Assembly (NCBI GenBank): GCA_020852965.1
Contig: JADYZV010000013.1
Location: 1 to 64,000 of the forward strand
Reading direction: 5' to 3'
DNA length: 64,000 bases
DNA from: Pirellulaceae bacterium
GTDB taxonomy: Bacteria > Planctomycetota > Planctomycetia > Pirellulales > Pirellulaceae
A program made the translations under genes and the position numbers. This document shows positions 1-64,000 of this stretch, one piece after another. Within the stretch, counting starts at the first letter, position 1, and every line of letters begins with the position of its first letter. Under the pieces are notes generated by a model. That model had not been told where the DNA came from, ran no database searches, and saw only the letters and a program-made list of their open reading frames with translations.

Positions 1-251
1 ACTTGACTTACGGAGTCTTAACCGTGGATGGCCGCCTTCAGACCGGTATGTTGGATACGGAAACCGGTAGCAGCATCACGCTGCTCTCGACCGAAGGCAA
101 ACGCGAGACGATATTGCGTAGCGACATAGAAGAACTGCGTGCCCTGGGTACATCGCTCATGCCCGTTGGCATCGAGAAAGACCTATCCGCCGCAGACATC
201 GCCGATATCATTCGTTATGTACAATTCGCCGGCAGCAGAAATGGCGGCTAG
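1..251 (+). CDS. C-terminal fragment of a Pirellula-type haem-binding domain protein
   Basis: The open frame enters from the left edge of the window and ends at TAG 249-251, so only about 82 C-terminal residues are visible and the true start lies outside. The segment ends in LMPVGIEKDLSAADIADIIR, the pattern that closes the putative haem-binding domain of planctomycete and verrucomicrobial secreted proteins, where a small beta domain around the c-type haem is followed by a short helix. The CxxCH motif itself would lie upstream. Such proteins are usually exported and are thought to take part in electron transfer linked to polysaccharide breakdown, which would suit the neighbouring sulfatases on the opposite strand. 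The family call rests on this tail only. Confidence 0.7.
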   Translation, partial: LTYGVLTVDGRLQTGMLDTETGSSITLLSTEGKRETILRSDIEELRALGTSLMPVGIEKDLSAADIADIIRYVQFAGSRNGG

Positions 252-357
252 AAATGTGAGCGCGCATAGTTAACAGTTAAACGATTGCAGCGAGCCGACA
301 CCATGCAGAATAATGGTGGCAGAATGATATAAAGACTTGCCGCAATAATATTTGTTT

Positions 358-1782
358 CTACTTTTTTATTGGAGCACCGCGCGGCGCCCAGTTCTGGTTG
401 GGCGTGTGAGCTTGTTCCATGCAGGCTACCGCTTTGGCGACCAACTCGGGGTTTTGTTTGGCCAAGTCGTTTTGTTCGGCAATGTCTTGATTAAGGTTGA
501 ACAGAGAAACGGAGCCACTAAACATTGGTTGGCGAATGGCGACCCAGTCGCCAAAGCGAACCGATTGTCGCGAGCCCTGTTCGTAGAATTCCCAGTAGAG
601 ATACTCGTGCTCTTTCTGCTCGCCGCTGCCGGTCAGGGTGGGGAGGAAGCTAATGCCATCGGTCGCTACTTCGGTCTGGGCACCAGACAAATCCTTCAGC
701 GTTGGCAGCACATCGGCGAAGTAGCCTACATGCTCGGAAACGGTGCCTGCTTTGACCTTCCCTGGCCAGCGCGCGATCATTGGCACGCGCACACCTCCTT
801 CGGTCAATGAGCGTTTGATGCCAGTCAGGGGACCGCTGGGATTAAAACGCTCAAGATTATGGTTCGACTCGTCGTGTGGGCCATTGTCGCTGGTGAAAAA
901 CACGAGTGTGTTCTCGTCGATCGCCAATTCTTTGAGTAAATCAAGCAGTCGTCCGGCGTCTCCGTCCATACGCGTGATCATGGCGGCCTGTCCCTTGTCG
1001 GGATCGGGCCAATCTCGATTGGCGTAGATCCCAAAGCTAGGCACTTCTGCACCATTGCCTACCATGCGTTTCGCTTCATTGTTGGCGTGGGGGATGGTGA
1101 ACGCCAGATAGAGGAAGAACGGTTCTGCTGCATTCTCGCGTACGAATTCGAGCGCTTCGTTGGCGAATAGATCGTGCGAATAGTCGACACGTTTGGTCGC
1201 GCTGCCTCCCCAAAATCCAGGCGGCTTTCCTTCAGGTCTTTGCACTACGTTTCTCAGCTTGACGCGTTGGTCGTTGCGATATAGGAACTCAGGATAATAG
1301 TTGTGCGCGTGTCCCTGGTGCAGGTAACCGAAGAACGAGTCAAAGCCCTGGCGTAGTGGAAATCCAGGTTGATCAACTTCTCCCAGTCCCCATTTGCCGA
1401 CTAGACCGGTGTGATATCCCACCGATTTGAGTACTTCGGCCACGGTGACGTCTTCGTCGCGCAGAGACTGAATTATCGAATCCTCGCCTCCCGCATTGCC
1501 ACGGACATAGGTGTGGCCGGTATGCTGGCCCGTCATCAACACGCTACGGCTAGGTGCACATACAGTGCAACCGGCGTAGAACTGCGTGAAGCGCATTCCC
1601 TGCTCGGCCATTTGGTCCAAACGCGGTGTTTGAATCACTTGCTGACCATAGCATCCAAGATCGCCATAGCCCAAGTCATCGGCCATGATGAATATGATAT
1701 TCGGCTTTTCAGCGGCGAAACCCAGTAGAGTCCATTGAAGAAACACAAGGGCAGTAAACGTACTCAATAGAATGCTACGCAT
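358..1782 (-). CDS. Secreted arylsulfatase-type sulfatase, copy 1
   Basis: A 474-residue sulfatase of the alkaline-phosphatase superfamily, expected to hydrolyse sulfate esters, probably on sulfated polysaccharides. Residues 1-23 form a signal peptide (hydrophobic stretch ending LLGFAAE). The metal-binding Asp pair is in [12 protein letters not shown] (residues 35-36). The formylglycine motif is CAPSR with the modified Cys at position 75. Further sulfatase signatures are VGKWGLG and FFTSDNGPH. An anaerobic or FGE-type maturase elsewhere would be required. The gene is a close paralogue of the next sulfatase gene, with long identical DNA stretches near the 3' ends. The ATG at 1780-1782 sits in the same context (ATTC-GCCTT upstream) as that of the second copy. 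The substrate cannot be told from sequence. Confidence 0.95.
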
Positions 1783-2118
1783 GGATATTCGGCCTTTACG
1801 AGGCGGTGTCAGTACAAGCTCAATGGAAATCTACTTCCGAGCCATTCTAACACAATAGACCCTTCGCGTTTGCTGCTATCAGACTTTATTTAACCCGGAT
1901 TATTCATGAGTAAGCGTGAAATTGAAGCAAGCGATGATAGCGAATTGGTTTACGTCATTGAAGCAAAAACAGTCTGCTATGGAATCGTAAACGCAGCGTC
2001 AGCAAGTACCTATGACTCAACTGCAAACGAATTGCGTAAAACCAAGTCAATTCATACTGCAAAGATTTGGTTCCAATCAAAGGTCCTTGCTGACGCTGTG
2101 GGGTTGCGGTTGCTTCCT
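1783..2118. other. Spacer between the tandem sulfatase genes
   Basis: 336 bases lie between the 3' end of sulfatase copy 2 and the start of copy 1. Open frames here on either strand run into the sulfatase coding region and have no recognisable family. The stretch TAACCCGGATTATTCATGAG (1891-1910) resembles, in reverse orientation, motifs near 52061 and 59004. I see no clear promoter or terminator. Confidence 0.5.
1888..1910. repeat. CGGGTTAT-AATAG type short repeat, copy 1
   Basis: The reverse complement reads CTCATGAATAATCCGGGTTA. It is similar to ATGAATAGACCGGGTT at 59010-59025 and, more loosely, to CGGGTTATAAATAGCCCG at 52061-52078. The motif is short and the similarity partial, so this is a weak repeat call. 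Confidence 0.35.
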
Positions 2119-3546
2119 CTACTTTTTGACGGGAACGCCGCTGGGTGCCCAATTCTTGTTATGCGTGTGAGCCTGCTCCATGTAGGCTACCCCTTGGGCT
2201 ACTAGCTCGGGGTTTTGTTTCGCCAAGTCGTTTTGTTCGGCAATGTCTCGTTTAAGGTTGAACAGCGAAACGGGTCCGCTGAACATAGGCTGGCGAATGG
2301 CAACCCAGTCGCCAAAGCGAACCGATTGGCGCGAGCCCTGTTCGTAGAATTCCCAGTAGAGATACTCGTGCTCTTTCTGCTCGCCGCTGCCGCTAAGGGT
2401 GGGGAGGAAGCTGATGCCATCGGTCGCTACTTCCGTTTCTGCATCGGTTAAATCGATCAATGTTGGAAGTACGTCGGCGAAGTAGCCTACATGTTCGGAA
2501 ACGGTACCTGCTTTGACCTTCCCTGGCCAGCGCGCGATCATTGGCACGCGCACGCCTCCTTCGGTCAATGAACGCTTAATGCCAGTCAGGGGACCACTGG
2601 GATTGAATCGCTCAAGATCATGATTCGACTCGTCATGCGGGCCATTGTCGCTGGTGAAGAATACGAGCGTGTTCTCGTCGATCGATAGCTCTTTGAGTAA
2701 ATCGAGCAGCCGACCGATATCGCCGTCCATGCGAGTGATCATGGCGGCCTGTCCCTTGTCGGGATCGGGCCAGTCTTGGTTGGCGTAGATACCATAGGTT
2801 GGTACTTCGGCACCGTTGCCTACCATGCGTGCCGCTTCGTTGTTGGCATGTGGGATGGTGAGTGCAAGATAGAGGAAGAATGGGCTTGCGGCGTTCTCCC
2901 GCACGAAATCGAGCGCTTCGTTGGTGAATAGATCGTGCGAGTAGTCGACACGTTTGGTTGCGTGGCCACCCTGGAAGCCTGGCTGCCTCCCGTCGGTCGA
3001 CAATTGCACTTCGTTTCTCAGTTTGACGCGCTCGGCGTCGCGGTACAAGAACTCAGGATAATAATTGTGCGCATGAACCTGGTTCAAGTAACCGAAGAAC
3101 GAGTCGAAACCCTGGCGGAGTGGGAATCCCGGTTGATCGACTTCTCCCAGTCCCCATTTGCCAACCAGTCCCGTGTGATAGCCCGCCGATTTGAGAACTT
3201 CGGCCACGGTGACGTCTTCATCCCGCAGGGATTGAATGATCGTGTCGTCGTCCAACGCATTGCCACGAACATGGGTGTGGCCGGTATGTTGGCCGGTCAT
3301 CAATACGCTACGGCTCGGGGCGCAGACTGGGCAACCGGCGTAGAACTGCGTGAAGCGCATCCCTTGCTCGGCCATCTGGTCCAAACGTGGAGTCTGAATG
3401 ACTTGTTGACCATAGCATCCGAGCTCGGCATAGCCCAGGTCATCGGCCATAATGAAAATGATATTGGGCTTTTCAGCGGCTAAACCCAATAGGGTCCACT
3501 GAAAGCAGATCGACGAAGTAATTGCAAACAAAATGAAACTACGCAT
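2119..3546 (-). CDS. Secreted arylsulfatase-type sulfatase, copy 2
   Basis: A 475-residue sulfatase, a tandem paralogue of the gene at 358-1782 in the same orientation. It has a signal peptide (residues 1-23), the Asp pair in [12 protein letters not shown], the formylglycine motif CAPSR with Cys75, and the downstream motifs VGKWGLG and FFTSDNGPH. The two proteins match over nearly the full length. Most changes cluster around the loop after GHTHVRGN and in a stretch near residue 185 (QLSTDGRQPGFQGG against [13 protein letters not shown]), which may be a substrate-contact region. The ATG at 3544-3546 is chosen because the signal peptide begins there, as in copy 1. It probably desulfates a related polysaccharide; this is inferred from the family only. 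Confidence 0.95.
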   Translation of the reverse strand: MRSFILFAITSSICFQWTLLGLAAEKPNIIFIMADDLGYAELGCYGQQVIQTPRLDQMAEQGMRFTQFYAGCPVCAPSRSVLMTGQHTGHTHVRGNALDDDTIIQSLRDEDVTVAEVLKSAGYHTGLVGKWGLGEVDQPGFPLRQGFDSFFGYLNQVHAHNYYPEFLYRDAERVKLRNEVQLSTDGRQPGFQGGHATKRVDYSHDLFTNEALDFVRENAASPFFLYLALTIPHANNEAARMVGNGAEVPTYGIYANQDWPDPDKGQAAMITRMDGDIGRLLDLLKELSIDENTLVFFTSDNGPHDESNHDLERFNPSGPLTGIKRSLTEGGVRVPMIARWPGKVKAGTVSEHVGYFADVLPTLIDLTDAETEVATDGISFLPTLSGSGEQKEHEYLYWEFYEQGSRQSVRFGDWVAIRQPMFSGPVSLFNLKRDIAEQNDLAKQNPELVAQGVAYMEQAHTHNKNWAPSGVPVKK

Positions 3547-3570
3547 GGATATTCAGCCTTAATTTAAATG

Positions 3571-3682
3571 TCGTGGACGCGGTTACGAGTCCCTGATTCA
3601 CACGAAATCAAACGGACTCGTAACCTCGTCCACTGCGGTCTCGAAACCTCGCCCAATACGAACTCGTAATCTCGTCCACTAC
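3571..3682. repeat. GTGGACGAGGTTACGAGTCC palindromic element, copy 1
   Basis: The left arm TCGTGGACGCGGTTACGAGTCC (3571-3592, minor mismatches) is answered by the inverted arm GGACTCGTAACCTCGTCCAC (3614-3633). Two further degenerate right-arm units follow at 3637-3656 and 3661-3682. The same arms occur at 35279-35345 and 43684-43750. It lies just 3' of the DUF1552 gene and upstream of sulfatase copy 2. Confidence 0.85.
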
Positions 3683-3685
3683 GGA

Positions 3686-4990
3686 CTAGACCTCTATTAG
3701 AGCCGAGGAGGCATCGCCGAACTGGTCGAGCTTGACTCCCATGCGTTGCATCATGCTCAGGTACAATCGGCACATTTGTCGATCGGTCTGGCCAGAATAG
3801 TCGAGGACTTGGCCCCCGCGAATTCCGGTGGCACTTCCGCCGAGCATGACTACTGGGAGCTTGGTCGCATCGTGGTTGCCATTGAGCATGCTGGAGCAGA
3901 GCATCAACATGCTGTGGTCGAGCAGGCTGCCTTCGCCTTCTTGAATCGAGTCCATGCGGTGCGCGATATAGGCCAATTGTTCGAGGAAAAACTGATTGAC
4001 CTTGAGCCAATCGTCTCCATCGCTGTGTGACAGCAGGTGGTGGATCATATAGTCGACGCCAAGATGTGGAAAACGCAACGTGCCGTGATCGTTATTCAAT
4101 TTCAGCGTACAGACGCGAGTGGTATCGGTCTGGAAGGCGAGAATTAGGATATCGGACATCAGCCTCATGTGCTCGACGATATCCTGAGGATAGCCATCGC
4201 TGGGGCGCGGGATGTTTGGCTCCGTCAATGTGGGCCGCCAGCCTTGTAGTTCGCCGCGCTGACCCGCGCGTGAGATACGTTGTTCGACCTCGCGAACAGA
4301 GTTAAAATACTCGTCGAGCTTCTGTTGATCGAGTCGGCTAATACCGCGCCGAAAATCTTGCGCATCAGCCAGCACGGCATCGAGCACGCTCTGATCCCCT
4401 CGTTGAGCCGTATTTTTGAAGAGGTGGTCGAAGGCCAGCGCAGGATAGACCTCGAGCGGAGTTGGCGTGGTGGGGCTGCTCCAAGAAATGTGCGAGCTGT
4501 AAAGCATCGAGTAATTCTTGTGGACCGACGGATTGGCCTTTTCACATCCCAGCACAAGGCTCGGCAGTTTCGTTTGGTGGCCTATGTGGGAAGCAACCAC
4601 CTGATCGACGCTGGTGCCGGACATGATGGTCCCTCCGGCGGCCAGAGGCGCTCCGGAGAGCAGATTGCCTGTCTGCGAACTGTGGATGTTTCCTTTCAAG
4701 GCCTCTGCGTTGTACAGACCTTGGATGAACACCAATTGCTCGCGAAAGTCACTCAGCGGCTGAAGCACCCGGCCGAGTTCCATATCGGCACCACTCCCTT
4801 TGGCCCACCATTCTCGGCTATGGAAGCCGCAGCCGGAAAACAGGATCGCCATGCGCGTCGGCGGCTGGTTGACGGACATGTTGTCGGAGACATCATCTGC
4901 AAATGCGGAAAGCGACTCCAGCCAGGGGAGCATCATGGAAACGCCAAGGCCACGCAGCATGGTTCGTCGTGACAGGTGTTGAAGGGCCAT
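3686..4990 (-). CDS. DUF1552 protein with twin-arginine signal
   Basis: A 434-residue protein of the DUF1552 family, common in planctomycetes and of unknown biochemical role. It starts with a Tat-like leader (SRRTMLRGLGVSMMLPWLES) and continues with family motifs such as ILFSGCGFHSREWW and the C-terminal QMCRLYLSMMQRMG. The ATG at 4988-4990 has a good ribosome-binding site (CGGAGAG, spacing about 6). The stop of the large DUF1587/1592/1588/1585 cytochrome gene lies 14 bases upstream, so the two form one operon. In this group the pair is almost always together and is thought to work as an exported redox or binding unit. Confidence 0.92.
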   Translation of the reverse strand: MALQHLSRRTMLRGLGVSMMLPWLESLSAFADDVSDNMSVNQPPTRMAILFSGCGFHSREWWAKGSGADMELGRVLQPLSDFREQLVFIQGLYNAEALKGNIHSSQTGNLLSGAPLAAGGTIMSGTSVDQVVASHIGHQTKLPSLVLGCEKANPSVHKNYSMLYSSHISWSSPTTPTPLEVYPALAFDHLFKNTAQRGDQSVLDAVLADAQDFRRGISRLDQQKLDEYFNSVREVEQRISRAGQRGELQGWRPTLTEPNIPRPSDGYPQDIVEHMRLMSDILILAFQTDTTRVCTLKLNNDHGTLRFPHLGVDYMIHHLLSHSDGDDWLKVNQFFLEQLAYIAHRMDSIQEGEGSLLDHSMLMLCSSMLNGNHDATKLPVVMLGGSATGIRGGQVLDYSGQTDRQMCRLYLSMMQRMGVKLDQFGDASSALIEV

Positions 4991-5004
4991 CGGTTCTCTC
5001 CGGC

Positions 5005-8000
5005 TTATTGGTTGTCTGGTGCTATACTCTGTCCACGAATCATTCGGAATTGATCGCTGGTTACAATTGTCTCGACTGCCACGTGGAAGCGGTAATTGTT
5101 CTCGCGCAGTCTCTCTTCCATTGTATCAAGCAGCGGCTCGTCCGAGAGTTGCACTTCTCGGCCAAGCGCAAAGCCGAGCAGTTTTCGGCAGAATTGCCGC
5201 ACAACGTCGCTATGGCGCTCGTTCAGTAGATAGTCGCGCAGCCCATCAATGCCGTCCATCTCCCGTCCATCTTCGGTTGCCGTTTTCGTGTCCACAGAGG
5301 CCGCACGCAGGCGTCCGATGGCGTCGTATTGCTCTAGCGCGAAACCGAAGTGGTCAATCTTTACATGACACTTTGCGCAGTCAGGTGCCGAGCTATGGAG
5401 CTCGATCAATTGCCGCTCGGTCATCTCTCCCAGCAATTCTTCAGGTAACACTGGGACGTTGGCTGGAGGTCGGGGGAGTCGTTGGCCCAGCAGTGTTTCA
5501 TAGACCCAGTTGCCGCGCAGGATGGGGCTGGTCCGCGACGCACCGGACTGGCTAGCCAACATGGTTGCCATCGCCAGTACACCGCCACGTCCATGCTGAC
5601 GCACTTGGGAAACTCGCTGCCACTCCGTTCCTTCGATTCCTTCGATGCCGTAGTGCCTGGCTAGGGAGGCGTTCAAATAGGTGTGGTCGGCGTCAATGAA
5701 ATCGAGGATGGAGCCATCGCTGCGGAACATGTCCTCGAAGAAAAGCACAGTCTCTTCGTACATGTCGTGTCGCAATGCGGCGAATTCTGGGTAGAGTTTT
5801 TCATTCTTGTCGTCGTTCTGATCAAAGTCGCGTAGGTGCAGCCACTGACAGGCGAATTGAATGGCGAGTCGACGGGTGCGAGCATCTGCCAGCATACGTC
5901 GCGTTTGACTAGCCAATACGTCTTCGCCTTTGAGTTGGTTAGAATCGGCAAGCTGCCGCAATTCGTCATCCGGCATGGAAGACCACAGGAAATAGCTCAA
6001 GCGAGTAGCCAGTTCGGAACTGCTCACCTCCACCGCCTGTGTCCCTGTGCCGGGCTGCTCGTGTCGATACAGAAAAGTTGGCGAGGCGAAAATGCGGGCC
6101 AGCGTTAAGCGGATCGCATCTTCGTGGGCGATGTCGGCGTCGCGTAGTTGGCTGTAAAAGGCTCGCAATGATTCCGCTTCAGTGGCTAGCAATGGTCGTC
6201 GCCAGGCTCGATCGGCCAGAGCGATTACAGCTTCCACATGCGCGGGCTGCGTGTCGATCAGCCTCTGTCGAAAACGATCGCCGCGCGCATTGATCGGCTG
6301 CCGCATCGGTTCAAAAGCGTTCACCAGATCAGGGCGGTCTTGAGTGGCAAATTGGTATATCTGTTCGTAGGCTACGGTCAACGCGATCGGTTCCTGAGCC
6401 ACGTAGAGTAGTTCATCCCACAACTGGTCGAGCTCCGCGATCTGCGTTTCGCTGAGCATCAGTCGCTGTAGTTGTTCGTCTTCGCGGAAGAATAATGTCA
6501 TCGTTACCACTTCATCGACCGGCACGATGCGAGCGTAACACAGAGCCGCGGGAAACAGATTGCGGAACGCAGCCAGCGCCTTTTCAATGCGGACCGTTTC
6601 GCTGCTGTCTGGACTGACCAGTATCGGCAATGATGGATTAAACACGATTGATGTGGGCTTTACGCTGGAAGCCTGTACTTGAACGCTGCCAGCTTGGCTG
6701 GTTGATGGGTGCAGTTCAGCGGAAACGACGAACTCAGCGCCTGCAAGCAGGGCGGCCGGTAGGCGAAAGTCGAGAATCTGCGGTGCCTGCACACACAAGC
6801 TTGCGCTGTCAATCTCGGTGCCATCGGGATGTAATCCAAACTCTTCTGCCAGCAATCCGTAGACATTTGCTTCGAATGGGGACGTGCCGGTAGGGGCCAC
6901 GTTGGTGCCGTCTTTGTTCGCCTGTGAGTTCGCGGCTACGTCAGTCAGCGCAGCAGCCACGGCCACCCAATGCAGTGGCCCCTTCCAATCGAGCAATTGT
7001 TCGCGAACTGTCCGATCCGCCTCGCTAAGCGATGAGCCATCGTGAACAACGAGCATGTGTTGAACCATTTCCGCTAGGCGCGATACTTCTTCGGCGGGCT
7101 GTGCATCAGCGACACCCGCGCGCCACATTGCCAATGTCGACTCCGGAACTAGGGCCGAGGTCGTTTGTGCAACCGCGTCGATCGCGCCAAAGTGCCATGT
7201 GTCAGCGTGTCCGTAGGCGTCCGGTAGAGGGTTGCCCTCGCCAATGCGATCGACCGTGTCGGATGCGAGGTCCCATTTGCGAATAATACTATTGACATCA
7301 CCGGCACCTACGCTGGCGACTTCGGTGAGCGTGAGTGCGATATGCGTGGTGTCGCAAGCATGATTGCCTTCGCGCGGGTTCACGATCAACGATACCACAT
7401 CACCTTGTTGAACGTGGTATTCGCTTGCCGGTTGAAATCGTTCTTCACCGCCGTTGTCGATTATTCCCTCGGCTATTTTGGCGGTGCCAGCCTCGGTAAG
7501 CAATTCGACTCGCCATGCCACACCGTTGCCGCAGTTTCCATCGCTATCGGCTACGAGTCCAGCGATTGTCACGTGGCCACTGATCGGGCTGCGCCAGGCG
7601 ACCATCGACTCCCGAGTTGGCGAAGGATGCATCACGATGCCGCGAGCTGGAACGGTCAGGGTGCTCACGCGAATGTCTTCGGTCGATTGGTTGGCCAGCA
7701 TGTTTGGTGTTTGATCGAATCCCCAGCCATCGAGGCCCGCATTGCCTCCTACGTTGGACAGTTTGTCGGAAAACTGCCCGTGAATTTCATGCTGTCGATG
7801 GCCTCCGAGTCCCAACAGGGCGACCCACTGCTTGAGCAATGCCAAGTCGAGCTGGTCGGCGATGGCCACCTGATCCAGTGATACGTTTGCAGCGTGCAAC
7901 TTGGCCACAGCGTTTAGGTAGAGTTCGGTTCGAGGCAGTTCGGTTGCGATCAATCTATCGATACGCGGCACAAGCTGTGGCAGATCTCGTAGTAAAATTG

Positions 8001-9276
8001 GCGGATGCCTGCTGCCATTGGCATCGGGTTGGAATTCAAGACGCGGTTGCTGCCAGACCACAAAGTCCCCGTCGCTTCCGTCCGCGAGATCGCTCGCAGC
8101 TAAATAGACGATTGCATCCGAGTCTGCGGTGGCTGTTGATAGAGCGAACCGCAATTCCTGGTGCGTGACGATGGGGGAAGCGGCTTCCATCCAGACTTTC
8201 TGATGGCCGCCATCGGTGAGTTGCCCAACGGCATTGAATTTCCAAAGTTGTTGTTGGGCTGCCTCAATCAGCGCGACCAGCTTGGCTGCGTCCTGCGGCG
8301 CGGCGTCGGCCCATCGATGGCGGATATCGGCCAAGTAAAGTGAACTAGCGTTTTCATTTGCGTGGGTGGCAGAAAGCGATTTCCACAATATGCTCAGGTA
8401 CTTTGTGTTTAGAGACCATTCGTCGGCAACAGCCTCGATCGACTTTTCGCCTCGAGCCAATGCATCGCGTTCCATCAGCGTGGCGGTGAGGTACTCTCGC
8501 AGCGGCAGCACTCCCCCTTGATTCGTATCGAACTTGATGCCCTGCAGGTCGACGGTCGTACCAGTACCTTCGGCAGTGAACTTGCGGTAAAACGCTCGAA
8601 TGCGCGCAAGTAGCTCGTCCGTTTGATCGCGCCGCGTGGTATAGGGTGAGAAGCGAATTCCGTCGGGAAGTAGTACTACATGCTCAGCGACCTCTTTGGC
8701 TGCGTCGAGGTATTTGGTTATGAACGAGGGAGAGATCGACTGGGCCGAGCCGGTGTTGATAAAGCCCTCCCCTGCCGCACCATCGACGGGAAACTCCCGC
8801 GTTGGATTGAGCGACTCGATGCCGGTGAGATCGCGCACCGTATAGTTGTACTCTTCATTGTTCAATCGTCTGAGCACGACCGGCCCCGGATCACCGGCTG
8901 ACGCTTCGGCCTCGCGCTTCAGAAAGGAGCGCACCCAATTTTTCAGCGATTGAAGTTCTGCGTCGGACGGTTGCTCGGCATCCAAGGGTGGCATCTGACC
9001 GCTGTCGAGCATGCGCCGTACTTTGACCCATACATCACTCTGGTGTTGGAAATCTTCCTGCGAGGAAAACGCGCCCAGATCTACGTCCGCTTCGGTCACG
9101 TCTGCTGCATGGCATTCGGTGCAATAGCGTTCCAAGATTGGACGTACTTGAACTGAGAATTCATCGGCAAGTGTCAACTGGGCTTGAAACAGTGTGGCGA
9201 TGATCATCGCCAATACGCCGCAGAGGCAATTGATTCGAACGGCCACCGACCGCTGTAGTGTTTTGCAGCGAAGCAT
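5005..9276 (-). CDS. Planctomycete cytochrome protein (PSCyt1, DUF1587, DUF1595, DUF1592, DUF1588, DUF1585)
   Basis: A large exported protein of about 1423 residues. A signal peptide (ALMIIATLF-type core ending LTLADEF) is followed by a cytochrome-like motif CTECH near the N-terminus, then DUF1587 (RRLNNEEYNYTVRDLTG). A central region of some 600 residues without clear motifs, perhaps carbohydrate-binding, follows. Towards the C-terminus come DUF1595 (DRAWRRPL), DUF1592 (ELATRLSYFLWSSMPDDEL), DUF1588 (GVLAMATMLASQSGASRTSP), a second CxxCH (CAKCH) and DUF1585 (VVRQFCRKLLGFALGRE). The frame stays open to a TTG at 9303, but I prefer the ATG at 9274-9276, which places the signal peptide normally. 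It probably carries covalently bound haem. It is translated ahead of the DUF1552 gene, its usual partner. Confidence 0.9.
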   Translation of the reverse strand: MLRCKTLQRSVAVRINCLCGVLAMIIATLFQAQLTLADEFSVQVRPILERYCTECHAADVTEADVDLGAFSSQEDFQHQSDVWVKVRRMLDSGQMPPLDAEQPSDAELQSLKNWVRSFLKREAEASAGDPGPVVLRRLNNEEYNYTVRDLTGIESLNPTREFPVDGAAGEGFINTGSAQSISPSFITKYLDAAKEVAEHVVLLPDGIRFSPYTTRRDQTDELLARIRAFYRKFTAEGTGTTVDLQGIKFDTNQGGVLPLREYLTATLMERDALARGEKSIEAVADEWSLNTKYLSILWKSLSATHANENASSLYLADIRHRWADAAPQDAAKLVALIEAAQQQLWKFNAVGQLTDGGHQKVWMEAASPIVTHQELRFALSTATADSDAIVYLAASDLADGSDGDFVVWQQPRLEFQPDANGSRHPPILLRDLPQLVPRIDRLIATELPRTELYLNAVAKLHAANVSLDQVAIADQLDLALLKQWVALLGLGGHRQHEIHGQFSDKLSNVGGNAGLDGWGFDQTPNMLANQSTEDIRVSTLTVPARGIVMHPSPTRESMVAWRSPISGHVTIAGLVADSDGNCGNGVAWRVELLTEAGTAKIAEGIIDNGGEERFQPASEYHVQQGDVVSLIVNPREGNHACDTTHIALTLTEVASVGAGDVNSIIRKWDLASDTVDRIGEGNPLPDAYGHADTWHFGAIDAVAQTTSALVPESTLAMWRAGVADAQPAEEVSRLAEMVQHMLVVHDGSSLSEADRTVREQLLDWKGPLHWVAVAAALTDVAANSQANKDGTNVAPTGTSPFEANVYGLLAEEFGLHPDGTEIDSASLCVQAPQILDFRLPAALLAGAEFVVSAELHPSTSQAGSVQVQASSVKPTSIVFNPSLPILVSPDSSETVRIEKALAAFRNLFPAALCYARIVPVDEVVTMTLFFREDEQLQRLMLSETQIAELDQLWDELLYVAQEPIALTVAYEQIYQFATQDRPDLVNAFEPMRQPINARGDRFRQRLIDTQPAHVEAVIALADRAWRRPLLATEAESLRAFYSQLRDADIAHEDAIRLTLARIFASPTFLYRHEQPGTGTQAVEVSSSELATRLSYFLWSSMPDDELRQLADSNQLKGEDVLASQTRRMLADARTRRLAIQFACQWLHLRDFDQNDDKNEKLYPEFAALRHDMYEETVLFFEDMFRSDGSILDFIDADHTYLNASLARHYGIEGIEGTEWQRVSQVRQHGRGGVLAMATMLASQSGASRTSPILRGNWVYETLLGQRLPRPPANVPVLPEELLGEMTERQLIELHSSAPDCAKCHVKIDHFGFALEQYDAIGRLRAASVDTKTATEDGREMDGIDGLRDYLLNERHSDVVRQFCRKLLGFALGREVQLSDEPLLDTMEERLRENNYRFHVAVETIVTSDQFRMIRGQSIAPDNQ

Positions 9277-9690
9277 CGCTAGCTTACTTTCTATTGAAGG
9301 CAATCTGCTTGAGTTTGCAGTATTTGCATCGCCAATGATACATCGTCGATGGCCGAATTTGAATCACCAAGGATCGTTACGCGTCGAAGCGGTTGGTAGG
9401 CCCACAAGCTCGTCGGCTCATAGCGCCCGTTGCTCCACTCATCGCTTGGACCACCAGACAACTTTACCGACAAACCATCTTCGTGCGACCACTCGTCAGC
9501 AAAAAATAGCCGGTTCGATGCTACGTTGATTTTATCGCGCATGGTGCACGTACTTGTTAATAATTCCTTTCAAGCAACACAAATATCGAGCCTTGACAAT
9601 GCACAAGCTTTAACCACATACTACTACTTATGAGCCTTGCCCGCACTCGCGGAAAGGTGGTTTGGGACGTTAACTCAAGGGGTGGTTGCA
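9277..9690. other. Divergent intergenic region
   Basis: About 410 bases between the starts of two divergently transcribed genes. Short overlapping frames occur on both strands but none shows a family motif or a convincing ribosome-binding site. Promoters for both flanking genes must lie here; I cannot place their boxes with confidence. Confidence 0.5.
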
Positions 9691-10497
9691 ATGAGGCGAT
9701 TTATTTCTACGGCAGTGGTAATGTGGGCTGCCAGCGCGATTGCTGGCTCGGCTAGTGCACAGCACTTTCACCAGCATGGCAATCACTTTGACATGCATCA
9801 AAACGTCGAGCACGGACATGACGCGGCTGGTCATCTAACGGATGGGTTTGGACACCATATCGATGGCCATGGAAATCATACTGGATCGACCGGTGTCTTC
9901 GAGGATGGTTCGCACGACCATGGCTGGAATAACTACCCGTCCTTTAATAATTACCCCTCCTTCCAGCCAGGGTATGTAACGCCCTCGTATCCTTCATTTC
10001 AGAACGGCTACGTAACACCTAATTATCTGACGCCTAACGTTCTTCCAGGCAACACCGTTGTGGCAGGGTCTCCACCTGGATCACTGGGTGGCTCCATCGT
10101 GGTAAACAAAATTCCGGTTCCCAACGTCAATCAAATTCCAGGTGTAGGCTCGCAGGCAGGAGCCATTGTCTTGCGGAATCCGAGTGAGAGTGGAGGGGCC
10201 ATTGGTTATACACTCAACAACTATGCATACACGATCAAGCCTGGCGAGATTCAGCGTTTGCAAGCAGATCGCACTTGGGTTATCAAGTTCGACAACGGCT
10301 TGGGCAAGCAGATAGTCTATCGCTTGGATTCAGGCAACTACGATTTTACAGTTTCCCCACAGACGGGCTGGGATGTCGGCCGCCGTAGCGTGGAAGCTCA
10401 AAATGCTGCACCGCAGGCGGACCTGCCACCGAGCCTACCGCAAAATGTGGTTCCACAAAGTCCACCCCCAGCGCCGCCTGCCACGTTTGGCACCTAG
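9691..10497 (+). CDS. Secreted His/Asn/Tyr/Pro-rich protein of unknown function
   Basis: I do not recognise a named family. The frame is open from 9637, but the ATG at 9691 (MRRFISTAVVMW) has a ribosome-binding site (AAGGGGTGG) and starts a clean signal peptide ending ASAQHF. The mature N-terminus is very His-rich (HFHQHGNHFDMHQNVEHGHD and HHIDGHGNH), which suggests metal binding. A stretch of YPSF/YVTP repeats follows (FNNYPSFQPGYVTPSYPSF). The C-terminal part looks globular (GYTLNNYAYTIKPGEIQRLQ, then WVIKFDNG and VYRLDSGNYDFTV), a beta-rich pattern seen in several planctomycete exported proteins. The very end is Pro-rich. Total length is about 268 residues. It stands alone between divergent and downstream sugar genes. 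Confidence 0.8.
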   Translation: MRRFISTAVVMWAASAIAGSASAQHFHQHGNHFDMHQNVEHGHDAAGHLTDGFGHHIDGHGNHTGSTGVFEDGSHDHGWNNYPSFNNYPSFQPGYVTPSYPSFQNGYVTPNYLTPNVLPGNTVVAGSPPGSLGGSIVVNKIPVPNVNQIPGVGSQAGAIVLRNPSESGGAIGYTLNNYAYTIKPGEIQRLQADRTWVIKFDNGLGKQIVYRLDSGNYDFTVSPQTGWDVGRRSVEAQNAAPQADLPPSLPQNVVPQSPPPAPPATFGT

Positions 10498-10952
10498 CGA
10501 TTCGTCGGCTCCAAGTATTGAGCCTACTATTTTTGCGTATGTCGACAATGACATGCAGCGCCGCCGAATTCTCTTGTCGTCGTTTGCTCGATTGTCGCTG
10601 CTCGCTCCGCCGCGATCAGTGCTCTTCGTAAACGGCGATCGGTGGCGTCAACGGTTTGCGTGAGGCGCTCCAGCGACTGATCGGAGGGGCGATCAGCGAC
10701 TATCTGGCAAATCCGTGATCGGGTACGCTTTCTTTCTCACAACTAAGATCGCACTTCGTCCGAGTTGATTGGTCGCGGCACGTAGGCCCGTATTGCCCGG
10801 TGCCATGTAAAAGCAGAATCTTTATCGTCAAGCTCGAAAAAGGTCGGCTGGTATCGCATTGGCGAGTCGCAAGATGTTAAGATTGCTCTAGAATAAGTGC
10901 TGCTCGACGCATCGAATTTCAAATTTAATTTTTAAAAGTTGGAGCAATCTGA
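10498..10952. other. Intergenic region upstream of the ribulokinase gene
   Basis: 455 bases with no credible gene. It contains a short motif shared with 14453-14470 and, just before the ATG, an AT-rich stretch (10916-10935) followed by TTGGAG, the ribosome-binding site of the kinase gene. No tRNA or riboswitch fold was recognised. Confidence 0.5.
10686..10703. repeat. GGGGCGATCAGCGACTAT motif, copy 1
   Basis: The 18-base motif recurs in inverse orientation at 14453-14470 (ATAGTCGCTGATCGCTCC), with one mismatch. A related unit CAGCGACTGATCGGAG lies immediately upstream at 10671-10686. The two copies bracket the ribulokinase and isomerase genes. Confidence 0.45.
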
Positions 10953-12563
10953 ATGAGTCTGCCCATCTCGTTGGGGCTGGATTTCGGGACCGAGTCCGTG
11001 CGCGCGATTCTAGTCGACACTGCTGGCAAAACACTGGGACTGGCGACGAGCGATTACGCCAGTGGCCAAATCACTCGATCCTTGCCAGGATTGAGCGACC
11101 GCTTGCCATCGAGATACGCCCTGCAGGATCCCGCTGATTGGATCGATTCAGCCTCGCGCGCGACGCGCGCGGCGCTGAACCAGGCCAGTCTTGGTGGGGC
11201 AGATGTGGTTGGCATCGGAGTTGACTTTACCAGTTGTACTATGCTGCCGACAACGGCGGATGGTGTTCCGCTGTGCCAAGTCGAGTCGCTGCGAAACACG
11301 CCGCTGGCATGGCCCAAGTTATGGAAGCATCATGGGGCGCTGTCGCAGACAGAGCGGATGAATGCTGTCGCTTTGGAGCGACAGGAGACATTTCTAAAAC
11401 GCTATGGCGGAATCATAGGACTGGAGTGGTTGTTCCCTAAGATTTTGGAAACGATTGAGTGCGCCCCGCATGTGGCCGAGGCGGCAGAGGTTTGGCTGGA
11501 AGCCGGCGATTGGTTCGTCTGGCAACTGGTCGGAGGTTCAGCCGACACGTTGACTCGCTCGACCTGCCAAGCCGGCTACAAAGCGATGTGGTCCGCCAGC
11601 GAGGGCTATCCGTCCCAAGAGTATTTTGCGGCAGTGCATCCGTTATTGGCGGAAGTCGTCGCTAACCGTTTGCCGGGCGTGATGCGCTCGCCCGGTCAGT
11701 CCGCCGGAGGATTGACTGCGGCGATGGCCGAGCGTTTTGGATTAAAACCAGGGTCACCGGTCTCGACAGCCATCATCGACGCGCATGCCGCGGTGCCGGG
11801 CGTCGGTGCCGCGCAGCCAGGAACGTTGGTCATGGTATTGGGCACTAGCAGTTGTCATATGCTCAACGCGACCAAGTTGGTCGATATCGCGGGTGTCGCT
11901 GGTGTGGTAGACGGCGGGATCTTACCCGGTTTGTTTGGGTATGAAACGGGACAAGCGGCGGTAGGGGATGCTTTTGCCTGGCTGCTACGAATGCTGAACC
12001 TCGAGGGCTTTGACGAACTCTCACGTGCCGCGATGAATCTGCCCCCAGGCGCTGAGGGCGTTCGTTGCATGGACTGGATGAACGGTTGTCGGACGCCATT
12101 GATGGATGGTGGCCTACGCGGCGCATTTGTCGGGTTGGGGCTCGAACATGGACCCGAACATCTATACATGGCCTTGATGGAGGCGTCCGCGTTTGGACTA
12201 CGCTGGATCGTGGAACTGTTGTCCGATGGCGGTGTACCCATCGATCGCTTGATCGCCACGGGGGGCTTGCCGCATCACAACCGCGCATTCGTGGAGGTCT
12301 ATGCCGACGTGCTGGGGATGCCGATCGAGATTCACCCGTCAACCCAGGGACCGGCCGTGGGGGCTGCCGTGTTGGGAATGATCGCGGCAGGTGCGGATAA
12401 GAGCGGATTTCCAAGTGTTGCTGCAGCCTCCGCCGCCATGTCGAGTGGGCAAGGGGCCGCGATTACCATTGCACCTCGGCCTGATCGGCATCATTTGTAT
12501 CAGCCCCTGTACCAGAATTATCGCCGTTTAGCCGCTGCGATTGAGTCGCTGTCATCCGCGTAA
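10953..12563 (+). CDS. araB: Ribulokinase (FGGY carbohydrate kinase)
   Basis: A 536-residue FGGY-family sugar kinase matching ribulokinase in length and motifs. It phosphorylates L-ribulose (and often other ribuloses) with ATP to ribulose 5-phosphate in pentose catabolism. The N-terminal nucleotide/sugar domain begins LGLDFGTESVRAILVD. The substrate segment VGIGVDFTSCTMLP and the actin-fold signatures GTSSCHMLNA and ATGGLPHHNRAF follow. The C-terminal motif STQGPAVGAAVLG is typical of AraB. TTGGAG precedes the ATG. The next gene downstream encodes a fucose-isomerase-family protein, so the pair could supply isomerase and kinase for one pentose or deoxysugar. No epimerase or aldolase is nearby. 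Confidence 0.9.
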   Translation: MSLPISLGLDFGTESVRAILVDTAGKTLGLATSDYASGQITRSLPGLSDRLPSRYALQDPADWIDSASRATRAALNQASLGGADVVGIGVDFTSCTMLPTTADGVPLCQVESLRNTPLAWPKLWKHHGALSQTERMNAVALERQETFLKRYGGIIGLEWLFPKILETIECAPHVAEAAEVWLEAGDWFVWQLVGGSADTLTRSTCQAGYKAMWSASEGYPSQEYFAAVHPLLAEVVANRLPGVMRSPGQSAGGLTAAMAERFGLKPGSPVSTAIIDAHAAVPGVGAAQPGTLVMVLGTSSCHMLNATKLVDIAGVAGVVDGGILPGLFGYETGQAAVGDAFAWLLRMLNLEGFDELSRAAMNLPPGAEGVRCMDWMNGCRTPLMDGGLRGAFVGLGLEHGPEHLYMALMEASAFGLRWIVELLSDGGVPIDRLIATGGLPHHNRAFVEVYADVLGMPIEIHPSTQGPAVGAAVLGMIAAGADKSGFPSVAAASAAMSSGQGAAITIAPRPDRHHLYQPLYQNYRRLAAAIESLSSA

Positions 12564-12566
12564 GTT

Positions 12567-12584
12567 CGGGTTATTGGTAACCCG
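12567..12584 (+). terminator. Hairpin directly after the ribulokinase stop codon
   Basis: CGGGTTA, loop TTGG, then TAACCCG: a perfect 7-base-pair stem starting 4 bases after the TAA. There is no U-run, so it may be a transcript-stabilising or attenuating hairpin rather than a full intrinsic terminator. Confidence 0.45.
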
Positions 12585-12842
12585 CTGCGTCAGCCAGTGC
12601 GGACGATGCTCAATCGAATCTCAAAAGCGTGAATCACCTTGATTTTTTGCGTAACCATTGCCGTGGAGGCAAATGCCCTTGCTAACGCGGCGGGATTCGA
12701 TTTGACGATAGGATGTTGTTTGTTCCGATGAAGTAGCTCGATATGCTTCCATCGTTATTTTCGTTTTGCGCTCCAACTCTTGAGTTTTGAGTCAACCGTA
12801 GCATAATTCCCCAATGCTCATTTTCCTTTCTGGATAATTACT

Positions 12843-14447
12843 ATGTCAAAAACAATTACGCTGATCGCATCAGGTGACCTTCGTGACTCGGCAAACCAAG
12901 TATGTTGGGCCGCTCAATGCGAGATGGAAAAGGAGTTTACTACTGCGGTAGAAAAGCTCGGGCACAAGGTCATTCGCGGCCACTCCTTTGACGAATCGCG
13001 TGGGCACGGATTCATTCGCTCGCAGCGACAAGGCATTGAGGTCTTCAGAACGATTGACCCAGACGCGCCTCTGGTCGTTGCCGAAGCGGTCTGGCAGTAT
13101 TCACATCACGTTTTAGCGGGATTGATTACGCATCGGGGGCCAATCCTGACGGTTGCCAATTGGTCCGGACAATGGCCGGGATTGGTCGGCATGTTGAACT
13201 TGAATGGATCGCTGACCAAAGCCAATGTTGGCTATAGCACGCTGTGGGGAGAATCATTTACCAACGACTCGTTTCTCGCAAAGTTGAAACAATGGATCGA
13301 CACCGGCAAAGTCGAGCATGACACCTCGCATGTTACCCCCTTCGATGCCAGCTCATGCGAAGACCGTGCGCGAAAAGTTGGATTGGAGGTTGCGGAAACA
13401 CTTCGAAGAGAAAAGGCCATTTTGGGAGTTTTTGACGAGGGCTGCATGGGGATGTTCAATGCAATTATTCCCGATTCGCTACTCAACCCGCTGGGGATCT
13501 TTAAAGAGCGTCTTAGCCAGTCGGCATTGTACTTTGAAACTCAGCAGGTCTCCGCCCGCGAGGCACAGCAGGTCCGCGATTGGCTCGACCAACAAGGGAT
13601 GCGTTTTCATATAGGCGACAATCATGGCAGCGATCTGACCGATGCGCAAATCCTGGATCAGTGTCGCATGTACATCGCGGCGTTACGCATCGCCGATGAC
13701 TTCGGCTGCGACGCAATTGGTATTCAGTATCAGCAGGGGTTGAAGGATTTGCTGCCCGCCAGCGATCTCGTCGAAGGCATGCTCAACGACTCGCTGCGCC
13801 CGCCAGTCCTAACTCGCGACGGAAAACGTGAGCTTTATGCAGGTCGACCGCTGACGCATTTCAACGAAGTGGATGAGTGTGCTGGCGTTGATGGCTTGCT
13901 GACGGATCGCGTTCACCGAGCCTTGGGCCAGCCGGTCGAGAATACCTTGCACGATCTACGCTGGTCCGATCGCGATGCGTCTGGAACCGTGAATGATGAG
14001 GTTTGGGTATTGGAAATCAGTGGGGCGGTTCCCGCATCGCACTTTGCGCGCGGTTGGGCCGATGCGGAAGGATTCCGCCAGCCACCAATGTATTTCCCCT
14101 CGGGTGGTAGCACGATTCGCGGTGTCTCCAAGGCTGGCGAAGTCGTTTGGTCGCGTATCTTTATCGCCAAGGGGCAACTTCATATGGATATCGGACGCGC
14201 GAAGGCGATCGATTTGCCCATCGAGGAAACCCAGCGGCGTTGGGACGCTACGACGCCACAGTGGCCGATCATGCACGCGGTATTCAGTGGCATGAGCCGT
14301 GACCAGTTAATGGCCAGGCACCAGGCGAATCACATTCAAGTCGCCTATGCCAACTCGACTGCCGAAGCGGCCTTGGTAGTTCAAGCCAAAGCGATCGCTG
14401 CAGACTCGCTGGGTATCAATGTTTCGCTTTGTGGCACTACGGTTTGA
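12843..14447 (+). CDS. L-fucose isomerase family protein
   Basis: A 534-residue protein of the fucose/arabinose isomerase superfamily, in the version that planctomycete genomes usually carry as fucose isomerase. Such enzymes interconvert aldoses and ketoses using a divalent metal, often manganese. The N-terminal half has the Rossmann-like pattern ([15 protein letters not shown], then [18 protein letters not shown]). The metal-ligand region appears at [16 protein letters not shown] and [20 protein letters not shown]. The C-terminal lobe runs through [15 protein letters not shown] and [17 protein letters not shown]. It lies 279 bases after the ribulokinase gene in the same direction, which favours a pentose such as L-arabinose or D-arabinose as substrate. 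The exact sugar cannot be read from the sequence. Confidence 0.82.
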
Positions 14448-14452
14448 AACTA

Positions 14453-14470
14453 ATAGTCGCTGATCGCTCC
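14453..14470. repeat. ATAGTCGCTGATCGC motif, copy 2
   Basis: Inverse-orientation match to GGGGCGATCAGCGACTAT at 10686-10703. It lies 5 bases after the isomerase stop codon and directly abuts the ATTCTGCC element. Confidence 0.45.
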
Positions 14471-14476
14471 GTCGCA

Positions 14477-14572
14477 TAGTTGTGGTTGGGAATCCCTATC
14501 ATTCTGCCGGCCAGTATTCTGCCTTGAAGTTGATTTGGGGGAGTAGGCAGAATCATTGGAAGCAGAGAATGA
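14477..14572. repeat. ATTCTGCC hairpin element, copy 1
   Basis: About 95 bases nearly identical, in inverse orientation, to 51690-51790. ATTCTGCC occurs at 14501-14508 and 14516-14523 and is answered by GGCAGAAT at 14546-14553 and a degenerate unit at 14562-14570. The whole can fold as a two-step hairpin around a loop near 14524-14545. It has no coding capacity of note and looks like a small non-autonomous mobile palindrome. Confidence 0.85.
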
Positions 14573-14914
14573 GCTTCGTCAGAAGAATCTGTGGGTACTC
14601 GTTACGAGCCTACTCCAGGGGCGCAACAGCGGCGAGAGAATAGTCCAGTTACACGAGTCCTATCGGGTATCGAGGCGTATCGAAATGCTTATACGAGTAT
14701 TGCCGAGTGAAGGTGCGATCATGCACTGACGGGCAAGAACTGCGATCATCAACTCGATTGTCAAAAACGCTGTGAAACTCCCAGATTTACCCACTAATAC
14801 TTCCGAAGAGCCAACAATGAAATGTGTTTCGGCAGTGCCGTCCGCAGTGAGAAGTGGCGATCTTTGGCCATCAATTCCGGTGGATGACGACAACTATGAA
14901 TAAAGGTACTGAAG

Positions 14915-15793
14915 ATGAAAAAGAGAGCGAACGATCCGAAGAAGGAAGCCGAAGCACACCATGCCTCCGAGTCAATCGATGCTAGGATAGCCGAGTTGGA
15001 CGACTGGCGGGGCAAGACGCTCGCTCAAGTGCGGAAGCTCATAAAACAGGCCGACCCCGAAGTTGTCGAAGAGTGGAAGTGGCGCGGCGTTCCGGTTTGG
15101 TCGCATGCCGGAATCATCTGCACCGGTGAGACTTACAAAAGTGTGGTGAAGTTGACTTTCGCCAAAGGGGCTTCGCTGGAAGACCCGTCAAATCTATTCA
15201 ACTCTAGCCTCGACGGCAACACGCGGCGCGCGATCGACTGCCATGAAGGCGACGCAATGGATGGAAAAGCTCTCAAAGCGCTCGTTCGCGCTGCAGTGGC
15301 TTTGAACCTGTCGAAGGAATCTGCGAAGGTCAAAAAGAACGCTCCAGTCAAAAAGAAGTCGTTGGTCAAACCATCTGCAACGCAGCCGATCTTGCTTGCG
15401 GGGGGCAATCCACAGATTGCCAAAGCCGACGGCGACGCTCCTGTGCAGGCCTACATCGCTGCTATGCCGGGCTGGAAGGGCGACGTTGGACGCCGACTCG
15501 ACGCGATCATTGAGCGCACCGTTCCTGACGTGTGTAAGGCGGTGAAATGGAACACACCGCTATACGGTATCGATGGCCAGGGCTGGTTTGTCGGTTTCCA
15601 TTGCATCACCAAGTACGTTAAGGTGTCATTCTTTCGCGGTACTTCTCTGCGTCCCCAGCCCCCAGTTGCTTCCAAACAAGCCGACGTACGCTACCTGCAT
15701 ATCCACGAGGACGACGAGATCGATGAACAGCTCGTGGCGAGCTGGATTCGTCAAGCATCCAAGCTACCGGGGTGGCTTGCCAATAGTCGCTGA
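14915..15793 (+). CDS. Tandem DUF1801 (YdhG-like) domain protein
   Basis: A 292-residue protein with two DUF1801 domains joined by a Lys-rich linker (residues about 130-150, KKNAPVKKKSLVK). The first domain reads DPEVVEEWKWRGVPVWSHAG and SVVKLTFAKGASL. The second reads VPDVCKAVKWNTPLYGIDG and YVKVSFFRGTSL. Both keep the family pattern of a conserved W/N and a Phe-rich strand. DUF1801 proteins resemble frataxin-like folds and have been linked to iron handling and stress in Bacillus, but no general reaction is known. The ATG at 14915 has AAAGGT upstream. The next gene, a YCII-PhnB fusion, belongs to the same class of small soluble proteins that often travel together with ECF sigma factors. Confidence 0.85.
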   Translation: MKKRANDPKKEAEAHHASESIDARIAELDDWRGKTLAQVRKLIKQADPEVVEEWKWRGVPVWSHAGIICTGETYKSVVKLTFAKGASLEDPSNLFNSSLDGNTRRAIDCHEGDAMDGKALKALVRAAVALNLSKESAKVKKNAPVKKKSLVKPSATQPILLAGGNPQIAKADGDAPVQAYIAAMPGWKGDVGRRLDAIIERTVPDVCKAVKWNTPLYGIDGQGWFVGFHCITKYVKVSFFRGTSLRPQPPVASKQADVRYLHIHEDDEIDEQLVASWIRQASKLPGWLANSR

Positions 15794-16003
15794 GCGGATT
15801 TGCAGAGCTTGAGCGAAGGACGCCGAGCGTTGCAGTGAGAAATTGCGGCCAGTAAGTTTTTCTGTGAAGTTATTTTTAGCTGTCGATTCCCCGGTCCTGT
15901 GTTCGACCAGTAGTAGAATTGGACACCAGCCCGCAGGTCCATTCACCGTTTCGGAGTATCGAGTAGAACACGTCCAGCCCTTCAGTAGCATGGAGATTTC
16001 ACT

Positions 16004-16855
16004 ATGAAAGTTATGGTCATCGTCAAAGCCACCAAGAGTTCCGAAGCGGGCGAGATGCCTAGCGAAGAACTTTTGACGGCGATGGGGAATTACAACGCAG
16101 ATCTAGTCAAGGCTGGGATCATGAAAGCGGGCGAAGGGCTCAAGCCAAGCAGTGAAGCGGTTCGAGTGCGCTTTCAGGGCAACCAGCGCACGGTGACCGA
16201 TGGGCCGTTCGCCGAAACCAAGGAACTGATCGCTGGCTTTTGGATGTGGGACGTCGCTTCGATGCAAGAGGCCATCGATTGGGTAAAACGTTGTCCCAAT
16301 CCGATGCTGGAAGATTCGGACATCGACATTCGACCCGTTTACGGAATGGAAGACTTTGCTGAAAGTGATCCGACTGGCGAACTATCTCGTCAAGAAGAGC
16401 AACTGGGGAAGTTCATCGCTTTGCAAGACGCCACCATCGCGCCTTACTTGTTCTACGGCGGTCGCTGCGAAGAAGCACTCGCATTCTATGAACAAGCGGT
16501 TGGAGCAACGGTGTCGATGAAAATGCGGTTTGACGAGAGTCCCGACGCGGTACCAGATGGGATGCTGCAAGCGGGCTTCGAATCCAAGATTATGCACGCC
16601 GCATTTAGTATCGGAAAGATGAATCTGATGGCGTCCGATGGCTGTGATGACACGTCGAATTTCGGCGGATTCCGTCTGGCATTGACCGTCTCCTCCCGCG
16701 AGGCGTGCGAGACTGCTTTTAATGCGCTCGCTCATGATGGAAAGATCGACATGCCGCTGATGACAACGTTTTGGTCGCCGTTATACGGCATGTTGACGGA
16801 CAAGTTCGGAGTGGGGTGGATGGTCATGGTAGCGGGCCAGGAGCCACAATCTTAA
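16004..16855 (+). CDS. YCII-related (DGPF) and PhnB/glyoxalase fusion protein
   Basis: A 283-residue cytoplasmic fusion. Residues 1-115 are a YCII/DGPF domain (MKVMVIVKATKSSEAGEMPS, motif TDGPFAETKELIAGFW, ending IDIRPVYGMEDF). Residues about 145-280 are a PhnB-type glyoxalase/bleomycin-resistance-like domain (IAPYLFYGGRCEEALAFYEQ, then MPLMTTFWSPLYGMLTDKFG). Elsewhere these domains are normally separate genes that sit beside extracytoplasmic sigma factors. The reaction is unknown for both, and the ligand-binding pockets are only inferred from fold families. The start has GGAG nine bases ahead. Followed by a palindromic repeat region and a convergent gene. Confidence 0.88.
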   Translation: MKVMVIVKATKSSEAGEMPSEELLTAMGNYNADLVKAGIMKAGEGLKPSSEAVRVRFQGNQRTVTDGPFAETKELIAGFWMWDVASMQEAIDWVKRCPNPMLEDSDIDIRPVYGMEDFAESDPTGELSRQEEQLGKFIALQDATIAPYLFYGGRCEEALAFYEQAVGATVSMKMRFDESPDAVPDGMLQAGFESKIMHAAFSIGKMNLMASDGCDDTSNFGGFRLALTVSSREACETAFNALAHDGKIDMPLMTTFWSPLYGMLTDKFGVGWMVMVAGQEPQS

Positions 16856-16944
16856 TCTTAACCAGGGCATCCTGGAATAGGCGCGCGAGCGGGCATCGCG
16901 CAGTTACGGCGTGGGCAGCGCGACGAGTAGGTCGTCAGGATTAT

Positions 16945-17072
16945 GCGCCGAAGAAGCGCTAGCGCGGTTAAACAGAAACCTTCTCCGGCAACGGTTTCGC
17001 GCGGCCGAAGAGCTGGTCTGTTTAACCGCGCCAGCGCTGCTGCGGTTAAACTGAAACGTTGTTCGGCTTGCA
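16945..17072. repeat. CGGTTAAACAGA large inverted repeat, copy 1
   Basis: The arms AGCGCTAGCGCGGTTAAACA (16955-16974) and TGTTTAACCGCGCCAGCGCT (17019-17038) are inverse matches with one mismatch. Each extends two bases inward, and about 40 bases separate them. A third degenerate unit (GCGGTTAAACTGAAAC) follows at 17042-17057. The block lies between convergent genes and recurs at 49230-49340. It could end both transcripts. Confidence 0.85.
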
Positions 17073-17120
17073 GTAGTATGCAGCGCCCGCTGGCGCGCCT
17101 ACAACGAGGTGTAGGGTCAA

Positions 17121-18089
17121 CTATCCGAAATTCAATGCGACCGCCTGTTCGGGAAAGTTCTCAAGCGTGCGCTCCAGACAATAGCCCGGCCAACGACAGG
17201 TTAGTACACCGCGCGACGGATTATAGGTCGTCGTATAAAGCGTTCCCCAGCCGTGTTGATGATTGTGTTGGTACAGTGGCGGTTCGAGAAATCGTGTGAC
17301 AAAGCGCTCGTGCGTCTCGTGCGGGTCTTGCAGACGAAGAGACAACACATGGGCGCGATCAAGACTGGCTGTGGCCCGAGCATGCTCGGGCCAATCGACC
17401 GTATCTTGATGATTGGTGGCGAGCTTGCGCCGCGACACGACAATGTCTTTGTCGGGCGAAACGAACACGGTGGCGTGAGTACCGGCTCGGTCTAGTACCG
17501 TTACATTGTAGGCCATGTGACTTGGGATTCGGCCGAGGACTTCTGTTGCCTGAGCCGTCGTATCACAAAACTCGAGGATGTAGCGCAAGATCAACGGAAT
17601 GCCAAAGCCAACTCCTAGCGACTTTCGGCCACCAAAGGCCAACGAAACCGCCAAGCCATCTTCATTCATGCCATCGAGCACGCCCCACAGGCAGTCGCTC
17701 ATGGCCATGACTTGCTTTCCGTTCCAGCAAGTGCGCAGCAATAGCCCTTCCCACAGCTTGGAATCGTAATCGTAGTTGCGTATCAGAAACGACTCGTCGC
17801 GCGTCCAGACGGCTTGGGAGCAGCCCGACAAATAAGGTGTCGGGCAGTAGAGGCTAAGGAACCTGGCTACAGCATCGGATCCTCCAGCCAATTCCACCAA
17901 TTGCGAATACAGTGGTAGCAGTTCAGGCATGTGCTGCTTTAATGCCGCTTCGCAGCTCAGGAACTTTGGCCGCGCATGATCCCCCTGCTTGAGAAACCAC
18001 CGGTGATAGGTTGGCCAAAGTCGTTCGAACAGATCTTGCCACTTGGGGCCGGGTTGCAGTTCCGAGATGCATTGGAAAATGACTGACAT
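17121..18089 (-). CDS. C45/AAT-family Ntn-hydrolase (acyl-CoA:6-APA acyltransferase-like)
   Basis: A 322-residue protein of the acyl-coenzyme A:6-aminopenicillanic acid acyltransferase family (peptidase family C45). These autoprocess to expose an N-terminal Cys and then cleave or transfer acyl groups on amides. The predicted nucleophile is Cys90 in YLSGCSQAVWTRDESFLIRN, followed by the family NYDYD motif. Other signatures are GVLDGMNEDGLAVSLAFGGR and MAYNVTVLDRAG. The 89-residue pro-segment has the usual length. Its ATG directly abuts the TAA of the ATP-grasp gene, so the two are surely co-translated. In this locus it could remove or exchange an acyl group that the ligase attaches to an amine; this is inference. 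Confidence 0.88.
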   Translation of the reverse strand: MSVIFQCISELQPGPKWQDLFERLWPTYHRWFLKQGDHARPKFLSCEAALKQHMPELLPLYSQLVELAGGSDAVARFLSLYCPTPYLSGCSQAVWTRDESFLIRNYDYDSKLWEGLLLRTCWNGKQVMAMSDCLWGVLDGMNEDGLAVSLAFGGRKSLGVGFGIPLILRYILEFCDTTAQATEVLGRIPSHMAYNVTVLDRAGTHATVFVSPDKDIVVSRRKLATNHQDTVDWPEHARATASLDRAHVLSLRLQDPHETHERFVTRFLEPPLYQHNHQHGWGTLYTTTYNPSRGVLTCRWPGYCLERTLENFPEQAVALNFG

Positions 18090-19571
18090 TTACATCATCT
18101 TAAAATTGGCAACTTCGGCGATTTCTGTAGCGACTTCGACCTCGGCCGGTTGGATCGGACGCGATTTGAACTCCGACACAATACCTTTGGTCCAGGCGCG
18201 CGCGCGATCGTTGAGCGTGAAATCTTCGGTCATCAATCTTCCCGGAGTAATTAAAATACCGAGATCGGCCCCTTCGTACTTGTAGTCACCTGGTTTTGCG
18301 ATGCGCAAGAAGAAGGCCTCTTTCTCCGACTCAACGGTTCGCCGGTGCGTTTGCATTCTAACGTACTCTACATTTCCATTTTCGTGCAATCGCCAAATAC
18401 CTGTCTGTGGAGCGGAGGTAATGAGCTCGACAGTGTCGGCCGTATGTTTGATCACCAATTGACCCCAACTGTCAATATTCTCGGGATCCGACCAGCGTGC
18501 GTTTAATTCGGCAACGTCGAGTTCGAAATCAACGTCCGCCCATTCGAGTAGATGGAATAGGAACAGTGGAGCGTCGGCATGGGCAAACGCGGCCAAGTTG
18601 GTCATGGCACTTGCGCCGGTGACTCGTGGGTTGACTTCGCCCAAGTACAGTTCGTCAGAATCCAGATCGCGCAGGAAGTCGAGTTCAAAGTAGCCGCGAT
18701 AGCCCATTTTGCGCAGTTCTTCTCCGAAGCGAAAGGTCATATCGCAAGCTTTGGCTCGGATGTCTAGCGAAAATGACTCGGCCAGTACTTCGTTGCCGCA
18801 CCAGCCGCCACGATAGGGTGTCAGCTCTTTGAATCCAACCAACTCGGTCATCATCGGGCCGACGATGGTTCCGTGCCGTGTCACGCAAGCTTCCTGGGCG
18901 GCCCCGCGACAACGAATGCGTTTCATGATCTTCACTTCGGGGTCCGCGACTATCTCGGCAGCATGCTTATTCCAGTCGTCTTCGTTGGAGATGAAGAAGG
19001 TGGTGTGTCCCGAATCCCCGAAGGCTGTTTGAATGACGACGTCCTGGCCCAAGTTCCCAGTTAACTCGCGCATCTGCTGGTAACTCTCTAGCTTGGTGAG
19101 CACGTTGGGAACGCTAGCGATTCCAGCGCGGTCACCAATGCGCGTGGTCATGATTTTATTATCGATTTCTCGTCGAAGTTGGGCTGATGGGAAGCAGACT
19201 TCCAAACCCAATTGTTCACAGAGAGCTTCGGTTTGCTCGTCAAAGAACAGGAAGACTACCTTGCCGCCTTTCCCGTCCCTGGCTCGTCGGCGGATGATAT
19301 CGACCACTTCTTTATGTTCGAGCAGGTAGTTGTTGATGTCCTCGATCGATGCGAATGGTCGATGCGGGATTTCGGAAGGGGTGATCACATGCGGATGTTG
19401 ACCGTCAAAACAATCGATGTAGGTGATGTAGCGAAAGTTGCGTACCCATTCATCGATCCCCATCAAGTTGAAGTTGGTGGCACTGACAAAGTAGATGGGA
19501 GTCTCGTTGCGGTGGAAGAAAAGCCGAATGTCTGGAATGCCCTTGAGGGTACGTTGTTTAGTCGCTGACAT
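18090..19571 (-). CDS. ATP-grasp ligase (biotin-carboxylase-like)
   Basis: A protein of about 493 residues with an ATP-grasp fold, expected to activate a carboxylate as acylphosphate and join it to an amine or similar nucleophile. Visible parts are the pre-ATP-grasp domain (IRLFFHRNETPIYFVSATNF), the central domain (NKIMTTRIGDRAGIASVPN, then DVVIQTAFGDSGHTTFFI with the glycine-rich loop) and the metal/ATP site (GYRGYFELDFL and YLGEVNPRVTGASAM). The C-terminal 120 residues form an extra domain. An upstream TTG extends the frame to 19655, but the ATG at 19569-19571 has GGAG at good spacing. It has no biotin-binding partner nearby. It sits between the Orn/Lys/Arg decarboxylase and the C45 gene. 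Confidence 0.87.
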   Translation of the reverse strand: MSATKQRTLKGIPDIRLFFHRNETPIYFVSATNFNLMGIDEWVRNFRYITYIDCFDGQHPHVITPSEIPHRPFASIEDINNYLLEHKEVVDIIRRRARDGKGGKVVFLFFDEQTEALCEQLGLEVCFPSAQLRREIDNKIMTTRIGDRAGIASVPNVLTKLESYQQMRELTGNLGQDVVIQTAFGDSGHTTFFISNEDDWNKHAAEIVADPEVKIMKRIRCRGAAQEACVTRHGTIVGPMMTELVGFKELTPYRGGWCGNEVLAESFSLDIRAKACDMTFRFGEELRKMGYRGYFELDFLRDLDSDELYLGEVNPRVTGASAMTNLAAFAHADAPLFLFHLLEWADVDFELDVAELNARWSDPENIDSWGQLVIKHTADTVELITSAPQTGIWRLHENGNVEYVRMQTHRRTVESEKEAFFLRIAKPGDYKYEGADLGILITPGRLMTEDFTLNDRARAWTKGIVSEFKSRPIQPAEVEVATEIAEVANFKMM

Positions 19572-19710
19572 GATAAGATCTCCATAAGTTCTCGAAATAA
19601 AGATTGATGTGCGGTTAGGGCCCTCTCCGTGCCTGGTAGCCCTACCTTCCCGCAAGCGGGAGGACAGAGACCTTACATTTGGCGTAGGGAACCATTGGAG
19701 CGCGCATGAG

Positions 19711-22563
19711 TCAAGCCTTTTTTGCTAGGAGCGTTGGGTCCCGGCGAGCGTTGGCTTGCTCGTCTTCCATGGCCATGACTGCTGGTGTAAACACGCGCAT
19801 GCCAAATGTCGGTTCGTAGCCATGGATTTCTTGGACATCCAATGCCATCAGATACTGGACAATCTCGCGGGAGATAACTTGTCCAGGAATCAAGACAGGA
19901 AAACCTGGCGGGTAGGGTGTGATGAAGGCTGCCGAAACCACATCATCCGCATCGGTTTCAACGGCTTGTAGCAGCGAACCGTCTTCGATCTTAAGGTGAT
20001 CGCAGGCGGAATCATCGTAGGCGCGATAGAACGCTCGTCGCAGATCCCCTTCGGGAGTCGTGCTGTCAGGTGAAGTCAAAAAGGCAGGGTGAAAATGGCT
20101 AAAGTTGGGTAGCGGAGGAAGGTCTTCATTGAGTGAAAATACTCGCTGTCGATGAACCTCCAGCTCCACTCCACTCCAGCGATCCAGTTTGTCGTTCAAG
20201 TCAATGGCGATTTCAGATAGCACATTGATCAGGTGAGCAATCGTTCCCCGCGTCATACCGATGTGGATCATGAATAGCACGGAATTGCGGGAAGTCTTGT
20301 TGATCTGAATATCGAAGCGATCCATCAGTAGTTTTTTGAAGGCGTCGCCATCGAGACCTGTGCGCCCGACGTGGAGCGTCACGCGAGTTGGATCGAGTAC
20401 GAACTCGTCTCCCAGCCAAGCTTTGTCCATGCGATACCAGCCGTCGCTGTTGCTGAAATACTCTTCTAATCCGGAGGGGCGATACTCCGGATGGATCATG
20501 TCCTTGGCAGCCAAAACGGTGAAGAATTTGCTGATTAGCGGATCGGCGGTAATCCGTTCTCGAAGCATCATAGCCAGTTCGATACTCCGGCCAACCATAT
20601 CGTACCCCTCCAGTTCGACTTGCCGTCGTCCGACATCGAGCGACGCCAAGATTTGGTAGTTGGGCGATGTCGATGTGTGCGTCATGTAGGATTCGTTGAA
20701 TGCATTGCGAGCGTGGTGTTCAAAGTCCTGGTCGTGGACGTGTATCATCGAGCCCTGTCGCAGGGCTGTTAGCGTTTTGTGTGTTGAATGCGTCGCATAG
20801 ACGCGCACTCGCGCTTCGTCCGGGTCCGGCATGAGTCGTTGGTTCAGCCAATTTGCATCGTCACTTGGCTCATTAGCGTCAAACTCACTACGCCACTCTG
20901 CGTACCGTTTGCGATACTTGGGATCCGCAAAACGCTTGCGCAATTCGGCTGCCGACCACATGGCAGTTCGCCGTCGAAGAATAGGTGAAAATCTTGCGTA
21001 GGCACACCAAGCTTCATCCCATAAGAAGATCATGTCGGGTTTGATCGCTAGCACTTCTTCCATGATGCGAATAGGATCATAAACAATGCCATCAAAGGTA
21101 ATGTTTGTCAGGAGCAACATCCTCACGCGATCGAGTTTCCCGGCGGCTCGTAGCTCAAGTAATCGCTTCTTGATCTCGCTCAATGGTACCGCACCATACA
21201 TCGAATATTCCGGCAGAGGATACGCATCTAGGTAAATCGGAAACGCGCCCGAGAGAATCACAGCATAGGGGTGAGACTTGTGGCAATCATGCGCAAGCAG
21301 CACGATGTCTCCGGGACGATTGATCGCCTGCATGACGATCTTGTTTGCTGTCGATGTGCCGTTAGTCACAAAATAGGTTCTGCGGGCACCGAAAGCTCGG
21401 GCGGCTCGCTGTTGGCTATCACGCAGTGAACCGCTAGGCTGGAGTAAAGAGTCTAGGCCGCCGGTCGTAGCTGACGTTTCCGCTTCGAAGACTTTGTGTC
21501 CATAAAATTCCCCCATGTCCTTGATCCAGTGCGAGCGCACGATCGTGGCTGAATGCGAAATAGGCAAAGCGTGAAACATGGCTGTCGGCTTCAAGCTATA
21601 CTTCTTTAGCGCGTTGAAGAAGGGTGTTTCATAACGCTCGTTGACAGCCTTCAAGATGCTCAGGTGTAACTCCTGGAAATTCTCCATGTGGTAGAACGCT
21701 CGTCGAAAAACTCGACTTGGTTCGCCAACGATACTCTCTACCGGTGCATCCGTGACCATATAGAGGTCAAGCTCAGGTCGCAGCGAGTGCAGTGAATTTC
21801 CAAGCATCAAACTTCGATCGGTGGGCATCGACGATTCGATCTTCGCTACGTCGTGCCGTAGCAACGAATGGAGTTCTTCCAATAGTCGGAACCTTTTTTT
21901 CGACCGAAACGGGCAAGTGTAGCGGACGACGCAGGTTTGAATGTCCGGGTTCATCAGCACGGCTAATAGAGCGTCCTCATAGGTCCGCGCCACCACCACT
22001 TCATAGAAGAACAGATCATCAGCTCGCCGCAGATCCCGCAATTGTCGACGCAGATCTTTGGCTTCAATTTCGGCCAAATCGTCGACGACCAAGACCTGGA
22101 AATAGGGACGTTTCTCCTGTCGAATTCGCGTGTGAATTTCTTCGCTCAGCTTAGCCACGTTGAGCAAATCACCGTAGTCTGTCAATCGCGATTCGGTCAA
22201 ATCGAGTTTTCGATATTGACCATTGGACAACATGCGTACCAGTCGAATTGACTGTCGCGCAAAGTCTTCATACCTTTTGCTTGCGAACGACTGCGAAACC
22301 TGCTCTAACGCAGGGCTGCCTGGGAACACAAAGAACTCCTCCAGCGGGCGGAGGAAGCTGAAAACTTCTGTGCAGGCATCCGTGATCCACATCACTTCGG
22401 ATTGTTCCGCCGGGGTGCCCGATTTAATGATTCGGCTCAATCGTCGCGCGTTATCACGCAAGAAATGCCAGTTGTCCGTGCGCAATCGAGTGGCGTTGTA
22501 CAGTGCAACATTGGATGGGTCGAGAGAATTGAAATCGAAGTAATGGTACTCTTGCTCGTGCAT
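19711..22563 (-). CDS. Orn/Lys/Arg decarboxylase family protein, long form
   Basis: A 950-residue PLP enzyme of the fold-I ornithine/lysine/arginine decarboxylase family. It would make putrescine, cadaverine or agmatine. The first 330 residues include an ill-defined N-terminal domain and a receiver-like wing (FQVLVVDDLAEIEAKDL). The catalytic core has VTNGTSTANKIVMQA, LLAHDCHKSHPYAVILSGA, the Asp motif FLWDEAWCAYA and the Schiff-base Lys in THSTHKTLTALRQGSMIHV. The C-terminal domain ends with TPYPPGFPVLIPGQ, the family hallmark. At 950 residues it is longer than the usual 710-760. Substrate preference cannot be read off. It follows the nitrilase gene by 82 bases and precedes the ATP-grasp gene. 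Confidence 0.9.
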   Translation of the reverse strand: MHEQEYHYFDFNSLDPSNVALYNATRLRTDNWHFLRDNARRLSRIIKSGTPAEQSEVMWITDACTEVFSFLRPLEEFFVFPGSPALEQVSQSFASKRYEDFARQSIRLVRMLSNGQYRKLDLTESRLTDYGDLLNVAKLSEEIHTRIRQEKRPYFQVLVVDDLAEIEAKDLRRQLRDLRRADDLFFYEVVVARTYEDALLAVLMNPDIQTCVVRYTCPFRSKKRFRLLEELHSLLRHDVAKIESSMPTDRSLMLGNSLHSLRPELDLYMVTDAPVESIVGEPSRVFRRAFYHMENFQELHLSILKAVNERYETPFFNALKKYSLKPTAMFHALPISHSATIVRSHWIKDMGEFYGHKVFEAETSATTGGLDSLLQPSGSLRDSQQRAARAFGARRTYFVTNGTSTANKIVMQAINRPGDIVLLAHDCHKSHPYAVILSGAFPIYLDAYPLPEYSMYGAVPLSEIKKRLLELRAAGKLDRVRMLLLTNITFDGIVYDPIRIMEEVLAIKPDMIFLWDEAWCAYARFSPILRRRTAMWSAAELRKRFADPKYRKRYAEWRSEFDANEPSDDANWLNQRLMPDPDEARVRVYATHSTHKTLTALRQGSMIHVHDQDFEHHARNAFNESYMTHTSTSPNYQILASLDVGRRQVELEGYDMVGRSIELAMMLRERITADPLISKFFTVLAAKDMIHPEYRPSGLEEYFSNSDGWYRMDKAWLGDEFVLDPTRVTLHVGRTGLDGDAFKKLLMDRFDIQINKTSRNSVLFMIHIGMTRGTIAHLINVLSEIAIDLNDKLDRWSGVELEVHRQRVFSLNEDLPPLPNFSHFHPAFLTSPDSTTPEGDLRRAFYRAYDDSACDHLKIEDGSLLQAVETDADDVVSAAFITPYPPGFPVLIPGQVISREIVQYLMALDVQEIHGYEPTFGMRVFTPAVMAMEDEQANARRDPTLLAKKA

Positions 22564-22645
22564 CTCTATTCAATTCCCTTTAGTTTCTTTGAGAACCGCG
22601 GCTAATGCCAAAACGGCTAATCCCTGATTTGAGTTTGGAAAAGCA

Positions 22646-23536
22646 CTAGCTCTTCGGTTCGTCGTCTGCGAGCCCCGCTCGTGAACCTCGCGTTTGCTTG
22701 GCGAGTGGGCCGAGCGATTGCAAATACTCTCCAGTTTTTCCACCTGGTGCATAAATCGGGAAATTGACCTCGGAGTCGCGGAAGCTCTTCAGTGGTTGCC
22801 CCAAACCACGAAGGCCAACTTCTCGATAACGACGCGCCCGCTCGATGTCGATTTCGAATGGAACAAGTTCTTCGGAAGCGCCGAACTGGTGCAGTACGTC
22901 ACCGGCAGGGCCGCAGATGATCGAGCGGCCGTTGCCTCCATCGCCGACTCCGTTGATGTCGACCATGAAGCACTGGTTCGTGGCTGCCGTCGCTCGTACA
23001 ATGGCCAGCTCGACATCGCGATCGATCGTCGTCGTCAGTGTAGGGTGCAAGATGACTTCAGCACCCATGCTAGCGAGTACGCGTGAGGTTTCAGGGAACC
23101 ACATGTCGTAACAAATCGAAACCCCGAATCGCCCAACATCTGGCACATCAAACACAAAGAAAGAATTGCCACAGGTGGTCCCCTCTTCGTAGGGAAGGAA
23201 CGGAAACATCTTGCGGTAGCGTCCGACGATTTTGCCTGTTGGATCGATAACCGAAAGCGTGTTGTAGTTCTGACCATTGAGGATTTCGATCAGCGAACCG
23301 TTGACAATCCAAATGTGGTGTTTGGCCGCCATCTCCTGGAACTTACGCTCGGCTGGACCGGGCAGTGGTTCTGCCTTGGCCGGATTGGGCCCGTACGCCG
23401 CGAGCTCGCTGAACACAACCATTTGTACCCAGGGGAAGAGGTACATGAAATAGTCCAATTTGGCCGAAATATAGGGCAAGTTGTCTCGCAGGCCAGAAGT
23501 GGTTAGCTGCAAGCCGCCAATAGCAAAAGGAATCAA
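22646..23536 (-). CDS. Carbon-nitrogen hydrolase (nitrilase superfamily amidase)
   Basis: A protein of about 296 residues in the nitrilase superfamily. It hydrolyses a C-N bond of an amide, most likely a carbamoyl or carboxamide substrate. The catalytic triad is visible: Glu in VVFSELAAYGP, Lys in VGRYRKMFPFLPYEEG and Cys in GVSICYDMWFPETSR. The tail is longer than usual. The frame extends to a TTG at 23584 that overlaps the aminotransferase stop, but I prefer TTG 23536, which has CGGAGAA upstream and begins the first beta strand (LIPFAIGGLQL). In this operon a role like N-carbamoylputrescine amidase, or in removing the acyl part of a conjugated amine, is plausible but unproven. Confidence 0.87.
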   Translation of the reverse strand: MIPFAIGGLQLTTSGLRDNLPYISAKLDYFMYLFPWVQMVVFSELAAYGPNPAKAEPLPGPAERKFQEMAAKHHIWIVNGSLIEILNGQNYNTLSVIDPTGKIVGRYRKMFPFLPYEEGTTCGNSFFVFDVPDVGRFGVSICYDMWFPETSRVLASMGAEVILHPTLTTTIDRDVELAIVRATAATNQCFMVDINGVGDGGNGRSIICGPAGDVLHQFGASEELVPFEIDIERARRYREVGLRGLGQPLKSFRDSEVNFPIYAPGGKTGEYLQSLGPLAKQTRGSRAGLADDEPKS

Positions 23537-23573
23537 GTGGTTTCTCCGAATGAAGGTTGTTTTCTCTGGGCGA

Positions 23574-24878
23574 TCACTTAGCAATCGCTCGTTCAGTCTC
23601 TTCGGTCAAAATATCAAGGCCCCGGTTGAGTTGTCGGTCGGTAATAACCAAGGGCATCAAGAAGCGAATCACATTGCCATGAATCCCAGCCCCAAGGATG
23701 AGCAAGCCACGAGCGACACAGGCTGATAGTATGCGGGCCGTCAATTCGGTAGCTGGCTGATGCGGATCGCCATGGTAGTTGAATTCCATACCGACCATGG
23801 CGCCCAGGCCACGGATGTCGCCAACATGCTGAGGGAAACGCTTTTGTAAAGCGCGTAGTCGCGAGTTGATAACCTCACCGATTGCGGTTGCGCACTCATT
23901 GAGGTGTAAGTCTTCCATCAACTTAATCGTTGCCAATGAGGATGCGCACGCGACCGGATTTCCTCCGTAAGTACCGCCAATAGTGCCGAGGCGGGCTGCG
24001 TCCATAATTTCCGCGCGCCCAACGACGGCACCGATCGGCAGACCACCTCCCATGGACTTGGCCCATACGGAAATGTCTGGCAGAACTCCGTAGTGTTCGT
24101 AGGCTGCCCAGCGGCCGGTACGACAAAACCCGGACTGAACTTCATCCAAGATCAGTAAGATTCCGTTTTCGTCACAAATCTTTCGCAGTCCTCTGAGATA
24201 CTCGCGTGGTGCCGGTACAAATCCGCCTTCTCCTTGCACGGGTTCAAGGATAACTGCCGCAACTTGCTCCGCAGCCACCGTATTGAGTAAGGACTCACGA
24301 AACCGATCGAGTTCGCGCTCGACAAATATTGCCTCGCTAAGACCGTCACCGTAACGGTAGAAATTTGGAAAGGGCAAACGATAGACTTCGGGAGCATATG
24401 GCCCGCAACCGATCTTGTAGCCGAATTTGGAGGTGAGCGACATGGCCATCATCGTGCGGCCATGAAAGCCCTCGGTATAGCAAATTACCGCTGATCGGTT
24501 CGTGGCTTGCCTGGCGATTTTAATGGCGTTCTCGACCGCCTCTGCTCCCGAGTTAACCAACATTGCTTTGGTGTGTTCACCATGAGGTAACAGTTCGGCC
24601 AGCTTTTCACAGAGAGCGACGTAGGGCTCGTACGTTGCAACCTGAAAGCATGTGTGCAGCAGCCTATTCGCTTGGTCAACAATTGCTTCGATGACCGTCG
24701 GTTGGCAATGCCCGACATTCATGACACCAATACCACCGACGAAATCGATGACTTCCCGGCCGCTTGCGTCCGTCAAGCATGCGCCAGATGCTGAAGTTGC
24801 GACGAGCGGAGTGACCATCGAGATACCGCGTGGGGTGACGGCAAGTCGTCGTGCGATCAAGTCCGCGTTGCTGCTCAT
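23574..24878 (-). CDS. gabT: Class III aminotransferase (4-aminobutyrate aminotransferase-like)
   Basis: A PLP-dependent class III omega-aminotransferase of about 434 residues, closest in motifs to GabT/PuuE. It would transfer the amino group of GABA or a similar omega-amine to 2-oxoglutarate, giving the semialdehyde. Cofactor motifs are VNSGAEAVENAIKIAR, EGFHGRTMMAMSLT, ILEPVQGEGG, LDEVQSGFCRTG and the lysine in AKSMGGGLPIGAVVG. The frame opens with an ATG at 24977, but the ATG at 24876-24878 (MSSNADLIARR) matches the family N-terminus and has GAGGG upstream. The longer form would begin inside the predicted promoter. It heads the left-going operon under the palindromic operator. The SSADH on the other arm would oxidise its product. 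Confidence 0.88.
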   Translation of the reverse strand: MSSNADLIARRLAVTPRGISMVTPLVATSASGACLTDASGREVIDFVGGIGVMNVGHCQPTVIEAIVDQANRLLHTCFQVATYEPYVALCEKLAELLPHGEHTKAMLVNSGAEAVENAIKIARQATNRSAVICYTEGFHGRTMMAMSLTSKFGYKIGCGPYAPEVYRLPFPNFYRYGDGLSEAIFVERELDRFRESLLNTVAAEQVAAVILEPVQGEGGFVPAPREYLRGLRKICDENGILLILDEVQSGFCRTGRWAAYEHYGVLPDISVWAKSMGGGLPIGAVVGRAEIMDAARLGTIGGTYGGNPVACASSLATIKLMEDLHLNECATAIGEVINSRLRALQKRFPQHVGDIRGLGAMVGMEFNYHGDPHQPATELTARILSACVARGLLILGAGIHGNVIRFLMPLVITDRQLNRGLDILTEETERAIAK

Positions 24879-24991
24879 TTGCTGATGCCCTCGGCTGATG
24901 CTTTTGAATGCGTGGCGGCCAAACTCGATTCCAGTCGTTTGGCCAGGGGGATAGAAAATTCGCAGTCCCCCAAACATGCGATTGATATATT

Positions 24992-25027
24992 AAACACTAT
25001 TTGCTACATTTGTAGCAATAGGTGTTT
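24992..25027. promoter_or_regulatory. Palindromic operator between the divergent amine-catabolism operons
   Basis: AAACACTATTTGCTACA (24992-25008) and TGTAGCAATAGGTGTTT (25011-25027) form an inverted repeat with 14 of 17 positions matching and a two-base spacer. It lies between the aminotransferase gene and the XRE-cupin regulator gene, 22 bases before the regulator ATG. The leftward promoter probably overlaps it (TTGCTA and TTTAAT with 18-base spacing on the minus strand). It is the natural binding site for the neighbouring regulator, which would make the locus autoregulated and inducible by its amine or intermediate. Confidence 0.7.
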
Positions 25028-25048
25028 GTTTTGTGTGTCATGTAGGAC

Positions 25049-25663
25049 ATGGCGTTTAATATGATTAACAAGAATGCCAGCGTCGTGGAGCCTTCCTCGG
25101 GTGAGCCCAGTCCCAATTCGGCTGAAGTCGGGAGCCGAGTTCGCCGTCTGCGACAAATTTATGGTATCTCGCAACGTGAGCTCGCCAAGCAAGCCGGTGT
25201 GACCAATGGCGCGATTTCGATGATCGAACAGAATCGAGTCAGCCCTTCGGTCGCCTCATTGAAGAAGATCTTGGAGGTGTTCGGACTCGCTTTGGCAGAT
25301 TTCTTTGCAGATGAGTTTGAGCCCGAAAAGAAGATCTTCTTTCGAGCTCATGAGATGAATCGCATCTCGGATGGATTGGTCGTACTTCGTCAGATTGGCG
25401 GACAGATATCGAGCCGGCGAATGCAAGTCTTGCATGAGACCTACGTCCCAGGTGGCGATACTGGACCCGATATGCTCACACACGAAGGTGAAGAGGCGGG
25501 CGTTATCGTGCGCGGTACCATTGAACTTACTGTGGGCAGTCAATCGGAAGTTCTTGGCGCAGGTGATGGTTACTACTTTTCAAGTCGGATCCCGCACCGT
25601 TTCCGGAATATAGATTCTGAGGACTGCGAAATTGTTAGCTCCTGCACCCCTCCGACTTTTTAG
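25049..25663 (+). CDS. XRE-cupin transcriptional regulator (PuuR-like)
   Basis: A 204-residue regulator with an N-terminal HTH-XRE domain (residues about 27-82, VGSRVRRLRQIYGISQRELA and GAISMIEQNRVSPSVASLKK) and a C-terminal cupin (residues about 135-200, GDTGPDMLTHEGEEAGVIV and YYFSSRIPHRFRNI). This architecture is that of PuuR, the repressor of putrescine utilisation, and of other small-molecule sensing repressors in which the cupin holds the effector. The ATG at 25049 has a weak TAGGAC ahead; an ATG at 25061 is possible. It is divergent from the aminotransferase operon, with the palindrome in between. The genes downstream are a symporter and an SSADH. Confidence 0.9.
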   Translation: MAFNMINKNASVVEPSSGEPSPNSAEVGSRVRRLRQIYGISQRELAKQAGVTNGAISMIEQNRVSPSVASLKKILEVFGLALADFFADEFEPEKKIFFRAHEMNRISDGLVVLRQIGGQISSRRMQVLHETYVPGGDTGPDMLTHEGEEAGVIVRGTIELTVGSQSEVLGAGDGYYFSSRIPHRFRNIDSEDCEIVSSCTPPTF

Positions 25664-25724
25664 AACACTGAAAACAAGTCACGCAGAAAGAAACAGTATC
25701 CATTCGCACGAGTTAGTTTATTTG

Positions 25725-25756
25725 CCAACTACGAAAAATACGAAGCACACGAAAAG
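25725..25756. repeat. Left arm of imperfect inverted repeat
   Basis: The ACGAAAAATACGAAGCACAC type sequence is inverse to 25957-25986 with roughly three quarters of positions matching. ACGAA-rich arms of this kind are common between genes in planctomycete and verrucomicrobial DNA. Confidence 0.45.
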
Positions 25757-25956
25757 CTGGCTCTGTTCCTCACTAGGTTTTTAGAACCCGGCAATTTCAT
25801 CCGCAAAATTCTTAGTGGACGACTCGTTCCTATTGCTCTTTGTAAATCTAGAACATCGCTATCATGATTTTGCAACCTGGATCTCAGAACAGTATTTCGG
25901 CATTGCTCACTACCTCACCTCGTTGCTGGGCCCCAAAGAACAACAACAGAGATTTT

Positions 25957-25986
25957 TTTTCGTGTAGTTCGAGTCGTTCGTGGTTA
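25957..25986. repeat. Right arm of imperfect inverted repeat
   Basis: TTTCGTGTAGTTCGAGTCGT with continuation to 25986. It is the partner of the arm at 25725-25756. Confidence 0.45.
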
Positions 25987-26023
25987 ATACAACTCGCAAT
26001 CCTCCAAGTTCGTGAACGGTGAC

Positions 26024-27553
26024 ATGAAACTTATCGGAATCGCCATCTATCTGATTATTCTTTTGTTGATCGGCGTCTTTGCCTCCCGACAGATGAAGGA
26101 TCTGCGCGATTACTACGCGGGAGGCAAGCGTTTTGGGTTTTGGGCTGCATCATTTTCTTCGCGCGCTACGGGCGAATCAGCCTGGCTGTTGATCGGGTTG
26201 ACCGGTATGGGGGCCGCCGTCGGAGCGCAGGCTTTGTGGGTCGTGCTCGGGGAAGTCCTGGGTGTGGCCGCAGCCTGGATATTTCTGTGTAGGCGATTCA
26301 AACGACTAACCGATCGTTACGATTCCATCACCATCCCCGACTACTTGGAATCACGCCTGCGCGATACGAGTCAGCGCATACGCCTGGTGTCCGCATTCAC
26401 GCTCATGGTATTTGTGACGATTTATGTTAGTGCGCAAATCGATGCGATCGGAACGGCCTTCGAAGGTTTTCTCGGTTGGAACTATTATGTAGGCGCAATC
26501 GTGGGCTTCGCAGTCGTGTTGGTCTATATCGTCAGTGGTGGCTTTGTAGCAGTCGTTTGGTCCGATGTCTTCCAAGCTTGTTTGATGGTCTTGGGCTTAA
26601 TCGCTTTGCCCGTGTTTGGTCTGCTTGCGATCGGCGGCGTTGATCCGGCGGTTGCGCAAATCCGCGCACAAGACCCCCAATTGTTATCGTTGTGGGGACC
26701 GGAAGGCCAGAGTTGGAACAGCTTCTTCACGATTCTTGGTTTCCTGGCAATCGGGCTTGGTTTCCTGGGTTCGCCTCAAATATTTGTGCGATTTCTCTCC
26801 ATGCGATCGGAGAAGGAAATTCGCCCGGGCGCCATTGTGGCTGTGATTTGGACTCTGATGGCGACCTTGGGAGCCGTGCTTGTCGGCATAGTAGGTCGAG
26901 CGCTTCTCATGTCGCCTTCGCATTCCATGACCGACGAACTGGGGTCAGGTGGTCAACAAGTGCTACCGATGTTGGTCTCGGCTGCCGTTCCCGACTGGGG
27001 CGTTGGGCTGTACATCGCCATAGTGTTGGCGGCTATCATGTCGACCGTGGATTCGCTGTTGGTGCTCGCCTCAAGTGCGTTCGTTCGCGACTACTACCAA
27101 AAAGTCTTGCATCCTGAGATGTCCGACACGAAATTGCTCGGGCGAAGTCGCTTGGTAACATTTGTGCTGGCGGCGATTGCGCTGGGTATTGCGTTTTCAG
27201 TGGCCGCACTGATACCTGGTCGAACCGTGTTTTGGTTTGCTATCTTCGGCTGGTCGGGAATTTCGGCCACGTTTTGCCCAACCATGATATTGTCGCTCTA
27301 TTGGTCTCGACTTACCGCGCGTGGTGCGTTGGCCGCCATGCTAACAGGTTTTGCCAGCGTACCGTTCTTCAAGTTCATCGCGCCGCAGATTCCAGTAGTG
27401 GGCGATAGCTTTGGGTCTCTATCGGAATTGCCGCCGGCGTTTGTCATGTCGGGGATTGTGGCTGTGGTGGTCAGCCTGTCGGATCGTCAAGGAAAGATTG
27501 ACTGGTCTGGACTCGATGCGGAAATAGGCAATGCAAACAATTTGCAAGAGTAA
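26024..27553 (+). CDS. Sodium:solute symporter (SSS family, PutP-like)
   Basis: An integral membrane protein of about 509 residues and roughly 13 transmembrane helices in the sodium/solute symporter family. It begins with LIGIAIYLIILLLIGVFASR and carries the hallmark sequences YYAGGKRFGFWAASFSSRAT and GESAWLLIGLTGMG. The inner helices around SGGFVAVVWSDVFQACLMV and AIVLAAIMSTVDSLLVLASS match proline/pantothenate-type transporters. A GTG at 26012 gives four extra residues; the ATG at 26024 is preferred. With the regulator upstream and SSADH downstream it is likely the uptake system for the amine or amino acid that this locus degrades, perhaps GABA, proline or a polyamine conjugate. Confidence 0.88.
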   Translation: MKLIGIAIYLIILLLIGVFASRQMKDLRDYYAGGKRFGFWAASFSSRATGESAWLLIGLTGMGAAVGAQALWVVLGEVLGVAAAWIFLCRRFKRLTDRYDSITIPDYLESRLRDTSQRIRLVSAFTLMVFVTIYVSAQIDAIGTAFEGFLGWNYYVGAIVGFAVVLVYIVSGGFVAVVWSDVFQACLMVLGLIALPVFGLLAIGGVDPAVAQIRAQDPQLLSLWGPEGQSWNSFFTILGFLAIGLGFLGSPQIFVRFLSMRSEKEIRPGAIVAVIWTLMATLGAVLVGIVGRALLMSPSHSMTDELGSGGQQVLPMLVSAAVPDWGVGLYIAIVLAAIMSTVDSLLVLASSAFVRDYYQKVLHPEMSDTKLLGRSRLVTFVLAAIALGIAFSVAALIPGRTVFWFAIFGWSGISATFCPTMILSLYWSRLTARGALAAMLTGFASVPFFKFIAPQIPVVGDSFGSLSELPPAFVMSGIVAVVVSLSDRQGKIDWSGLDAEIGNANNLQE

Positions 27554-27669
27554 GATAGTTTTCAAAGACGGTAACGGAGCCTGATCTTGATTGGTGTTCT
27601 ATCTTTACTTGTAGCACTCACGCTTTCATTATTGATTACTAGCTTCGCTACAAAAACGAAAGAAACAAA

Positions 27670-29115
27670 ATGCTTGAGTCACCATTGTTAAACGATTCAC
27701 TCGGTTACATCGACGGAAAATGGTGTGCTGCCGATAGCGGGAAAACGATGCCGGTCACCAACCCTGCGACGGGTGAGACCATTGCCATCGTTCCCATCAT
27801 GGGCAAATCCGAAACGATCCGCGCTGTCGACGCGGCGGCTGCTGCACTGGCGACCCCTGCGTCGATCGAGCAGCGCAGTCACTGGCTCAGCCAGCTTGCC
27901 GATCTAATCACGCAGCACCGAGAGGAGCTGGGGCGGATCATCACTCACGAGCATGGCAAGCCGTGGAAGGAAGCTCAAGGCGAAGCCGATTACGCTGCGA
28001 GTTTCTTTCGTTTTTACTCGACGTGTATCGAACACTTGCGGCCAAAGAAGTTGCCGGACCGGCCAAGGAACCACCGTTGGACGGTCTACTATCGGCCTGC
28101 CGGAGTCGCCGCGCTGGTGACCCCGTGGAATTTCCCACTAGCCATGCTGGCCAAGAAATTCTCAGCGGCATTGGCGGCGGACTGCTGCTGCGTTATCAAG
28201 CCCTCGTCGAAAACACCATTGTCGATGGTGGCACTATTTACTTTGCTGGAGCAATTAAAACTGCCTGCCGGGAAGGCAAATTTGGTGCTTGGCCCAGCAG
28301 GTGAAATTAGTGATGTCCTTTGCGAACATCCGGCCGTGCGCGTGATCAGCTTTACCGGATCGACGCCTGTGGGCAAAAAACTGATGGCTGCCACAGCGCC
28401 ACACTTGAAGCGTCTGTCTTTGGAACTAGGAGGAAATGCGCCCTTCATTGTGTTCGATGACGCGGATATCGACCAAGCCGTCGAACAGTTGATGGCCAAT
28501 AAATTCCGAGGCGCTGGACAAACCTGCGTGTGTGCCAATCGAATTTACGTGCAAACCAGTATCGCGCAAGAGTTCTCGCAAAAGCTTGCCACGCGGGCCA
28601 ATGCACTGAAGGTCGGAAATGGTATGGATGAAGGGACCGAGATGGGACCGCTCATCGATAGCCATGCGGTTGAAAAAGTTCAGCGACATGTCACTGATGC
28701 CATTGCCAAAGGTGCGCAGCGAATTGCAGGTAGCGAATCTACAACAGCGAAATCGCAGACAGGCAATTTCTTTGCTCCAACTGTACTGCGCGGTGTGACG
28801 GCCGACATGGAATGCGTTCAAGACGAGACGTTTGGTCCACTGGCACCTATCATTGAATTCACCGACGAGGATGAAGTGGTTGCAGCAGCCAACTCGACTG
28901 AGTACGGACTGGCCGCCTACGTCTTCACCAAGAGCGACGCTCGCGCCGAGCGAGTGATTTCGCGGCTGAGTTTCGGTCACGTAGGGCACAACACGGGCTC
29001 CGGTCCCACTGCGGAAGCTCCCTTTGGCGGCATGAAGCACTCGGGATTCGGCAGAGAAGGCGGAGTGGAAGGGCTGCACGACTTCATTGAAGCTCAGTCC
29101 GTTCCACGGCCCTAG
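27670..29115 (+). CDS. gabD: Succinate-semialdehyde dehydrogenase-like aldehyde dehydrogenase
   Basis: A 481-residue NAD(P)-dependent aldehyde dehydrogenase with the succinate-semialdehyde dehydrogenase signature. It would oxidise succinic (or a related omega-carboxylic) semialdehyde to the acid feeding the TCA cycle. Motifs are the N-terminal YIDGKWCAADSGKTMPVTNP, the cofactor segment VTPWNFPLAMLAKKFSAALA, the general base Glu in LSLELGGNAPFIV and the nucleophile in GQTCVCANRIYV, which is the form typical of GabD. The C-terminal EAPFGGMKHSGFGREGG is also diagnostic. It lies 116 bases after the symporter on the rightward arm and complements the aminotransferase of the leftward arm. Confidence 0.92.
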   Translation: MLESPLLNDSLGYIDGKWCAADSGKTMPVTNPATGETIAIVPIMGKSETIRAVDAAAAALATPASIEQRSHWLSQLADLITQHREELGRIITHEHGKPWKEAQGEADYAASFFRFYSTCIEHLRPKKLPDRPRNHRWTVYYRPAGVAALVTPWNFPLAMLAKKFSAALAADCCCVIKPSSKTPLSMVALFTLLEQLKLPAGKANLVLGPAGEISDVLCEHPAVRVISFTGSTPVGKKLMAATAPHLKRLSLELGGNAPFIVFDDADIDQAVEQLMANKFRGAGQTCVCANRIYVQTSIAQEFSQKLATRANALKVGNGMDEGTEMGPLIDSHAVEKVQRHVTDAIAKGAQRIAGSESTTAKSQTGNFFAPTVLRGVTADMECVQDETFGPLAPIIEFTDEDEVVAAANSTEYGLAAYVFTKSDARAERVISRLSFGHVGHNTGSGPTAEAPFGGMKHSGFGREGGVEGLHDFIEAQSVPRP

Positions 29116-29118
29116 TTT

Positions 29119-29574
29119 CTACTCTGGATTGTCGAGCAGATCTTGTAGACGCGCGGCCAGGGTGGCTGGGAATCGCTGGGGCCATGAAACATCAATCAGC
29201 CCTACACCTATCATGTCCCTTCAGTGAACCTTATCCTTATCGCGATACGATGTTAACTTCATTTCCACCAACGTCTCTAACGAAAGAATGCGAAAGTGCT
29301 CGCCCGAGTCGACGTCATTGACACTGGGAGTTTTCACTGCATTGTTGGGTTTAACTTTTTCATTGGCATAAATGACATCTACTGCTGAACTCGGTTTCGC
29401 ATTTGGGCTGTCTAGGAAAAATGGAGCTCCCATCGACTCGCCAAAGAAAAAGCCTGCCTGCTGTAGGACATCTTTAACCCAGGGCATGTCTTTCCGGCGC
29501 AGCAAGATATCTACATCTTTGGTAAACCGTACCGCGCCATCGTCAACACGTCCCACCCATTCTGCGACTGAAAC
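29119..29574 (-). pseudogene. Broken nucleotidyltransferase-like gene (5'-truncated, internal stop)
   Basis: On the minus strand the frame reads SVAEWVGRVDDG, RFTKDVDILLRR and VEMKLTSYRDKDKVH, the pattern of nucleotidyltransferase-superfamily proteins, with the G-S-type N-terminus expected about 20-40 residues earlier missing. A TAG at 29575-29577 precedes the first family-like residues. A TGA at 29221-29223 cuts the frame after KDKVH. Beyond it the same frame continues with RDMIGVGLIDVSWPQRFPAT and ARLQDLLDNPE before a TAG at 29119-29121, exactly what the family C-terminus should look like. A single change (TTA to TGA) would explain the internal stop. The sense of the gene is thus lost at two places. 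A minimal intact frame would be 29221-29556. Confidence 0.75.
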
Positions 29575-29671
29575 CTAGAATTGCTTGGACTAAAACTTTT
29601 GTTTGCAAATCCAAGATATAATGGCCCTAGTGACCTTTGCCGCTTCGTTGTTATCCTGGCATCTTAATACC

Positions 29672-30484
29672 GTGACTACTTCTCCATTCCCCGGCATGGA
29701 CCCATACCTTGAAAGAAACCCGCAGTGGGCCGTCTTTCATGGTTGGTTCATTCGTAAGCTAGCCGAACAATCGATGGGGCCTGCTCGCGAGCTTGGGTGT
29801 ACGATCGATGTCGAGCGGAGTGTCTATGGTCGCGAGACCACTGGCGAATTAGTGCTATATGGTGAACCTGACGTTTTGCTCATCCGCGATGACTTCCCTG
29901 ACAAACGACCATCGGATAACGTCGGCGTAGCGCTGGCGCAACCGCAGGCGATTCATGAAGTGCTGTTGGCCGAGGAGGAATTGGAACCACACAAACAGGA
30001 GTATATAGTAGTCCGCGCCGAGGGGACGTGGGCACCGGTACTGGCTATCGTCGAACTATTGAGCTTTGCCAATAAGCAGGGAACCTACGCCAAGAAATAC
30101 CGCGAGAAGCGGGCGCGTTGCTTGGCCTCGGGTACGCATTTCATGGAGATCGACTTTCTGCGAGCAGGCGAGAATCGATCGAGGGACTTATTTCCCGAGT
30201 TACCCAAGACACCCTACTTTATTTACGTCGCACGCAAGCATGGGATGGCGCGGCTCGATGAAGGATATCCTCTCACGTTGCAGGAGCCGCTGCCGATCGT
30301 AGGACTACCACTCGGGACCGGTCGTCCCGATTTACCAATGGACTTGGCCAGCGCGTTTCGTTCGGCCTACGAACTCGGCTATCGAGGCAATTGGTTGCAC
30401 TACGATGCACCCGTTCCGCAGCCAACTCTGGACGCCGCCGATCAAGATTGGGTCATCGAGACGATTCAACACAGGACGAGCTAG
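29672..30484 (+). CDS. DUF4058 family protein
   Basis: A protein of about 270 residues in the DUF4058 family, found in cyanobacteria and planctomycetes and of unknown function. The diagnostic N-terminus SPFPGMDPYLE is present, then VDVERSVYGRE, YGEPDVLLI and the nuclease-like stretch VLAIVELLSFANKQG with YREKRARCLASGTHFMEIDF. The latter resembles the acidic/Lys pattern of restriction-endonuclease-fold proteins, though no activity is established. The frame is open upstream to TTG 29603 with ATG 29621 as another option; I choose GTG 29672 because family members begin just before SPFPGMDPY. No clear ribosome-binding site decides this. It follows a broken gene in a small accessory-looking pocket. 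Confidence 0.8.
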   Translation: MTTSPFPGMDPYLERNPQWAVFHGWFIRKLAEQSMGPARELGCTIDVERSVYGRETTGELVLYGEPDVLLIRDDFPDKRPSDNVGVALAQPQAIHEVLLAEEELEPHKQEYIVVRAEGTWAPVLAIVELLSFANKQGTYAKKYREKRARCLASGTHFMEIDFLRAGENRSRDLFPELPKTPYFIYVARKHGMARLDEGYPLTLQEPLPIVGLPLGTGRPDLPMDLASAFRSAYELGYRGNWLHYDAPVPQPTLDAADQDWVIETIQHRTS

Positions 30485-30549
30485 CCCGTCGATGTTACTT
30501 GGTTAGCTCAAGGACCAATCTAAGGCCGCATGAGGCTAGAATCGTAAAC

Positions 30550-31773
30550 CTACCTTGGTGACTCTAGTTTGGATTTCCTTCGATGGCGGCCAGCCATGGC
30601 AAGACTACTGACAACGATGGCGACTGCGGGGTAGGCAATGCCAGGGAGCCGAGCGGGCGTCTGCTCCAGCAGTGGGGCTGATAGCGAGACATGCTCCGCC
30701 GCAATGGCAGCCAGGATCGTGTCCCGAACAGAATTCGGTTGGGGCTGGATGTCGCCACTGGCGATCAGTCCAACGCTACGATGCAGGCCGACGGTCGCGT
30801 CGAGCACCACGTCGACTATTGAAGGAGTCAGCTCTTGTAAATTCGAGGGAAGATTGCTCGTGCATTGGATGTCGTCGATTAGGCCAGTCGAATTACCGAA
30901 CCAGTTCGCAATCGCCAGGTCGACCGCGTGTCTGTTCTTCAGAATTTCGTTGTCTATATCATTTGCGGCTGAGCGAAGTGCCTGCAATGCAGCATGATCC
31001 AATTCCCAAGGTTTCTCCGCTGGGGAGGCTGTACCTTCCTTGAATTCATGCTGCAGCGTGGGAAGACTATCAATTAAGCCCCCAAGGCTTTCCCTATTCT
31101 GGTCTATTGCGTGGGCGTTGGTTTCCAGTGGACGATTGAGTTGCTCGTATCTAGGGTTCTCGATCGAAAAGACTTGAGTCGCCGAGTCGTTGTTCATTAC
31201 TACATCAACCGGCGCAGACTCGCCTTGTACACTCGTTCGCTCAAGGGCGCTTTGTTCTTGGACATTCTCTGTTGCGATCGTCGCCGCCGGCGGCAAGACT
31301 GTCGAATTGCCGAGCATCAAATCCCGTCCAGTTCGGGAATTGCTGCCCATGGTTGGTGGACCATTGTCGCTAGCACTAACACCTGTGGTGATTGATGGCC
31401 TGAAGACAAAAGTAAATTGCATGGGTGGATCGGCAGGTTTTGGTTGACGCAGTGCAACGACTGGGCGAAGTGGATCGTTGCGCATTGGATCTATCATTGG
31501 TTGAGGGGTCGGCGTTGGTGTCTGTTGGGCCGAATCCAGTGATTGGTGACGCTGGGCGTCTTGACGTGGGTCGATTCGCGGTTGGAAGTGCTGAGCACTT
31601 GCGTCTGTTTGCCCTGCAACGGCTGCCGAGTGCGCAGATCGATTCTCGGTGGTAGCACGATCACAAGAATGGCTATCGAGGGTCGTCGATTGCTCAAATA
31701 CTCCTGCGGCGAGCAAACAACGAGACTCGAGTTGTTCTAACAGCAGTGCTCTTGAAATGATGGGTTTGCTCAT
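30550..31773 (-). CDS. LEPR-XLL-type leader protein with C-terminal membrane segment
   Basis: A 407-residue protein with no recognised catalytic domain. The N-terminus RALLLEQLESRCLLAAGVF matches the planctomycete LEPR-XLL-type leader, a short motif at the start of many large exported surface proteins. The body is low in structure, Ser/Thr/Gln-rich and acidic (residues about 40-230), followed by a helical part (WELDHAALQALRSAANDIDN). Near the C-terminus a hydrophobic segment (GIAYPAVAIVVSSLAMAG) is followed by the basic tail RHRRKSK, as in a sorting or anchor signal. The ATG overlaps the stop of the upstream kinase gene (ATGA), so it is translationally coupled and may be the kinase's partner or surface target. 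The exact function is unknown. Confidence 0.75.
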   Translation of the reverse strand: MSKPIISRALLLEQLESRCLLAAGVFEQSTTLDSHSCDRATTENRSAHSAAVAGQTDASAQHFQPRIDPRQDAQRHQSLDSAQQTPTPTPQPMIDPMRNDPLRPVVALRQPKPADPPMQFTFVFRPSITTGVSASDNGPPTMGSNSRTGRDLMLGNSTVLPPAATIATENVQEQSALERTSVQGESAPVDVVMNNDSATQVFSIENPRYEQLNRPLETNAHAIDQNRESLGGLIDSLPTLQHEFKEGTASPAEKPWELDHAALQALRSAANDIDNEILKNRHAVDLAIANWFGNSTGLIDDIQCTSNLPSNLQELTPSIVDVVLDATVGLHRSVGLIASGDIQPQPNSVRDTILAAIAAEHVSLSAPLLEQTPARLPGIAYPAVAIVVSSLAMAGRHRRKSKLESPR

Positions 31774-34391
31774 GAGCCAGCCCTACGGTTGTTCGAGAAT
31801 GTTGTGGCGACAGTCTCGTAGTTTTCTTGATGTTTCTTCAGATATTGGCGATAGCGTTTGACCTCTGGGGCGAGCCGAACTGCGGTCGATTGGTGCTCAA
31901 CGGCTTCCTGGTAAGCGTCGCTAGCGGCTTGCGGATCGCCAAGCTGTTGACACAGAAAGCCCAGATTGTTTAGCACTCCACCGAGCATGCTCTGTGTTTC
32001 AGCATCGTCAGCGAACCTGGTGGCGAGAGGGCGACCGATTACAAGGGCTTGGTCAAACGCGGTTTGCGCCGCTGCAAGTTCGTGAGTTTTGGAAAGTGAC
32101 AGCCCGAGGTGATTATAGCTAAGCACGAGGTCGCGGCGATAAGTGGGCTGGTCGGGCCAACGCGCGAGCAATTGTCTTCCGATCTCAATAGCGCGTCGGA
32201 ACGTGTCGACAGCGGAAGTGTTCTGACTGGCGGCTGACTGCGCAGCGCCGAGCGTGTTGAGAGTAACGATGGTTTGAGTAGCAAGTTTAGCATTGCTGGG
32301 CTGTGCTTCGAGTGAGTCCAATTGGCCCGATAGCGCAAGAAGAGCGTACTCGACAGCTCGTTCCGGAGATGTGGTGGTCAGCAGCCCGCTGAGATTTGCA
32401 TAGACAGCCGCTAGTTGTTGCTGTGCTTGCGCATGCGGGGTTTCATCGTCTTCGCTTAGCAACCTGATCGCTTTAAGGAAAGTTTGCTCGGCTTCTGCAA
32501 TGGCCTCCGTCTGCGTGAGTAGCAAGCCGAGATTGTTGAGCGTGGTTCCCAGGGCAAGCTTGGCAGCCTGCTTATCATCGCCATCAGCACTGCCCTGAAC
32601 GACTTTCTCTTGCATCAAGCTGGCTCGCGCAAAGTAGCGCGCCGCGTCCTCAAGTTTCCCGACTCGCACGAGAGCTTGTGCCAGGTTATTTTGACTGGTC
32701 GACCAGTTTAGCGAGATAGAATCGCTCACGTTGGGTTGGTTGGCAAGTTCAGAATAGATGGATTCGCAGCGAGTCAGAGAAGCGATGGCTTTGTCGCTAT
32801 CTCCTAGCTCGGATTGTAGCGCGCCTGCTTTACCCAGTGTGATGGCCAGGTCCTCACGCAACTTGGGATCGTTTTTGACTTCGGCAGCAAATCTCTCGTA
32901 GTAGTCGAGCGTTTCAGTCAAGAGTTGTCGACGAACCGAATCCGCAGCGGGGATGCCTGACAACAATTCTGCCGTTTGTGCACCGAGTCGGTCGACGGCG
33001 TCGCGGGCGAGCTTTTCGCCGCGAGTTGCTCGAGCCGCGCTGGCATCGGAGCTCTGTTTGGCAACTGCCAGATTGGCGTTGTAGACGGCAAGTCCAACAA
33101 ACCCCAATGCGACAATCAAGGCGCCGGTGAAAACGACGCTACGATGCTTGGATGCGAAACGACCGATGCGATCCGCGATGGTAGCAGGGCGGGCTTGCGT
33201 TGGTTCGCCATGGAGTACGCGGTTCAAATCGTCCGAGAATTCTTCGGCGGTACTGTAACGTCCTTCACGCGATTTCGACATCGCCTTGGATATAACTGTT
33301 TCAAGGTCGCGTGGCAGATCGGGGCAAGTCCTACGAATCTGTTGAACTTCCTGTTCATCGATCTTCTTTAGTATGCTGGCAGCGTCGTCGCCATCATGGG
33401 CCGGGCGTAAGGTGAGCATTTCATAGAGTGTCGCGGCAAGCGAGTAGACATCGGCTCGACCATCAATAAGCGAGTTTTGACCGCGCGCCTGTTCAGGACT
33501 CATGTAACGCATCGTGCCGATAACGTCACCCGATCGCGTTAGGGAGAGTTCTGTCTGGCAGCGGGCTAGGCCAAAATCGGTGATCCAGATTTTACTGGCA
33601 TGGTCGAGCATGAGGTTTGAGGGTTTGACGTCTCGATGCACGACACCCGCTTCATGGGCCGCATGAAGAGCGTCTGCGATCGTTGCACCCCAGGCCACGA
33701 TGTCCCGCCACGATTGGGTTCCAGCAAAGTTGCTGTCAGGCTCAGCCGTGTGGTAGTTAGAGTTCGACTTAGCCTGCCTGCTGCCTTGGCCACGGCGCGG
33801 CGGGTTGGCAGATGGCAGAGCATGTCGGCGACTTCGAATCCAGGCATCTATGGACATGCCGTCGATGAATTGCATGGCAAAGAAGTGGATGCCTTGTTCA
33901 AATCCTACGCTATAGACTGGGACAATATTTGCATGCTGCAGCAGTCCCGCCGCGTGGGCTTCGTTTTGGAATCTTGCAATTTGATGTGCATCGAGCATCG
34001 AAGCCAGCGGCAAGAGCTTGATCGCCACTCGTCGGTTCAGCGACGCCTGGTGCGCTTCGTAGACGACTCCCATACCGCCGCGGCCAATTTCGTTTAGCAG
34101 GGTGAAATCCCCCAACCGCTGCCGAGTGCCTTCAGTTTTGGTTGGACCATACTGCTGATTGAGAGGACGTGGCAGCTTGACTAGCAGATTCAACTTGTCG
34201 AGATAGAGCTCCAGTACATCTGCTAGGTCGGGGTGTTCGTTTTGGAGTTGAGTGATTTCACAGGCTTCCCCTCGCTCCATTTCACACAAGTACTCGTCAA
34301 GCACGGCGGCAAGTCGCGTTTGCTGTTCTTCAGAGAGCAGCAACAATTCGGCTAACTCGAGACTTTCGTCGACGTCGATTTGCTCAAACAT
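31770..34391 (-). CDS. Ser/Thr protein kinase with transmembrane helix and TPR domain
   Basis: An 873-residue PknB-type kinase. An acidic N-terminal helix region (residues 1-75) precedes the kinase domain: ATP loop EIGRGGMGVVYE (103-108 core), catalytic Lys125 in VAIKLL, HRDVKPSN, DFGLA and MSPEQARG. A Ser/Arg-rich insert (about residues 210-245) interrupts the domain. A membrane helix (VVFTGALIVALGFVGLAVY) separates it from a large extracytoplasmic TPR array of some 390 residues. The GTG at 34418 extends the frame; the ATG at 34389-34391 is preferred. It lies between an ECF sigma factor gene (64 bases upstream) and the LEPR-type gene with which it overlaps by four bases. Confidence 0.92.
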   Translation of the reverse strand: MFEQIDVDESLELAELLLLSEEQQTRLAAVLDEYLCEMERGEACEITQLQNEHPDLADVLELYLDKLNLLVKLPRPLNQQYGPTKTEGTRQRLGDFTLLNEIGRGGMGVVYEAHQASLNRRVAIKLLPLASMLDAHQIARFQNEAHAAGLLQHANIVPVYSVGFEQGIHFFAMQFIDGMSIDAWIRSRRHALPSANPPRRGQGSRQAKSNSNYHTAEPDSNFAGTQSWRDIVAWGATIADALHAAHEAGVVHRDVKPSNLMLDHASKIWITDFGLARCQTELSLTRSGDVIGTMRYMSPEQARGQNSLIDGRADVYSLAATLYEMLTLRPAHDGDDAASILKKIDEQEVQQIRRTCPDLPRDLETVISKAMSKSREGRYSTAEEFSDDLNRVLHGEPTQARPATIADRIGRFASKHRSVVFTGALIVALGFVGLAVYNANLAVAKQSSDASAARATRGEKLARDAVDRLGAQTAELLSGIPAADSVRRQLLTETLDYYERFAAEVKNDPKLREDLAITLGKAGALQSELGDSDKAIASLTRCESIYSELANQPNVSDSISLNWSTSQNNLAQALVRVGKLEDAARYFARASLMQEKVVQGSADGDDKQAAKLALGTTLNNLGLLLTQTEAIAEAEQTFLKAIRLLSEDDETPHAQAQQQLAAVYANLSGLLTTTSPERAVEYALLALSGQLDSLEAQPSNAKLATQTIVTLNTLGAAQSAASQNTSAVDTFRRAIEIGRQLLARWPDQPTYRRDLVLSYNHLGLSLSKTHELAAAQTAFDQALVIGRPLATRFADDAETQSMLGGVLNNLGFLCQQLGDPQAASDAYQEAVEHQSTAVRLAPEVKRYRQYLKKHQENYETVATTFSNNRRAGS

Positions 34392-34454
34392 TTGGGTATC
34401 CCAAAGTAGCACGCACACTCCGCTGTGTGGTGGCCCAATGATCAGTGCTTACTA

Positions 34455-35111
34455 CTATTCTACATGAGGTTTGAACGCCTGCAGGGCTCGCAACCATAAC
34501 ATGCGTGCCGCTCCTGCCGATCTCCCCATTTGCTCCCCAATTTCCTCGAATGAAAGGCTTTGCAGGATGCGTAAAGTAATCACTTCACGATACTGAGGGG
34601 GCAATTTACTGAGCTGATTTGCCATTCCGACGGAGTCTTCACGGGCTTGTATGGCCGCGCTGGGGGAGTCGCCGCGTGCAGGTAAGAGGTTCGCCAGCCT
34701 GCAGGCGGATTCTTCGAGTTGCCTAGTAACTTCGTCGATGGAAACTTCACGACGGATGTCGCGCTTGCCCGCTTTGACGTGGCGGGCCACGGTGCGGTGT
34801 AGCGTGTTGATCAGAATCTGACGCAGCCAGCACAGAAGCTCCCCTTGACTTTGACCCCGGAAATCGCCGAAGTCGCGATGGGCTGCCAACATCGCCTCTT
34901 GGACCAAGTCGCTCGGACTTACCCGCCGCTGAATTCTACGATCCAAACCAGTTGTGGCTAGAATCGTAAGGTAGTTGACGTACCACTCCAGTAACCTTCC
35001 CAGCGCAGACATATTGCCTGAGCGAGCTTCGCTAAGCAGTTGCTGAAACTCGGTACTCCGGTTGTTTTGATCCATCGGAGGCAGAGAACTAGCTGAATTG
35101 GATGCAAGCAT
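34455..35111 (-). CDS. ECF-type RNA polymerase sigma factor
   Basis: A sigma factor of about 218 residues with region 2 (SALGRLLEWYVNYLTILATT, VSPSDLVQEAMLAAHRDFGD and WLRQILINTLHRTVARHVKA) and region 4 (LSKLPPQYREVITLRILQSL, SFEEIGEQMGRSAGAARMLW). It resembles the planctomycete ECF groups that are encoded beside Ser/Thr kinases and are probably controlled by kinase activity rather than by a classical anti-sigma factor. The ORF extends to 35138, with ATG codons at 35111 and 35075 also available. I take the ATG at 35109-35111, which keeps region 2 complete. The kinase follows after 64 bases, and no anti-sigma gene is seen. Confidence 0.9.
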   Translation of the reverse strand: MLASNSASSLPPMDQNNRSTEFQQLLSEARSGNMSALGRLLEWYVNYLTILATTGLDRRIQRRVSPSDLVQEAMLAAHRDFGDFRGQSQGELLCWLRQILINTLHRTVARHVKAGKRDIRREVSIDEVTRQLEESACRLANLLPARGDSPSAAIQAREDSVGMANQLSKLPPQYREVITLRILQSLSFEEIGEQMGRSAGAARMLWLRALQAFKPHVE

Positions 35112-35278
35112 GGTCAATTCCAAGAATGTAGCCGACACAATAGTTGCAAATGCATCGCCAAACCGCCACAGTTGCTATTGTAGCAGGTTTGCTGCATTTG
35201 ACGTATTGCCAAGGGAATAACAACAGCTATTTCACGAGACATATAGTGGTCTGTCAGGGTTAAGACTCAGGGTTGATG

Positions 35279-35345
35279 GTAGTGGACGAGGTTACGAGTC
35301 CTTTTGACTTAGTAGGTAGCAGGGGCTCGTAACCTCGTCCACTAC
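35279..35345. repeat. GTGGACGAGGTTACGAGTCC palindromic element, copy 2
   Basis: GTAGTGGACGAGGTTACGAG plus TCC (35279-35301) is answered by the inverse arm ending CTCGTAACCTCGTCCACTAC (35326-35345). The 21-base loop differs from the other copies. It lies 3' of the coiled-coil gene on the minus strand. Confidence 0.88.
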
Positions 35346-35378
35346 ACCAAACCCTAAGATTTAAAATGGTCGAAGCAC
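35346..35378. repeat. CCCTAAGAT-TGGTCGAAGCAC element, partial copy
   Basis: It shares ACCCTAAGATTTAAAATGGT then CGAAGCAC with the hairpin at 37817-37862, but the left arm is missing, apparently replaced by the adjoining GTGGACGAG palindrome. It could be an insertion of one element into the other. Confidence 0.7.
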
Positions 35379-35425
35379 CAGGCACCTCAGTATTCACTGA
35401 GATTTCGGCAAAGAGCCTGCTACCA

Positions 35426-35911
35426 TTATTGCTTCGATGCAAATAGACCTGCCGATATTGTCTCGTTTGTACCGGAATTCTCAGCATCGCGTTTGGCTTT
35501 CAAGGCCGCAAATTTCTCGGCGCGCTGCGTCCGTTTCTGCTCTGCGCGCTCCGCCCGTAAAGCGACCAACTCTTGGTGCCTTTCAGCCTGATCTTGCATT
35601 CTGGCATACTGTTTCTCTGCATTGCGCTGGAGTGATTCTTGTTGCGCGGCGTACATTTGAGCCTGTTGCTGAAGCATTAGTTGCTGCATAGCGTACATTT
35701 GTCGCTGCTGCATCAGCGCTTGTTGGTATGCAAACGGGTTGGGGGTACTACTCGAGACGATGTTTCCAAAAGAGGCAGGAGAACTGGTGCTTGGTTGCCC
35801 CCCTCCCCCGCCACGACCGCCCGAACACTGAGCCAACGCGTTGCTGGAGGACGCCAGTGTGGCTACGAGTCCAATGAGGGCCAAGGCAGGGTGATTGAGT
35901 TGCTTGAGCAT
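35426..35911 (-). CDS. Secreted Gln/Ala-rich coiled-coil protein
   Basis: A 161-residue protein of no recognised family. The signal peptide covers residues 1-27 (LALIGLVATLASSSNALA) and a Gly-rich stretch (CSGGRGGGGGQPS) follows. From residue about 55 there are Met/Gln/Ala repeats (YQQALMQQRQMYAMQQLMLQ and onward). The C-terminal half is a strongly charged helix (HQELVALRAERAEQKRTQRA) likely to form a coiled coil. The ATG at 35909-35911 has a strong GGGAGG ahead. Similar short coiled-coil exported proteins are frequent in this phylum, but the role is unknown. Downstream lie two dispersed palindromes, upstream a squalene-cyclase-fold gene in the same direction. Confidence 0.75.
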   Translation of the reverse strand: MLKQLNHPALALIGLVATLASSSNALAQCSGGRGGGGGQPSTSSPASFGNIVSSSTPNPFAYQQALMQQRQMYAMQQLMLQQQAQMYAAQQESLQRNAEKQYARMQDQAERHQELVALRAERAEQKRTQRAEKFAALKAKRDAENSGTNETISAGLFASKQ

Positions 35912-36096
35912 GGTACACCTCCCAGTGTCTTTGAGAAAAGAGTTGCTGGCAAATTACACGTAAACCAACGAGTTGCGTTGACTTGGCAATTGCCTATTAA
36001 CTAGTAAGGGAGATTTTGGGGAAGTTTTGTCACGCTAAAAAAAATGTGGAATTCCGCCGTCTGGCGTCGGTGGCTGTGGTCACTAGAGAGTTGGCT

Positions 36097-37680
36097 CTAC
36101 TTGGCAGCAGTCGCTTCGCCTTCGGGCTCGTAGAGCGGCAGATGTCGGTAATAGACTTCGAGACAGAACAGCGATAAACAGGTCGTATAGAGCCGGCCTG
36201 CATGGGCGCCCCAGGCATCGCGTCGAGGCGACCAACTTCCGCGCTCCGCCCCATGCTTCTCTTGGTTTGCGGGGACGTCGACGCGGAGTCGCTCGTTCCA
36301 CTCCTCCCAAAGTGGGCCGCCGTAATGGTGCAGGGACTGCGTGGCATAGTACCAGTAGTAGACGTCGGGCCGATTGGTGTCCAGCGGATGGTTGGCCACC
36401 AACGAGCCCAGTCCCTGAGCCATGCCCGGCATGTTGCGATGCCATCCCAAATATTGCCGACAGAGCATGCCTTCGGCGGTCATCGACGGAGAAGCGCGTT
36501 GGCCGACTTTGTAGGCGTAGCCCGAATTGTAGTCGCTGCTGACGCTGTCGAGATACTGCTCGATTTTCGGAAAGACACTCGTGCTGATATCTAAGCCAGC
36601 CGCTTGCCCGCTTTTCAGCCCCATCACGAACCAGCCAGTGACTGATGTGTCCGAGTCGAATCTCGGGACGTATCGCCAACCTCCTTCGGGAGACTGAGCC
36701 TTACAAGCAAAGTCGCAAGCCTTCTGAGCGTAGGGCCGTATCCAGTAGTCACGCGTCATGCCGTACAGTTCACACAGCGCAATGGTCGCCTGTGCCTGAG
36801 CGTACATCCGCTCGTTGCCCTGAGCGCGCGGAGCCATGAAGCCGCTGGAGTCCTGCTGCTTAACCAGCCATTTAGCGGCTTTACTGAGCTCTTGTTTGTA
36901 CTCGCCGCTCTTGTGCGTGCTGCCTGCTCCCATAAAGGCCAGCATCGCCATAGCGGTAGCCGCAGTTTGGTTCTCCGATCGGCTCCCCGCTGTGTATGGC
37001 CCAACCATGCTCCACGATCCATCCGTGCGCTGTTGCCGCTTCAACCAAGCCAACCCCAATGCGACGGCATCCTCCGTTTCCCTGGTCCCTCCACCACGTT
37101 TGAGCAATGATTGCTTCAATGCTCCCGTACGACCGCTAAACATACTAGCATGATGGGCCGATGCGGCGCTCGATGGCTGGGCTGGGGGCAATGCTTCGAG
37201 GCTGGGTAGATTGGTTACCGTCGCGATCGTATCTGTCAGCGCAGGTGATTCGATCGCCACGTCGATATCGACTTGCTGCAAACTGAACTCGGGTACCGTG
37301 GGTTTGTCAAGGCTTGCCGCGTCGAGCTCGACAGGTTCCAAACTGAAATCAGCTATCGTGGGTAGCATTGCATCGCCCCCTTGAGTGACCGTCAGCAAAA
37401 TGCTGTTACCAACGCTGGATTGCAGCGTCCAGAGAGCCAACAGAAGCATCAGTGCTAGGTGGAGAATCAGGCTGATTAACCAAGGCGGTGCGTCCTTGAT
37501 CGCCGCCAAACGTTCTCGTTGCAAATCAAAGAAATCGATCCAGCCCCTGCGTGGTTTTCGCCTTGCGAGAGCTCGATCAAAGGGCGTTAACAAGAGAGCT
37601 GAACCGGACTTATGGGAACGGTTCGCCGGCGTAGGAATCTGTGCAGGCGGAATCCCGGGTGGTGACTTTACTGAGTGCAT
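36097..37680 (-). CDS. Prenyltransferase/squalene-cyclase-fold membrane protein
   Basis: A protein of about 527 residues. A cytoplasmic basic N-terminus and one membrane helix (residues about 60-80, WLISLILHLALMLLLALWTL) anchor an exported domain with repeated (alpha/alpha) units of the squalene-hopene cyclase/prenyltransferase type: AVALGLAWLKRQQRTDGSWS, TAATAMAMLAFMG, AKWLVKQQDSSGFM, QAQATIALCELYG and AQSPEGGWRY. These QxxDGSW-like repeats form a barrel, but the cyclase DxDD motif is not apparent, so it is probably not a functional cyclase. Such proteins are numerous and uncharacterised in planctomycetes. The frame reaches a GTG at 37689; I take the ATG at 37678-37680. Confidence 0.82.
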   Translation of the reverse strand: MHSVKSPPGIPPAQIPTPANRSHKSGSALLLTPFDRALARRKPRRGWIDFFDLQRERLAAIKDAPPWLISLILHLALMLLLALWTLQSSVGNSILLTVTQGGDAMLPTIADFSLEPVELDAASLDKPTVPEFSLQQVDIDVAIESPALTDTIATVTNLPSLEALPPAQPSSAASAHHASMFSGRTGALKQSLLKRGGGTRETEDAVALGLAWLKRQQRTDGSWSMVGPYTAGSRSENQTAATAMAMLAFMGAGSTHKSGEYKQELSKAAKWLVKQQDSSGFMAPRAQGNERMYAQAQATIALCELYGMTRDYWIRPYAQKACDFACKAQSPEGGWRYVPRFDSDTSVTGWFVMGLKSGQAAGLDISTSVFPKIEQYLDSVSSDYNSGYAYKVGQRASPSMTAEGMLCRQYLGWHRNMPGMAQGLGSLVANHPLDTNRPDVYYWYYATQSLHHYGGPLWEEWNERLRVDVPANQEKHGAERGSWSPRRDAWGAHAGRLYTTCLSLFCLEVYYRHLPLYEPEGEATAAK

Positions 37681-37816
37681 GAAAGACACGCCGATCTGCT
37701 GGTTGAATTGCCGCTACTAAATACGCATGTATTCTCTCAGAGGAGCTTTTTCGAACGTGGATGTCACGCTCAACGTGAGCAAGCATGCAAAAGCTTCGTA
37801 ATAGTTCAGCAGACTA

Positions 37817-37862
37817 GCGCTTCGACCACACTAAACCCTAAGATTAAAAATGGTCAAAGCAC
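37817..37862. repeat. GTGCTTTGACCA-TGGTCAAAGCAC hairpin element, copy 1
   Basis: The left arm GCGCTTCGACCA (37817-37828) and the right arm TGGTCAAAGCAC (37851-37862) pair apart from two positions, with a 22-base loop containing ACCCTAAGAT. The right arm touches the stop codon of the peroxidase gene on the minus strand, so the hairpin would form exactly at its 3' end and may serve as a terminator. Confidence 0.8.
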
Positions 37863-40075
37863 TAGATGACCAGAAAATCCAACCCTCGCAATCGGGTCTT
37901 GCCGTTGCTGACCAGGAGGTCGAGCGTTGCTGTGGATATTGGCTGATATTGATCCGAGCCAACGAGGCGAATTTGATAGTCACCGGTCTCGGCAATCGAA
38001 CTGAATCGATAGTTCCCGCGTCGATCCGTAGTCGTGGTGTCCATCACGTCGCCGGCATCGTCGAGCAGCTCCAGGGTTACTCCTTCAACTCCGGTCGTAG
38101 AACTGCGCGGCTCAGATTGTCGTCTGGTGGTGGTCGTGTCCGCTGCCCGGGAAACTTGACCACTCACCTCGGCAACCATAAAGAACACATTGTCTTGTAA
38201 GCCCTCTACGGTCGTATTGCGTTCGATGACATCCGCGAGCGAAGTCCGTTGGAGCTGCTTCAACTCAGAACCACGGAAGGTGTTCTCGTACCAGAATCGA
38301 TCGCCAGCACGAAGCCTTTCAAATTGGTCTACGATGATCGTCTGCGTCAATTCGCCCACAGAGCTGCCACGAACATGGTCTTCTGCCAATAGTCCAACCC
38401 ACAAGTCGATGTTGTTGACGTCACCGTAGAGCGACTCGAGCTTGTCCTGCAAGTCCACGTCGCTCGTAATCTCAGCGAATGAATTCACGGCTCTGAGCCC
38501 ATAGGCTTGTCGAGTCGTGTTGTAGTCGGACAGTCCGTGGTCACGACCGCGCTGAATGTTGAGAGCTGCCAAATCAAGTCCACCGGAACCCGGAGGGCCG
38601 AACAACGCGTTTCTGAGACTATCGACAACCTCCAAGTCGACTTCCTGAGCCTGGGTGGATGCTTCGTATTTGAGCAGCGTGTCGATCCCTGTCGCTTCCA
38701 GTATTTGAGGATTGTGGAATGCTTCTGCCAAGGTGATCGAATCGCTCACCGCTCTTCCATCGTTGTCGAAGAACTCGATTTCGTCGTTGAGCGTGCTATG
38801 TCCAAATCGGTATGCTGCCGTTGAGAACTCATTGGCGATCGTTGGATCGACCGACGAATCATAGCCCTGGTAGCGCGATAGCGCTCGGTCCCCCAATAGC
38901 GCTGGAAGGAACTCGTTGTAGGTGATAGCTTGGATCTCGGCGATGACAATTGCGCGAGCTTGTTGGTAGATTTGTTCGTCGGTCAACGTGGAATCACCGT
39001 CGGAAATTTCATCCGCCAGTCGATTGTGTTCGCGTACGAAGAGTGTTTGCAACGCGGTCAGCGAAATGTTCTCGTTCGCTCGGATGTCGCCCGCCGTAAT
39101 GGTGCCATCGGCGTCCGTCGGCAACAATCCTGCGTCGGTTATCAAAAGCTTTCCACCCTCAAAGGATCGCAGTCCATTTGCCGTTTCGATGTCGCTTCCG
39201 TAGACCTGGGAACCGTCCACGTAGGCGGTGATTTCACTCACTTGCTGACGCGGATTGTCAAGCGAATTTCCCGTATCCGAAGCAAATTGCGATCGAATAA
39301 GTGGAATCGTAGCTGTGCCCGTTGAAGCGGGGTCAAATTGTGGATCGCCAGCAGGTACTTCAATGTCGAATGATTCACCACCCACGGCTTGATCCGACGT
39401 CAAGTCAATGTCGTGGTCCAGGAACTGCCCCCAAACATAGATGAATGCTGACAACCCGCGATCGCTTCGCGTCCCCTCGATATCGGCTGTCGAGAGCACG
39501 TTGCTAATCTCGCGAGCGCTCGGACGATCTTCACCGGCAGGTGTCGAAATTCCATCCGAGTAATCCGCATCGGCGATTCTCAAGAGTTCTTCGCCGGCAC
39601 TCCCAAGTTCAGGGTTTTCAAGGTTATTGTTGGTGCCGTCGATGGAACGAACTTCGTCTGGCAAACTCGGAACGGATTCGTCTTGAGGGGGAGCATGCCT
39701 ACGTGATTCGTGTTCACCTCGATTCAGTCGATTGATCACAAACAGCGCATCTTGCGGTGAAAGCAGGCCGTCGTTGTTGACATCAATGAAGTTGAGGTCG
39801 TCCCTTTGCGACCTTTGATTGATGGCGTTGATGACCATCAGCGCGTCCATCGGCGAAACCAAGCCATCGTCGTTGACATCTTCCGCATCAAAGCGATTGT
39901 GATGAAACGGCTGAAAATCGGCCGCCAACAACCTTCTGGACTCCAACGTCTCCGCGCGAAGACGCCTTGCATAGCGTTTGCGTGAATTTTGCTTGAGGGC
40001 GTTGCGACGCAAGGTTCGCCCGAGGCGACGGATGTGAGACTGGAGCATGTGTGCTGTGGACTCAAAGAATGTCAT
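37862..40075 (-). CDS. Exported haem peroxidase with dockerin and Cna-B-like domains
   Basis: A 737-residue surface protein. It starts with a basic leader and a LEPR-type motif (RAETLESRRLLAADF, residues about 40-55). Two dockerin-like EF repeats follow (DVNDDGLVSPMDALMVINAI and DVNNDGLLSPQDALFVINRL). The catalytic part is an animal-type haem peroxidase with distal His in WGQFLDHDIDLTSD, REHNRLADE, proximal His in STAAYRFGHSTLNDE and RGRDHGLSDYNTTR. The last 90 residues look like a Cna-B/SpaA beta-sandwich (VEGVTLELLDDAGDVMDTTT, RRGNYRFSSI). It probably binds haem and uses hydrogen peroxide to oxidise halide or organic substrates outside the cell. The ATG has GGAGG nine bases ahead. A repeat hairpin follows the stop. 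Confidence 0.92.
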   Translation of the reverse strand: MTFFESTAHMLQSHIRRLGRTLRRNALKQNSRKRYARRLRAETLESRRLLAADFQPFHHNRFDAEDVNDDGLVSPMDALMVINAINQRSQRDDLNFIDVNNDGLLSPQDALFVINRLNRGEHESRRHAPPQDESVPSLPDEVRSIDGTNNNLENPELGSAGEELLRIADADYSDGISTPAGEDRPSAREISNVLSTADIEGTRSDRGLSAFIYVWGQFLDHDIDLTSDQAVGGESFDIEVPAGDPQFDPASTGTATIPLIRSQFASDTGNSLDNPRQQVSEITAYVDGSQVYGSDIETANGLRSFEGGKLLITDAGLLPTDADGTITAGDIRANENISLTALQTLFVREHNRLADEISDGDSTLTDEQIYQQARAIVIAEIQAITYNEFLPALLGDRALSRYQGYDSSVDPTIANEFSTAAYRFGHSTLNDEIEFFDNDGRAVSDSITLAEAFHNPQILEATGIDTLLKYEASTQAQEVDLEVVDSLRNALFGPPGSGGLDLAALNIQRGRDHGLSDYNTTRQAYGLRAVNSFAEITSDVDLQDKLESLYGDVNNIDLWVGLLAEDHVRGSSVGELTQTIIVDQFERLRAGDRFWYENTFRGSELKQLQRTSLADVIERNTTVEGLQDNVFFMVAEVSGQVSRAADTTTTRRQSEPRSSTTGVEGVTLELLDDAGDVMDTTTTDRRGNYRFSSIAETGDYQIRLVGSDQYQPISTATLDLLVSNGKTRLRGLDFLVI

Positions 40076-40365
40076 GACTTTGGCCTCCGATGAGAAGAAA
40101 AGTTCGGGGCAGACCGTGTATGGCGGACGGCATTCGAGCTTGGTTCGGCTAAGAATGGCGTCGCCTCAATAGCCCCTTAGCTCCATAGGGCGCAAAGCTG
40201 CGGTGGCTGTCACGCTAGTCAGCAGGCAAAAACAGTTTTACCCAACTCTTCATAGCGGCTGACCGGCGCGGAAAACCCTGATTGTTCAGCCGGCAGCTCG
40301 AATTAGATTGAGGACACCAAGAATCGAGTTCCATGGGACCATACGACATGAAGGAGCTTCGAGGT
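40076..40365. other. Intergenic region upstream of the peroxidase gene
   Basis: 290 bases between the peroxidase start and the end of hemP. They contain several GC-rich potential stems and a GGGCGCAAAGC string that recalls c-di-GMP-I riboswitches, but it lies on the wrong strand for the peroxidase gene and lacks the second half of the aptamer. I see no gene. Confidence 0.4.
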
Positions 40366-40557
40366 CTACTTGGTCAAAATCAGCTTTCCCTGACGAGTCT
40401 TTCGCAGACGGTAGAGTTGCCCGCCACACTCGATCCAAACCTCGTCGCCACAGCGCGCGAAGTCGTCGAAATGGACAATTTTTGGAAGCTCTAGAGGGGC
40501 ATGCCCTGTCTCTTGCGTATTTCGCCCGGCTGCTTCTTGTGGAATATCGTTCGGCAT
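40366..40557 (-). CDS. hemP: Hemin uptake protein HemP
   Basis: A 63-residue small protein. Its C-terminal half (WIECGGQLYRLRKTRQGKLI followed by LTK) matches HemP, whose hallmark is YRLRxTRxxKLILTK. HemP works with haem import in proteobacteria, where it also activates transport genes under low iron. The N-terminal half is variable, as is normal for the family. Longer open frames lie on the antisense strand here, so the gene is easily missed. ATG at 40555-40557. A palindrome about 95 bases upstream (40651-40667) lies in the divergent promoter region shared with the DUF1559 gene, suggesting an iron-responsive site. No haem transporter genes are visible in the window, so its partner must lie elsewhere. 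Confidence 0.8.
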   Translation of the reverse strand: MPNDIPQEAAGRNTQETGHAPLELPKIVHFDDFARCGDEVWIECGGQLYRLRKTRQGKLILTK

Positions 40558-40650
40558 AGTTTGGCGCTATTCGTTGGCGAAATGCGGTTGAACACGTCTT
40601 TTTGACGTTGGGCACTTGCGATTTATCGCAAGGCTGATATTATTTTAATG

Positions 40651-40667
40651 ATACTGAATCTCAGTAT
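40651..40667. promoter_or_regulatory. Perfect palindrome ATACTGA-ATC-TCAGTAT in the divergent hemP promoter region
   Basis: Two 7-base arms around a 3-base spacer in an AT-rich setting (AATGATACTGAATCTCAGTA and onward), about 94 bases before the hemP ATG and 152 bases before the DUF1559 ATG. The layout recalls sites for Fur-like regulators (TGATAAT-type halves), which would suit hemP. The exact regulator is not known. Confidence 0.5.
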
Positions 40668-40818
40668 TAATTCAACGCCGTCGACGCAGCAAGCCATCGG
40701 TGCCAGGCCCGCTTTGCGATCCTGCCGCTCCTTCGCCAGCCACGCTCGGTTCCGCCCTGCATACTTAGGTAAGTATGGGGCCGTCCCAGTTCGTGCTATC
40801 TCAGAAGGAGTCCAGCAC

Positions 40819-41751
40819 ATGTCCATTCTTCCAATCTCAGTTCATAGACCCGCCAGAAAAGCCACGATTTGGCATGGTTCTTTCAAGCGAAGCGCCTTCA
40901 CGCTTGTCGAACTATTGGTGGTAATCGCCATCATTGGCATTCTCGTGAGCCTACTGCTCCCTGCCGTTCAATCCGCTCGCGAGGCCGCAAGAAGGGTTCA
41001 GTGTTCCAACAATCTCAAACAGATCGGCTTGGGGCTTCTCAATTACGAATCGACGTTCAAGAAGTTTCCCGTGGGGTCGATCGAAAGCAACTTCATCAGC
41101 GCTTTCACCTCGATCCTGCCTCATTTGGAACAGGGTAATACCTACACCAAGTACGACTTTTCAAAGTACTACACTCTCCCCGAGAATGCCGTGGTCTCAA
41201 GGCAGTGGATGCCCGCCTACCTTTGTCCGTCCATGGTGCTACCGCGCGATGTGCCTGAGACGCGAGGCGATGAGGTTGGGGGGCCGAGCAGCTACTTACT
41301 CAACGAAGGCACTTCCAGCTATATGTCCAACGCGGACGGAATGTTCGCTGCCGATTGGCCAGCCTACGGCATGAGCAATCCGCATATTGGATTCGGGCAA
41401 ATCTCCGACGGCACCAGCAATACGTTAGCCGTGAGCGAAACAACCTACAACTATAAAGACTACAAATGGGACACAGCGCTCCCGGCCCCCCTAGGAGGTA
41501 CTGTCCGCTATGGTCTTGCGCGTTGGGTCGTCGGGTATCCACGCGTGGCCATGGGGACAACGCGTTTTCCGATCAATGATTTCTCGACGGGAACGCTCGA
41601 AGGTTATAGCAGCCAGCACTCGGGGGGCGTCACGGCGCTGCTTATGGATGGCAGCGTTCGCTTTCTTAGTGATCGCGTCAATCCGACCAGCTTCAATGCG
41701 ATGTCGACGCGCGCAGGCGGTGAGGTGATTGATGCCAATGCTCTTCAGTAA
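40819..41751 (+). CDS. DUF1559 pseudopilin-like exported protein
   Basis: A protein of about 310 residues in the DUF1559 family, which is greatly expanded in planctomycetes. The type IV pilin-like N-terminal methylation motif and helix are seen at residues about 27-50 ([20 protein letters not shown]), followed by the family signature [20 protein letters not shown]. The C-terminal part has the typical ISDGTSNTLAVSET and the ending ALLMDGSVRFLSD. Function unproven; probably a secreted or membrane-held pseudopilin. ATG 40819 has GAAGGAG ahead and is preferred over an upstream ATG at 40648, which lies before the palindrome-proximal leader. It starts a same-strand series of five genes that is divergent from hemP. 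Confidence 0.9.
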   Translation: MSILPISVHRPARKATIWHGSFKRSAFTLVELLVVIAIIGILVSLLLPAVQSAREAARRVQCSNNLKQIGLGLLNYESTFKKFPVGSIESNFISAFTSILPHLEQGNTYTKYDFSKYYTLPENAVVSRQWMPAYLCPSMVLPRDVPETRGDEVGGPSSYLLNEGTSSYMSNADGMFAADWPAYGMSNPHIGFGQISDGTSNTLAVSETTYNYKDYKWDTALPAPLGGTVRYGLARWVVGYPRVAMGTTRFPINDFSTGTLEGYSSQHSGGVTALLMDGSVRFLSDRVNPTSFNAMSTRAGGEVIDANALQ

Positions 41752-42208
41752 CTTAAACTTTTTCCCCTGGTCCTCGGCCACTTTCGGTTCGATACCCCGC
41801 GCCTTTTGGGTGGGGGGCATGGTCATCGGCTGGAGTTGTTTGGGTTGCAATCCAACCGGACCGGCTCGGCAATCCGTCAGCGGCACAGTCATGCTCGATG
41901 GCCAGCCCGCCTCAGGATTGAGCCTGGTGTTTACGCCGACGGGAAGTAAGCAGTTGGGGGTGGCGTCTGAAGTTACCGACGGTCGGTTTTCACTCGATAC
42001 CACCACGGGGCCTTCCGAAGGCGAATATGACGTGACTGTCGATACAATCGAGCCAGATCTGGAAGAATTTGAGCAGCTTCGGCAGGCCGGCAAGAAGCCG
42101 TTGTCGTCGATTAAACTGCATCCGCGTTACCGCAAGCCAGGCGCGCTGCAAGCGAGTGTGTTGGCTGACCAAGAGAACGTTTTTAATTTTGAGCTAAAGA
42201 GCCGTTGA
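41732..42208 (+). CDS. Lipoprotein-like carboxypeptidase-regulatory-type protein
   Basis: A protein of about 158 residues. A signal segment ends at VIGWSCLGCNPTG, where the last Cys may be lipidated, although the lipobox is imperfect. Beyond it a beta-sandwich domain of the carboxypeptidase-regulatory/transthyretin-like type (SVSGTVMLDGQPASGLSLVF, then GRFSLDTTTGPSEGEYDVTV) is typical of the small proteins that follow DUF1559 genes in planctomycetes. The ATG at 41732 lies inside the end of the upstream gene (overlap about 20 bases), so the two are co-translated. Role unknown, likely periplasmic. Confidence 0.85.
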   Translation: MPMLFSNLNFFPWSSATFGSIPRAFWVGGMVIGWSCLGCNPTGPARQSVSGTVMLDGQPASGLSLVFTPTGSKQLGVASEVTDGRFSLDTTTGPSEGEYDVTVDTIEPDLEEFEQLRQAGKKPLSSIKLHPRYRKPGALQASVLADQENVFNFELKSR

Positions 42209-42261
42209 ATTCATACGCAACACAAAAATCTGGGAGCTTAGCATCTCCAGAAAGGACTTCG

Positions 42262-43662
42262 ATGCCCAAATTGATTTGTCGTGGCTGGCAATTCGCCGCG
42301 TTGGCCTTGGCGTTTTGCGTTTCCATGGCCGGCCTGCCGGTGATTGAAGCGCAGGGGAAAAATCCTTGGCTGAAACCGAGCGGTAGGAAACCGGCGAGCT
42401 CAAATTGGACAGGCTTTCAAAACGGTGGTCAGCCGATGATCGGCAGCGGAATGCTGCCGACAAACTGGTCCCCCAATGCTGGTTCGTTCGCTTGGCAAGC
42501 ACCCATTGAGGGTTACGGTCAATCGACACCGGTCCTATGGGACGAACAGGTTTTCGTTACTTCCACCAGCGGCGCAAACAAAGAGCAATGCCACTTGTCA
42601 GCCTATGACTTGAAAGAGGGGAAGCGATGGTGGAAGAGAGACTTTACCAATCCGACACCTGAGGAGAAAACGGCCTATGTCAGCCTGGCGGCACCTACAC
42701 CAATTGTCGACGCCAATGGATTGCTGGCGTTGTTCGAAGGGGGCTTGCTGGTGGCTGTTGATCTCGATGGTGCGGAGCGTTGGCAGCGCAATTTAGTTGC
42801 GGAGTATGGGCCTATCAAAGCTCGGCATGGCCTAGCCGCTTCGCTCGAACAAAATGACTCAAACGCGTTTGTGTGGATCGAGCGCAACGAGGAACCTTAC
42901 CTATTAGCAGTAAGTAAGAGCACGGGTGAAACGGTGTGGAAAGTGCCAGGACTGAGTGCAACGTCTTGGGCTTCGCCGCGTTTGGTCCCCACCGAACATG
43001 GCCCCCACTTGGTGGCAAACGCCCATGGCAAAGCAGTCGGCTTTGATCCGATATCAGGTGAGCGGCTTTGGGAGTTGTCGAGGATTGAGAACAACACATC
43101 TTGCACGCCAGTCCCATGCGGGCTGGGGAAGTTTCTGATCGGTGCGTCCGACGGACGTGGTGAAGAGAGTAGCGGCAGCGGTACACCATCGAGCGGAGTC
43201 GTGCAGATCGTGCGCGATCCAACCAGTGGCGACTATTCCGCCGACTATCTATGGCGCGCTGAGAGGGCAAGTTGTTCGTTTGGCAGTCCGGTGGCAAGTG
43301 ACACTCGCGCTTTCTTCGTCAATCGCTCTGGAGTCCTATTCCAATTGGACTTAGCAACCGGTGAGGAGACCTCTGCTGCGCGGATCAAGGCCGGAAGTAT
43401 TTGGGCCACTCCGGTTATTGCACACAATCAATTGTACTTGTTCGGTCAAAAGGGGACGACATCGATCGTCTCTTTGACAAGTGGCGAGGAAGAGCAGAGT
43501 TGTATTTTGTGGTTGGAGCCAACTGAGGCACCTGCCGAAGGCGAATCCGTCGCGAAGGCCAGCGGTGGATCGGTGCTATACGCAGCCGCAGTCGCCGCAC
43601 GTTACTTGATCCTACGCCAAGGCAGCAGGTTAACCGCGATCCAATCAGAAATCTCAAAGTAG
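42262..43662 (+). CDS. Exported PQQ-like beta-propeller protein
   Basis: A protein of about 466 residues in the PQQ/BamB-like beta-propeller class. A signal peptide (FAALALAFCVSMAGLPVIEA) is followed by blades in which repeated motifs of the form GxxxWxxxL or LDLxTGExxW appear (SAYDLKEGKRWWKRDF, AVDLDGAERWQRNL, AVSKSTGETVWKVP, FDPISGERLWELS). Such propellers serve as protein-interaction or redox scaffolds; no metal site or PQQ enzyme motif is seen. The frame opens at 42205 but the ATG at 42262 has AAAGGA upstream and starts the signal peptide. It is the third gene of the hemP-divergent series. A palindromic repeat lies 22 bases after the stop. Confidence 0.87.
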   Translation: MPKLICRGWQFAALALAFCVSMAGLPVIEAQGKNPWLKPSGRKPASSNWTGFQNGGQPMIGSGMLPTNWSPNAGSFAWQAPIEGYGQSTPVLWDEQVFVTSTSGANKEQCHLSAYDLKEGKRWWKRDFTNPTPEEKTAYVSLAAPTPIVDANGLLALFEGGLLVAVDLDGAERWQRNLVAEYGPIKARHGLAASLEQNDSNAFVWIERNEEPYLLAVSKSTGETVWKVPGLSATSWASPRLVPTEHGPHLVANAHGKAVGFDPISGERLWELSRIENNTSCTPVPCGLGKFLIGASDGRGEESSGSGTPSSGVVQIVRDPTSGDYSADYLWRAERASCSFGSPVASDTRAFFVNRSGVLFQLDLATGEETSAARIKAGSIWATPVIAHNQLYLFGQKGTTSIVSLTSGEEEQSCILWLEPTEAPAEGESVAKASGGSVLYAAAVAARYLILRQGSRLTAIQSEISK

Positions 43663-43683
43663 TACTTTGACAATAAATTCCAT

Positions 43684-43750
43684 GTAGTGGACGAGGCTAC
43701 AAGTCCCTTTTATTTTAAAACCGTTGGGGATTCGTAACCTCGTCCACTAC
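43684..43750. repeat. GTGGACGAGGCTACAAGTCC palindromic element, copy 3
   Basis: The left arm GTAGTGGACGAGGCTACAAG with TCC (43684-43706) is answered by the inverse arm ending TTCGTAACCTCGTCCACTAC (43731-43750). Two or three compensating or free mismatches are present. It lies 3' of the propeller gene and before the kelch gene. Confidence 0.87.
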
Positions 43751-43820
43751 TGCCTGTGACATTCAGTCACTTTTCGCACGATGATAACGAATCACTTTCA
43801 CAACAGAAGGACACCAATCC

Positions 43821-45497
43821 ATGCGTCTATTTTCCAAAACTCTTTTACTAATCGCAGGTTGCGCAAGCTCGATGCTAGCCAACTCGGCGTCAGCCCATTT
43901 TCCGTGGGTGGTGCGCACCGAGGATGGCAAAGCGGCCTACTTCTTCGGTGAAAACCCAGCCGATCGCACCTACAAATTGCCTGGATCGATCGCCAAGGCT
44001 GAGGTCATGTCGTGGTCTCAAGAGGGCGAGCCGCAGGAACTCAAACTCAAGCCTGTGGTCGAGGAGAAATTTGTAGGTCTGCTCTCGGAACAAGAGTTGC
44101 CCGCAGATGCAATGTTTAGTTCGCAAGTCACCTTTGGCATCTACCACGGCTCGCGACTCGACTACTACACGCTGCATCAAGGTGGCAGGCTGCCCACTAG
44201 CCGCAGCGCATACGAACCAGCGACTGCGACACACAAAGAGGCTGCGCTCAAACTCAACGCTCAACTCGTCGATACCGATTCAGGCGTCGATGTGTTCGTG
44301 CTCTGGGACGGCAAACCACTGGCCGATGCCGACGTGCAGCTATTCTGCGCCGAAGGTCATGAAGAAGGTTCCGCCAAGACAGACGCAAACGGCAAGGTCT
44401 CATTCGATGACAAACAAGTGGAAGCGGGCTTGAACGGCATCGTGGTCGGCCACACGGTCAAAACGCAGTCGGGTACACTCGACGGTCAAACCTACGACTC
44501 CGGGTCGCATTATCTGACCGTCACTTTTTCTGATCCCGAAGACTTTGCTTTGCAGCCGTCCAAATCGCAAGATGCCTCCAGCAACGACCTGCGAATTGCC
44601 GACTTGCCATTTGCCGTCACTAGCTTCGGTGCTGCTCGCATCGGCGATGCGATCTACGTCTACGGTGGCCATACTGGGGAAGCTCATTCGTATTCCACTG
44701 AAGGGCAATCGAACCAATTATTGCAACTCGATTTGAACGCGCCTTCATCGACTTGGAGAACGGTGGCCGAAGATGAGAGGCTTCAGGGACTGGCACTTGT
44801 CGCGCACGGCCAGCGGCTGATCCGTGTCGGTGGCTTCACTGCCTTGAACGCGCCGGGTGCCGAGCATGACTTGCATTCTCAAGCGACCGTGCGCGCATTC
44901 GATACGACGACGGGCCAGTGGCGCGATCTACCGTCACTGCCCGCTGGTCGTTCGAGTCATGATGCAGCCATACTTGGCGATACCATTTACGTCGTCGGTG
45001 GCTGGAATATGGACGGTGACAGGGAAACGCAGTGGCACACTACGGCTTGGTCGCTCGATCTGTCCAAGGCCGAACCCAAGTGGACAGAGCTGCCAGCACC
45101 CGGATTCGAGCGACGAGCTCTGGCGGTTGTCGCACACGCGGGCAAGATATTCGCTATTGGCGGCATGGACCACGCGGGGCCAACTCGTAAAGTTAGCATC
45201 TTCGATCCAGTCACGAAAACCTGGTCCGATGCTCCTGCGTTGGTTGGTGAGAAAAATATGGATGGCTTTGGTGCCTCCGGCTGGAGCATCGACGGTCGAC
45301 TGATCGTGACCACCTATTCAGGCGACATCCAACAGTTGGCCGCTGATGGCCGTGCGTGGGAAGTGATTGGAAAGACGAAGGACGCAAGATTCTTTCATCG
45401 TCTCTTGCCCCTCAAAGAGAACTCGCTCGTGTCGGTCGGCGGAGCCAACATGGAAGAGGGTAAATATCTCGAACCTGAAGTTATCAACATGCGCTAG
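43821..45497 (+). CDS. Exported protein with DUF4198-like N-terminus and kelch repeats
   Basis: A 558-residue protein. A signal peptide (residues 1-25, ending SASAHFPWV) is followed by a domain similar to DUF4198 (residues about 25-240), a fold linked to metal transport systems. It begins HFPWVVRTEDGKAAYFFGEN and includes DSGVDVFVLWDGKPLADADV. From residue about 265 kelch repeats appear (ARIGDAIYVYGGH, LVAHGQRLIRVGG, AAILGDTIYVVGG, VVAHAGKIFAIGG), forming a propeller as in galactose-oxidase-type proteins, though the oxidase copper motifs are not seen. With hemP and the metal-linked N-terminus nearby, a role in binding a metal or a metal complex at the surface is plausible. A hairpin repeat begins at its stop codon. 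Confidence 0.85.
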   Translation: MRLFSKTLLLIAGCASSMLANSASAHFPWVVRTEDGKAAYFFGENPADRTYKLPGSIAKAEVMSWSQEGEPQELKLKPVVEEKFVGLLSEQELPADAMFSSQVTFGIYHGSRLDYYTLHQGGRLPTSRSAYEPATATHKEAALKLNAQLVDTDSGVDVFVLWDGKPLADADVQLFCAEGHEEGSAKTDANGKVSFDDKQVEAGLNGIVVGHTVKTQSGTLDGQTYDSGSHYLTVTFSDPEDFALQPSKSQDASSNDLRIADLPFAVTSFGAARIGDAIYVYGGHTGEAHSYSTEGQSNQLLQLDLNAPSSTWRTVAEDERLQGLALVAHGQRLIRVGGFTALNAPGAEHDLHSQATVRAFDTTTGQWRDLPSLPAGRSSHDAAILGDTIYVVGGWNMDGDRETQWHTTAWSLDLSKAEPKWTELPAPGFERRALAVVAHAGKIFAIGGMDHAGPTRKVSIFDPVTKTWSDAPALVGEKNMDGFGASGWSIDGRLIVTTYSGDIQQLAADGRAWEVIGKTKDARFFHRLLPLKENSLVSVGGANMEEGKYLEPEVINMR

Positions 45498-45532
45498 TGC
45501 TTCAACCCTAAACTGAGAAATGGTCAAAGCAC
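45497..45532. repeat. GTGCTT-ACCCTAA-TGGTCAAAGCAC hairpin element, copy 2
   Basis: GTGCTTCAACCCTAAACTGA (45497-45516) ends with the right arm TGGTCAAAGCAC (45521-45532), identical to that of 37817-37862. The first base is the last base of the kelch gene stop codon, so it again sits exactly at a gene 3' end. The left arm is shorter and less perfect. Confidence 0.75.
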
Positions 45533-45568
45533 AAGCAAACAGATTGTCGAACCTTCCGGAGTAACGAT

Positions 45569-46585
45569 ATGCGACGAGATTCACGAGGCTTTACGTTAGT
45601 GGAACTGCTGATTGTGATCGCCATCATTGGCATCTTGGTGGGATTGCTTCTGCCGGCCGTTCAGGCGGCTCGAGAAGCGGCCCGGCGAATGTCGTGTAGC
45701 AACAATCTAAAGCAAATTGGCTTGGCGACTCACAACTACGAATCGTCGACACGGCGACTGCCTCCCAGCCTCTGTATCGATTTATCTACGGGCGGTGGAG
45801 GGTGGTCGGTGCATGGACGGATTATGCCGTACCTCGAACAGGGCAACTTCTACAATCAAATCGATTTAAGTATTGGCTGGTCCCACCAGCCCGTGGTCAG
45901 CCGCTTCCGCGTGCCGGTCTACTTCTGTCCTTCCGACCCCAAAGGGGATGAACTGCGGGACACGAGCAGCACTGGTAGCACGAGTGGAATTTACCTCTAT
46001 CCAACCACCTACGGTTTCAATGCGGGGACTTGGTTCGTTTACGACCCACGCACGAACCAAGGTGGGGACGGGATCACCTACCCCAACGCCAACATGAAAA
46101 TTGGCAGTATCACCGACGGTACCAGCAATACGTTATTGGCTGCCGAGGTGCATGCCTGGTCAGCTTATACTCGCAACGGAGGTCCGCCATCGACGAGTGT
46201 GCCGCTGACCGTTGACGATGCGTTGGCGATGATTGGGTCGGGCAAGCCCGATCGCCTGTTAGCGTCAGGCTTTGGGACGGGCCATACCGAGTGGGCCAAC
46301 GGCCATACCCATCACAGTTGTTTTACCACGACCTTTCCACCCAACACGCGAATACCGTATGTCTACAATGGCATCACGTACAATTGTGACTATAACTCGC
46401 AACAAGAAGGGAACTCGCTCTCCCGTCCTTCCTACGCTATCGTCACCGCGCGCAGCTTTCATCGCGGCGTAGTCAATGCCGTCTGGGCCGATGGCTCGGT
46501 GCGCGCAACGAGCGAGAATATCGATGGCATTGTGTGGCGCGCCAGCGGTACTCGCAACGGTGGGGAGGTGGTTGCGCTCGAATAG
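45569..46585 (+). CDS. DUF1559 pseudopilin-like exported protein
   Basis: A 338-residue DUF1559 protein. The N-terminal pilin-like signal and helix [20 protein letters not shown] are almost textbook, followed by [20 protein letters not shown]. The core includes [25 protein letters not shown]-type [18 protein letters not shown] and the C-terminal [21 protein letters not shown] 45569 has GGAG ahead. It ends the hemP-divergent series and is the second DUF1559 protein there. As in the rest of the family the function is unknown; a pseudopilin held in the inner membrane or released to the periplasm is likely. Confidence 0.92.
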
Positions 46586-46638
46586 GTTGACTATGAACAT
46601 TTGTTTCTGAAGGGCCAAGAACTCATGATCCGTTTGGG

Positions 46639-47076
46639 TTATCGAAACCAGCGACGCCACCAAGGCTCAGCAATCGGTTGGGAAGGCGCAGGAGCTGTCG
46701 ACCGAATCGTCTGCATCGGCTGTGTGGCGTACACGTTTCCCTTCGGCATCGACGCGGTTGGAGTTGGTTTTTCATCGTCAGAAAGAAATGCAATCTCAAG
46801 TCGCAATGCTCCAATTTGAATCGTCTCGCCAGGAGTAAGTGCCTTTTGTTGGATTCGCGAATCGTTGACGTAGGTTCCGTTCATCGATTGCAAGTCTTTG
46901 ATGACCAACGCTCCTTCAAAATTCTGGCTGAACTGACAGTGCTTGCGGCTGATTGAATCGTGCTCGATGCAGATGTCGACACCCGGTTCCCGGCCAACCA
47001 CCGCAGGTACGGTAAAATTCCACACGCGGCAAGTCAACCCGTCGACTTGATTCTGTAGCGTTAACTGGAAGTGCAT
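46639..47076 (-). CDS. FHA-domain protein
   Basis: A protein of about 145 residues with a forkhead-associated domain that binds phosphothreonine. Key motifs are VVGREPGVDICIEHDSISRK, HCQFSQN and LQSMNGTYVNDSRI, covering the conserved Gly-Arg, Ser-x-x-His and Asn residues. A Pro-rich tail ending EPWWRRWFR follows. The frame is open to 47145; ATG 47074-47076 has AGAGGT ahead and is preferred. It may report on the activity of one of the two Ser/Thr kinases encoded in this window, which is inference. It is encoded opposite to the DUF1559 gene with a convergent gap of 53 bases. Confidence 0.9.
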   Translation of the reverse strand: MHFQLTLQNQVDGLTCRVWNFTVPAVVGREPGVDICIEHDSISRKHCQFSQNFEGALVIKDLQSMNGTYVNDSRIQQKALTPGETIQIGALRLEIAFLSDDEKPTPTASMPKGNVYATQPMQTIRSTAPAPSQPIAEPWWRRWFR

Positions 47077-47145
47077 GGCGGACCTCTTTTGACAGTGCGA
47101 GAAGGGAGGATTGAAGAGAGTGAAAACTACTGCGCCCGAACTCAC

Positions 47146-47621
47146 AGAGTAAAAAACTATGTGGTGAGGAGTACGATGAAGAGAATGGTAGTATGACGGA
47201 TTTAAAGGCCGTATGCTATATAATTACGTGTGGTTTTAAACAAATTGCTAGAGTGGCTGCAAATCGTTTAACGCCTAGCCGCAGTAGTCGGTGGATCATG
47301 AGTGATGTCAACTATGGACTAGCCGTGTGAAGCAGTGGGAGCTGAACCGGCGCGTGGGTAGCGACTACGTAGGCGCAGGCCTGGAGCGGAGTCGATTGCA
47401 CTGGTCACCGCAGTGGTGAGGGAGTGGCGTGGGTAGCGTCGGGTCAGCGAGACGGAGTTGGTTGGCATGCGCATTTGGCCATAGCAGTTGTCTGCCGCAG
47501 GTGCCGTCGCCTGCGCATGCCGCGAAACTGGGTTGGCATGTGCTGTGGTTCATCCGAGACCCACGCATAGATCATCTCACCATTCACCCTGCGGCCTGCT
47601 GCGGTTCGGCGTTAAACGAAT
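47146..47621. other. Intergenic region occupied by a MITE-like element
   Basis: About 475 bases. The first 120 are AT-rich and include the probable FHA gene promoter. The remaining 350 are bounded by inverted 20-base ends and annotated as a repeat. Overlapping short frames on both strands are not convincing genes. Confidence 0.5.
47265..47618. mobile_element. MITE-like element with 20-base terminal inverted repeats
   Basis: The left end CGTTTAACGCCTAGCCGCAG (47265-47284) and the right end CTGCGGTTCGGCGTTAAACG (47599-47618) are inverse to each other with 18 of 20 matching. The right 130 bases recur in opposite orientation at 51908-52041. CGTGGGTAGCG is repeated inside (47352 and 47428). No transposase frame is present. 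The right end stops four bases short of a stop codon of the neighbouring gene. A short translated frame (PSPAHAAKLGWHVLWF) is similar in the two copies, but the changes are not mainly silent, so coding is doubtful. Confidence 0.65.
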
Positions 47622-49118
47622 TCAGCGAACTTCGCCGCCGGATCGTGTTACCAGTGCAGTCAGTTGTTGCTCTGTCAAAGCGGCGGGTAGAGTTTCTACG
47701 CTCCCATCGCATAGGCCGACTATTCGTGATGATGCGAGTTTCGCGAGCGTCGCGTTGGGTACGAATGGAATGTCGGCAGGTTTCGTCCATGGGACGCTGG
47801 CACTTGCCACAGCGAGCGCTATCGTATTGAACGTTCCATCCGTGATGTCCCCAAAATCGGTGGGGCGACTGTTATCAAACGCGGCGCCGTTGCCAACCAG
47901 CATCTGAAAGCGAGTCATGCCGAGCTTCGCGTCGGAGTCACCTTGGGAAGCAAATACAGCCGGCATCTGTTCGAGCAGCTTCCGATTGTTTTCACTATCC
48001 CAGGGCTCGTCGAAGCGATACCGTTTGTACAGCTCGGCATGTCCAAGAATTGGCAGCAGAGCGACTCGCCAGCTATGGGGTTGTTCACTTTTGTCGCGAC
48101 GATTCGCAGGTGCGGGAAGGTGCTTGAATAGATCATAAAAATTGTGCATGGCCAGAAGAAGGGACTTCAGTTTAACTTCGTCGCTGGCAGACGCGTCGGG
48201 TGCATTCTTCTGAATCTCTTTGTCCGATTTTCCGTCGATTGCTAAGTAATATTGTAGTGGGTCTGAGCCGCCTAGTGGCTGGCCAGGAAACCGTGTGTAG
48301 CGTGTCATCTTAAATCCGATGTCGTATCCAGGGATTTCGATAGACGGTGCTGTCCCTGGCGAATCAGCCATTATATCGTCACCACCATAGCCGCCCTCAA
48401 CTCCACCGCCCATCACGCCTGCACCGGGATAGCCTCCACCGTAGCCACCGCCCAGCATGCCTCCGCCGTAGCCGCCTCCATCCGTGCTACCGCGCCCACC
48501 CATCATTCCACCCATCATTCCAGGGGCGTCGTCACTACCAAATCCACCTGCGTTTGCTCCCCCTTCCGGAACAAAGAAATCAAGTCCGTCAGCCTTGTAT
48601 AACATTTGCTTGATTTGCAGTTCCACTAGCTCATGACGTTGATCGAGCCGAGCTTGTAACTTGGCCTCCATTTGTTCGACTCGCGCCTTGACCTTGTCAA
48701 ACTCTCGCACTCGTTCCTGCATATCCAGCACGAAGTATTCGGCCAAGGCTTCACGCAGCACCAATTCCAGCCTTTCGCGATCTCGATTGGGCGCACCCAA
48801 GCTCTGTCGAAGTTTATTGATATGTTGCAACAGCAACTGTTTGGGGCTCCGCGCGGTCCCCAAACCGCTCAGTCCGTCCCTCACTCCGGGCCTGCCTCCC
48901 ATCATCCCACGAGAACTTTCAGCGTTTAAATTCGCACTACTGTCATCCGCAGGCAAACCTGCGCGAACGTTATCCAACGTCGATAGTGCTTCAATTCCCT
49001 CAGCAACTTTAGTCTGTGCGGCAGGTGCTTCAGTAGTTGCTGCTTCCTGTGCCGCCGCTGAATGGCACATGGCTCCGACCAGTGTTGCAATACAACACCA
49101 ATGATTTGCAAACTTCAT
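47622..49118 (-). CDS. Exported DUF1559-related protein with coiled coil and Gly/Met-rich linker
   Basis: A 498-residue protein whose C-terminal 180 residues match the DUF1559 core (LLLAMHNFYDLFKHLPAPAN, SWRVALLPILGHAELYKRYR, FGDITDGTFNTIALAVASAS and LCDGSVETLP). Instead of a pilin-like N-terminus it has a normal signal peptide (CCIATLVGAMCHSAAAQ) and a long charged helix (residues about 95-170, VLDMQERVREFDKVKARVEQ). A Gly/Met-rich linker (GMMGGMMGGRGSTDGGGYGG and more, residues about 195-250) follows. This layout suggests a soluble periplasmic relative in which the helix replaces the membrane anchor. The downstream mobile element abuts its stop codon. Confidence 0.85.
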   Translation of the reverse strand: MKFANHWCCIATLVGAMCHSAAAQEAATTEAPAAQTKVAEGIEALSTLDNVRAGLPADDSSANLNAESSRGMMGGRPGVRDGLSGLGTARSPKQLLLQHINKLRQSLGAPNRDRERLELVLREALAEYFVLDMQERVREFDKVKARVEQMEAKLQARLDQRHELVELQIKQMLYKADGLDFFVPEGGANAGGFGSDDAPGMMGGMMGGRGSTDGGGYGGGMLGGGYGGGYPGAGVMGGGVEGGYGGDDIMADSPGTAPSIEIPGYDIGFKMTRYTRFPGQPLGGSDPLQYYLAIDGKSDKEIQKNAPDASASDEVKLKSLLLAMHNFYDLFKHLPAPANRRDKSEQPHSWRVALLPILGHAELYKRYRFDEPWDSENNRKLLEQMPAVFASQGDSDAKLGMTRFQMLVGNGAAFDNSRPTDFGDITDGTFNTIALAVASASVPWTKPADIPFVPNATLAKLASSRIVGLCDGSVETLPAALTEQQLTALVTRSGGEVR

Positions 49119-49229
49119 TTGATTTCTCCAATTTGAAGTTGTGAAAGTAAAGTGGAAAAGCAGTTCAATTGTTCAAAGTAGCTGACACACTCCGTGTGCC
49201 GTAGCCAATTGAAACTAATGATTTCGTTC

Positions 49230-49340
49230 TTCGGCAGCGCTCACACGCGGCCGAAGGATTAGTCTGTTTAACCGCGTAGCGCTGGCGCGGTTAAACAGAG
49301 ATTCTCTCCGGCGGGCATTCACGCGCGGCCGAAGCATTGA
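49230..49340. repeat. CGGTTAAACAGA hairpin repeat, copy 2
   Basis: TCTGTTTAACCGCG (49263-49276), loop TAGCGCTGG, then CGCGGTTAAACAGA (49286-49299): a perfect 14-base-pair stem. The flanks repeat GCGGCCGAAG (49248-49257 and 49326-49335), also seen at 17001-17010 in copy 1. It lies between two genes on the minus strand. Confidence 0.87.
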
Positions 49341-49368
49341 GCCTGCTGCTTTTTTAGCACCACTGGAG

Positions 49369-50937
49369 TCAATCGCGTTCGATCTGGTTCAATTGACTTT
49401 GAATCGCATCTATCTCTTGCCGCCAATCGACCTCATGTCGAGGCGCATCGTTGCTGCCTTCCAGAATATCCAGCGCGCGATGCAACTGGCGAATCTCATG
49501 GGTGAACGAGACGCTGTCTTTGGTAACGATCTCGGCAACCGTGGGGCTCACGTTGGAACGCTGCGAATACACTTCGCCAGTGGCTTGTGCTCCACTTCCT
49601 TCTGAACTGAAGGGAAATGAATCAACGACTCGCTGTTCGACATGCGAACCAACGGCAGACGCTGCTCGGCTTCGTACAAAATCGGTTGTCCGCAGGGCCA
49701 GGCCGACCGCCAGCAGGACAACTCCGGCGAGCGTCAGCCGAGCCAATCCAGGGTGGCGTCGAGTCCAAAATCGAATTCTTGATCGCATCGAAGGCCTCCG
49801 ATTCTGCGACTGCTGTAAGATTCTAGTAAGCGCATCGCGCACGGCCAATGCAGAAGCAAAACGATTCGATGGTCGCTTTTGTAACAGCCGATCGATGACA
49901 TCCGAAAGTTCGTCCGCTACTTCTGCGTTTACTTGCCAGACTGGTCGATGTGGTTCGTGACAGATCCGATGGAGCACACCCATCGCGCGTTCGGCTCGGA
50001 AGGGTGGGTGACCGGTAGCGACGAAGTAGAGGACCGACCCCAGGCTGAATAGATCGCTGCGATGGTCTACCGCGTCACCGTTGGCCTGTTCGGGCGACAT
50101 GTACTGCGGAGTGCCGGCCACGACGCCAGTATGAGTCAGGCTGGCGTCGTCAACGGTTCGCGCTAGACCAAAATCGGTCAAGAGTACACGTTCGACACCA
50201 TCTTCCAGCAGGATGTTGGCAGGCTTCACATCGCGATGTACGATGCCCTGCTCATGAGCGGCCGCGAGTCCATTGGCAGCTTGAATGCCGATACGTAGAA
50301 TCTGCTGAATGCCCAGCGGTCCCAAGCGTTCGACTCGGGACTGCAACGATTCGCCGGAAACGTACTGCATCACAATGAACGGCGACGCGCGATCCGATTC
50401 AACATTGTGAATCGCCACCACATTGTCATGCACTACCGCAGCGGCTGCCCTCGACTCTCGACCAAAACGTTGCTTCGCCGCCCCGTTGCGAGCCAAATGA
50501 GGCGCCAAGACCTTCACTGCGACAGGTCGATTGAGTTCAGTATCGAACGCTTTGAAGACGACTCCCATTCCGCCAGAGCCGATGACTCGTTCAATCTCGT
50601 AGCGGCCCAATCGTCCGAGCATTTCCGGATGCGACGGCGGCTCCAGTTCCACCTCAAAACCATTTGTCATTGCAGTTTTAGCTGCTCTATCAGCGAGAGC
50701 TTGCATCGAGCAATTCTCGGCTTCGACATTTGCGTCATCGAAGCCGCTTAGCAATTGACTTACTTCGGGCTCAATGGCTTCGATCGAAGCCATTTCTGAC
50801 AGTCTCTGTTGACACGCCCAGCACGACTCGACGTGCTGAGCGGTTTCCGTACTCGACGAACAGTCTTCGTCGCCAAAGAGCAACGTTTGCAACTGATTAT
50901 GGTTTGCATGAATTGGAGATTTCATGTCACTTCTCAT
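49369..50937 (-). CDS. Ser/Thr protein kinase with zinc-finger-like N-terminus and membrane helix
   Basis: A 522-residue PknB-type kinase. Residues 35-44 (HVESCWACQQ) match the HxxxCxxC motif of anti-sigma zinc fingers, which would bind the partner sigma factor. The kinase domain runs from about 112 to 380 with the ATP loop VIGSGGMGVVFKA, Lys142 in VAVKVL, HRDVKPAN, DFGLA and MSPEQANG. A membrane helix (LTLAGVVLLAVGLALRT) follows and the extracytoplasmic tail ends in a short coiled coil. The ATG at 50935-50937 has GGGGAG ahead and overlaps the stop of the sigma factor gene, so the two are translationally coupled. This links sigma factor release directly to the kinase. Confidence 0.92.
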   Translation of the reverse strand: MRSDMKSPIHANHNQLQTLLFGDEDCSSSTETAQHVESCWACQQRLSEMASIEAIEPEVSQLLSGFDDANVEAENCSMQALADRAAKTAMTNGFEVELEPPSHPEMLGRLGRYEIERVIGSGGMGVVFKAFDTELNRPVAVKVLAPHLARNGAAKQRFGRESRAAAAVVHDNVVAIHNVESDRASPFIVMQYVSGESLQSRVERLGPLGIQQILRIGIQAANGLAAAHEQGIVHRDVKPANILLEDGVERVLLTDFGLARTVDDASLTHTGVVAGTPQYMSPEQANGDAVDHRSDLFSLGSVLYFVATGHPPFRAERAMGVLHRICHEPHRPVWQVNAEVADELSDVIDRLLQKRPSNRFASALAVRDALTRILQQSQNRRPSMRSRIRFWTRRHPGLARLTLAGVVLLAVGLALRTTDFVRSRAASAVGSHVEQRVVDSFPFSSEGSGAQATGEVYSQRSNVSPTVAEIVTKDSVSFTHEIRQLHRALDILEGSNDAPRHEVDWRQEIDAIQSQLNQIERD

Positions 50938-51574
50938 TCGGGCTCTCCCCTTCCAGTCGCTTCACTGTGTCTCTCAACCGTGCCAAGACGCGACAGCGGG
51001 CGACGACAACGGTACCTTCGCTCATTGCCAATACTTGTGCCGCTTCGGCGATCGACAACCCTTCGATGCTAGTTCTCTGAAAGGCTTGCCACGTTGTGAC
51101 GCGGACATCGTGGCGTACATGTCGAGCTGCTATCATGTACAGTTGCCTGCGATACTCGATATCAAACTCACGCGATGCAGCGGAGTCCTCGTGATTTGGA
51201 TCGACTTGGTCGTTTAGCAGCCGCACCAAATCCGTTCCACCCTGCCCCAGTGGCAGGTGCTTGCGACGAGTGAGAAAGTTGATCATGAGGTTGCGAGCAA
51301 TTTTGTAGAGCCAATCTCGAAAACGACCCTTGTTTGGCTCGTGATCCCAGCGGTGAATCGATTTCGATACGGCTAATAGAACCTCTTGAACTATGTCGTT
51401 GGCGTCAGCCTCTTGGAACCCCTTCGATCGCGCCAAACGAAAAATCAGCGGCTGGTAGACGTCGACGAATTGATCCCAAGCGTCGATGTCGGCCCTATCC
51501 GGCAGTCGCAGCAGAAGGCTATTTCGAGTGTCTGAAATGGTGTTGCTCACAGTTCCATCGCAATCGTGACCCAT
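50927..51574 (-). CDS. ECF-type RNA polymerase sigma factor
   Basis: A 215-residue sigma factor with region 2 (WDQFVDVYQPLIFRLARSKG, ANDIVQEVLLAVSKSIHRWD and RFRDWLYKIARNLMINFLTR) and region 4 (VTTWQAFQRTSIEGLSIAEA followed by AMSEGTVVVARCRVLARLRD). It belongs to the ECF groups common in planctomycetes and overlaps the start of the downstream kinase gene, whose N-terminal zinc-finger-like segment may hold it. ATG at 51572-51574; no strong ribosome-binding site. The 3' end shares eleven bases with the kinase gene. Region 1.1 is absent, as usual for ECF factors. Confidence 0.93.
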   Translation of the reverse strand: MGHDCDGTVSNTISDTRNSLLLRLPDRADIDAWDQFVDVYQPLIFRLARSKGFQEADANDIVQEVLLAVSKSIHRWDHEPNKGRFRDWLYKIARNLMINFLTRRKHLPLGQGGTDLVRLLNDQVDPNHEDSAASREFDIEYRRQLYMIAARHVRHDVRVTTWQAFQRTSIEGLSIAEAAQVLAMSEGTVVVARCRVLARLRDTVKRLEGESPNEK

Positions 51575-51689
51575 TAGTTCGCTTGGCTTCGTCTATATGA
51601 GAACACACGCCTCGTGAGCTATGATTACTGAAAAGGGGACATTTTAAAGAGAATTCCGGCACTTCTCGCTGAACACCACCACCGAAACA

Positions 51690-51790
51690 CGTTTTATCAT
51701 TCTGCCTCCCATGATTCTGCCTACTCCCAAAAATCAACTGCAAGGCGGAATAATGGCCGGCAGAATAATAGGAATTCCCCACCACAACTA
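51690..51790. repeat. ATTCTGCC hairpin element, copy 2
   Basis: ATTCTGCC at 51699-51706 and 51714-51721 is answered by GGCGGAAT (51744-51751) and GGCAGAAT (51759-51766). The stem is stepped with a 22-base loop. About 100 bases match 14477-14572 in inverse orientation, including the outer TAGTTGTGGT/ACCACAACTA. Confidence 0.87.
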
Positions 51791-51907
51791 TCCACTGTGA
51801 TTTCGTTTTCGAGATGCCGCTTTGGATTATGTAACATGGTGGCGATCAGCGAGGAGTGTCGAAAATCCACATTTTATCGAGAAATGGTTGGGCATCATTG
51901 TCACGGT

Positions 51908-52041
51908 GAATTCGTTTAACGCCGAGCCGCAGCAGGCCGCGATGCGCACGGTGAGTTGATTAGCACTTGGGGCACTGGTGAACCACAGCGTATGCCAACC
52001 CACTTTCGCGGCCTGCGCAGGCGACGGCACCTGCGGCAGCC
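51908..52041. repeat. CGTTTAACGCC element, partial inverse copy
   Basis: CGTTTAACGCCGAGCCGCAG (51912-51931) and the following bases to about 52041 match the right third of the element at 47265-47618 in inverse orientation. The opposite terminal repeat is not found here, so this copy is truncated. Confidence 0.7.
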
Positions 52042-52060
52042 AACGTCATTGCTGGCTCTG

Positions 52061-52078
52061 CGGGTTATAAATAGCCCG
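52061..52078. repeat. CGGGTTATAAATAGCCCG short palindrome
   Basis: Near-palindromic 18-base motif (14 of 18 positions self-complementary). Related to the motifs at 1888-1910 and 59004-59025. Confidence 0.4.
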
Positions 52079-52374
52079 ATTGTAACAGGCCACAATGAAA
52101 GTGGAGATTTACTCCTTCGCAAGTCTATGACCTGACTCAGGTATCCAATAACACCAAAGACTACTAGCACATCCCGGGATTGAAACTTGTTGATTGGCTT
52201 ACACCATGATTGACCATGGCAAGCCGTTACAACTACGCAACCGTAAGCCGTCCAATACCAACCGCCACGCGAACTTGAAAATTTATTATAATTGTGGCGA
52301 AAAGTCGCTTCAGTTGGCACGTTTTTCTTGATGCTGCCGCGGAACGAGCCACTAACAAGATAGGGAAACCCAAA

Positions 52375-53265
52375 ATGAATCGAAAGCAAGCTAGCGATTT
52401 TGCACCAGAGGTGTTGGAACTGTATGACGACTACGCGCACGGGCGGCTCGATCGACGAGAGTACGTCAAGCGTTTGGGGGCCTTCGCTGTCGGCGGGTTG
52501 ACCGTCGAAGCATTGATGTCAAGTCTTCGTCCCAACTACGCTTGGGCCGAGCAGGTCAAGCCGGACGATGCACGCATCAAAACGGAAATGATCAGCTACC
52601 CATCGCCCCAAGGTGCCGGCGAGATGAAGGGCTTGTTGGCGCGTCCTGCCGAAGGCGAGAAGTTCCCAGCAGTGCTGGTGGTCCACGAAAACCGAGGGCT
52701 CAATCCATACATTGAGGATGTCGCGCGCCGCTTGGCAGTCGACGGATTTCTCGCGCTTGCGCCAGACGCACTCACACCCTTGGGCGGATACCCGGGCAAC
52801 GACGACGAAGGGCGTGCCATGCAGGCCAAGCGCGATTCAAATGAGATGACTCAGGACTTCCTCGCAGCGGCGAAATGGCTCGATGCGCATGATCTATCGA
52901 CCGGCAAGGTCGGTGTGGTTGGCTTTTGCTACGGCGGTGGAATTGTCAATCAGCTCGTTGTGCTGGCGCCTGACGTTATCGATGCCGGTGTTCCATTCTA
53001 TGGACGACAGCCGGATGTTGCCGACGTCCCCAAGATTAAGGCTCCGCTGCTGATTCACAACGCCGGTTTGGATGCTCGGATTCTCGCGGGGGCTCCGGCG
53101 TTCGAAAAAGCACTTGCGGACAACGGAAAGTCGTTTGAGTCGTTCGTCTACGAAGGTGTCAATCACGGCTTCCACAACGATACCACCCCACGCTACGACG
53201 AAGCGGCAGCCAAGTTGGCTTGGGAGCGAACGATTGCATTCTTCAAGAAGAGCCTCGCTAGCTGA
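52375..53265 (+). CDS. Dienelactone hydrolase family protein with twin-arginine-type signal
   Basis: An alpha/beta hydrolase of about 296 residues in the dienelactone hydrolase family, which cleaves lactone or ester bonds; the natural substrate here is unknown. The leader [18 protein letters not shown] suggests Tat export. The catalytic Cys nucleophile lies in [13 protein letters not shown], the His in [10 protein letters not shown] and the acid in [12 protein letters not shown]. The N-terminal strand [20 protein letters not shown] is typical. ATG 52375 is preferred over the upstream 52294, which would extend past a poor leader. AGGGA lies ahead. The next gene is an exported propeller. Confidence 0.9.
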
Positions 53266-53436
53266 ATTGGCTCAATTGTCCTTGGAATAGGTCAAGCTTC
53301 GGAACCTACGATGGATTTTAGGGTTTCAGGTAGAACCTGAGTTCACAACCTAATTGCTGGCGCGGCGGGTTACGATGAACCAGCAGGCTACTTTGACGCT
53401 CGGCAAATCATTACCATTCCATTAGGAGCACACCAC

Positions 53437-54882
53437 TTGCGACACAAATTTCTCACCGGTTTGTTAGGCCTGACTTTGGGGACGTTTTCACTCTTGGCTC
53501 AGAGTCAAGTACGCGGTCAAGATCTGAACCAAGACCTCAGCCACGACTGGCCGCATTGGCGTGGTCCTGACGCGTCGGGCACGGCCGTCGACTCCAATCC
53601 ACCGATTACCTGGAGCGAAACCGAGCACATCAAGTGGAAGATCGAAGTGCCCGGCGCCGGCAGTAGCACACCCATCGTGTTGGGCGATCGCGTTTATGTG
53701 AGTACCGCCGTAAAAACCGAGCGTGTCGCAGAGGCTAAGCCAGCCACTGATGGCAATCCCGCAGAGGAATCTCAACGGCAAGCAGAGCGCGGTGGCGAGC
53801 GGCAAGGACGCGGTGGAGGTGGCCCAGGTGGTGCTCCTCGCGGCAGAGGACGTGGTGGTTTCGGCGGCGGCGGCACCGCACCGACCAATTATTACGATTT
53901 TATGGTGATCGCCTACGACCGTGCGACTGGCCAGGAAGTCTGGCGAAGCACCGTGACGCAACAACTGCCGCACGAATCTGGTCATAGCGACAATAGCTTC
54001 GCCTCCTCGTCGCCCATCACCGATGGCAAGCGTCTATACATTTCCTTCGGCTCGCGCGGAGTGTTCTGCCTTGATCTCAACGGTAAACAAATCTGGGATG
54101 TCGACCTGGGCGAAATGAAGACACGCAATCAATTCGGCGAAGGGAGCTCTCCTGCGCTACATGCTGGTACGCTAGTTGTGCAATGGGATCACGAAGGCGA
54201 CTCATTCATCGTTGCCTTGGATGCACTGACCGGTGAAGAAAAATGGCGGCAACCGCGCGATGAACAAACCACTTGGTCAACGCCGCTAATCGCCGCGTAC
54301 AAGGGACGCGCTCAAGTCATCGCGAACGGCACGAATAGGGTCCGCAGTTACGATCTCGAAAGCGGTGAACTTATCTGGGAATGCGGTGGACAGACTGGCA
54401 ACCCCATTCCAGCGCCTGTGCGATTCGAAGACAACGCCATCGTTATGACCGGATTCCGAGGCAACGCCATTTATTCCATTCCACTCGGAGCCAAGGGGGA
54501 CGTCACTGACCGCGATACCATCACGTGGCATGAAGGGGATGCCGCGCCGTATGTTCCGTCGCCAGCGCTTTACAAAGGTCAACTCTATTTCGTCAAAGCC
54601 AACAACGCCGTGCTCGTTTCGCGCAGTGCCAAGTCAGGTGAGTTGGTTATCGACCAAACCCGAGTGCCTGGCATTTCCAGTGTTTACGCTTCGCCTGTCG
54701 CTGCAGCCGACCGCATCTATTTGACAGGCCGTGACGGTACCACCGTTGTACTCAAGCATGGCGAATCATTTGAAGTTGTCGCCACCAACAAATTGGATGA
54801 CCCAATCGACGCCTCAGCCGCGATTGTAGGGGATGAGATCTTTCTCCGCAGCAAGTCCCATCTGTATTGTATTGCTCAGTAG
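53437..54882 (+). CDS. Exported PQQ-like beta-propeller protein
   Basis: A 481-residue propeller of the PQQ-repeat type. A signal peptide (residues 1-27, ending VRGQ) is followed by the family opening DWPHWRGPDASG and a Gly/Arg-rich insert at about residues 115-150 (GGERQGRGGGGPGGAPRGRG) that interrupts the first blade. Blade motifs are AYDRATGQEVWRSTV, LDLNGKQIWDVDLG, ALDALTGEEKWRQP and YDLESGELIWECGG. The start is a TTG at 53437 with AGGAG well placed; no ATG in frame would give the signal peptide. Such proteins are abundant in planctomycetes as putative redox or binding scaffolds. The function is not known. Confidence 0.88.
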   Translation: MRHKFLTGLLGLTLGTFSLLAQSQVRGQDLNQDLSHDWPHWRGPDASGTAVDSNPPITWSETEHIKWKIEVPGAGSSTPIVLGDRVYVSTAVKTERVAEAKPATDGNPAEESQRQAERGGERQGRGGGGPGGAPRGRGRGGFGGGGTAPTNYYDFMVIAYDRATGQEVWRSTVTQQLPHESGHSDNSFASSSPITDGKRLYISFGSRGVFCLDLNGKQIWDVDLGEMKTRNQFGEGSSPALHAGTLVVQWDHEGDSFIVALDALTGEEKWRQPRDEQTTWSTPLIAAYKGRAQVIANGTNRVRSYDLESGELIWECGGQTGNPIPAPVRFEDNAIVMTGFRGNAIYSIPLGAKGDVTDRDTITWHEGDAAPYVPSPALYKGQLYFVKANNAVLVSRSAKSGELVIDQTRVPGISSVYASPVAAADRIYLTGRDGTTVVLKHGESFEVVATNKLDDPIDASAAIVGDEIFLRSKSHLYCIAQ

Positions 54883-54926
54883 AGTAAGAAATGACCTGTA
54901 GATAGCGCGAGCCGCCATGGCTTTCG

Positions 54927-56180
54927 TCAGCCCGCGAGATCCCGGATGATATTGCAAAGACCGACAATCTGGCCGTGTGTGTGATTTGCAGAGATGGCGA
55001 TTCGGGCAGTGGCGGCATCCCTCTCCACTGTGGGATATAGAGCAGCCGTAACAAGATACCCTCGGTGGAGAATCGCGGCGCAAAAATCAATGCACTGCTT
55101 TTCACTACCGAGAAGCACACCACGTACAGGTGATGTGGAAAACTGGTTCAGAACGGGCAATGGGCATTCGTCTAGTTCGCGATCCAGCAGTGCGAGATTC
55201 CTGTTGAACAACGCCTGTCGATCACACAATTCTGAGGAAAGATGTAGCATTGCCGATTCGATGGATGCGCCAACCAGTGGCAAGGCCGGGCTGCCGCTAA
55301 ACGCATAGCTCGTTGCGTACCGTTGGATCACTTGCAAGTCGTTGGTGGTGGGAACAACGGCGGCACCACCGTTGGTGCCAAAGGATTTGTTTAGCGATAC
55401 GATGACGATGCCACGATGTGGGGATTTTTTCAGATGACTCATCGCGTGCCCCTGCCCATGTTCGCCAAGTACGGAAAATCCGTGGGCGTCATCGCAATAC
55501 AGATACCCATCCACTCGATCGAGCATCGGCAGCATTGCTTCGATAGGCGCGATGTGCCCCATTGAACCGATCCCATCGCAAATCACGATCGGCGTATGAC
55601 CGTCGCGACGCGCTCGTTGCAAGCTTTCTTCAACGGCATTCAAATCATCAATATTGATGTTAACAACGCGACCAAAAGACTCCAGCACTGCTCGCAACAC
55701 TTGAATTGACGCATGGGCTTTGCGGTCCAAGATGAATTGTGGTGAACGGAATGAAAAGCTGGGTAGTACGCCCGCCGCAAAAAGTGGGAGAATCCCAACG
55801 TGAGCCAAAGATGCAGATTGAAAAACTGTCACTGCCATCCCGCCCAGTATCTGCGAAAGCAACTGTTCAAGCCGGACGACATCCTGGACTACAATTCGAG
55901 TTCTTGCGCAGGCTAGCTGGGTGGCCCATCGATCCAGTGAAAGCTTTGCGGCTTCGACCAACCGTGGATCCGATTCGAAACCAAGATAGCAGCACGATGC
56001 AAACTCAACAATTCTGCGACCGTCTTCCAACTGTATTGTTTTTCCGTCTCTTGATTCAGCAACCAATGCCCCCAGGCCCGCATGTTCCAACTGTCGAAAC
56101 TGCTCGATGCTCGATGAAACGCGTCGGGCAAGCCAATTGTCAGGCTCGAGTCCAGGGTTCGACTTCGTTCTCATGCTCAT
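54927..56180 (-). CDS. Alpha-oxoamine synthase family PLP enzyme (AONS-like)
   Basis: A 417-residue PLP enzyme of the alpha-oxoamine synthase family, which condenses an amino acid with an acyl thioester, with loss of CO2, to an alpha-aminoketone. Motifs are FASCCYLGFESDPRLVEAAK near the N-terminus, ILDRKAHASIQVL, DDAHGFSVLGEHGQG and the PLP Lys in VSLNKSFGTNGG. The substrate region differs from true biotin synthases (BioF). It is the last gene of the leftward biosynthetic operon. Beside a PKS-NRPS a logical role is off-loading or decarboxylative condensation of an acyl chain held on a carrier protein with an amino acid, as known in prodiginine-type and autoinducer pathways. Confidence 0.85.
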   Translation of the reverse strand: MSMRTKSNPGLEPDNWLARRVSSSIEQFRQLEHAGLGALVAESRDGKTIQLEDGRRIVEFASCCYLGFESDPRLVEAAKLSLDRWATQLACARTRIVVQDVVRLEQLLSQILGGMAVTVFQSASLAHVGILPLFAAGVLPSFSFRSPQFILDRKAHASIQVLRAVLESFGRVVNINIDDLNAVEESLQRARRDGHTPIVICDGIGSMGHIAPIEAMLPMLDRVDGYLYCDDAHGFSVLGEHGQGHAMSHLKKSPHRGIVIVSLNKSFGTNGGAAVVPTTNDLQVIQRYATSYAFSGSPALPLVGASIESAMLHLSSELCDRQALFNRNLALLDRELDECPLPVLNQFSTSPVRGVLLGSEKQCIDFCAAILHRGYLVTAALYPTVERDAATARIAISANHTHGQIVGLCNIIRDLAG

Positions 56181-56231
56181 CTTTTCACATCGGGTGGGGT
56201 GGGCGTCTCTGGATCGGAAGTTCGAATGTCT

Positions 56232-57680
56232 TTAATCGTGGTCCATGGCCTCATAGCCATACTGCTGTTGTTCTTTCAAGACAATCGAGGCATGTTCATT
56301 GGCGGTCTGTGGATTCGAGAACACCGCGCGAAAGATAGAAGACTTTGACGTTTCCGGTCCGATTGGCATTCTGCTCAATGACACACGACCTCGACCTTCG
56401 CGCACTTGGCGATGGTACACTTGTTCGTTGAGCTGATCTAGCTCGGAGGAACTTAACTGCCTTGTCGGCGGGCGGAAACGATAGGCGACCAGATTGGACT
56501 GTGGTTCGGTGAGCAACTGAAAACAATCGGAGTCTTTGACTTGCTGCGCAAACCGCTCTGCGGTGGCCAATGTCTTATTAGCTATTCGCGCATAGCCGTC
56601 GCGCCCCAATAAATGCAGCGCCGCATGCAACAGCAAAACGCTTGCATCGCGTGAGCCATCAACCGCATGCAAGCCACGATCATTGTGGTCGTGAAAAAGG
56701 TATTCGGCAGTGTGCCGAATGGCTTGCTGAGATTGAGCATCTTTTAAGAGCACCAGCGCCTGCGCAACAGGCAGGAACATTTGTTTGTGGCAATCCATGG
56801 CCAACGAGTCGGCGAGTTCGAGGCCGGCCAAGCGATCCCGGTAAGTCTCGGAGAACAGCGCCCCGCCGACCCAAGTTGCATCAACATGAAACCAACTGCC
56901 AAGCTCGGCAGCTAACTGCCCCATCTCACTCAGCGGGTCGATTGAACCAACTTCGGTGGTTCCTGCGACGCCCACGATTGCGAGAATGTTTTCGCCCGAG
57001 CGCTCGGACTGCCACACCTGATTCTTGAGGGCTGATATGTCACATCGGTAATCTTTGTCTGTTGGAACGAAACGGATCGCATCTTTACCCAACCCAAGAA
57101 TGTCGGCAGACTTTACGATCGAATAGTGCATCAACTTGGAGCCGAGGATCACAGACTTCAATTTGGAAGGACCGTTGTTGCGTGCTATCCACAAAGACGA
57201 CAGGTTTGCTGTCGACCCGCCCGATGTCAGCATCCCGGGCACCAAGTCAGACTCACACGGGTGCCTAAAGACGATCTCGTACAATCGTTTTAGAACAAAC
57301 GCCTCGCAATCTCCAAAGGCGCCAGCGCTTTTGGCGGAGACAACGTTTTGGTTCAGGAGCGTACACAGCCTTGAAAATTCTGAGCACCATACAAGAGGTA
57401 CCGAAGTCATGTTGCTGAGATTGCAAGGGTCAGCATTAGCACTCGCCGAAAGAATAAACGGTTCAAGCCAATCACGGATGTAGTCCTCCAGAGTATCGCC
57501 AGCGACCGGGATCGTCGAATCGTCCAATTTAGCCTGCAGTTGTCGCTTGACGTCTGATCGCTGCTGCCCGGTCGACTCGGCCCAACGAGATAGCAACTGA
57601 TCGATGGCGGATCGCAGCGGGGCGATCTGATCAAGGCTCGTTCCCGCATCCAATTCCAGTCGAGTCAAAGTGTCAGGCAT
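56232..57680 (-). CDS. Group II PLP-dependent amino acid decarboxylase
   Basis: A 482-residue decarboxylase of the glutamate/diaminobutyrate/aromatic amino acid family. Signs are the pyridoxal-binding Lys in AMDCHKQMFLPVAQAL, the base-contacting WFHVDATWVGGALFS, VGVAGTTEVGSIDPLSEMG and the N-terminal GGSTANLSSLWIAR. It probably makes an amine such as beta-alanine, GABA, diaminopropane or an aromatic amine for the neighbouring PKS-NRPS. The specificity is not readable. ATG at 57678-57680. It lies between the oxygenase gene (261 bases upstream) and the oxoamine synthase gene (51 bases downstream) on the same strand. Confidence 0.88.
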   Translation of the reverse strand: MPDTLTRLELDAGTSLDQIAPLRSAIDQLLSRWAESTGQQRSDVKRQLQAKLDDSTIPVAGDTLEDYIRDWLEPFILSASANADPCNLSNMTSVPLVWCSEFSRLCTLLNQNVVSAKSAGAFGDCEAFVLKRLYEIVFRHPCESDLVPGMLTSGGSTANLSSLWIARNNGPSKLKSVILGSKLMHYSIVKSADILGLGKDAIRFVPTDKDYRCDISALKNQVWQSERSGENILAIVGVAGTTEVGSIDPLSEMGQLAAELGSWFHVDATWVGGALFSETYRDRLAGLELADSLAMDCHKQMFLPVAQALVLLKDAQSQQAIRHTAEYLFHDHNDRGLHAVDGSRDASVLLLHAALHLLGRDGYARIANKTLATAERFAQQVKDSDCFQLLTEPQSNLVAYRFRPPTRQLSSSELDQLNEQVYHRQVREGRGRVSLSRMPIGPETSKSSIFRAVFSNPQTANEHASIVLKEQQQYGYEAMDHD

Positions 57681-57941
57681 TGCCCGTCCCGGCAGAGTAG
57701 GTGACTCAGGTTAGATTTCTTGTTTGGGATTATAGCCGGTAGACACAGAATCATGGCCAATCGGCTGGGGACAATGTTCGGGACAGGCTTAGCGGGCGGG
57801 AGTGGAGCGTGAAGACGATTACTCGTGACGATGCTGTTGCTGATGTTCCCATTTTCGTATTCCTCTTGGACAAGCCGCAGTTCGCTTTCAGCGGGCATCA
57901 TCATAAGCCGTAGGGATTTGCCTTGCAAGGAATCTGGGGCG

Positions 57942-58703
57942 CTAATTCACCGAGACTAGGTTGGATAGGCTAGCCCAGAGTGACGGGGTAGATGCTGGGC
58001 TGAAATTGTTTTTGGGGATGTGCGATCGCAACTGGTCGCTGAATCGGCCGTCCACTCGAATGCTAAAACTCAGCTCGTCGGTGGTCTCCGTGCCGTGATA
58101 CTGGTGAACGGTATCAAACCACGCACTTACAGATTCAATGTACTGGCGTTCGCCAGTTCGGTGATTTAAGCAAAAAAAGCGTTTTGACGGGCTTCGTAAC
58201 CAAATGAACTCGTGGCAAACACCGGTTTCGCAGTGGTCACGGTGAGCTGCCGCAGCATGTCCGGGCGTTTCGAAAATCAGCAATACGCGTGCGGTTTGTT
58301 TCATCGGAAGCGTTTCAATAAAATCCATGAGAGGTTGAAATCTCAACGACTCATCGGATGGCTTCCAGAGCTCGGCGCGGTCCAATTGGAAATAGCCCTT
58401 CGCTGAAGAAGAGCTCGTTAGCCAAATCACGGACGCCGACGCATTGGATGGGTCCTTATCTCCCAGCCGATAGGGGCCCGCGTCGAACATAAGCTCTTTT
58501 TGCCGTTCCATTTGATTCCGAATCTCCTGTTCAATGCTTGGGCACAACCGTTGGAACCCAGCTACGTCAATGAATTTGTCCAACGGCTGGTAGCACGGAA
58601 ATCGAATTCGAGGGTCGACCGGAATTCGATCGACCCGAACTCTCATCCATCGATGATACAGACGCTCGAGGATACTTTTTGAGAAGTGGGAGATTGGATT
58701 CAT
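57942..58703 (-). CDS. Putative 2-oxoglutarate/Fe(II)-dependent oxygenase
   Basis: A 253-residue protein whose C-terminal half has the spacing of 2OG-Fe oxygenases: HxD in AAHRDHCETGVCHEFIWLR, then the distal His in TVHQYHGTE and the 2OG-binding Arg in FSIRVDGRFSD. The N-terminal 100 residues are of no known family. It lies in the biosynthetic cluster and could hydroxylate an amino acid or the assembled product. The family call rests on these residues; an unrelated fold is possible. Its ATG faces the divergent PKS-NRPS gene across about 550 bases. Confidence 0.7.
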   Translation of the reverse strand: MNPISHFSKSILERLYHRWMRVRVDRIPVDPRIRFPCYQPLDKFIDVAGFQRLCPSIEQEIRNQMERQKELMFDAGPYRLGDKDPSNASASVIWLTSSSSAKGYFQLDRAELWKPSDESLRFQPLMDFIETLPMKQTARVLLIFETPGHAAAAHRDHCETGVCHEFIWLRSPSKRFFCLNHRTGERQYIESVSAWFDTVHQYHGTETTDELSFSIRVDGRFSDQLRSHIPKNNFSPASTPSLWASLSNLVSVN

Positions 58704-59253
58704 CGGCGCACCTCACAATTAATAATTCTCGACACCTCTGGCTGGTCGCCAGTATTCTTGAACTAGTTTAGACGCGAAAAAACCCCCGCTTGACTCTATT
58801 CGGATTCTCTGACGACTCGAAATATAGGAATCAGGCATGGATGCTAAAAAGTACTCCCTAAAAAGATAATTGATGCTTGTCGCCCGCGAAAGGCACCTTG
58901 CCCAACGTCAGGTAAGCTTAAAAGGCACGACTGGACGAACCGCTAAGCCATTCGCCAGCGTTGGCAATCCTTCGATGCAAATCAAACGTCTTTAATGACG
59001 TTGCGGGTTATGAATAGACCGGGTTCAAGCGTGGGTTGAACGGTGGTAAGATTTCGTTTGCAACTTCTTTTCTATACAATACCCAACTCCACCCCGCCCC
59101 GTATCAGTAAGTCACCATGGTCCGTTTCATGGTCGAACCAAATGGCTTCGGAAAATCGTTGCATTGCAGGATGCTCTCGGTGATCGTGGGCTGCAAATGT
59201 TACGGTGACGCCGTTGTCGCGCGTGTTGTCAATCAGTTCCCGGAGCTTAACCA
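58704..59253. other. Divergent promoter region of the biosynthetic cluster
   Basis: About 550 bases between the oxygenase and PKS-NRPS genes. A repeat-like motif TGCGGGTTATGAATAGACCG lies at 59003-59022. On the minus strand a frame of some 86 codons (59072-59331, ATG at 59252-59254) reads NGVTVTFAAHDHREHP and SEAIWFDHET. It recalls the end of an ABC-ATPase but lacks its own motifs, so I do not call it a gene. No sigma-factor boxes were placed. Confidence 0.45.
59004..59025. repeat. GCGGGTTATGAATAGACCGGGTT short repeat
   Basis: Related to CGGGTTATAAATAGCCCG at 52061 and, inversely, to 1888-1910. The motif is short and the match partial. Confidence 0.35.
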
Positions 59254-62200
59254 TTGGCCGATTTTCTCGATCGTATCTCAGGTTTAGATAAGCGCCAGCT
59301 AGTTCTGCTCGCCAATCGATTGAAAACTAATCTAGAGTCGGAATGCGCGCGTCAGCACGCCCCGATTGCGATCACCTCAATGGCTTGTCGCTTTCCTCAC
59401 GCTCGTGATGTGGACGAGTATTGGCGATTGCTGCAGTCGGGAGTGGACGCGACGGGTATGGTTCCGGAGTCACGATGGAAAATCGGTGAGTTCTTTGACA
59501 GTGATGTCGGAAAACCTGGCAAAATGTATTGTGATCGAGGTGCATTTCTGGATGGCATCGATCAATTCGACCCGGCCTTTTTCGGAATCTCCCCACAAGA
59601 AGCTCGACGGATGGACCCGCAGCAACGATTGTTGCTGGAGACCGCTTGGCAAGCGATTGAAAATGGTGGGCTTGCTGACCGAATCGGTGGCAGTCGAACG
59701 GGAGTTTTTGTCGGAATCTCACAGAGCACTTATGCGGGAGGGATGTCGGTTGGACGTCCGGATGAAATCGATGTGTATTCTGGGGCTGGCAATATGTGCT
59801 CGACGGCCGCCGGCAGAATCTCACATATCTTTGGACTTCGCGGTCCCTGTATCCCCGTCGACACCGCCTGCTCGTCTTCGCTAGTGGCACTGCATCTGGC
59901 CATTCAAAGTCTCCGCCACGATGAGTGCGAAATGGCGCTCGTGGCGGGAGTCAACTTGACGTTGGCTCCTGAATTGAGCGTCTATTTTTGTCGCCTGGGA
60001 TTGCTCTCTCCTTCCGGTCGTTGCCGATCATTTTCCGCCGACGCAGATGGGTACGTTCGTGGCGAAGGTTGTGGCGCGGTGCTGCTTCGTCGCCTTGCTG
60101 ATGCCCAAGAGGATCATGCACCCATCGTGGCGGTGATTCGTGGTAGCGCCGTCAATCATGACGGACGTGGCTCCGGATTGACCGTCCCAAACGGCAAGGC
60201 ACAAGTGGAGGTGATTCAAAGCGCTTTGGCAGACGCGTCACTCGACGCAAGCGAGATTGATTTCTTGGAAGGTCAAGGAACCGCTACGGCACTCGGAGAT
60301 TCAATCGAACTGCAATCCATCTGTTCAACGTATGTCAAGCAGAGACAATCGGGTTCGCCATTGCTGTTAGGAAGTGTCAAGTCGAACATTGGTCATTTGG
60401 AAACAGCATCCGGGATGGCCTCGTTGATCAAATGCTGCTTGTGCTTGCAGCACAAGACCCTCGTCCCCCAGCCGCTGGCTAGTCTACCCTCTGACATCGT
60501 ACGCAACGAACCGAAACTGCAACTCATTGAAACACTGCAGTCTTGGAAGTCGGATTCTCCGAGGCGGTTGGGCATCAATGGTTTTGGTATCAATGGAACC
60601 AATGGACATTTGATTTTGGAAGAACCGCCCGAGTGGGACGCATCGATCCACAATGACAAGCAATCCGATGTTGACTCAACGAGCGTCCTGTTGTTGTCAG
60701 CTCATACCAAGAATGCTCTCGGTGAGTTGGCAGAATCTGCGCTGAGAATGTTGGATGACCGTCCCGACATCGACTGGCAAGATTTTTGCTTTACGGGTAA
60801 TCATCGGTCGCCTCGTAGATTTCGTCGATTCGTATTAGCCAGCGGGCGACCATCGGCGATGGATGCACTGGTGGCTCTTGGCAACGATTCGATCGATCTC
60901 GAACCCGTCGTGGAGAGCCCGAAGGTCGCCGTTTTGCTTTCGGACGTCTGCGGCTCTATGGAAATGGCCAAAACTCGGCAAGTGGCGCAGTCTCTAATCG
61001 ATATTGCGCCTGCGATTGCCTCATTGGGCGAGCAACTTGACGACAGTTCTGATCCAAAATGCGTGTTGACGATGCATCGCATCGTGCTGGAAATCTGGAA
61101 GCTGTGGGGGCTCAGCGTGGATGCGGTCATGGGAACGGGTTTGCAAGAAATCACCGCTGGTTGTGCTAGTGGTGCATTGGATTGGGACGACGTAGAGCCG
61201 TGTTTGCCGATCGTGGTTGAGGGTAGTGGTCGAATCGGGGATTTGACAACCATGTTGCCACCCATCCGTCCAGCCTCCAAAGGTTGGCTTAGTAGTCACA
61301 CAGGCGGCTGGCTCGCAACGGGAGAAAACGATGCAGTACAGGCGCTTGGACCACTAATCAAGAGCCGGAAAAAAGAAACGCCGGTTCAACTTGCCAATGC
61401 TCCAAGCCCGGCTTGCAGAGAACGACTCTCTGATTTCGATATTGTCATTACGCTAGGAGATTTCAAGGAAAGCGCGTCGGAACCATGGATTCGTTTCCTC
61501 AGTGATGATACGACCAGCCATGGGCGTGAAATCCAGCAATTTCTGGGGACCTTATTCGAGCGTGGCATCAACTGGGATTGGCATGCGTTTTCCCGATCAA
61601 GGGGATTTCGCTGGGTATCGTTTCCGAATTCACCATGGCAACGTCAACGATTTTGGATCGACCGCGACGAGACCACGGCGAATTCGACGACGGGCAAAGT
61701 CGAGGATGATCCATATGAAAACTGGCGTCGACGATGGAAGGAGATTCGCGGTGGGCAATCAACCCCAGAAGCAAAGCGCATTCAAGCAAGCGAGTTTGTC
61801 GCCGACTGCTTGACCCAATTTACAACCACCCCTGTGGAATCCCTTGATCTAACTCGCCCCCTCGTTGACCTGGGGTTGGATTCCCTGGCCGCTGCCGAAG
61901 TGCATCACGCGATTTGGAGTATCACCGGCACACGTGTTCCCTTTGACATGGTGTTGCAGAATCAATCGACCGCGGACCTCATCGACTACATTCTTGAGAA
62001 AGAACCGGATTTTTCGACGACCAAAACAATGATGGTTCGTCAGCCACAAGTCACGACCTACCAGCCGACGGATGGCCAAACGCGTTACTGGTTTTACCAA
62101 CGCATTCTGCCGGCCAGTCCGGTATACAACAATGTTTTTGCAGTGCGGCTGCGTGGTGAGTTTGATGAATCCAAGTTGGAACCCTGTCTACGTGCACTAG

Positions 62201-64000
62201 CCTTACAACACAATATTCTCAGAACGTCGTTTGAAGACGCCGGTGGCCATCCGCGAGCGGTCATTCATCAGGAATGCGAAGTAGACACGCTCACTCGCAT
62301 TTTTTCAGACGAAAAAGAACGCGATCAGTGGGCGAGCGAATTTGCGCGCCAAACCTACCTTTTGGATTCGGCACCACTTTGGAGAGTGGGACTCGGACGA
62401 CTGGCAACGACCGACAAAATCGGCGATGGACTGCTAGTTGTCTCAGCTCATCACATTATTTTGGATGGCTGGTCCCTGGCCCTGCTTATGGAGCAGGTTT
62501 TCTCGAACTGGCTTCTGACACCGACGGCGGGTCAACTGCCCGACACGTCCAAGACATACCAGTTTTCAGATTTCGCAATTTGGGATGCAAAAAACAAGCC
62601 ATCACTGCAATCACGATCCGTGCAATATTGGGCGCACGTCCTGGCCAACTCCAATCCGATTTTGGATTTGCCAACCGACACTCCAAGGCGGATCCCCAGC
62701 GGGCATGGAAAGTTGTCTGTGCATTCGATCGATTCTGAATTGATCGAACGCGTTCGACGCGTCGCATCCGCTCACGGCACAACAGTATTTACTGTGATGC
62801 TAGCCGCTTTGGCGGCTGCTCTGAATCGATACTCTGGCCAATCGTCGTTCAATATCGGAGTGCCGACGGCGGGCCGGCCCATGCCCGAACTCAGGGACGT
62901 GCTGGGTATGTTCATGAATACCATCGCCATCCCCGTAGACTTCCAGAATGCGTATCGATGGGATGACGTTCTTGCGCGGACGATCGAGACCGTGCGACAA
63001 TCACTTGAACATCAAGACGCTCCCTTCACGACGGTTTTGAAGCTTGCCGATGTACCACGCGATGCAAAACATTCCCCTCTTTTTCAGGTGCTCTTTGCGT
63101 TTCAGAACATTCCTTATCGTGAGCCGGAACTGAAGCATGTCAGCCTGGAGCCACGTCTGATCGATCCTGGTACAGCTACGTTTGATTTGACTTTGATGAT
63201 CGGTTTTCGGAATGGAGAGGCACATTGCGGATGGCAATATCGCACCGATTTGTTCAGTGAAGAAACCGTCTCCCGTTTGCATGGCATGCTACGCGCCTCG
63301 TTGCAATGCCTGAGCGATGAACAAGATATTCGATTCGATTCCCATCGGTTGATCGACGCTTCCCAAAGTCGACAACTGATTTGCTTGGGAACAGGAACAT
63401 CTTCTCCGATTCCTGATAAAGGGCTAGACCGTTTCTTTGAGCAAACGGCGCAACGGTTTCCCGATCGAGTTGCCGTCTACTTCAAGGATCAGGCGATCTC
63501 CTTTGCGGAGATGCGGGTATTGTCTGATCGAGTTGCCAGTCATCTGATGCAACTCGGGATTGGTCGAGGCAAACGCGTCGGTCTGGCGGTCGGACGAACT
63601 CCAGGCATGCTAGTTGGTGTCCTAAGCATTCTAAAGACTGGAGCTGCCTACGTTCCCTTGGACGTGCATTACCCTTCGGCCCGTCTGCTGTACATCATCG
63701 GCGATGCCGACATCGCTATGATCTTGACCGATCGAGACAGTGCCTCACGCATCCCTGAGTGCGCCGCCAGCCTCATCATGATGGAGGATTTGAATCAACA
63801 GAGTAGCGATAGTAGTGTGAGTCGTGTGGATCCGAAGGTGTCGGTTGCAAGGTCCAACGACGATCTGGCGTATGTGTTGTATACATCTGGTTCGACCGGG
63901 AGACCCAAAGGGGTGATGATCCCGCATCGAGTTCCAGTAAATCGAATTGCGACTGAAATGTATCCGGTTCAGAACCACGAAACTTTTTGTGTTCAGACAT
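59254..64000 (+). CDS. Hybrid polyketide synthase/nonribosomal peptide synthetase, partial
   Basis: A frame of at least 1582 residues that leaves the window without a stop. Start is TTG 59254 with CCGGAG eight bases upstream; a later ATG at 59380 would cut the KS N-terminus (PIAITSMACRF). Domains in order: docking helix (residues 1-36), ketosynthase (36 to about 460, active-site Cys206 in DTACSSS, His381 in NIGHLE), acyltransferase remnant (about 475-800), carrier protein (about 845-925, Ser877 in LGLDSL), condensation domain (about 935-1370, HHIILDG 1066-1072), adenylation domain (from about 1390, YTSGSTGRPKG at 1543-1553). The first KS His (HGTGT) is Gln341. The AT serine motif GHSxG reads GTGLQ. 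The product would be a mixed amide/polyketide. It is divergent from the AOS operon. Confidence 0.93.
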   Translation, partial: MADFLDRISGLDKRQLVLLANRLKTNLESECARQHAPIAITSMACRFPHARDVDEYWRLLQSGVDATGMVPESRWKIGEFFDSDVGKPGKMYCDRGAFLDGIDQFDPAFFGISPQEARRMDPQQRLLLETAWQAIENGGLADRIGGSRTGVFVGISQSTYAGGMSVGRPDEIDVYSGAGNMCSTAAGRISHIFGLRGPCIPVDTACSSSLVALHLAIQSLRHDECEMALVAGVNLTLAPELSVYFCRLGLLSPSGRCRSFSADADGYVRGEGCGAVLLRRLADAQEDHAPIVAVIRGSAVNHDGRGSGLTVPNGKAQVEVIQSALADASLDASEIDFLEGQGTATALGDSIELQSICSTYVKQRQSGSPLLLGSVKSNIGHLETASGMASLIKCCLCLQHKTLVPQPLASLPSDIVRNEPKLQLIETLQSWKSDSPRRLGINGFGINGTNGHLILEEPPEWDASIHNDKQSDVDSTSVLLLSAHTKNALGELAESALRMLDDRPDIDWQDFCFTGNHRSPRRFRRFVLASGRPSAMDALVALGNDSIDLEPVVESPKVAVLLSDVCGSMEMAKTRQVAQSLIDIAPAIASLGEQLDDSSDPKCVLTMHRIVLEIWKLWGLSVDAVMGTGLQEITAGCASGALDWDDVEPCLPIVVEGSGRIGDLTTMLPPIRPASKGWLSSHTGGWLATGENDAVQALGPLIKSRKKETPVQLANAPSPACRERLSDFDIVITLGDFKESASEPWIRFLSDDTTSHGREIQQFLGTLFERGINWDWHAFSRSRGFRWVSFPNSPWQRQRFWIDRDETTANSTTGKVEDDPYENWRRRWKEIRGGQSTPEAKRIQASEFVADCLTQFTTTPVESLDLTRPLVDLGLDSLAAAEVHHAIWSITGTRVPFDMVLQNQSTADLIDYILEKEPDFSTTKTMMVRQPQVTTYQPTDGQTRYWFYQRILPASPVYNNVFAVRLRGEFDESKLEPCLRALALQHNILRTSFEDAGGHPRAVIHQECEVDTLTRIFSDEKERDQWASEFARQTYLLDSAPLWRVGLGRLATTDKIGDGLLVVSAHHIILDGWSLALLMEQVFSNWLLTPTAGQLPDTSKTYQFSDFAIWDAKNKPSLQSRSVQYWAHVLANSNPILDLPTDTPRRIPSGHGKLSVHSIDSELIERVRRVASAHGTTVFTVMLAALAAALNRYSGQSSFNIGVPTAGRPMPELRDVLGMFMNTIAIPVDFQNAYRWDDVLARTIETVRQSLEHQDAPFTTVLKLADVPRDAKHSPLFQVLFAFQNIPYREPELKHVSLEPRLIDPGTATFDLTLMIGFRNGEAHCGWQYRTDLFSEETVSRLHGMLRASLQCLSDEQDIRFDSHRLIDASQSRQLICLGTGTSSPIPDKGLDRFFEQTAQRFPDRVAVYFKDQAISFAEMRVLSDRVASHLMQLGIGRGKRVGLAVGRTPGMLVGVLSILKTGAAYVPLDVHYPSARLLYIIGDADIAMILTDRDSASRIPECAASLIMMEDLNQQSSDSSVSRVDPKVSVARSNDDLAYVLYTSGSTGRPKGVMIPHRVPVNRIATEMYPVQNHETFCVQT

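Follow-up and report, generated by a model that had tools for sequence, protein, structure and literature searches.

A conserved module of an ATP-grasp ligase, a C45 hydrolase and an Rv2531c-type decarboxylase that suggests an undescribed route of amine breakdown

Comparison of gene neighbourhoods and protein families revealed a conserved gene module that suggests an undescribed amine breakdown route in bacteria. The module was analysed in a Pirellulaceae bacterium, in which the window (the whole stretch of 64,000 nucleotides, positions 1-64,000 of contig JADYZV010000013.1 in assembly GCA_020852965.1) contains the locus at positions 17121-29115. The best available explanation is that an ATP-grasp ligase would attach a group to a putative amine substrate and a C45 hydrolase would cleave it off again. 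No paper on this gene set was among the matches listed from the open-licence PMC literature, which does not show its absence from print.

Gene content and conservation of the locus

An earlier sequence-only reading had named eight genes with their families, and all eight open reading frames were found in place with agreeing profile matches (Table 1). The ligase probably starts at the conserved ATG at 19571 (493 aa) rather than the TTG at 19655, and the aminotransferase probably at 24878, since its alignment with full-length relatives begins only at residue 34 or 35.

Table 1. Features of the locus in the window
Feature	Coordinates	Strand	Evidence
C45-family Ntn hydrolase/acyltransferase (core)	17121..18089	-	PF03417 5.6e-31; NF040521 162 bits vs cut-off 85
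ATP-grasp ligase, PRK06524/NF005096 family (core)	18090..19571, ORF up to 19655	-	NF005096 769 bits vs cut-off 684
Rv2531c-type Orn/Lys/Arg-family (OKR) PLP decarboxylase, 950 aa (core, most loci)	19711..22563	-	PF01276 2.6e-74
Nitrilase-superfamily amidase (core, most loci)	22646..23584	-	PF00795 2.3e-34
Class III aminotransferase (AT3), GABA-aminotransferase-like; usual in planctomycete loci	23574..24977	-	PF00202 5.4e-122; TIGR00700 494 bits vs 507
17-nt inverted repeat, 2-nt spacer, weak candidate operator	24992..25027	.	82% complementary; divergent promoter region
XRE-cupin regulator, PuuR-like (peripheral)	25049..25663	+	PRK09943 PuuR 153 bits vs cut-off 211
SSS-family symporter, PutP-like (peripheral)	26012..27553	+	PF00474
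Aldehyde dehydrogenase, SSADH-like (peripheral to usual)	27670..29115	+	SSADH profile TIGR01780 543 bits vs cut-off 646

In the window, the ligase and C45 genes abut exactly as first read, with no spacer between the ligase TAA and the C45 ATG. Their proposed pairing held well beyond it: the ligase led to 46 relative loci, and in 43 of them the C45 gene is next downstream on the ligase strand, within 200 bases in 42 of these and with 13 stop/start overlaps. Long open frames hinted at ligase-C45 fusions; no open reading frame matched more than one of the families in the loci tested, and the two are separate proteins. The decarboxylase is present in 41 of the 46 loci. Gene order varies and the set persists, as nitrilase-decarboxylase-ligase-C45 or as nitrilase-ligase-C45-decarboxylase (L098, L101 and L103). 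Conservation outside this strain, on which the first reading had made its pathway model depend, is thus seen as linkage of the core genes in distant bacteria: loci with the ligase-C45 pair carry the titles of Planctomycetota, Deltaproteobacteria/Myxococcota and Pseudomonadota.

Contrary to the first reading, the eight families do not form one unit. By tblastn (E up to 1e-20), the class III aminotransferase is found in 27 and SSADH in 25 of the 46 loci (14 of the 25 at ≥40% identity), both common mainly in planctomycete loci; the XRE regulator occurs in 7 loci and the SSS symporter in one. The adjoining GABA-type genes were borne out, since the aminotransferases of L057 and L065 exceed the TIGR00700 GABA-aminotransferase cut-off (573 and 543 vs 507 bits), and that of the window lies just under it. 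PuuR is the best NCBIfam model for the XRE-cupin protein, at a score below its cut-off. The candidate operator overlaps a promoter-like match at 24982-25010, one of 4 such matches, fewer than in shuffled sequences (mean 8.5), and the same form of repeat was not seen in L006 or L004.

To follow up the suggested co-occurrence in planctomycete genomes, we searched 392 genomes of the window's phylum, using Fisher tests that ignore phylogeny. The ligase is present in 19, the decarboxylase in 20 and C45 in 20. Ligase and decarboxylase occur together in 19 of the 20 genomes that have either (2e-31), and the other pairwise overlaps of the three are 18 (7e-28) and 18 (7e-27). Co-occurrence stood for ligase, decarboxylase and C45; the regulator and the symporter are peripheral in the 46 loci. 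Three apparent ligase-less counter-examples were discarded: the G264 decarboxylase belongs to an AspT-linked branch, the G075 C45 adjoins a short ligase piece, and the G095 C45 is on a contig of 4.6 kb that ends 311 bases away from it. One exception remains, L064/G177, with ligase and decarboxylase and no recognisable C45 found. In the tree, the decarboxylases of L081 and L084, which have no ligase nearby, are interspersed with those linked to a ligase. Plasmid records matched C45 in 108, decarboxylase in 39 and ligase in 33 cases, and the partners are thus not exclusive; plasmid C45 relatives without the ligase gave no functional clue in two contexts (L078 and L079). Because the distribution is patchy, horizontal spread of the module is likely.

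Residues of the ligase, hydrolase and decarboxylase

The ligase has no Pfam match at 1e-3 and scores above the curated cut-off of NF005096 (PRK06524), a family that NCBI names 'biotin carboxylase'. We compared 14 positions of AccC in 27 rows, which represent 27 of the 47 ligases. K116, E288, N290 and R292 are retained in all 27 rows, whereas Q294 (T/S/C), V295 (G), E296 (A/V/I/C) and R338 (T/V), residues of the bicarbonate/biotin site, are retained in none. K159, an ATP-binding lysine of AccC, is replaced by Gln and E276 by Asp in 27/27; H209 is found in no row and H236 in one, the K238 position holds Lys in 15 rows and Arg in 9, and E201 aligns to a gap. The compared positions outside the bicarbonate/biotin site are ATP-grasp residues. 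Because the four checked biotin-carboxylase residues are replaced in every row, the label 'biotin carboxylase' looks wrong for this family.

The NCBI name, together with the PDB relatives of the ligase profile, which match over parts of the ATP-grasp region and with few exceptions are biotin-dependent carboxylases, could favour the view that a misnamed biotin carboxylase lies by chance among unrelated catabolic genes. The replaced residues argue against this, and conserved synteny and co-occurrence contradict it and exclude it for the core genes; the XRE and SSS genes fall outside that exclusion. As a whole, this explanation is extremely improbable.

The predicted C45 nucleophile, Cys90, which would become N-terminal through autoproteolysis, is present in 45/45 rows, as are Asp107, Asp139 and Asn226; Arg104 is present in 44/45 and Asn105 in 41/45. 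Structure predictions from seven-row alignments were poor for both C45 (mean pLDDT 57) and the ligase (mean pLDDT 41).

Residues 20-939 of the decarboxylase match PDB entries 9n0n/9n0p and 9n0o at 815 bits, which makes these a full-length homologue; 9n0n and 9n0p share the molecule name of 9n0o ('probable amino acid decarboxylase') and score nearly equally. According to PMC12910592, 9N0O is the cryo-EM structure of Rv2531c, an enzyme whose activity is described there as not clarified; PMC4569260 reports that an adi knock-out could still grow on arginine as nitrogen source. Aligned against E. coli CadA, AdiA and SpeF, the catalytic residues K596, H595, D516 and H428 are present in 42/42 rows, the PLP lysine lying within STHK. 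All the listed NCBIfam lysine, arginine and ornithine decarboxylase models score far below cut-off.

A proposed protect-and-release mechanism and its alternatives

We tentatively favour, at something short of even confidence, a catabolic module, probably horizontally spread, that would carry a basic amino acid of C5 type, most probably ornithine or arginine, to the GABA/succinate level by ligation, oxidation and cleavage. The ATP-grasp enzyme would activate a carboxylate as acyl phosphate, and the acyl group would be joined to a terminal amine, whether on the amino acid, on its decarboxylation product or on a GABA-level intermediate. The amide would stop the amine from cyclising (pyrroline formation) during decarboxylation and oxidation of the remaining chain; C45 would then release the amine by hydrolysing the amide, and the last steps would fall to GABA-aminotransferase and SSADH. 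In favour of this mechanism are the conserved pairing, the co-occurrence, the persistence of the set in varying order and the GABA-type neighbours; the catalytic residues of C45, nitrilase and decarboxylase are also intact. Against it, profile searches found no amine oxidase among the eight proteins of the locus, and therefore the aminotransferase would also have to act on the (protected) amine. Further observations tell against it: the Gln at K159 in the ligase, the five loci that lack a local decarboxylase, the partners that also occur apart, the missing C45 in L064/G177, a nitrilase with no settled step, and ABC importers that suit amide import equally well.

The E. coli Puu pathway combines ATP-dependent ligation by a glutamine-synthetase-type enzyme, oxidation of the other end and amide hydrolysis, followed by GabT/GabD. 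The module would work like Puu, with the same proposed ligate-oxidise-cleave logic and, in some loci, an XRE-cupin regulator, and is not a member of it. An ATP-grasp ligase and a C45 Ntn hydrolase stand where Puu has a glutamine-synthetase-type ligase and a class I amidotransferase-type hydrolase; there is no FAD oxidase at the locus, and a decarboxylase and a nitrilase are extra. Among the eight locus proteins we found neither a PuuA-type ligase (a single PF00120 match in the genome, 70 bits) nor a PuuB-type FAD oxidase, and the locus lacks a PuuD-type (C26) hydrolase (5 PF07722 matches elsewhere in the genome, best 200 bits). The first reading's phrase that the module 'replaces glutamylation enzymes' is an analogy as regards both substrate and transferred group. 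Glutathionylspermidine synthetase/amidase also pairs an ATP-using ligase with a cysteine amidase on a polyamine conjugate, but as one fused protein with an unrelated amidase fold and no catabolic neighbours. In insect neurotransmitter recycling, Ebony and Tan are the beta-alanyl-dopamine ligase and hydrolase; Tan, which undoes an amine ligation, belongs to the C45/acyltransferase type, but Ebony is an NRPS-like ligase.

The nitrilase triad E60-K125-C158 is intact in 39/39 rows, and an AguB (N-carbamoylputrescine amidase) assignment was rejected (TIGR03381, 76 bits vs cut-off 410). The gene is present in 39 of the 46 loci (none shown in 7), immediately upstream of the decarboxylase in 29 of the 39. 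With the GABA-type aminotransferase and dehydrogenase, this arrangement would suit a route like lysine davBA, in which oxidative decarboxylation of a basic amino acid by the OKR enzyme gives an omega-amino amide, the nitrilase hydrolyses this to the omega-amino acid, aminotransferase and SSADH follow, and other steps on the same pool are left to ligase and C45. Such a route accounts for the amidase and the missing amine oxidase, but loci that lack the decarboxylase still have the nitrilase with the ligase (L028, L075 and, 7 kb off, L066, L071 and L076). In addition, a separate branch of the decarboxylase family adjoins AspT-type antiporters, an arrangement that suits plain decarboxylation and exchange. 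We consider the whole route distinctly unlikely.

Ligase and C45 without a local decarboxylase were found in 5 of the 46 loci, three of which have another decarboxylation route, so the decarboxylase product, taken at first as the substrate, is not a necessary one, and the ligated group may be carried by the amino acid itself or by an intermediate at the GABA level. The three (L066, L071 and L076) are near-copies of one arginine/ornithine-type operon, in which the pair lies with an ornithine-racemase-like protein, a D-amino acid dehydrogenase, an aldehyde dehydrogenase, a 5-guanidino-2-oxopentanoate (2-ketoarginine) decarboxylase (733 bits vs cut-off 500) and an agmatinase-family ureohydrolase (216 vs 174), scored in L066 and assigned by annotation or similarity in L071 and L076. 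These operons hold the characteristic genes of D-arginine dehydrogenase/AruI arginine catabolism, a pathway that to our knowledge includes no ligase or C45 hydrolase. The operon would thus reach the same C4 level by a second path. An arginine route in these loci could, however, do without protection of the amine, as cyclisation is already blocked by the guanidino group, which tells against the favoured mechanism. An active arginase-like C-terminal domain of the L066 racemase fusion was rejected, as the expected metal motifs were not seen in its translation.

Other neighbourhoods bear on whether an amide is made or taken up. ABC importers adjoin the ligase-C45 pair in Roseobacter (annotated as oligopeptide/dipeptide type) and Rhizobium (annotated without a type), and also, as judged from similarity, in S. 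meliloti RU11 and C. necator pBB1. The rhizobial operon L072 has an amidase-signature enzyme, L073, L074 and L080 an annotated amidase, and an M20 carbamoylase-type hydrolase adjoins the ligase in L028 and lies ~10 kb upstream in L075. These genes would fit import of an amide or peptide-like compound. C45 and amidase would split off an amino acid of basic or omega-amino type, and the ligase would salvage the remaining half or transfer it. However, the transporter gene at the window's locus is for an SSS symporter, the compact loci L103, L105 and L106 gave no match to the reference importers, and the persistence of hydrolase and ligase together is left unexplained, so that we regard imported-conjugate catabolism as unlikely.

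Some rhizobial copies lie near nif genes and others near a radical-SAM RiPP cluster. Since C45 proteins include acyltransferases and the distribution is patchy, the ligase might instead use a decarboxylated amino acid to build a small amide or a dipeptide, with C45 as acyltransferase or tailoring enzyme and a signal, metallophore or protectant as product. Such a biosynthetic role is quite improbable: no recurring exporter, carrier or further tailoring gene was seen in the annotated loci, although many open reading frames of the other genomes carry no assignment, and genes of catabolic type, namely those for GABA-AT, SSADH, ketoacid decarboxylase and importers, come up repeatedly.

Implications for three enzyme families

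The module joins three poorly understood families, the PRK06524 'biotin carboxylases', the C45 hydrolases and the Rv2531c-type decarboxylases, in at least three phyla, including legume-symbiont plasmids. It exposes what looks like a misleading database name and reduces an orphan-enzyme question to a small set of assays, for which harmless bacteria can supply the enzymes. The module is at most a new form of protected-amine catabolism. It is possible, though doubtful, that ligase and C45 provide an undescribed protect-and-release chemistry serving several decarboxylation routes from arginine/ornithine to GABA, through either the Rv2531c-type PLP decarboxylase or a racemase, D-amino acid dehydrogenase and ketoacid decarboxylase, which would give the Rv2531c-type decarboxylases a conserved metabolic context.

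The ligase-C45 pair and its gene neighbourhood

The association of the ligase with the C45 hydrolase, the Orn/Lys/Arg-family (OKR) decarboxylase and the nitrilase is real and conserved. The sequence-only reading had named eight genes in the window locus, and family profile searches recovered all eight ORFs with the families as named. In the window sequence, the C45 gene starts directly after the ligase stop codon, with no spacer bases. The nearest named relatives of the window ligase (L002, L006 and L007; 86-87% identity) are titled Planctomycetota, and the window's phylum is taken to be Planctomycetota on that basis. The window contained no Rfam family at its gathering score and no tRNA detected by ARAGORN. 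Other ORFs observed in the window are listed in the table below; the N-terminal stretch LEQLESRCLLA in one of them is LEPR-XLL-like.

Features of the window and of related loci
Record	Coordinates	Feature
Window	17121-29115	locus under study
Window	12843-14447	534-aa ORF resembling an L-fucose/arabinose-isomerase-type sugar isomerase (by eye from the sequence)
Window	30550-34418	407-aa ORF (N-terminal LEQLESRCLLA) beside an 882-aa ORF resembling a Ser/Thr protein kinase (by eye from the sequence)
L132 (G075)	8972-9469	165-aa ligase ORF (50% identity), followed directly by a complete C45 gene
L131	7959-12505	region of a decarboxylase of a separate Rv2531c-type clade (with L082, L083, L085), which adjoins aspartate:alanine (AspT) antiporter genes
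L066	15801-17588	ORF annotated 'Alanine racemase'; Orr-like domain fused to an arginase-like C-terminal domain

Related loci were gathered via the ligase only (n = 46): 6 from GTDB r220 contigs, 18 from the window's phylum (19 of 392 genomes ligase-positive, own genome included), 1 from a search of 60 relatives, 10 from the phylum of genome G449, which carries the gammaproteobacterial locus L005 (11 of 398 genomes ligase-positive, G449 included), and 11 from plasmids, out of 33 ligase-matching plasmid records. The plasmid loci L067, L080 and L068 were left out of the counts, and the 46 loci are not independent, many being closely related to each other. The C45 gene was directly downstream of the ligase gene on the same strand in 43 of the 46 loci, with gaps of at most 597 bases (42 within 200); 19 of these gaps were negative, and 13 of those measured -1. 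Three loci depart from this arrangement: L028, with a gap of 1.07 kb, L064, in which the ligase is present and no C45 was found, and L104, in which C45 is on the opposite strand and the contig ends just past the ligase. The decarboxylase was present in 41/46 loci and the nitrilase in 39/46. Catalytic residues were retained throughout: Lys/His/Asp of the decarboxylase in 42/42 rows, the nucleophile Cys of C45 in 45/45 and Glu-Lys-Cys of the nitrilase in 39/39. One Rhizobium plasmid record (NZ_CP071402.1) contains the decarboxylase-ligase region twice, both times close to nif genes: L080, in the order decarboxylase, ligase, C45, and L067, in which transposases follow and no C45 gene is annotated. 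L072 is also near nif genes.

The eight families had been put forward as one unit, which did not hold: the XRE-cupin gene occurred in 7/46 loci and the SSS symporter gene in 1/46, so neither is core. The class III aminotransferase was found in 27/46 loci (22/24 among the GTDB r220 and same-phylum loci) and an SSADH-like dehydrogenase in 25/46, 14 of them with at least 40% identity.

Co-occurrence and distribution

Three co-occurrence searches in the window's phylum were treated as one 392-genome set because their quality-class tallies and listed genomes were identical. The ligase was found in 19 genomes, the decarboxylase in 20 and C45 in 20, with overlaps among them of 19, 18 and 18 genomes (Fisher p 2e-31, 7e-28 and 7e-27, phylogeny ignored). 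Among the mismatch genomes, the decarboxylase of G264 belongs to the AspT-antiporter-linked clade (support 100/100), a ligase fragment adjoins C45 in G075, and C45 sits at a contig end in G095; G177 is the sole mismatch without an explanation. The short ORF of G075 appears to be a shortened or broken ligase copy.

Ligase-linked rows do not form one side of any branch in the decarboxylase tree, and among them are the AspT-linked clade and L081 and L084, which have no local ligase. The antiporter adjacency of that clade suggests substrate/product exchange. Plasmid records matched C45 (108), the decarboxylase (39, E up to 1e-80) and the ligase (33), and C45 relatives on plasmids of Sulfitobacter and Sinorhizobium medicae have unrelated gene contexts. 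Of 59 other relatives, 14 of them congeneric, a single one exceeded the ligase family cut-off, namely G034, from a different genus of the family; 29 further relatives had weak ligase matches resembling other ATP-grasp or carboxylase proteins. Of the 33 ligase-matching plasmid records, 24 were typed conjugative. The patchy distribution and the plasmid copies point to horizontal spread of the module.

Identity of the ligase and the decarboxylase

The window ligase matched NF005096 (PRK06524), named 'biotin carboxylase', at 769 bits (cut-off 684) and had no Pfam match at 1e-3. We compared 14 positions of E. coli AccC, among them K159 of the ATP site, in 27 of 47 ligase sequences. K116, E288, N290 and R292 were retained in 27/27, while Q294, V295, E296, R338 and H209 were retained in none and H236 in one; E201 aligned to a gap. 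K159 was replaced by Gln and E276 by Asp in 27/27, and position K238 held Lys in 15 sequences and Arg in 9. Because of this pattern, the PRK06524 ligase would be an ATP-grasp-like enzyme and can hardly be a biotin carboxylase; the K159 replacement argues against an entirely canonical ATP site. The database name, which is carried in the plasmid records examined, is probably wrong.

The 950-residue window decarboxylase matched PDB 9n0n/9n0p and 9n0o over residues 20-939 (815 bits), whereas its match to E. coli-type decarboxylases in the PDB was split in two, the better piece covering about residues 310-536. According to a review, 9N0O is Mycobacterium tuberculosis Rv2531c, the activity of which is described as not clarified (PMC12910592), and in a growth study, an adi (Rv2531c) knock-out retained the ability to grow on arginine as nitrogen source (PMC4569260).

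Alternative gene contexts and the proposed amide protection

Roseateles L066, Shinella L071 and Sinorhizobium RAC02 L076 are near-copies of one operon, in which an aldehyde dehydrogenase and a D-amino acid dehydrogenase flank the ligase-C45 pair. Also encoded in the operon is a 5-guanidino-2-oxopentanoate decarboxylase, which in L066 scores 733 bits against a cut-off of 500; the agmatinase-family ureohydrolase of the operon reaches 216 against 174 there. A further member is an ornithine-racemase-like protein of 595 residues (397 bits in L066, below the cut-off of 480), whose arginase-like C-terminus appears to have lost the metal-binding motifs. A local OKR decarboxylase is absent from these three loci, but the Roseateles plasmid carries one at another site. 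In L028 and in C. necator pBB1 (L075), the ligase-C45 pair is accompanied by a nitrilase but by no local decarboxylase; TRAP or ABC transporters are nearby, and an M20 carbamoylase-type hydrolase adjoins the ligase in L028 and lies some 10 kb upstream in L075. In the rhizobial operons, an amidase takes the place of the nitrilase, and an ABC importer is also present.

In the own genome, no ureohydrolase was found (0 PF00491 hits), and there were one agmatine-deiminase-family match, a second OKR decarboxylase (480 bits) and one weak glutamine-synthetase-type match. This gives no evident sign of a glutamylation route, and a route through guanidinobutyrate would be without its last enzyme. The window module, which had been likened to the Puu pathway, is not a Puu pathway. 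No paper matching this gene set was found in the part of the open-licence PMC literature surveyed.

The recurring theme across the loci is conversion of a basic amino acid to the GABA level via differing decarboxylation routes, with the ligase and C45 constant. Of the earlier Puu-like proposal, protection and release stands as the simplest reading, but protection may fall on the amino acid itself or on a compound at the GABA level. The ligase would protect the amine as an amide and C45 would release it, a mechanism that we consider plausible, if somewhat short of an even chance.
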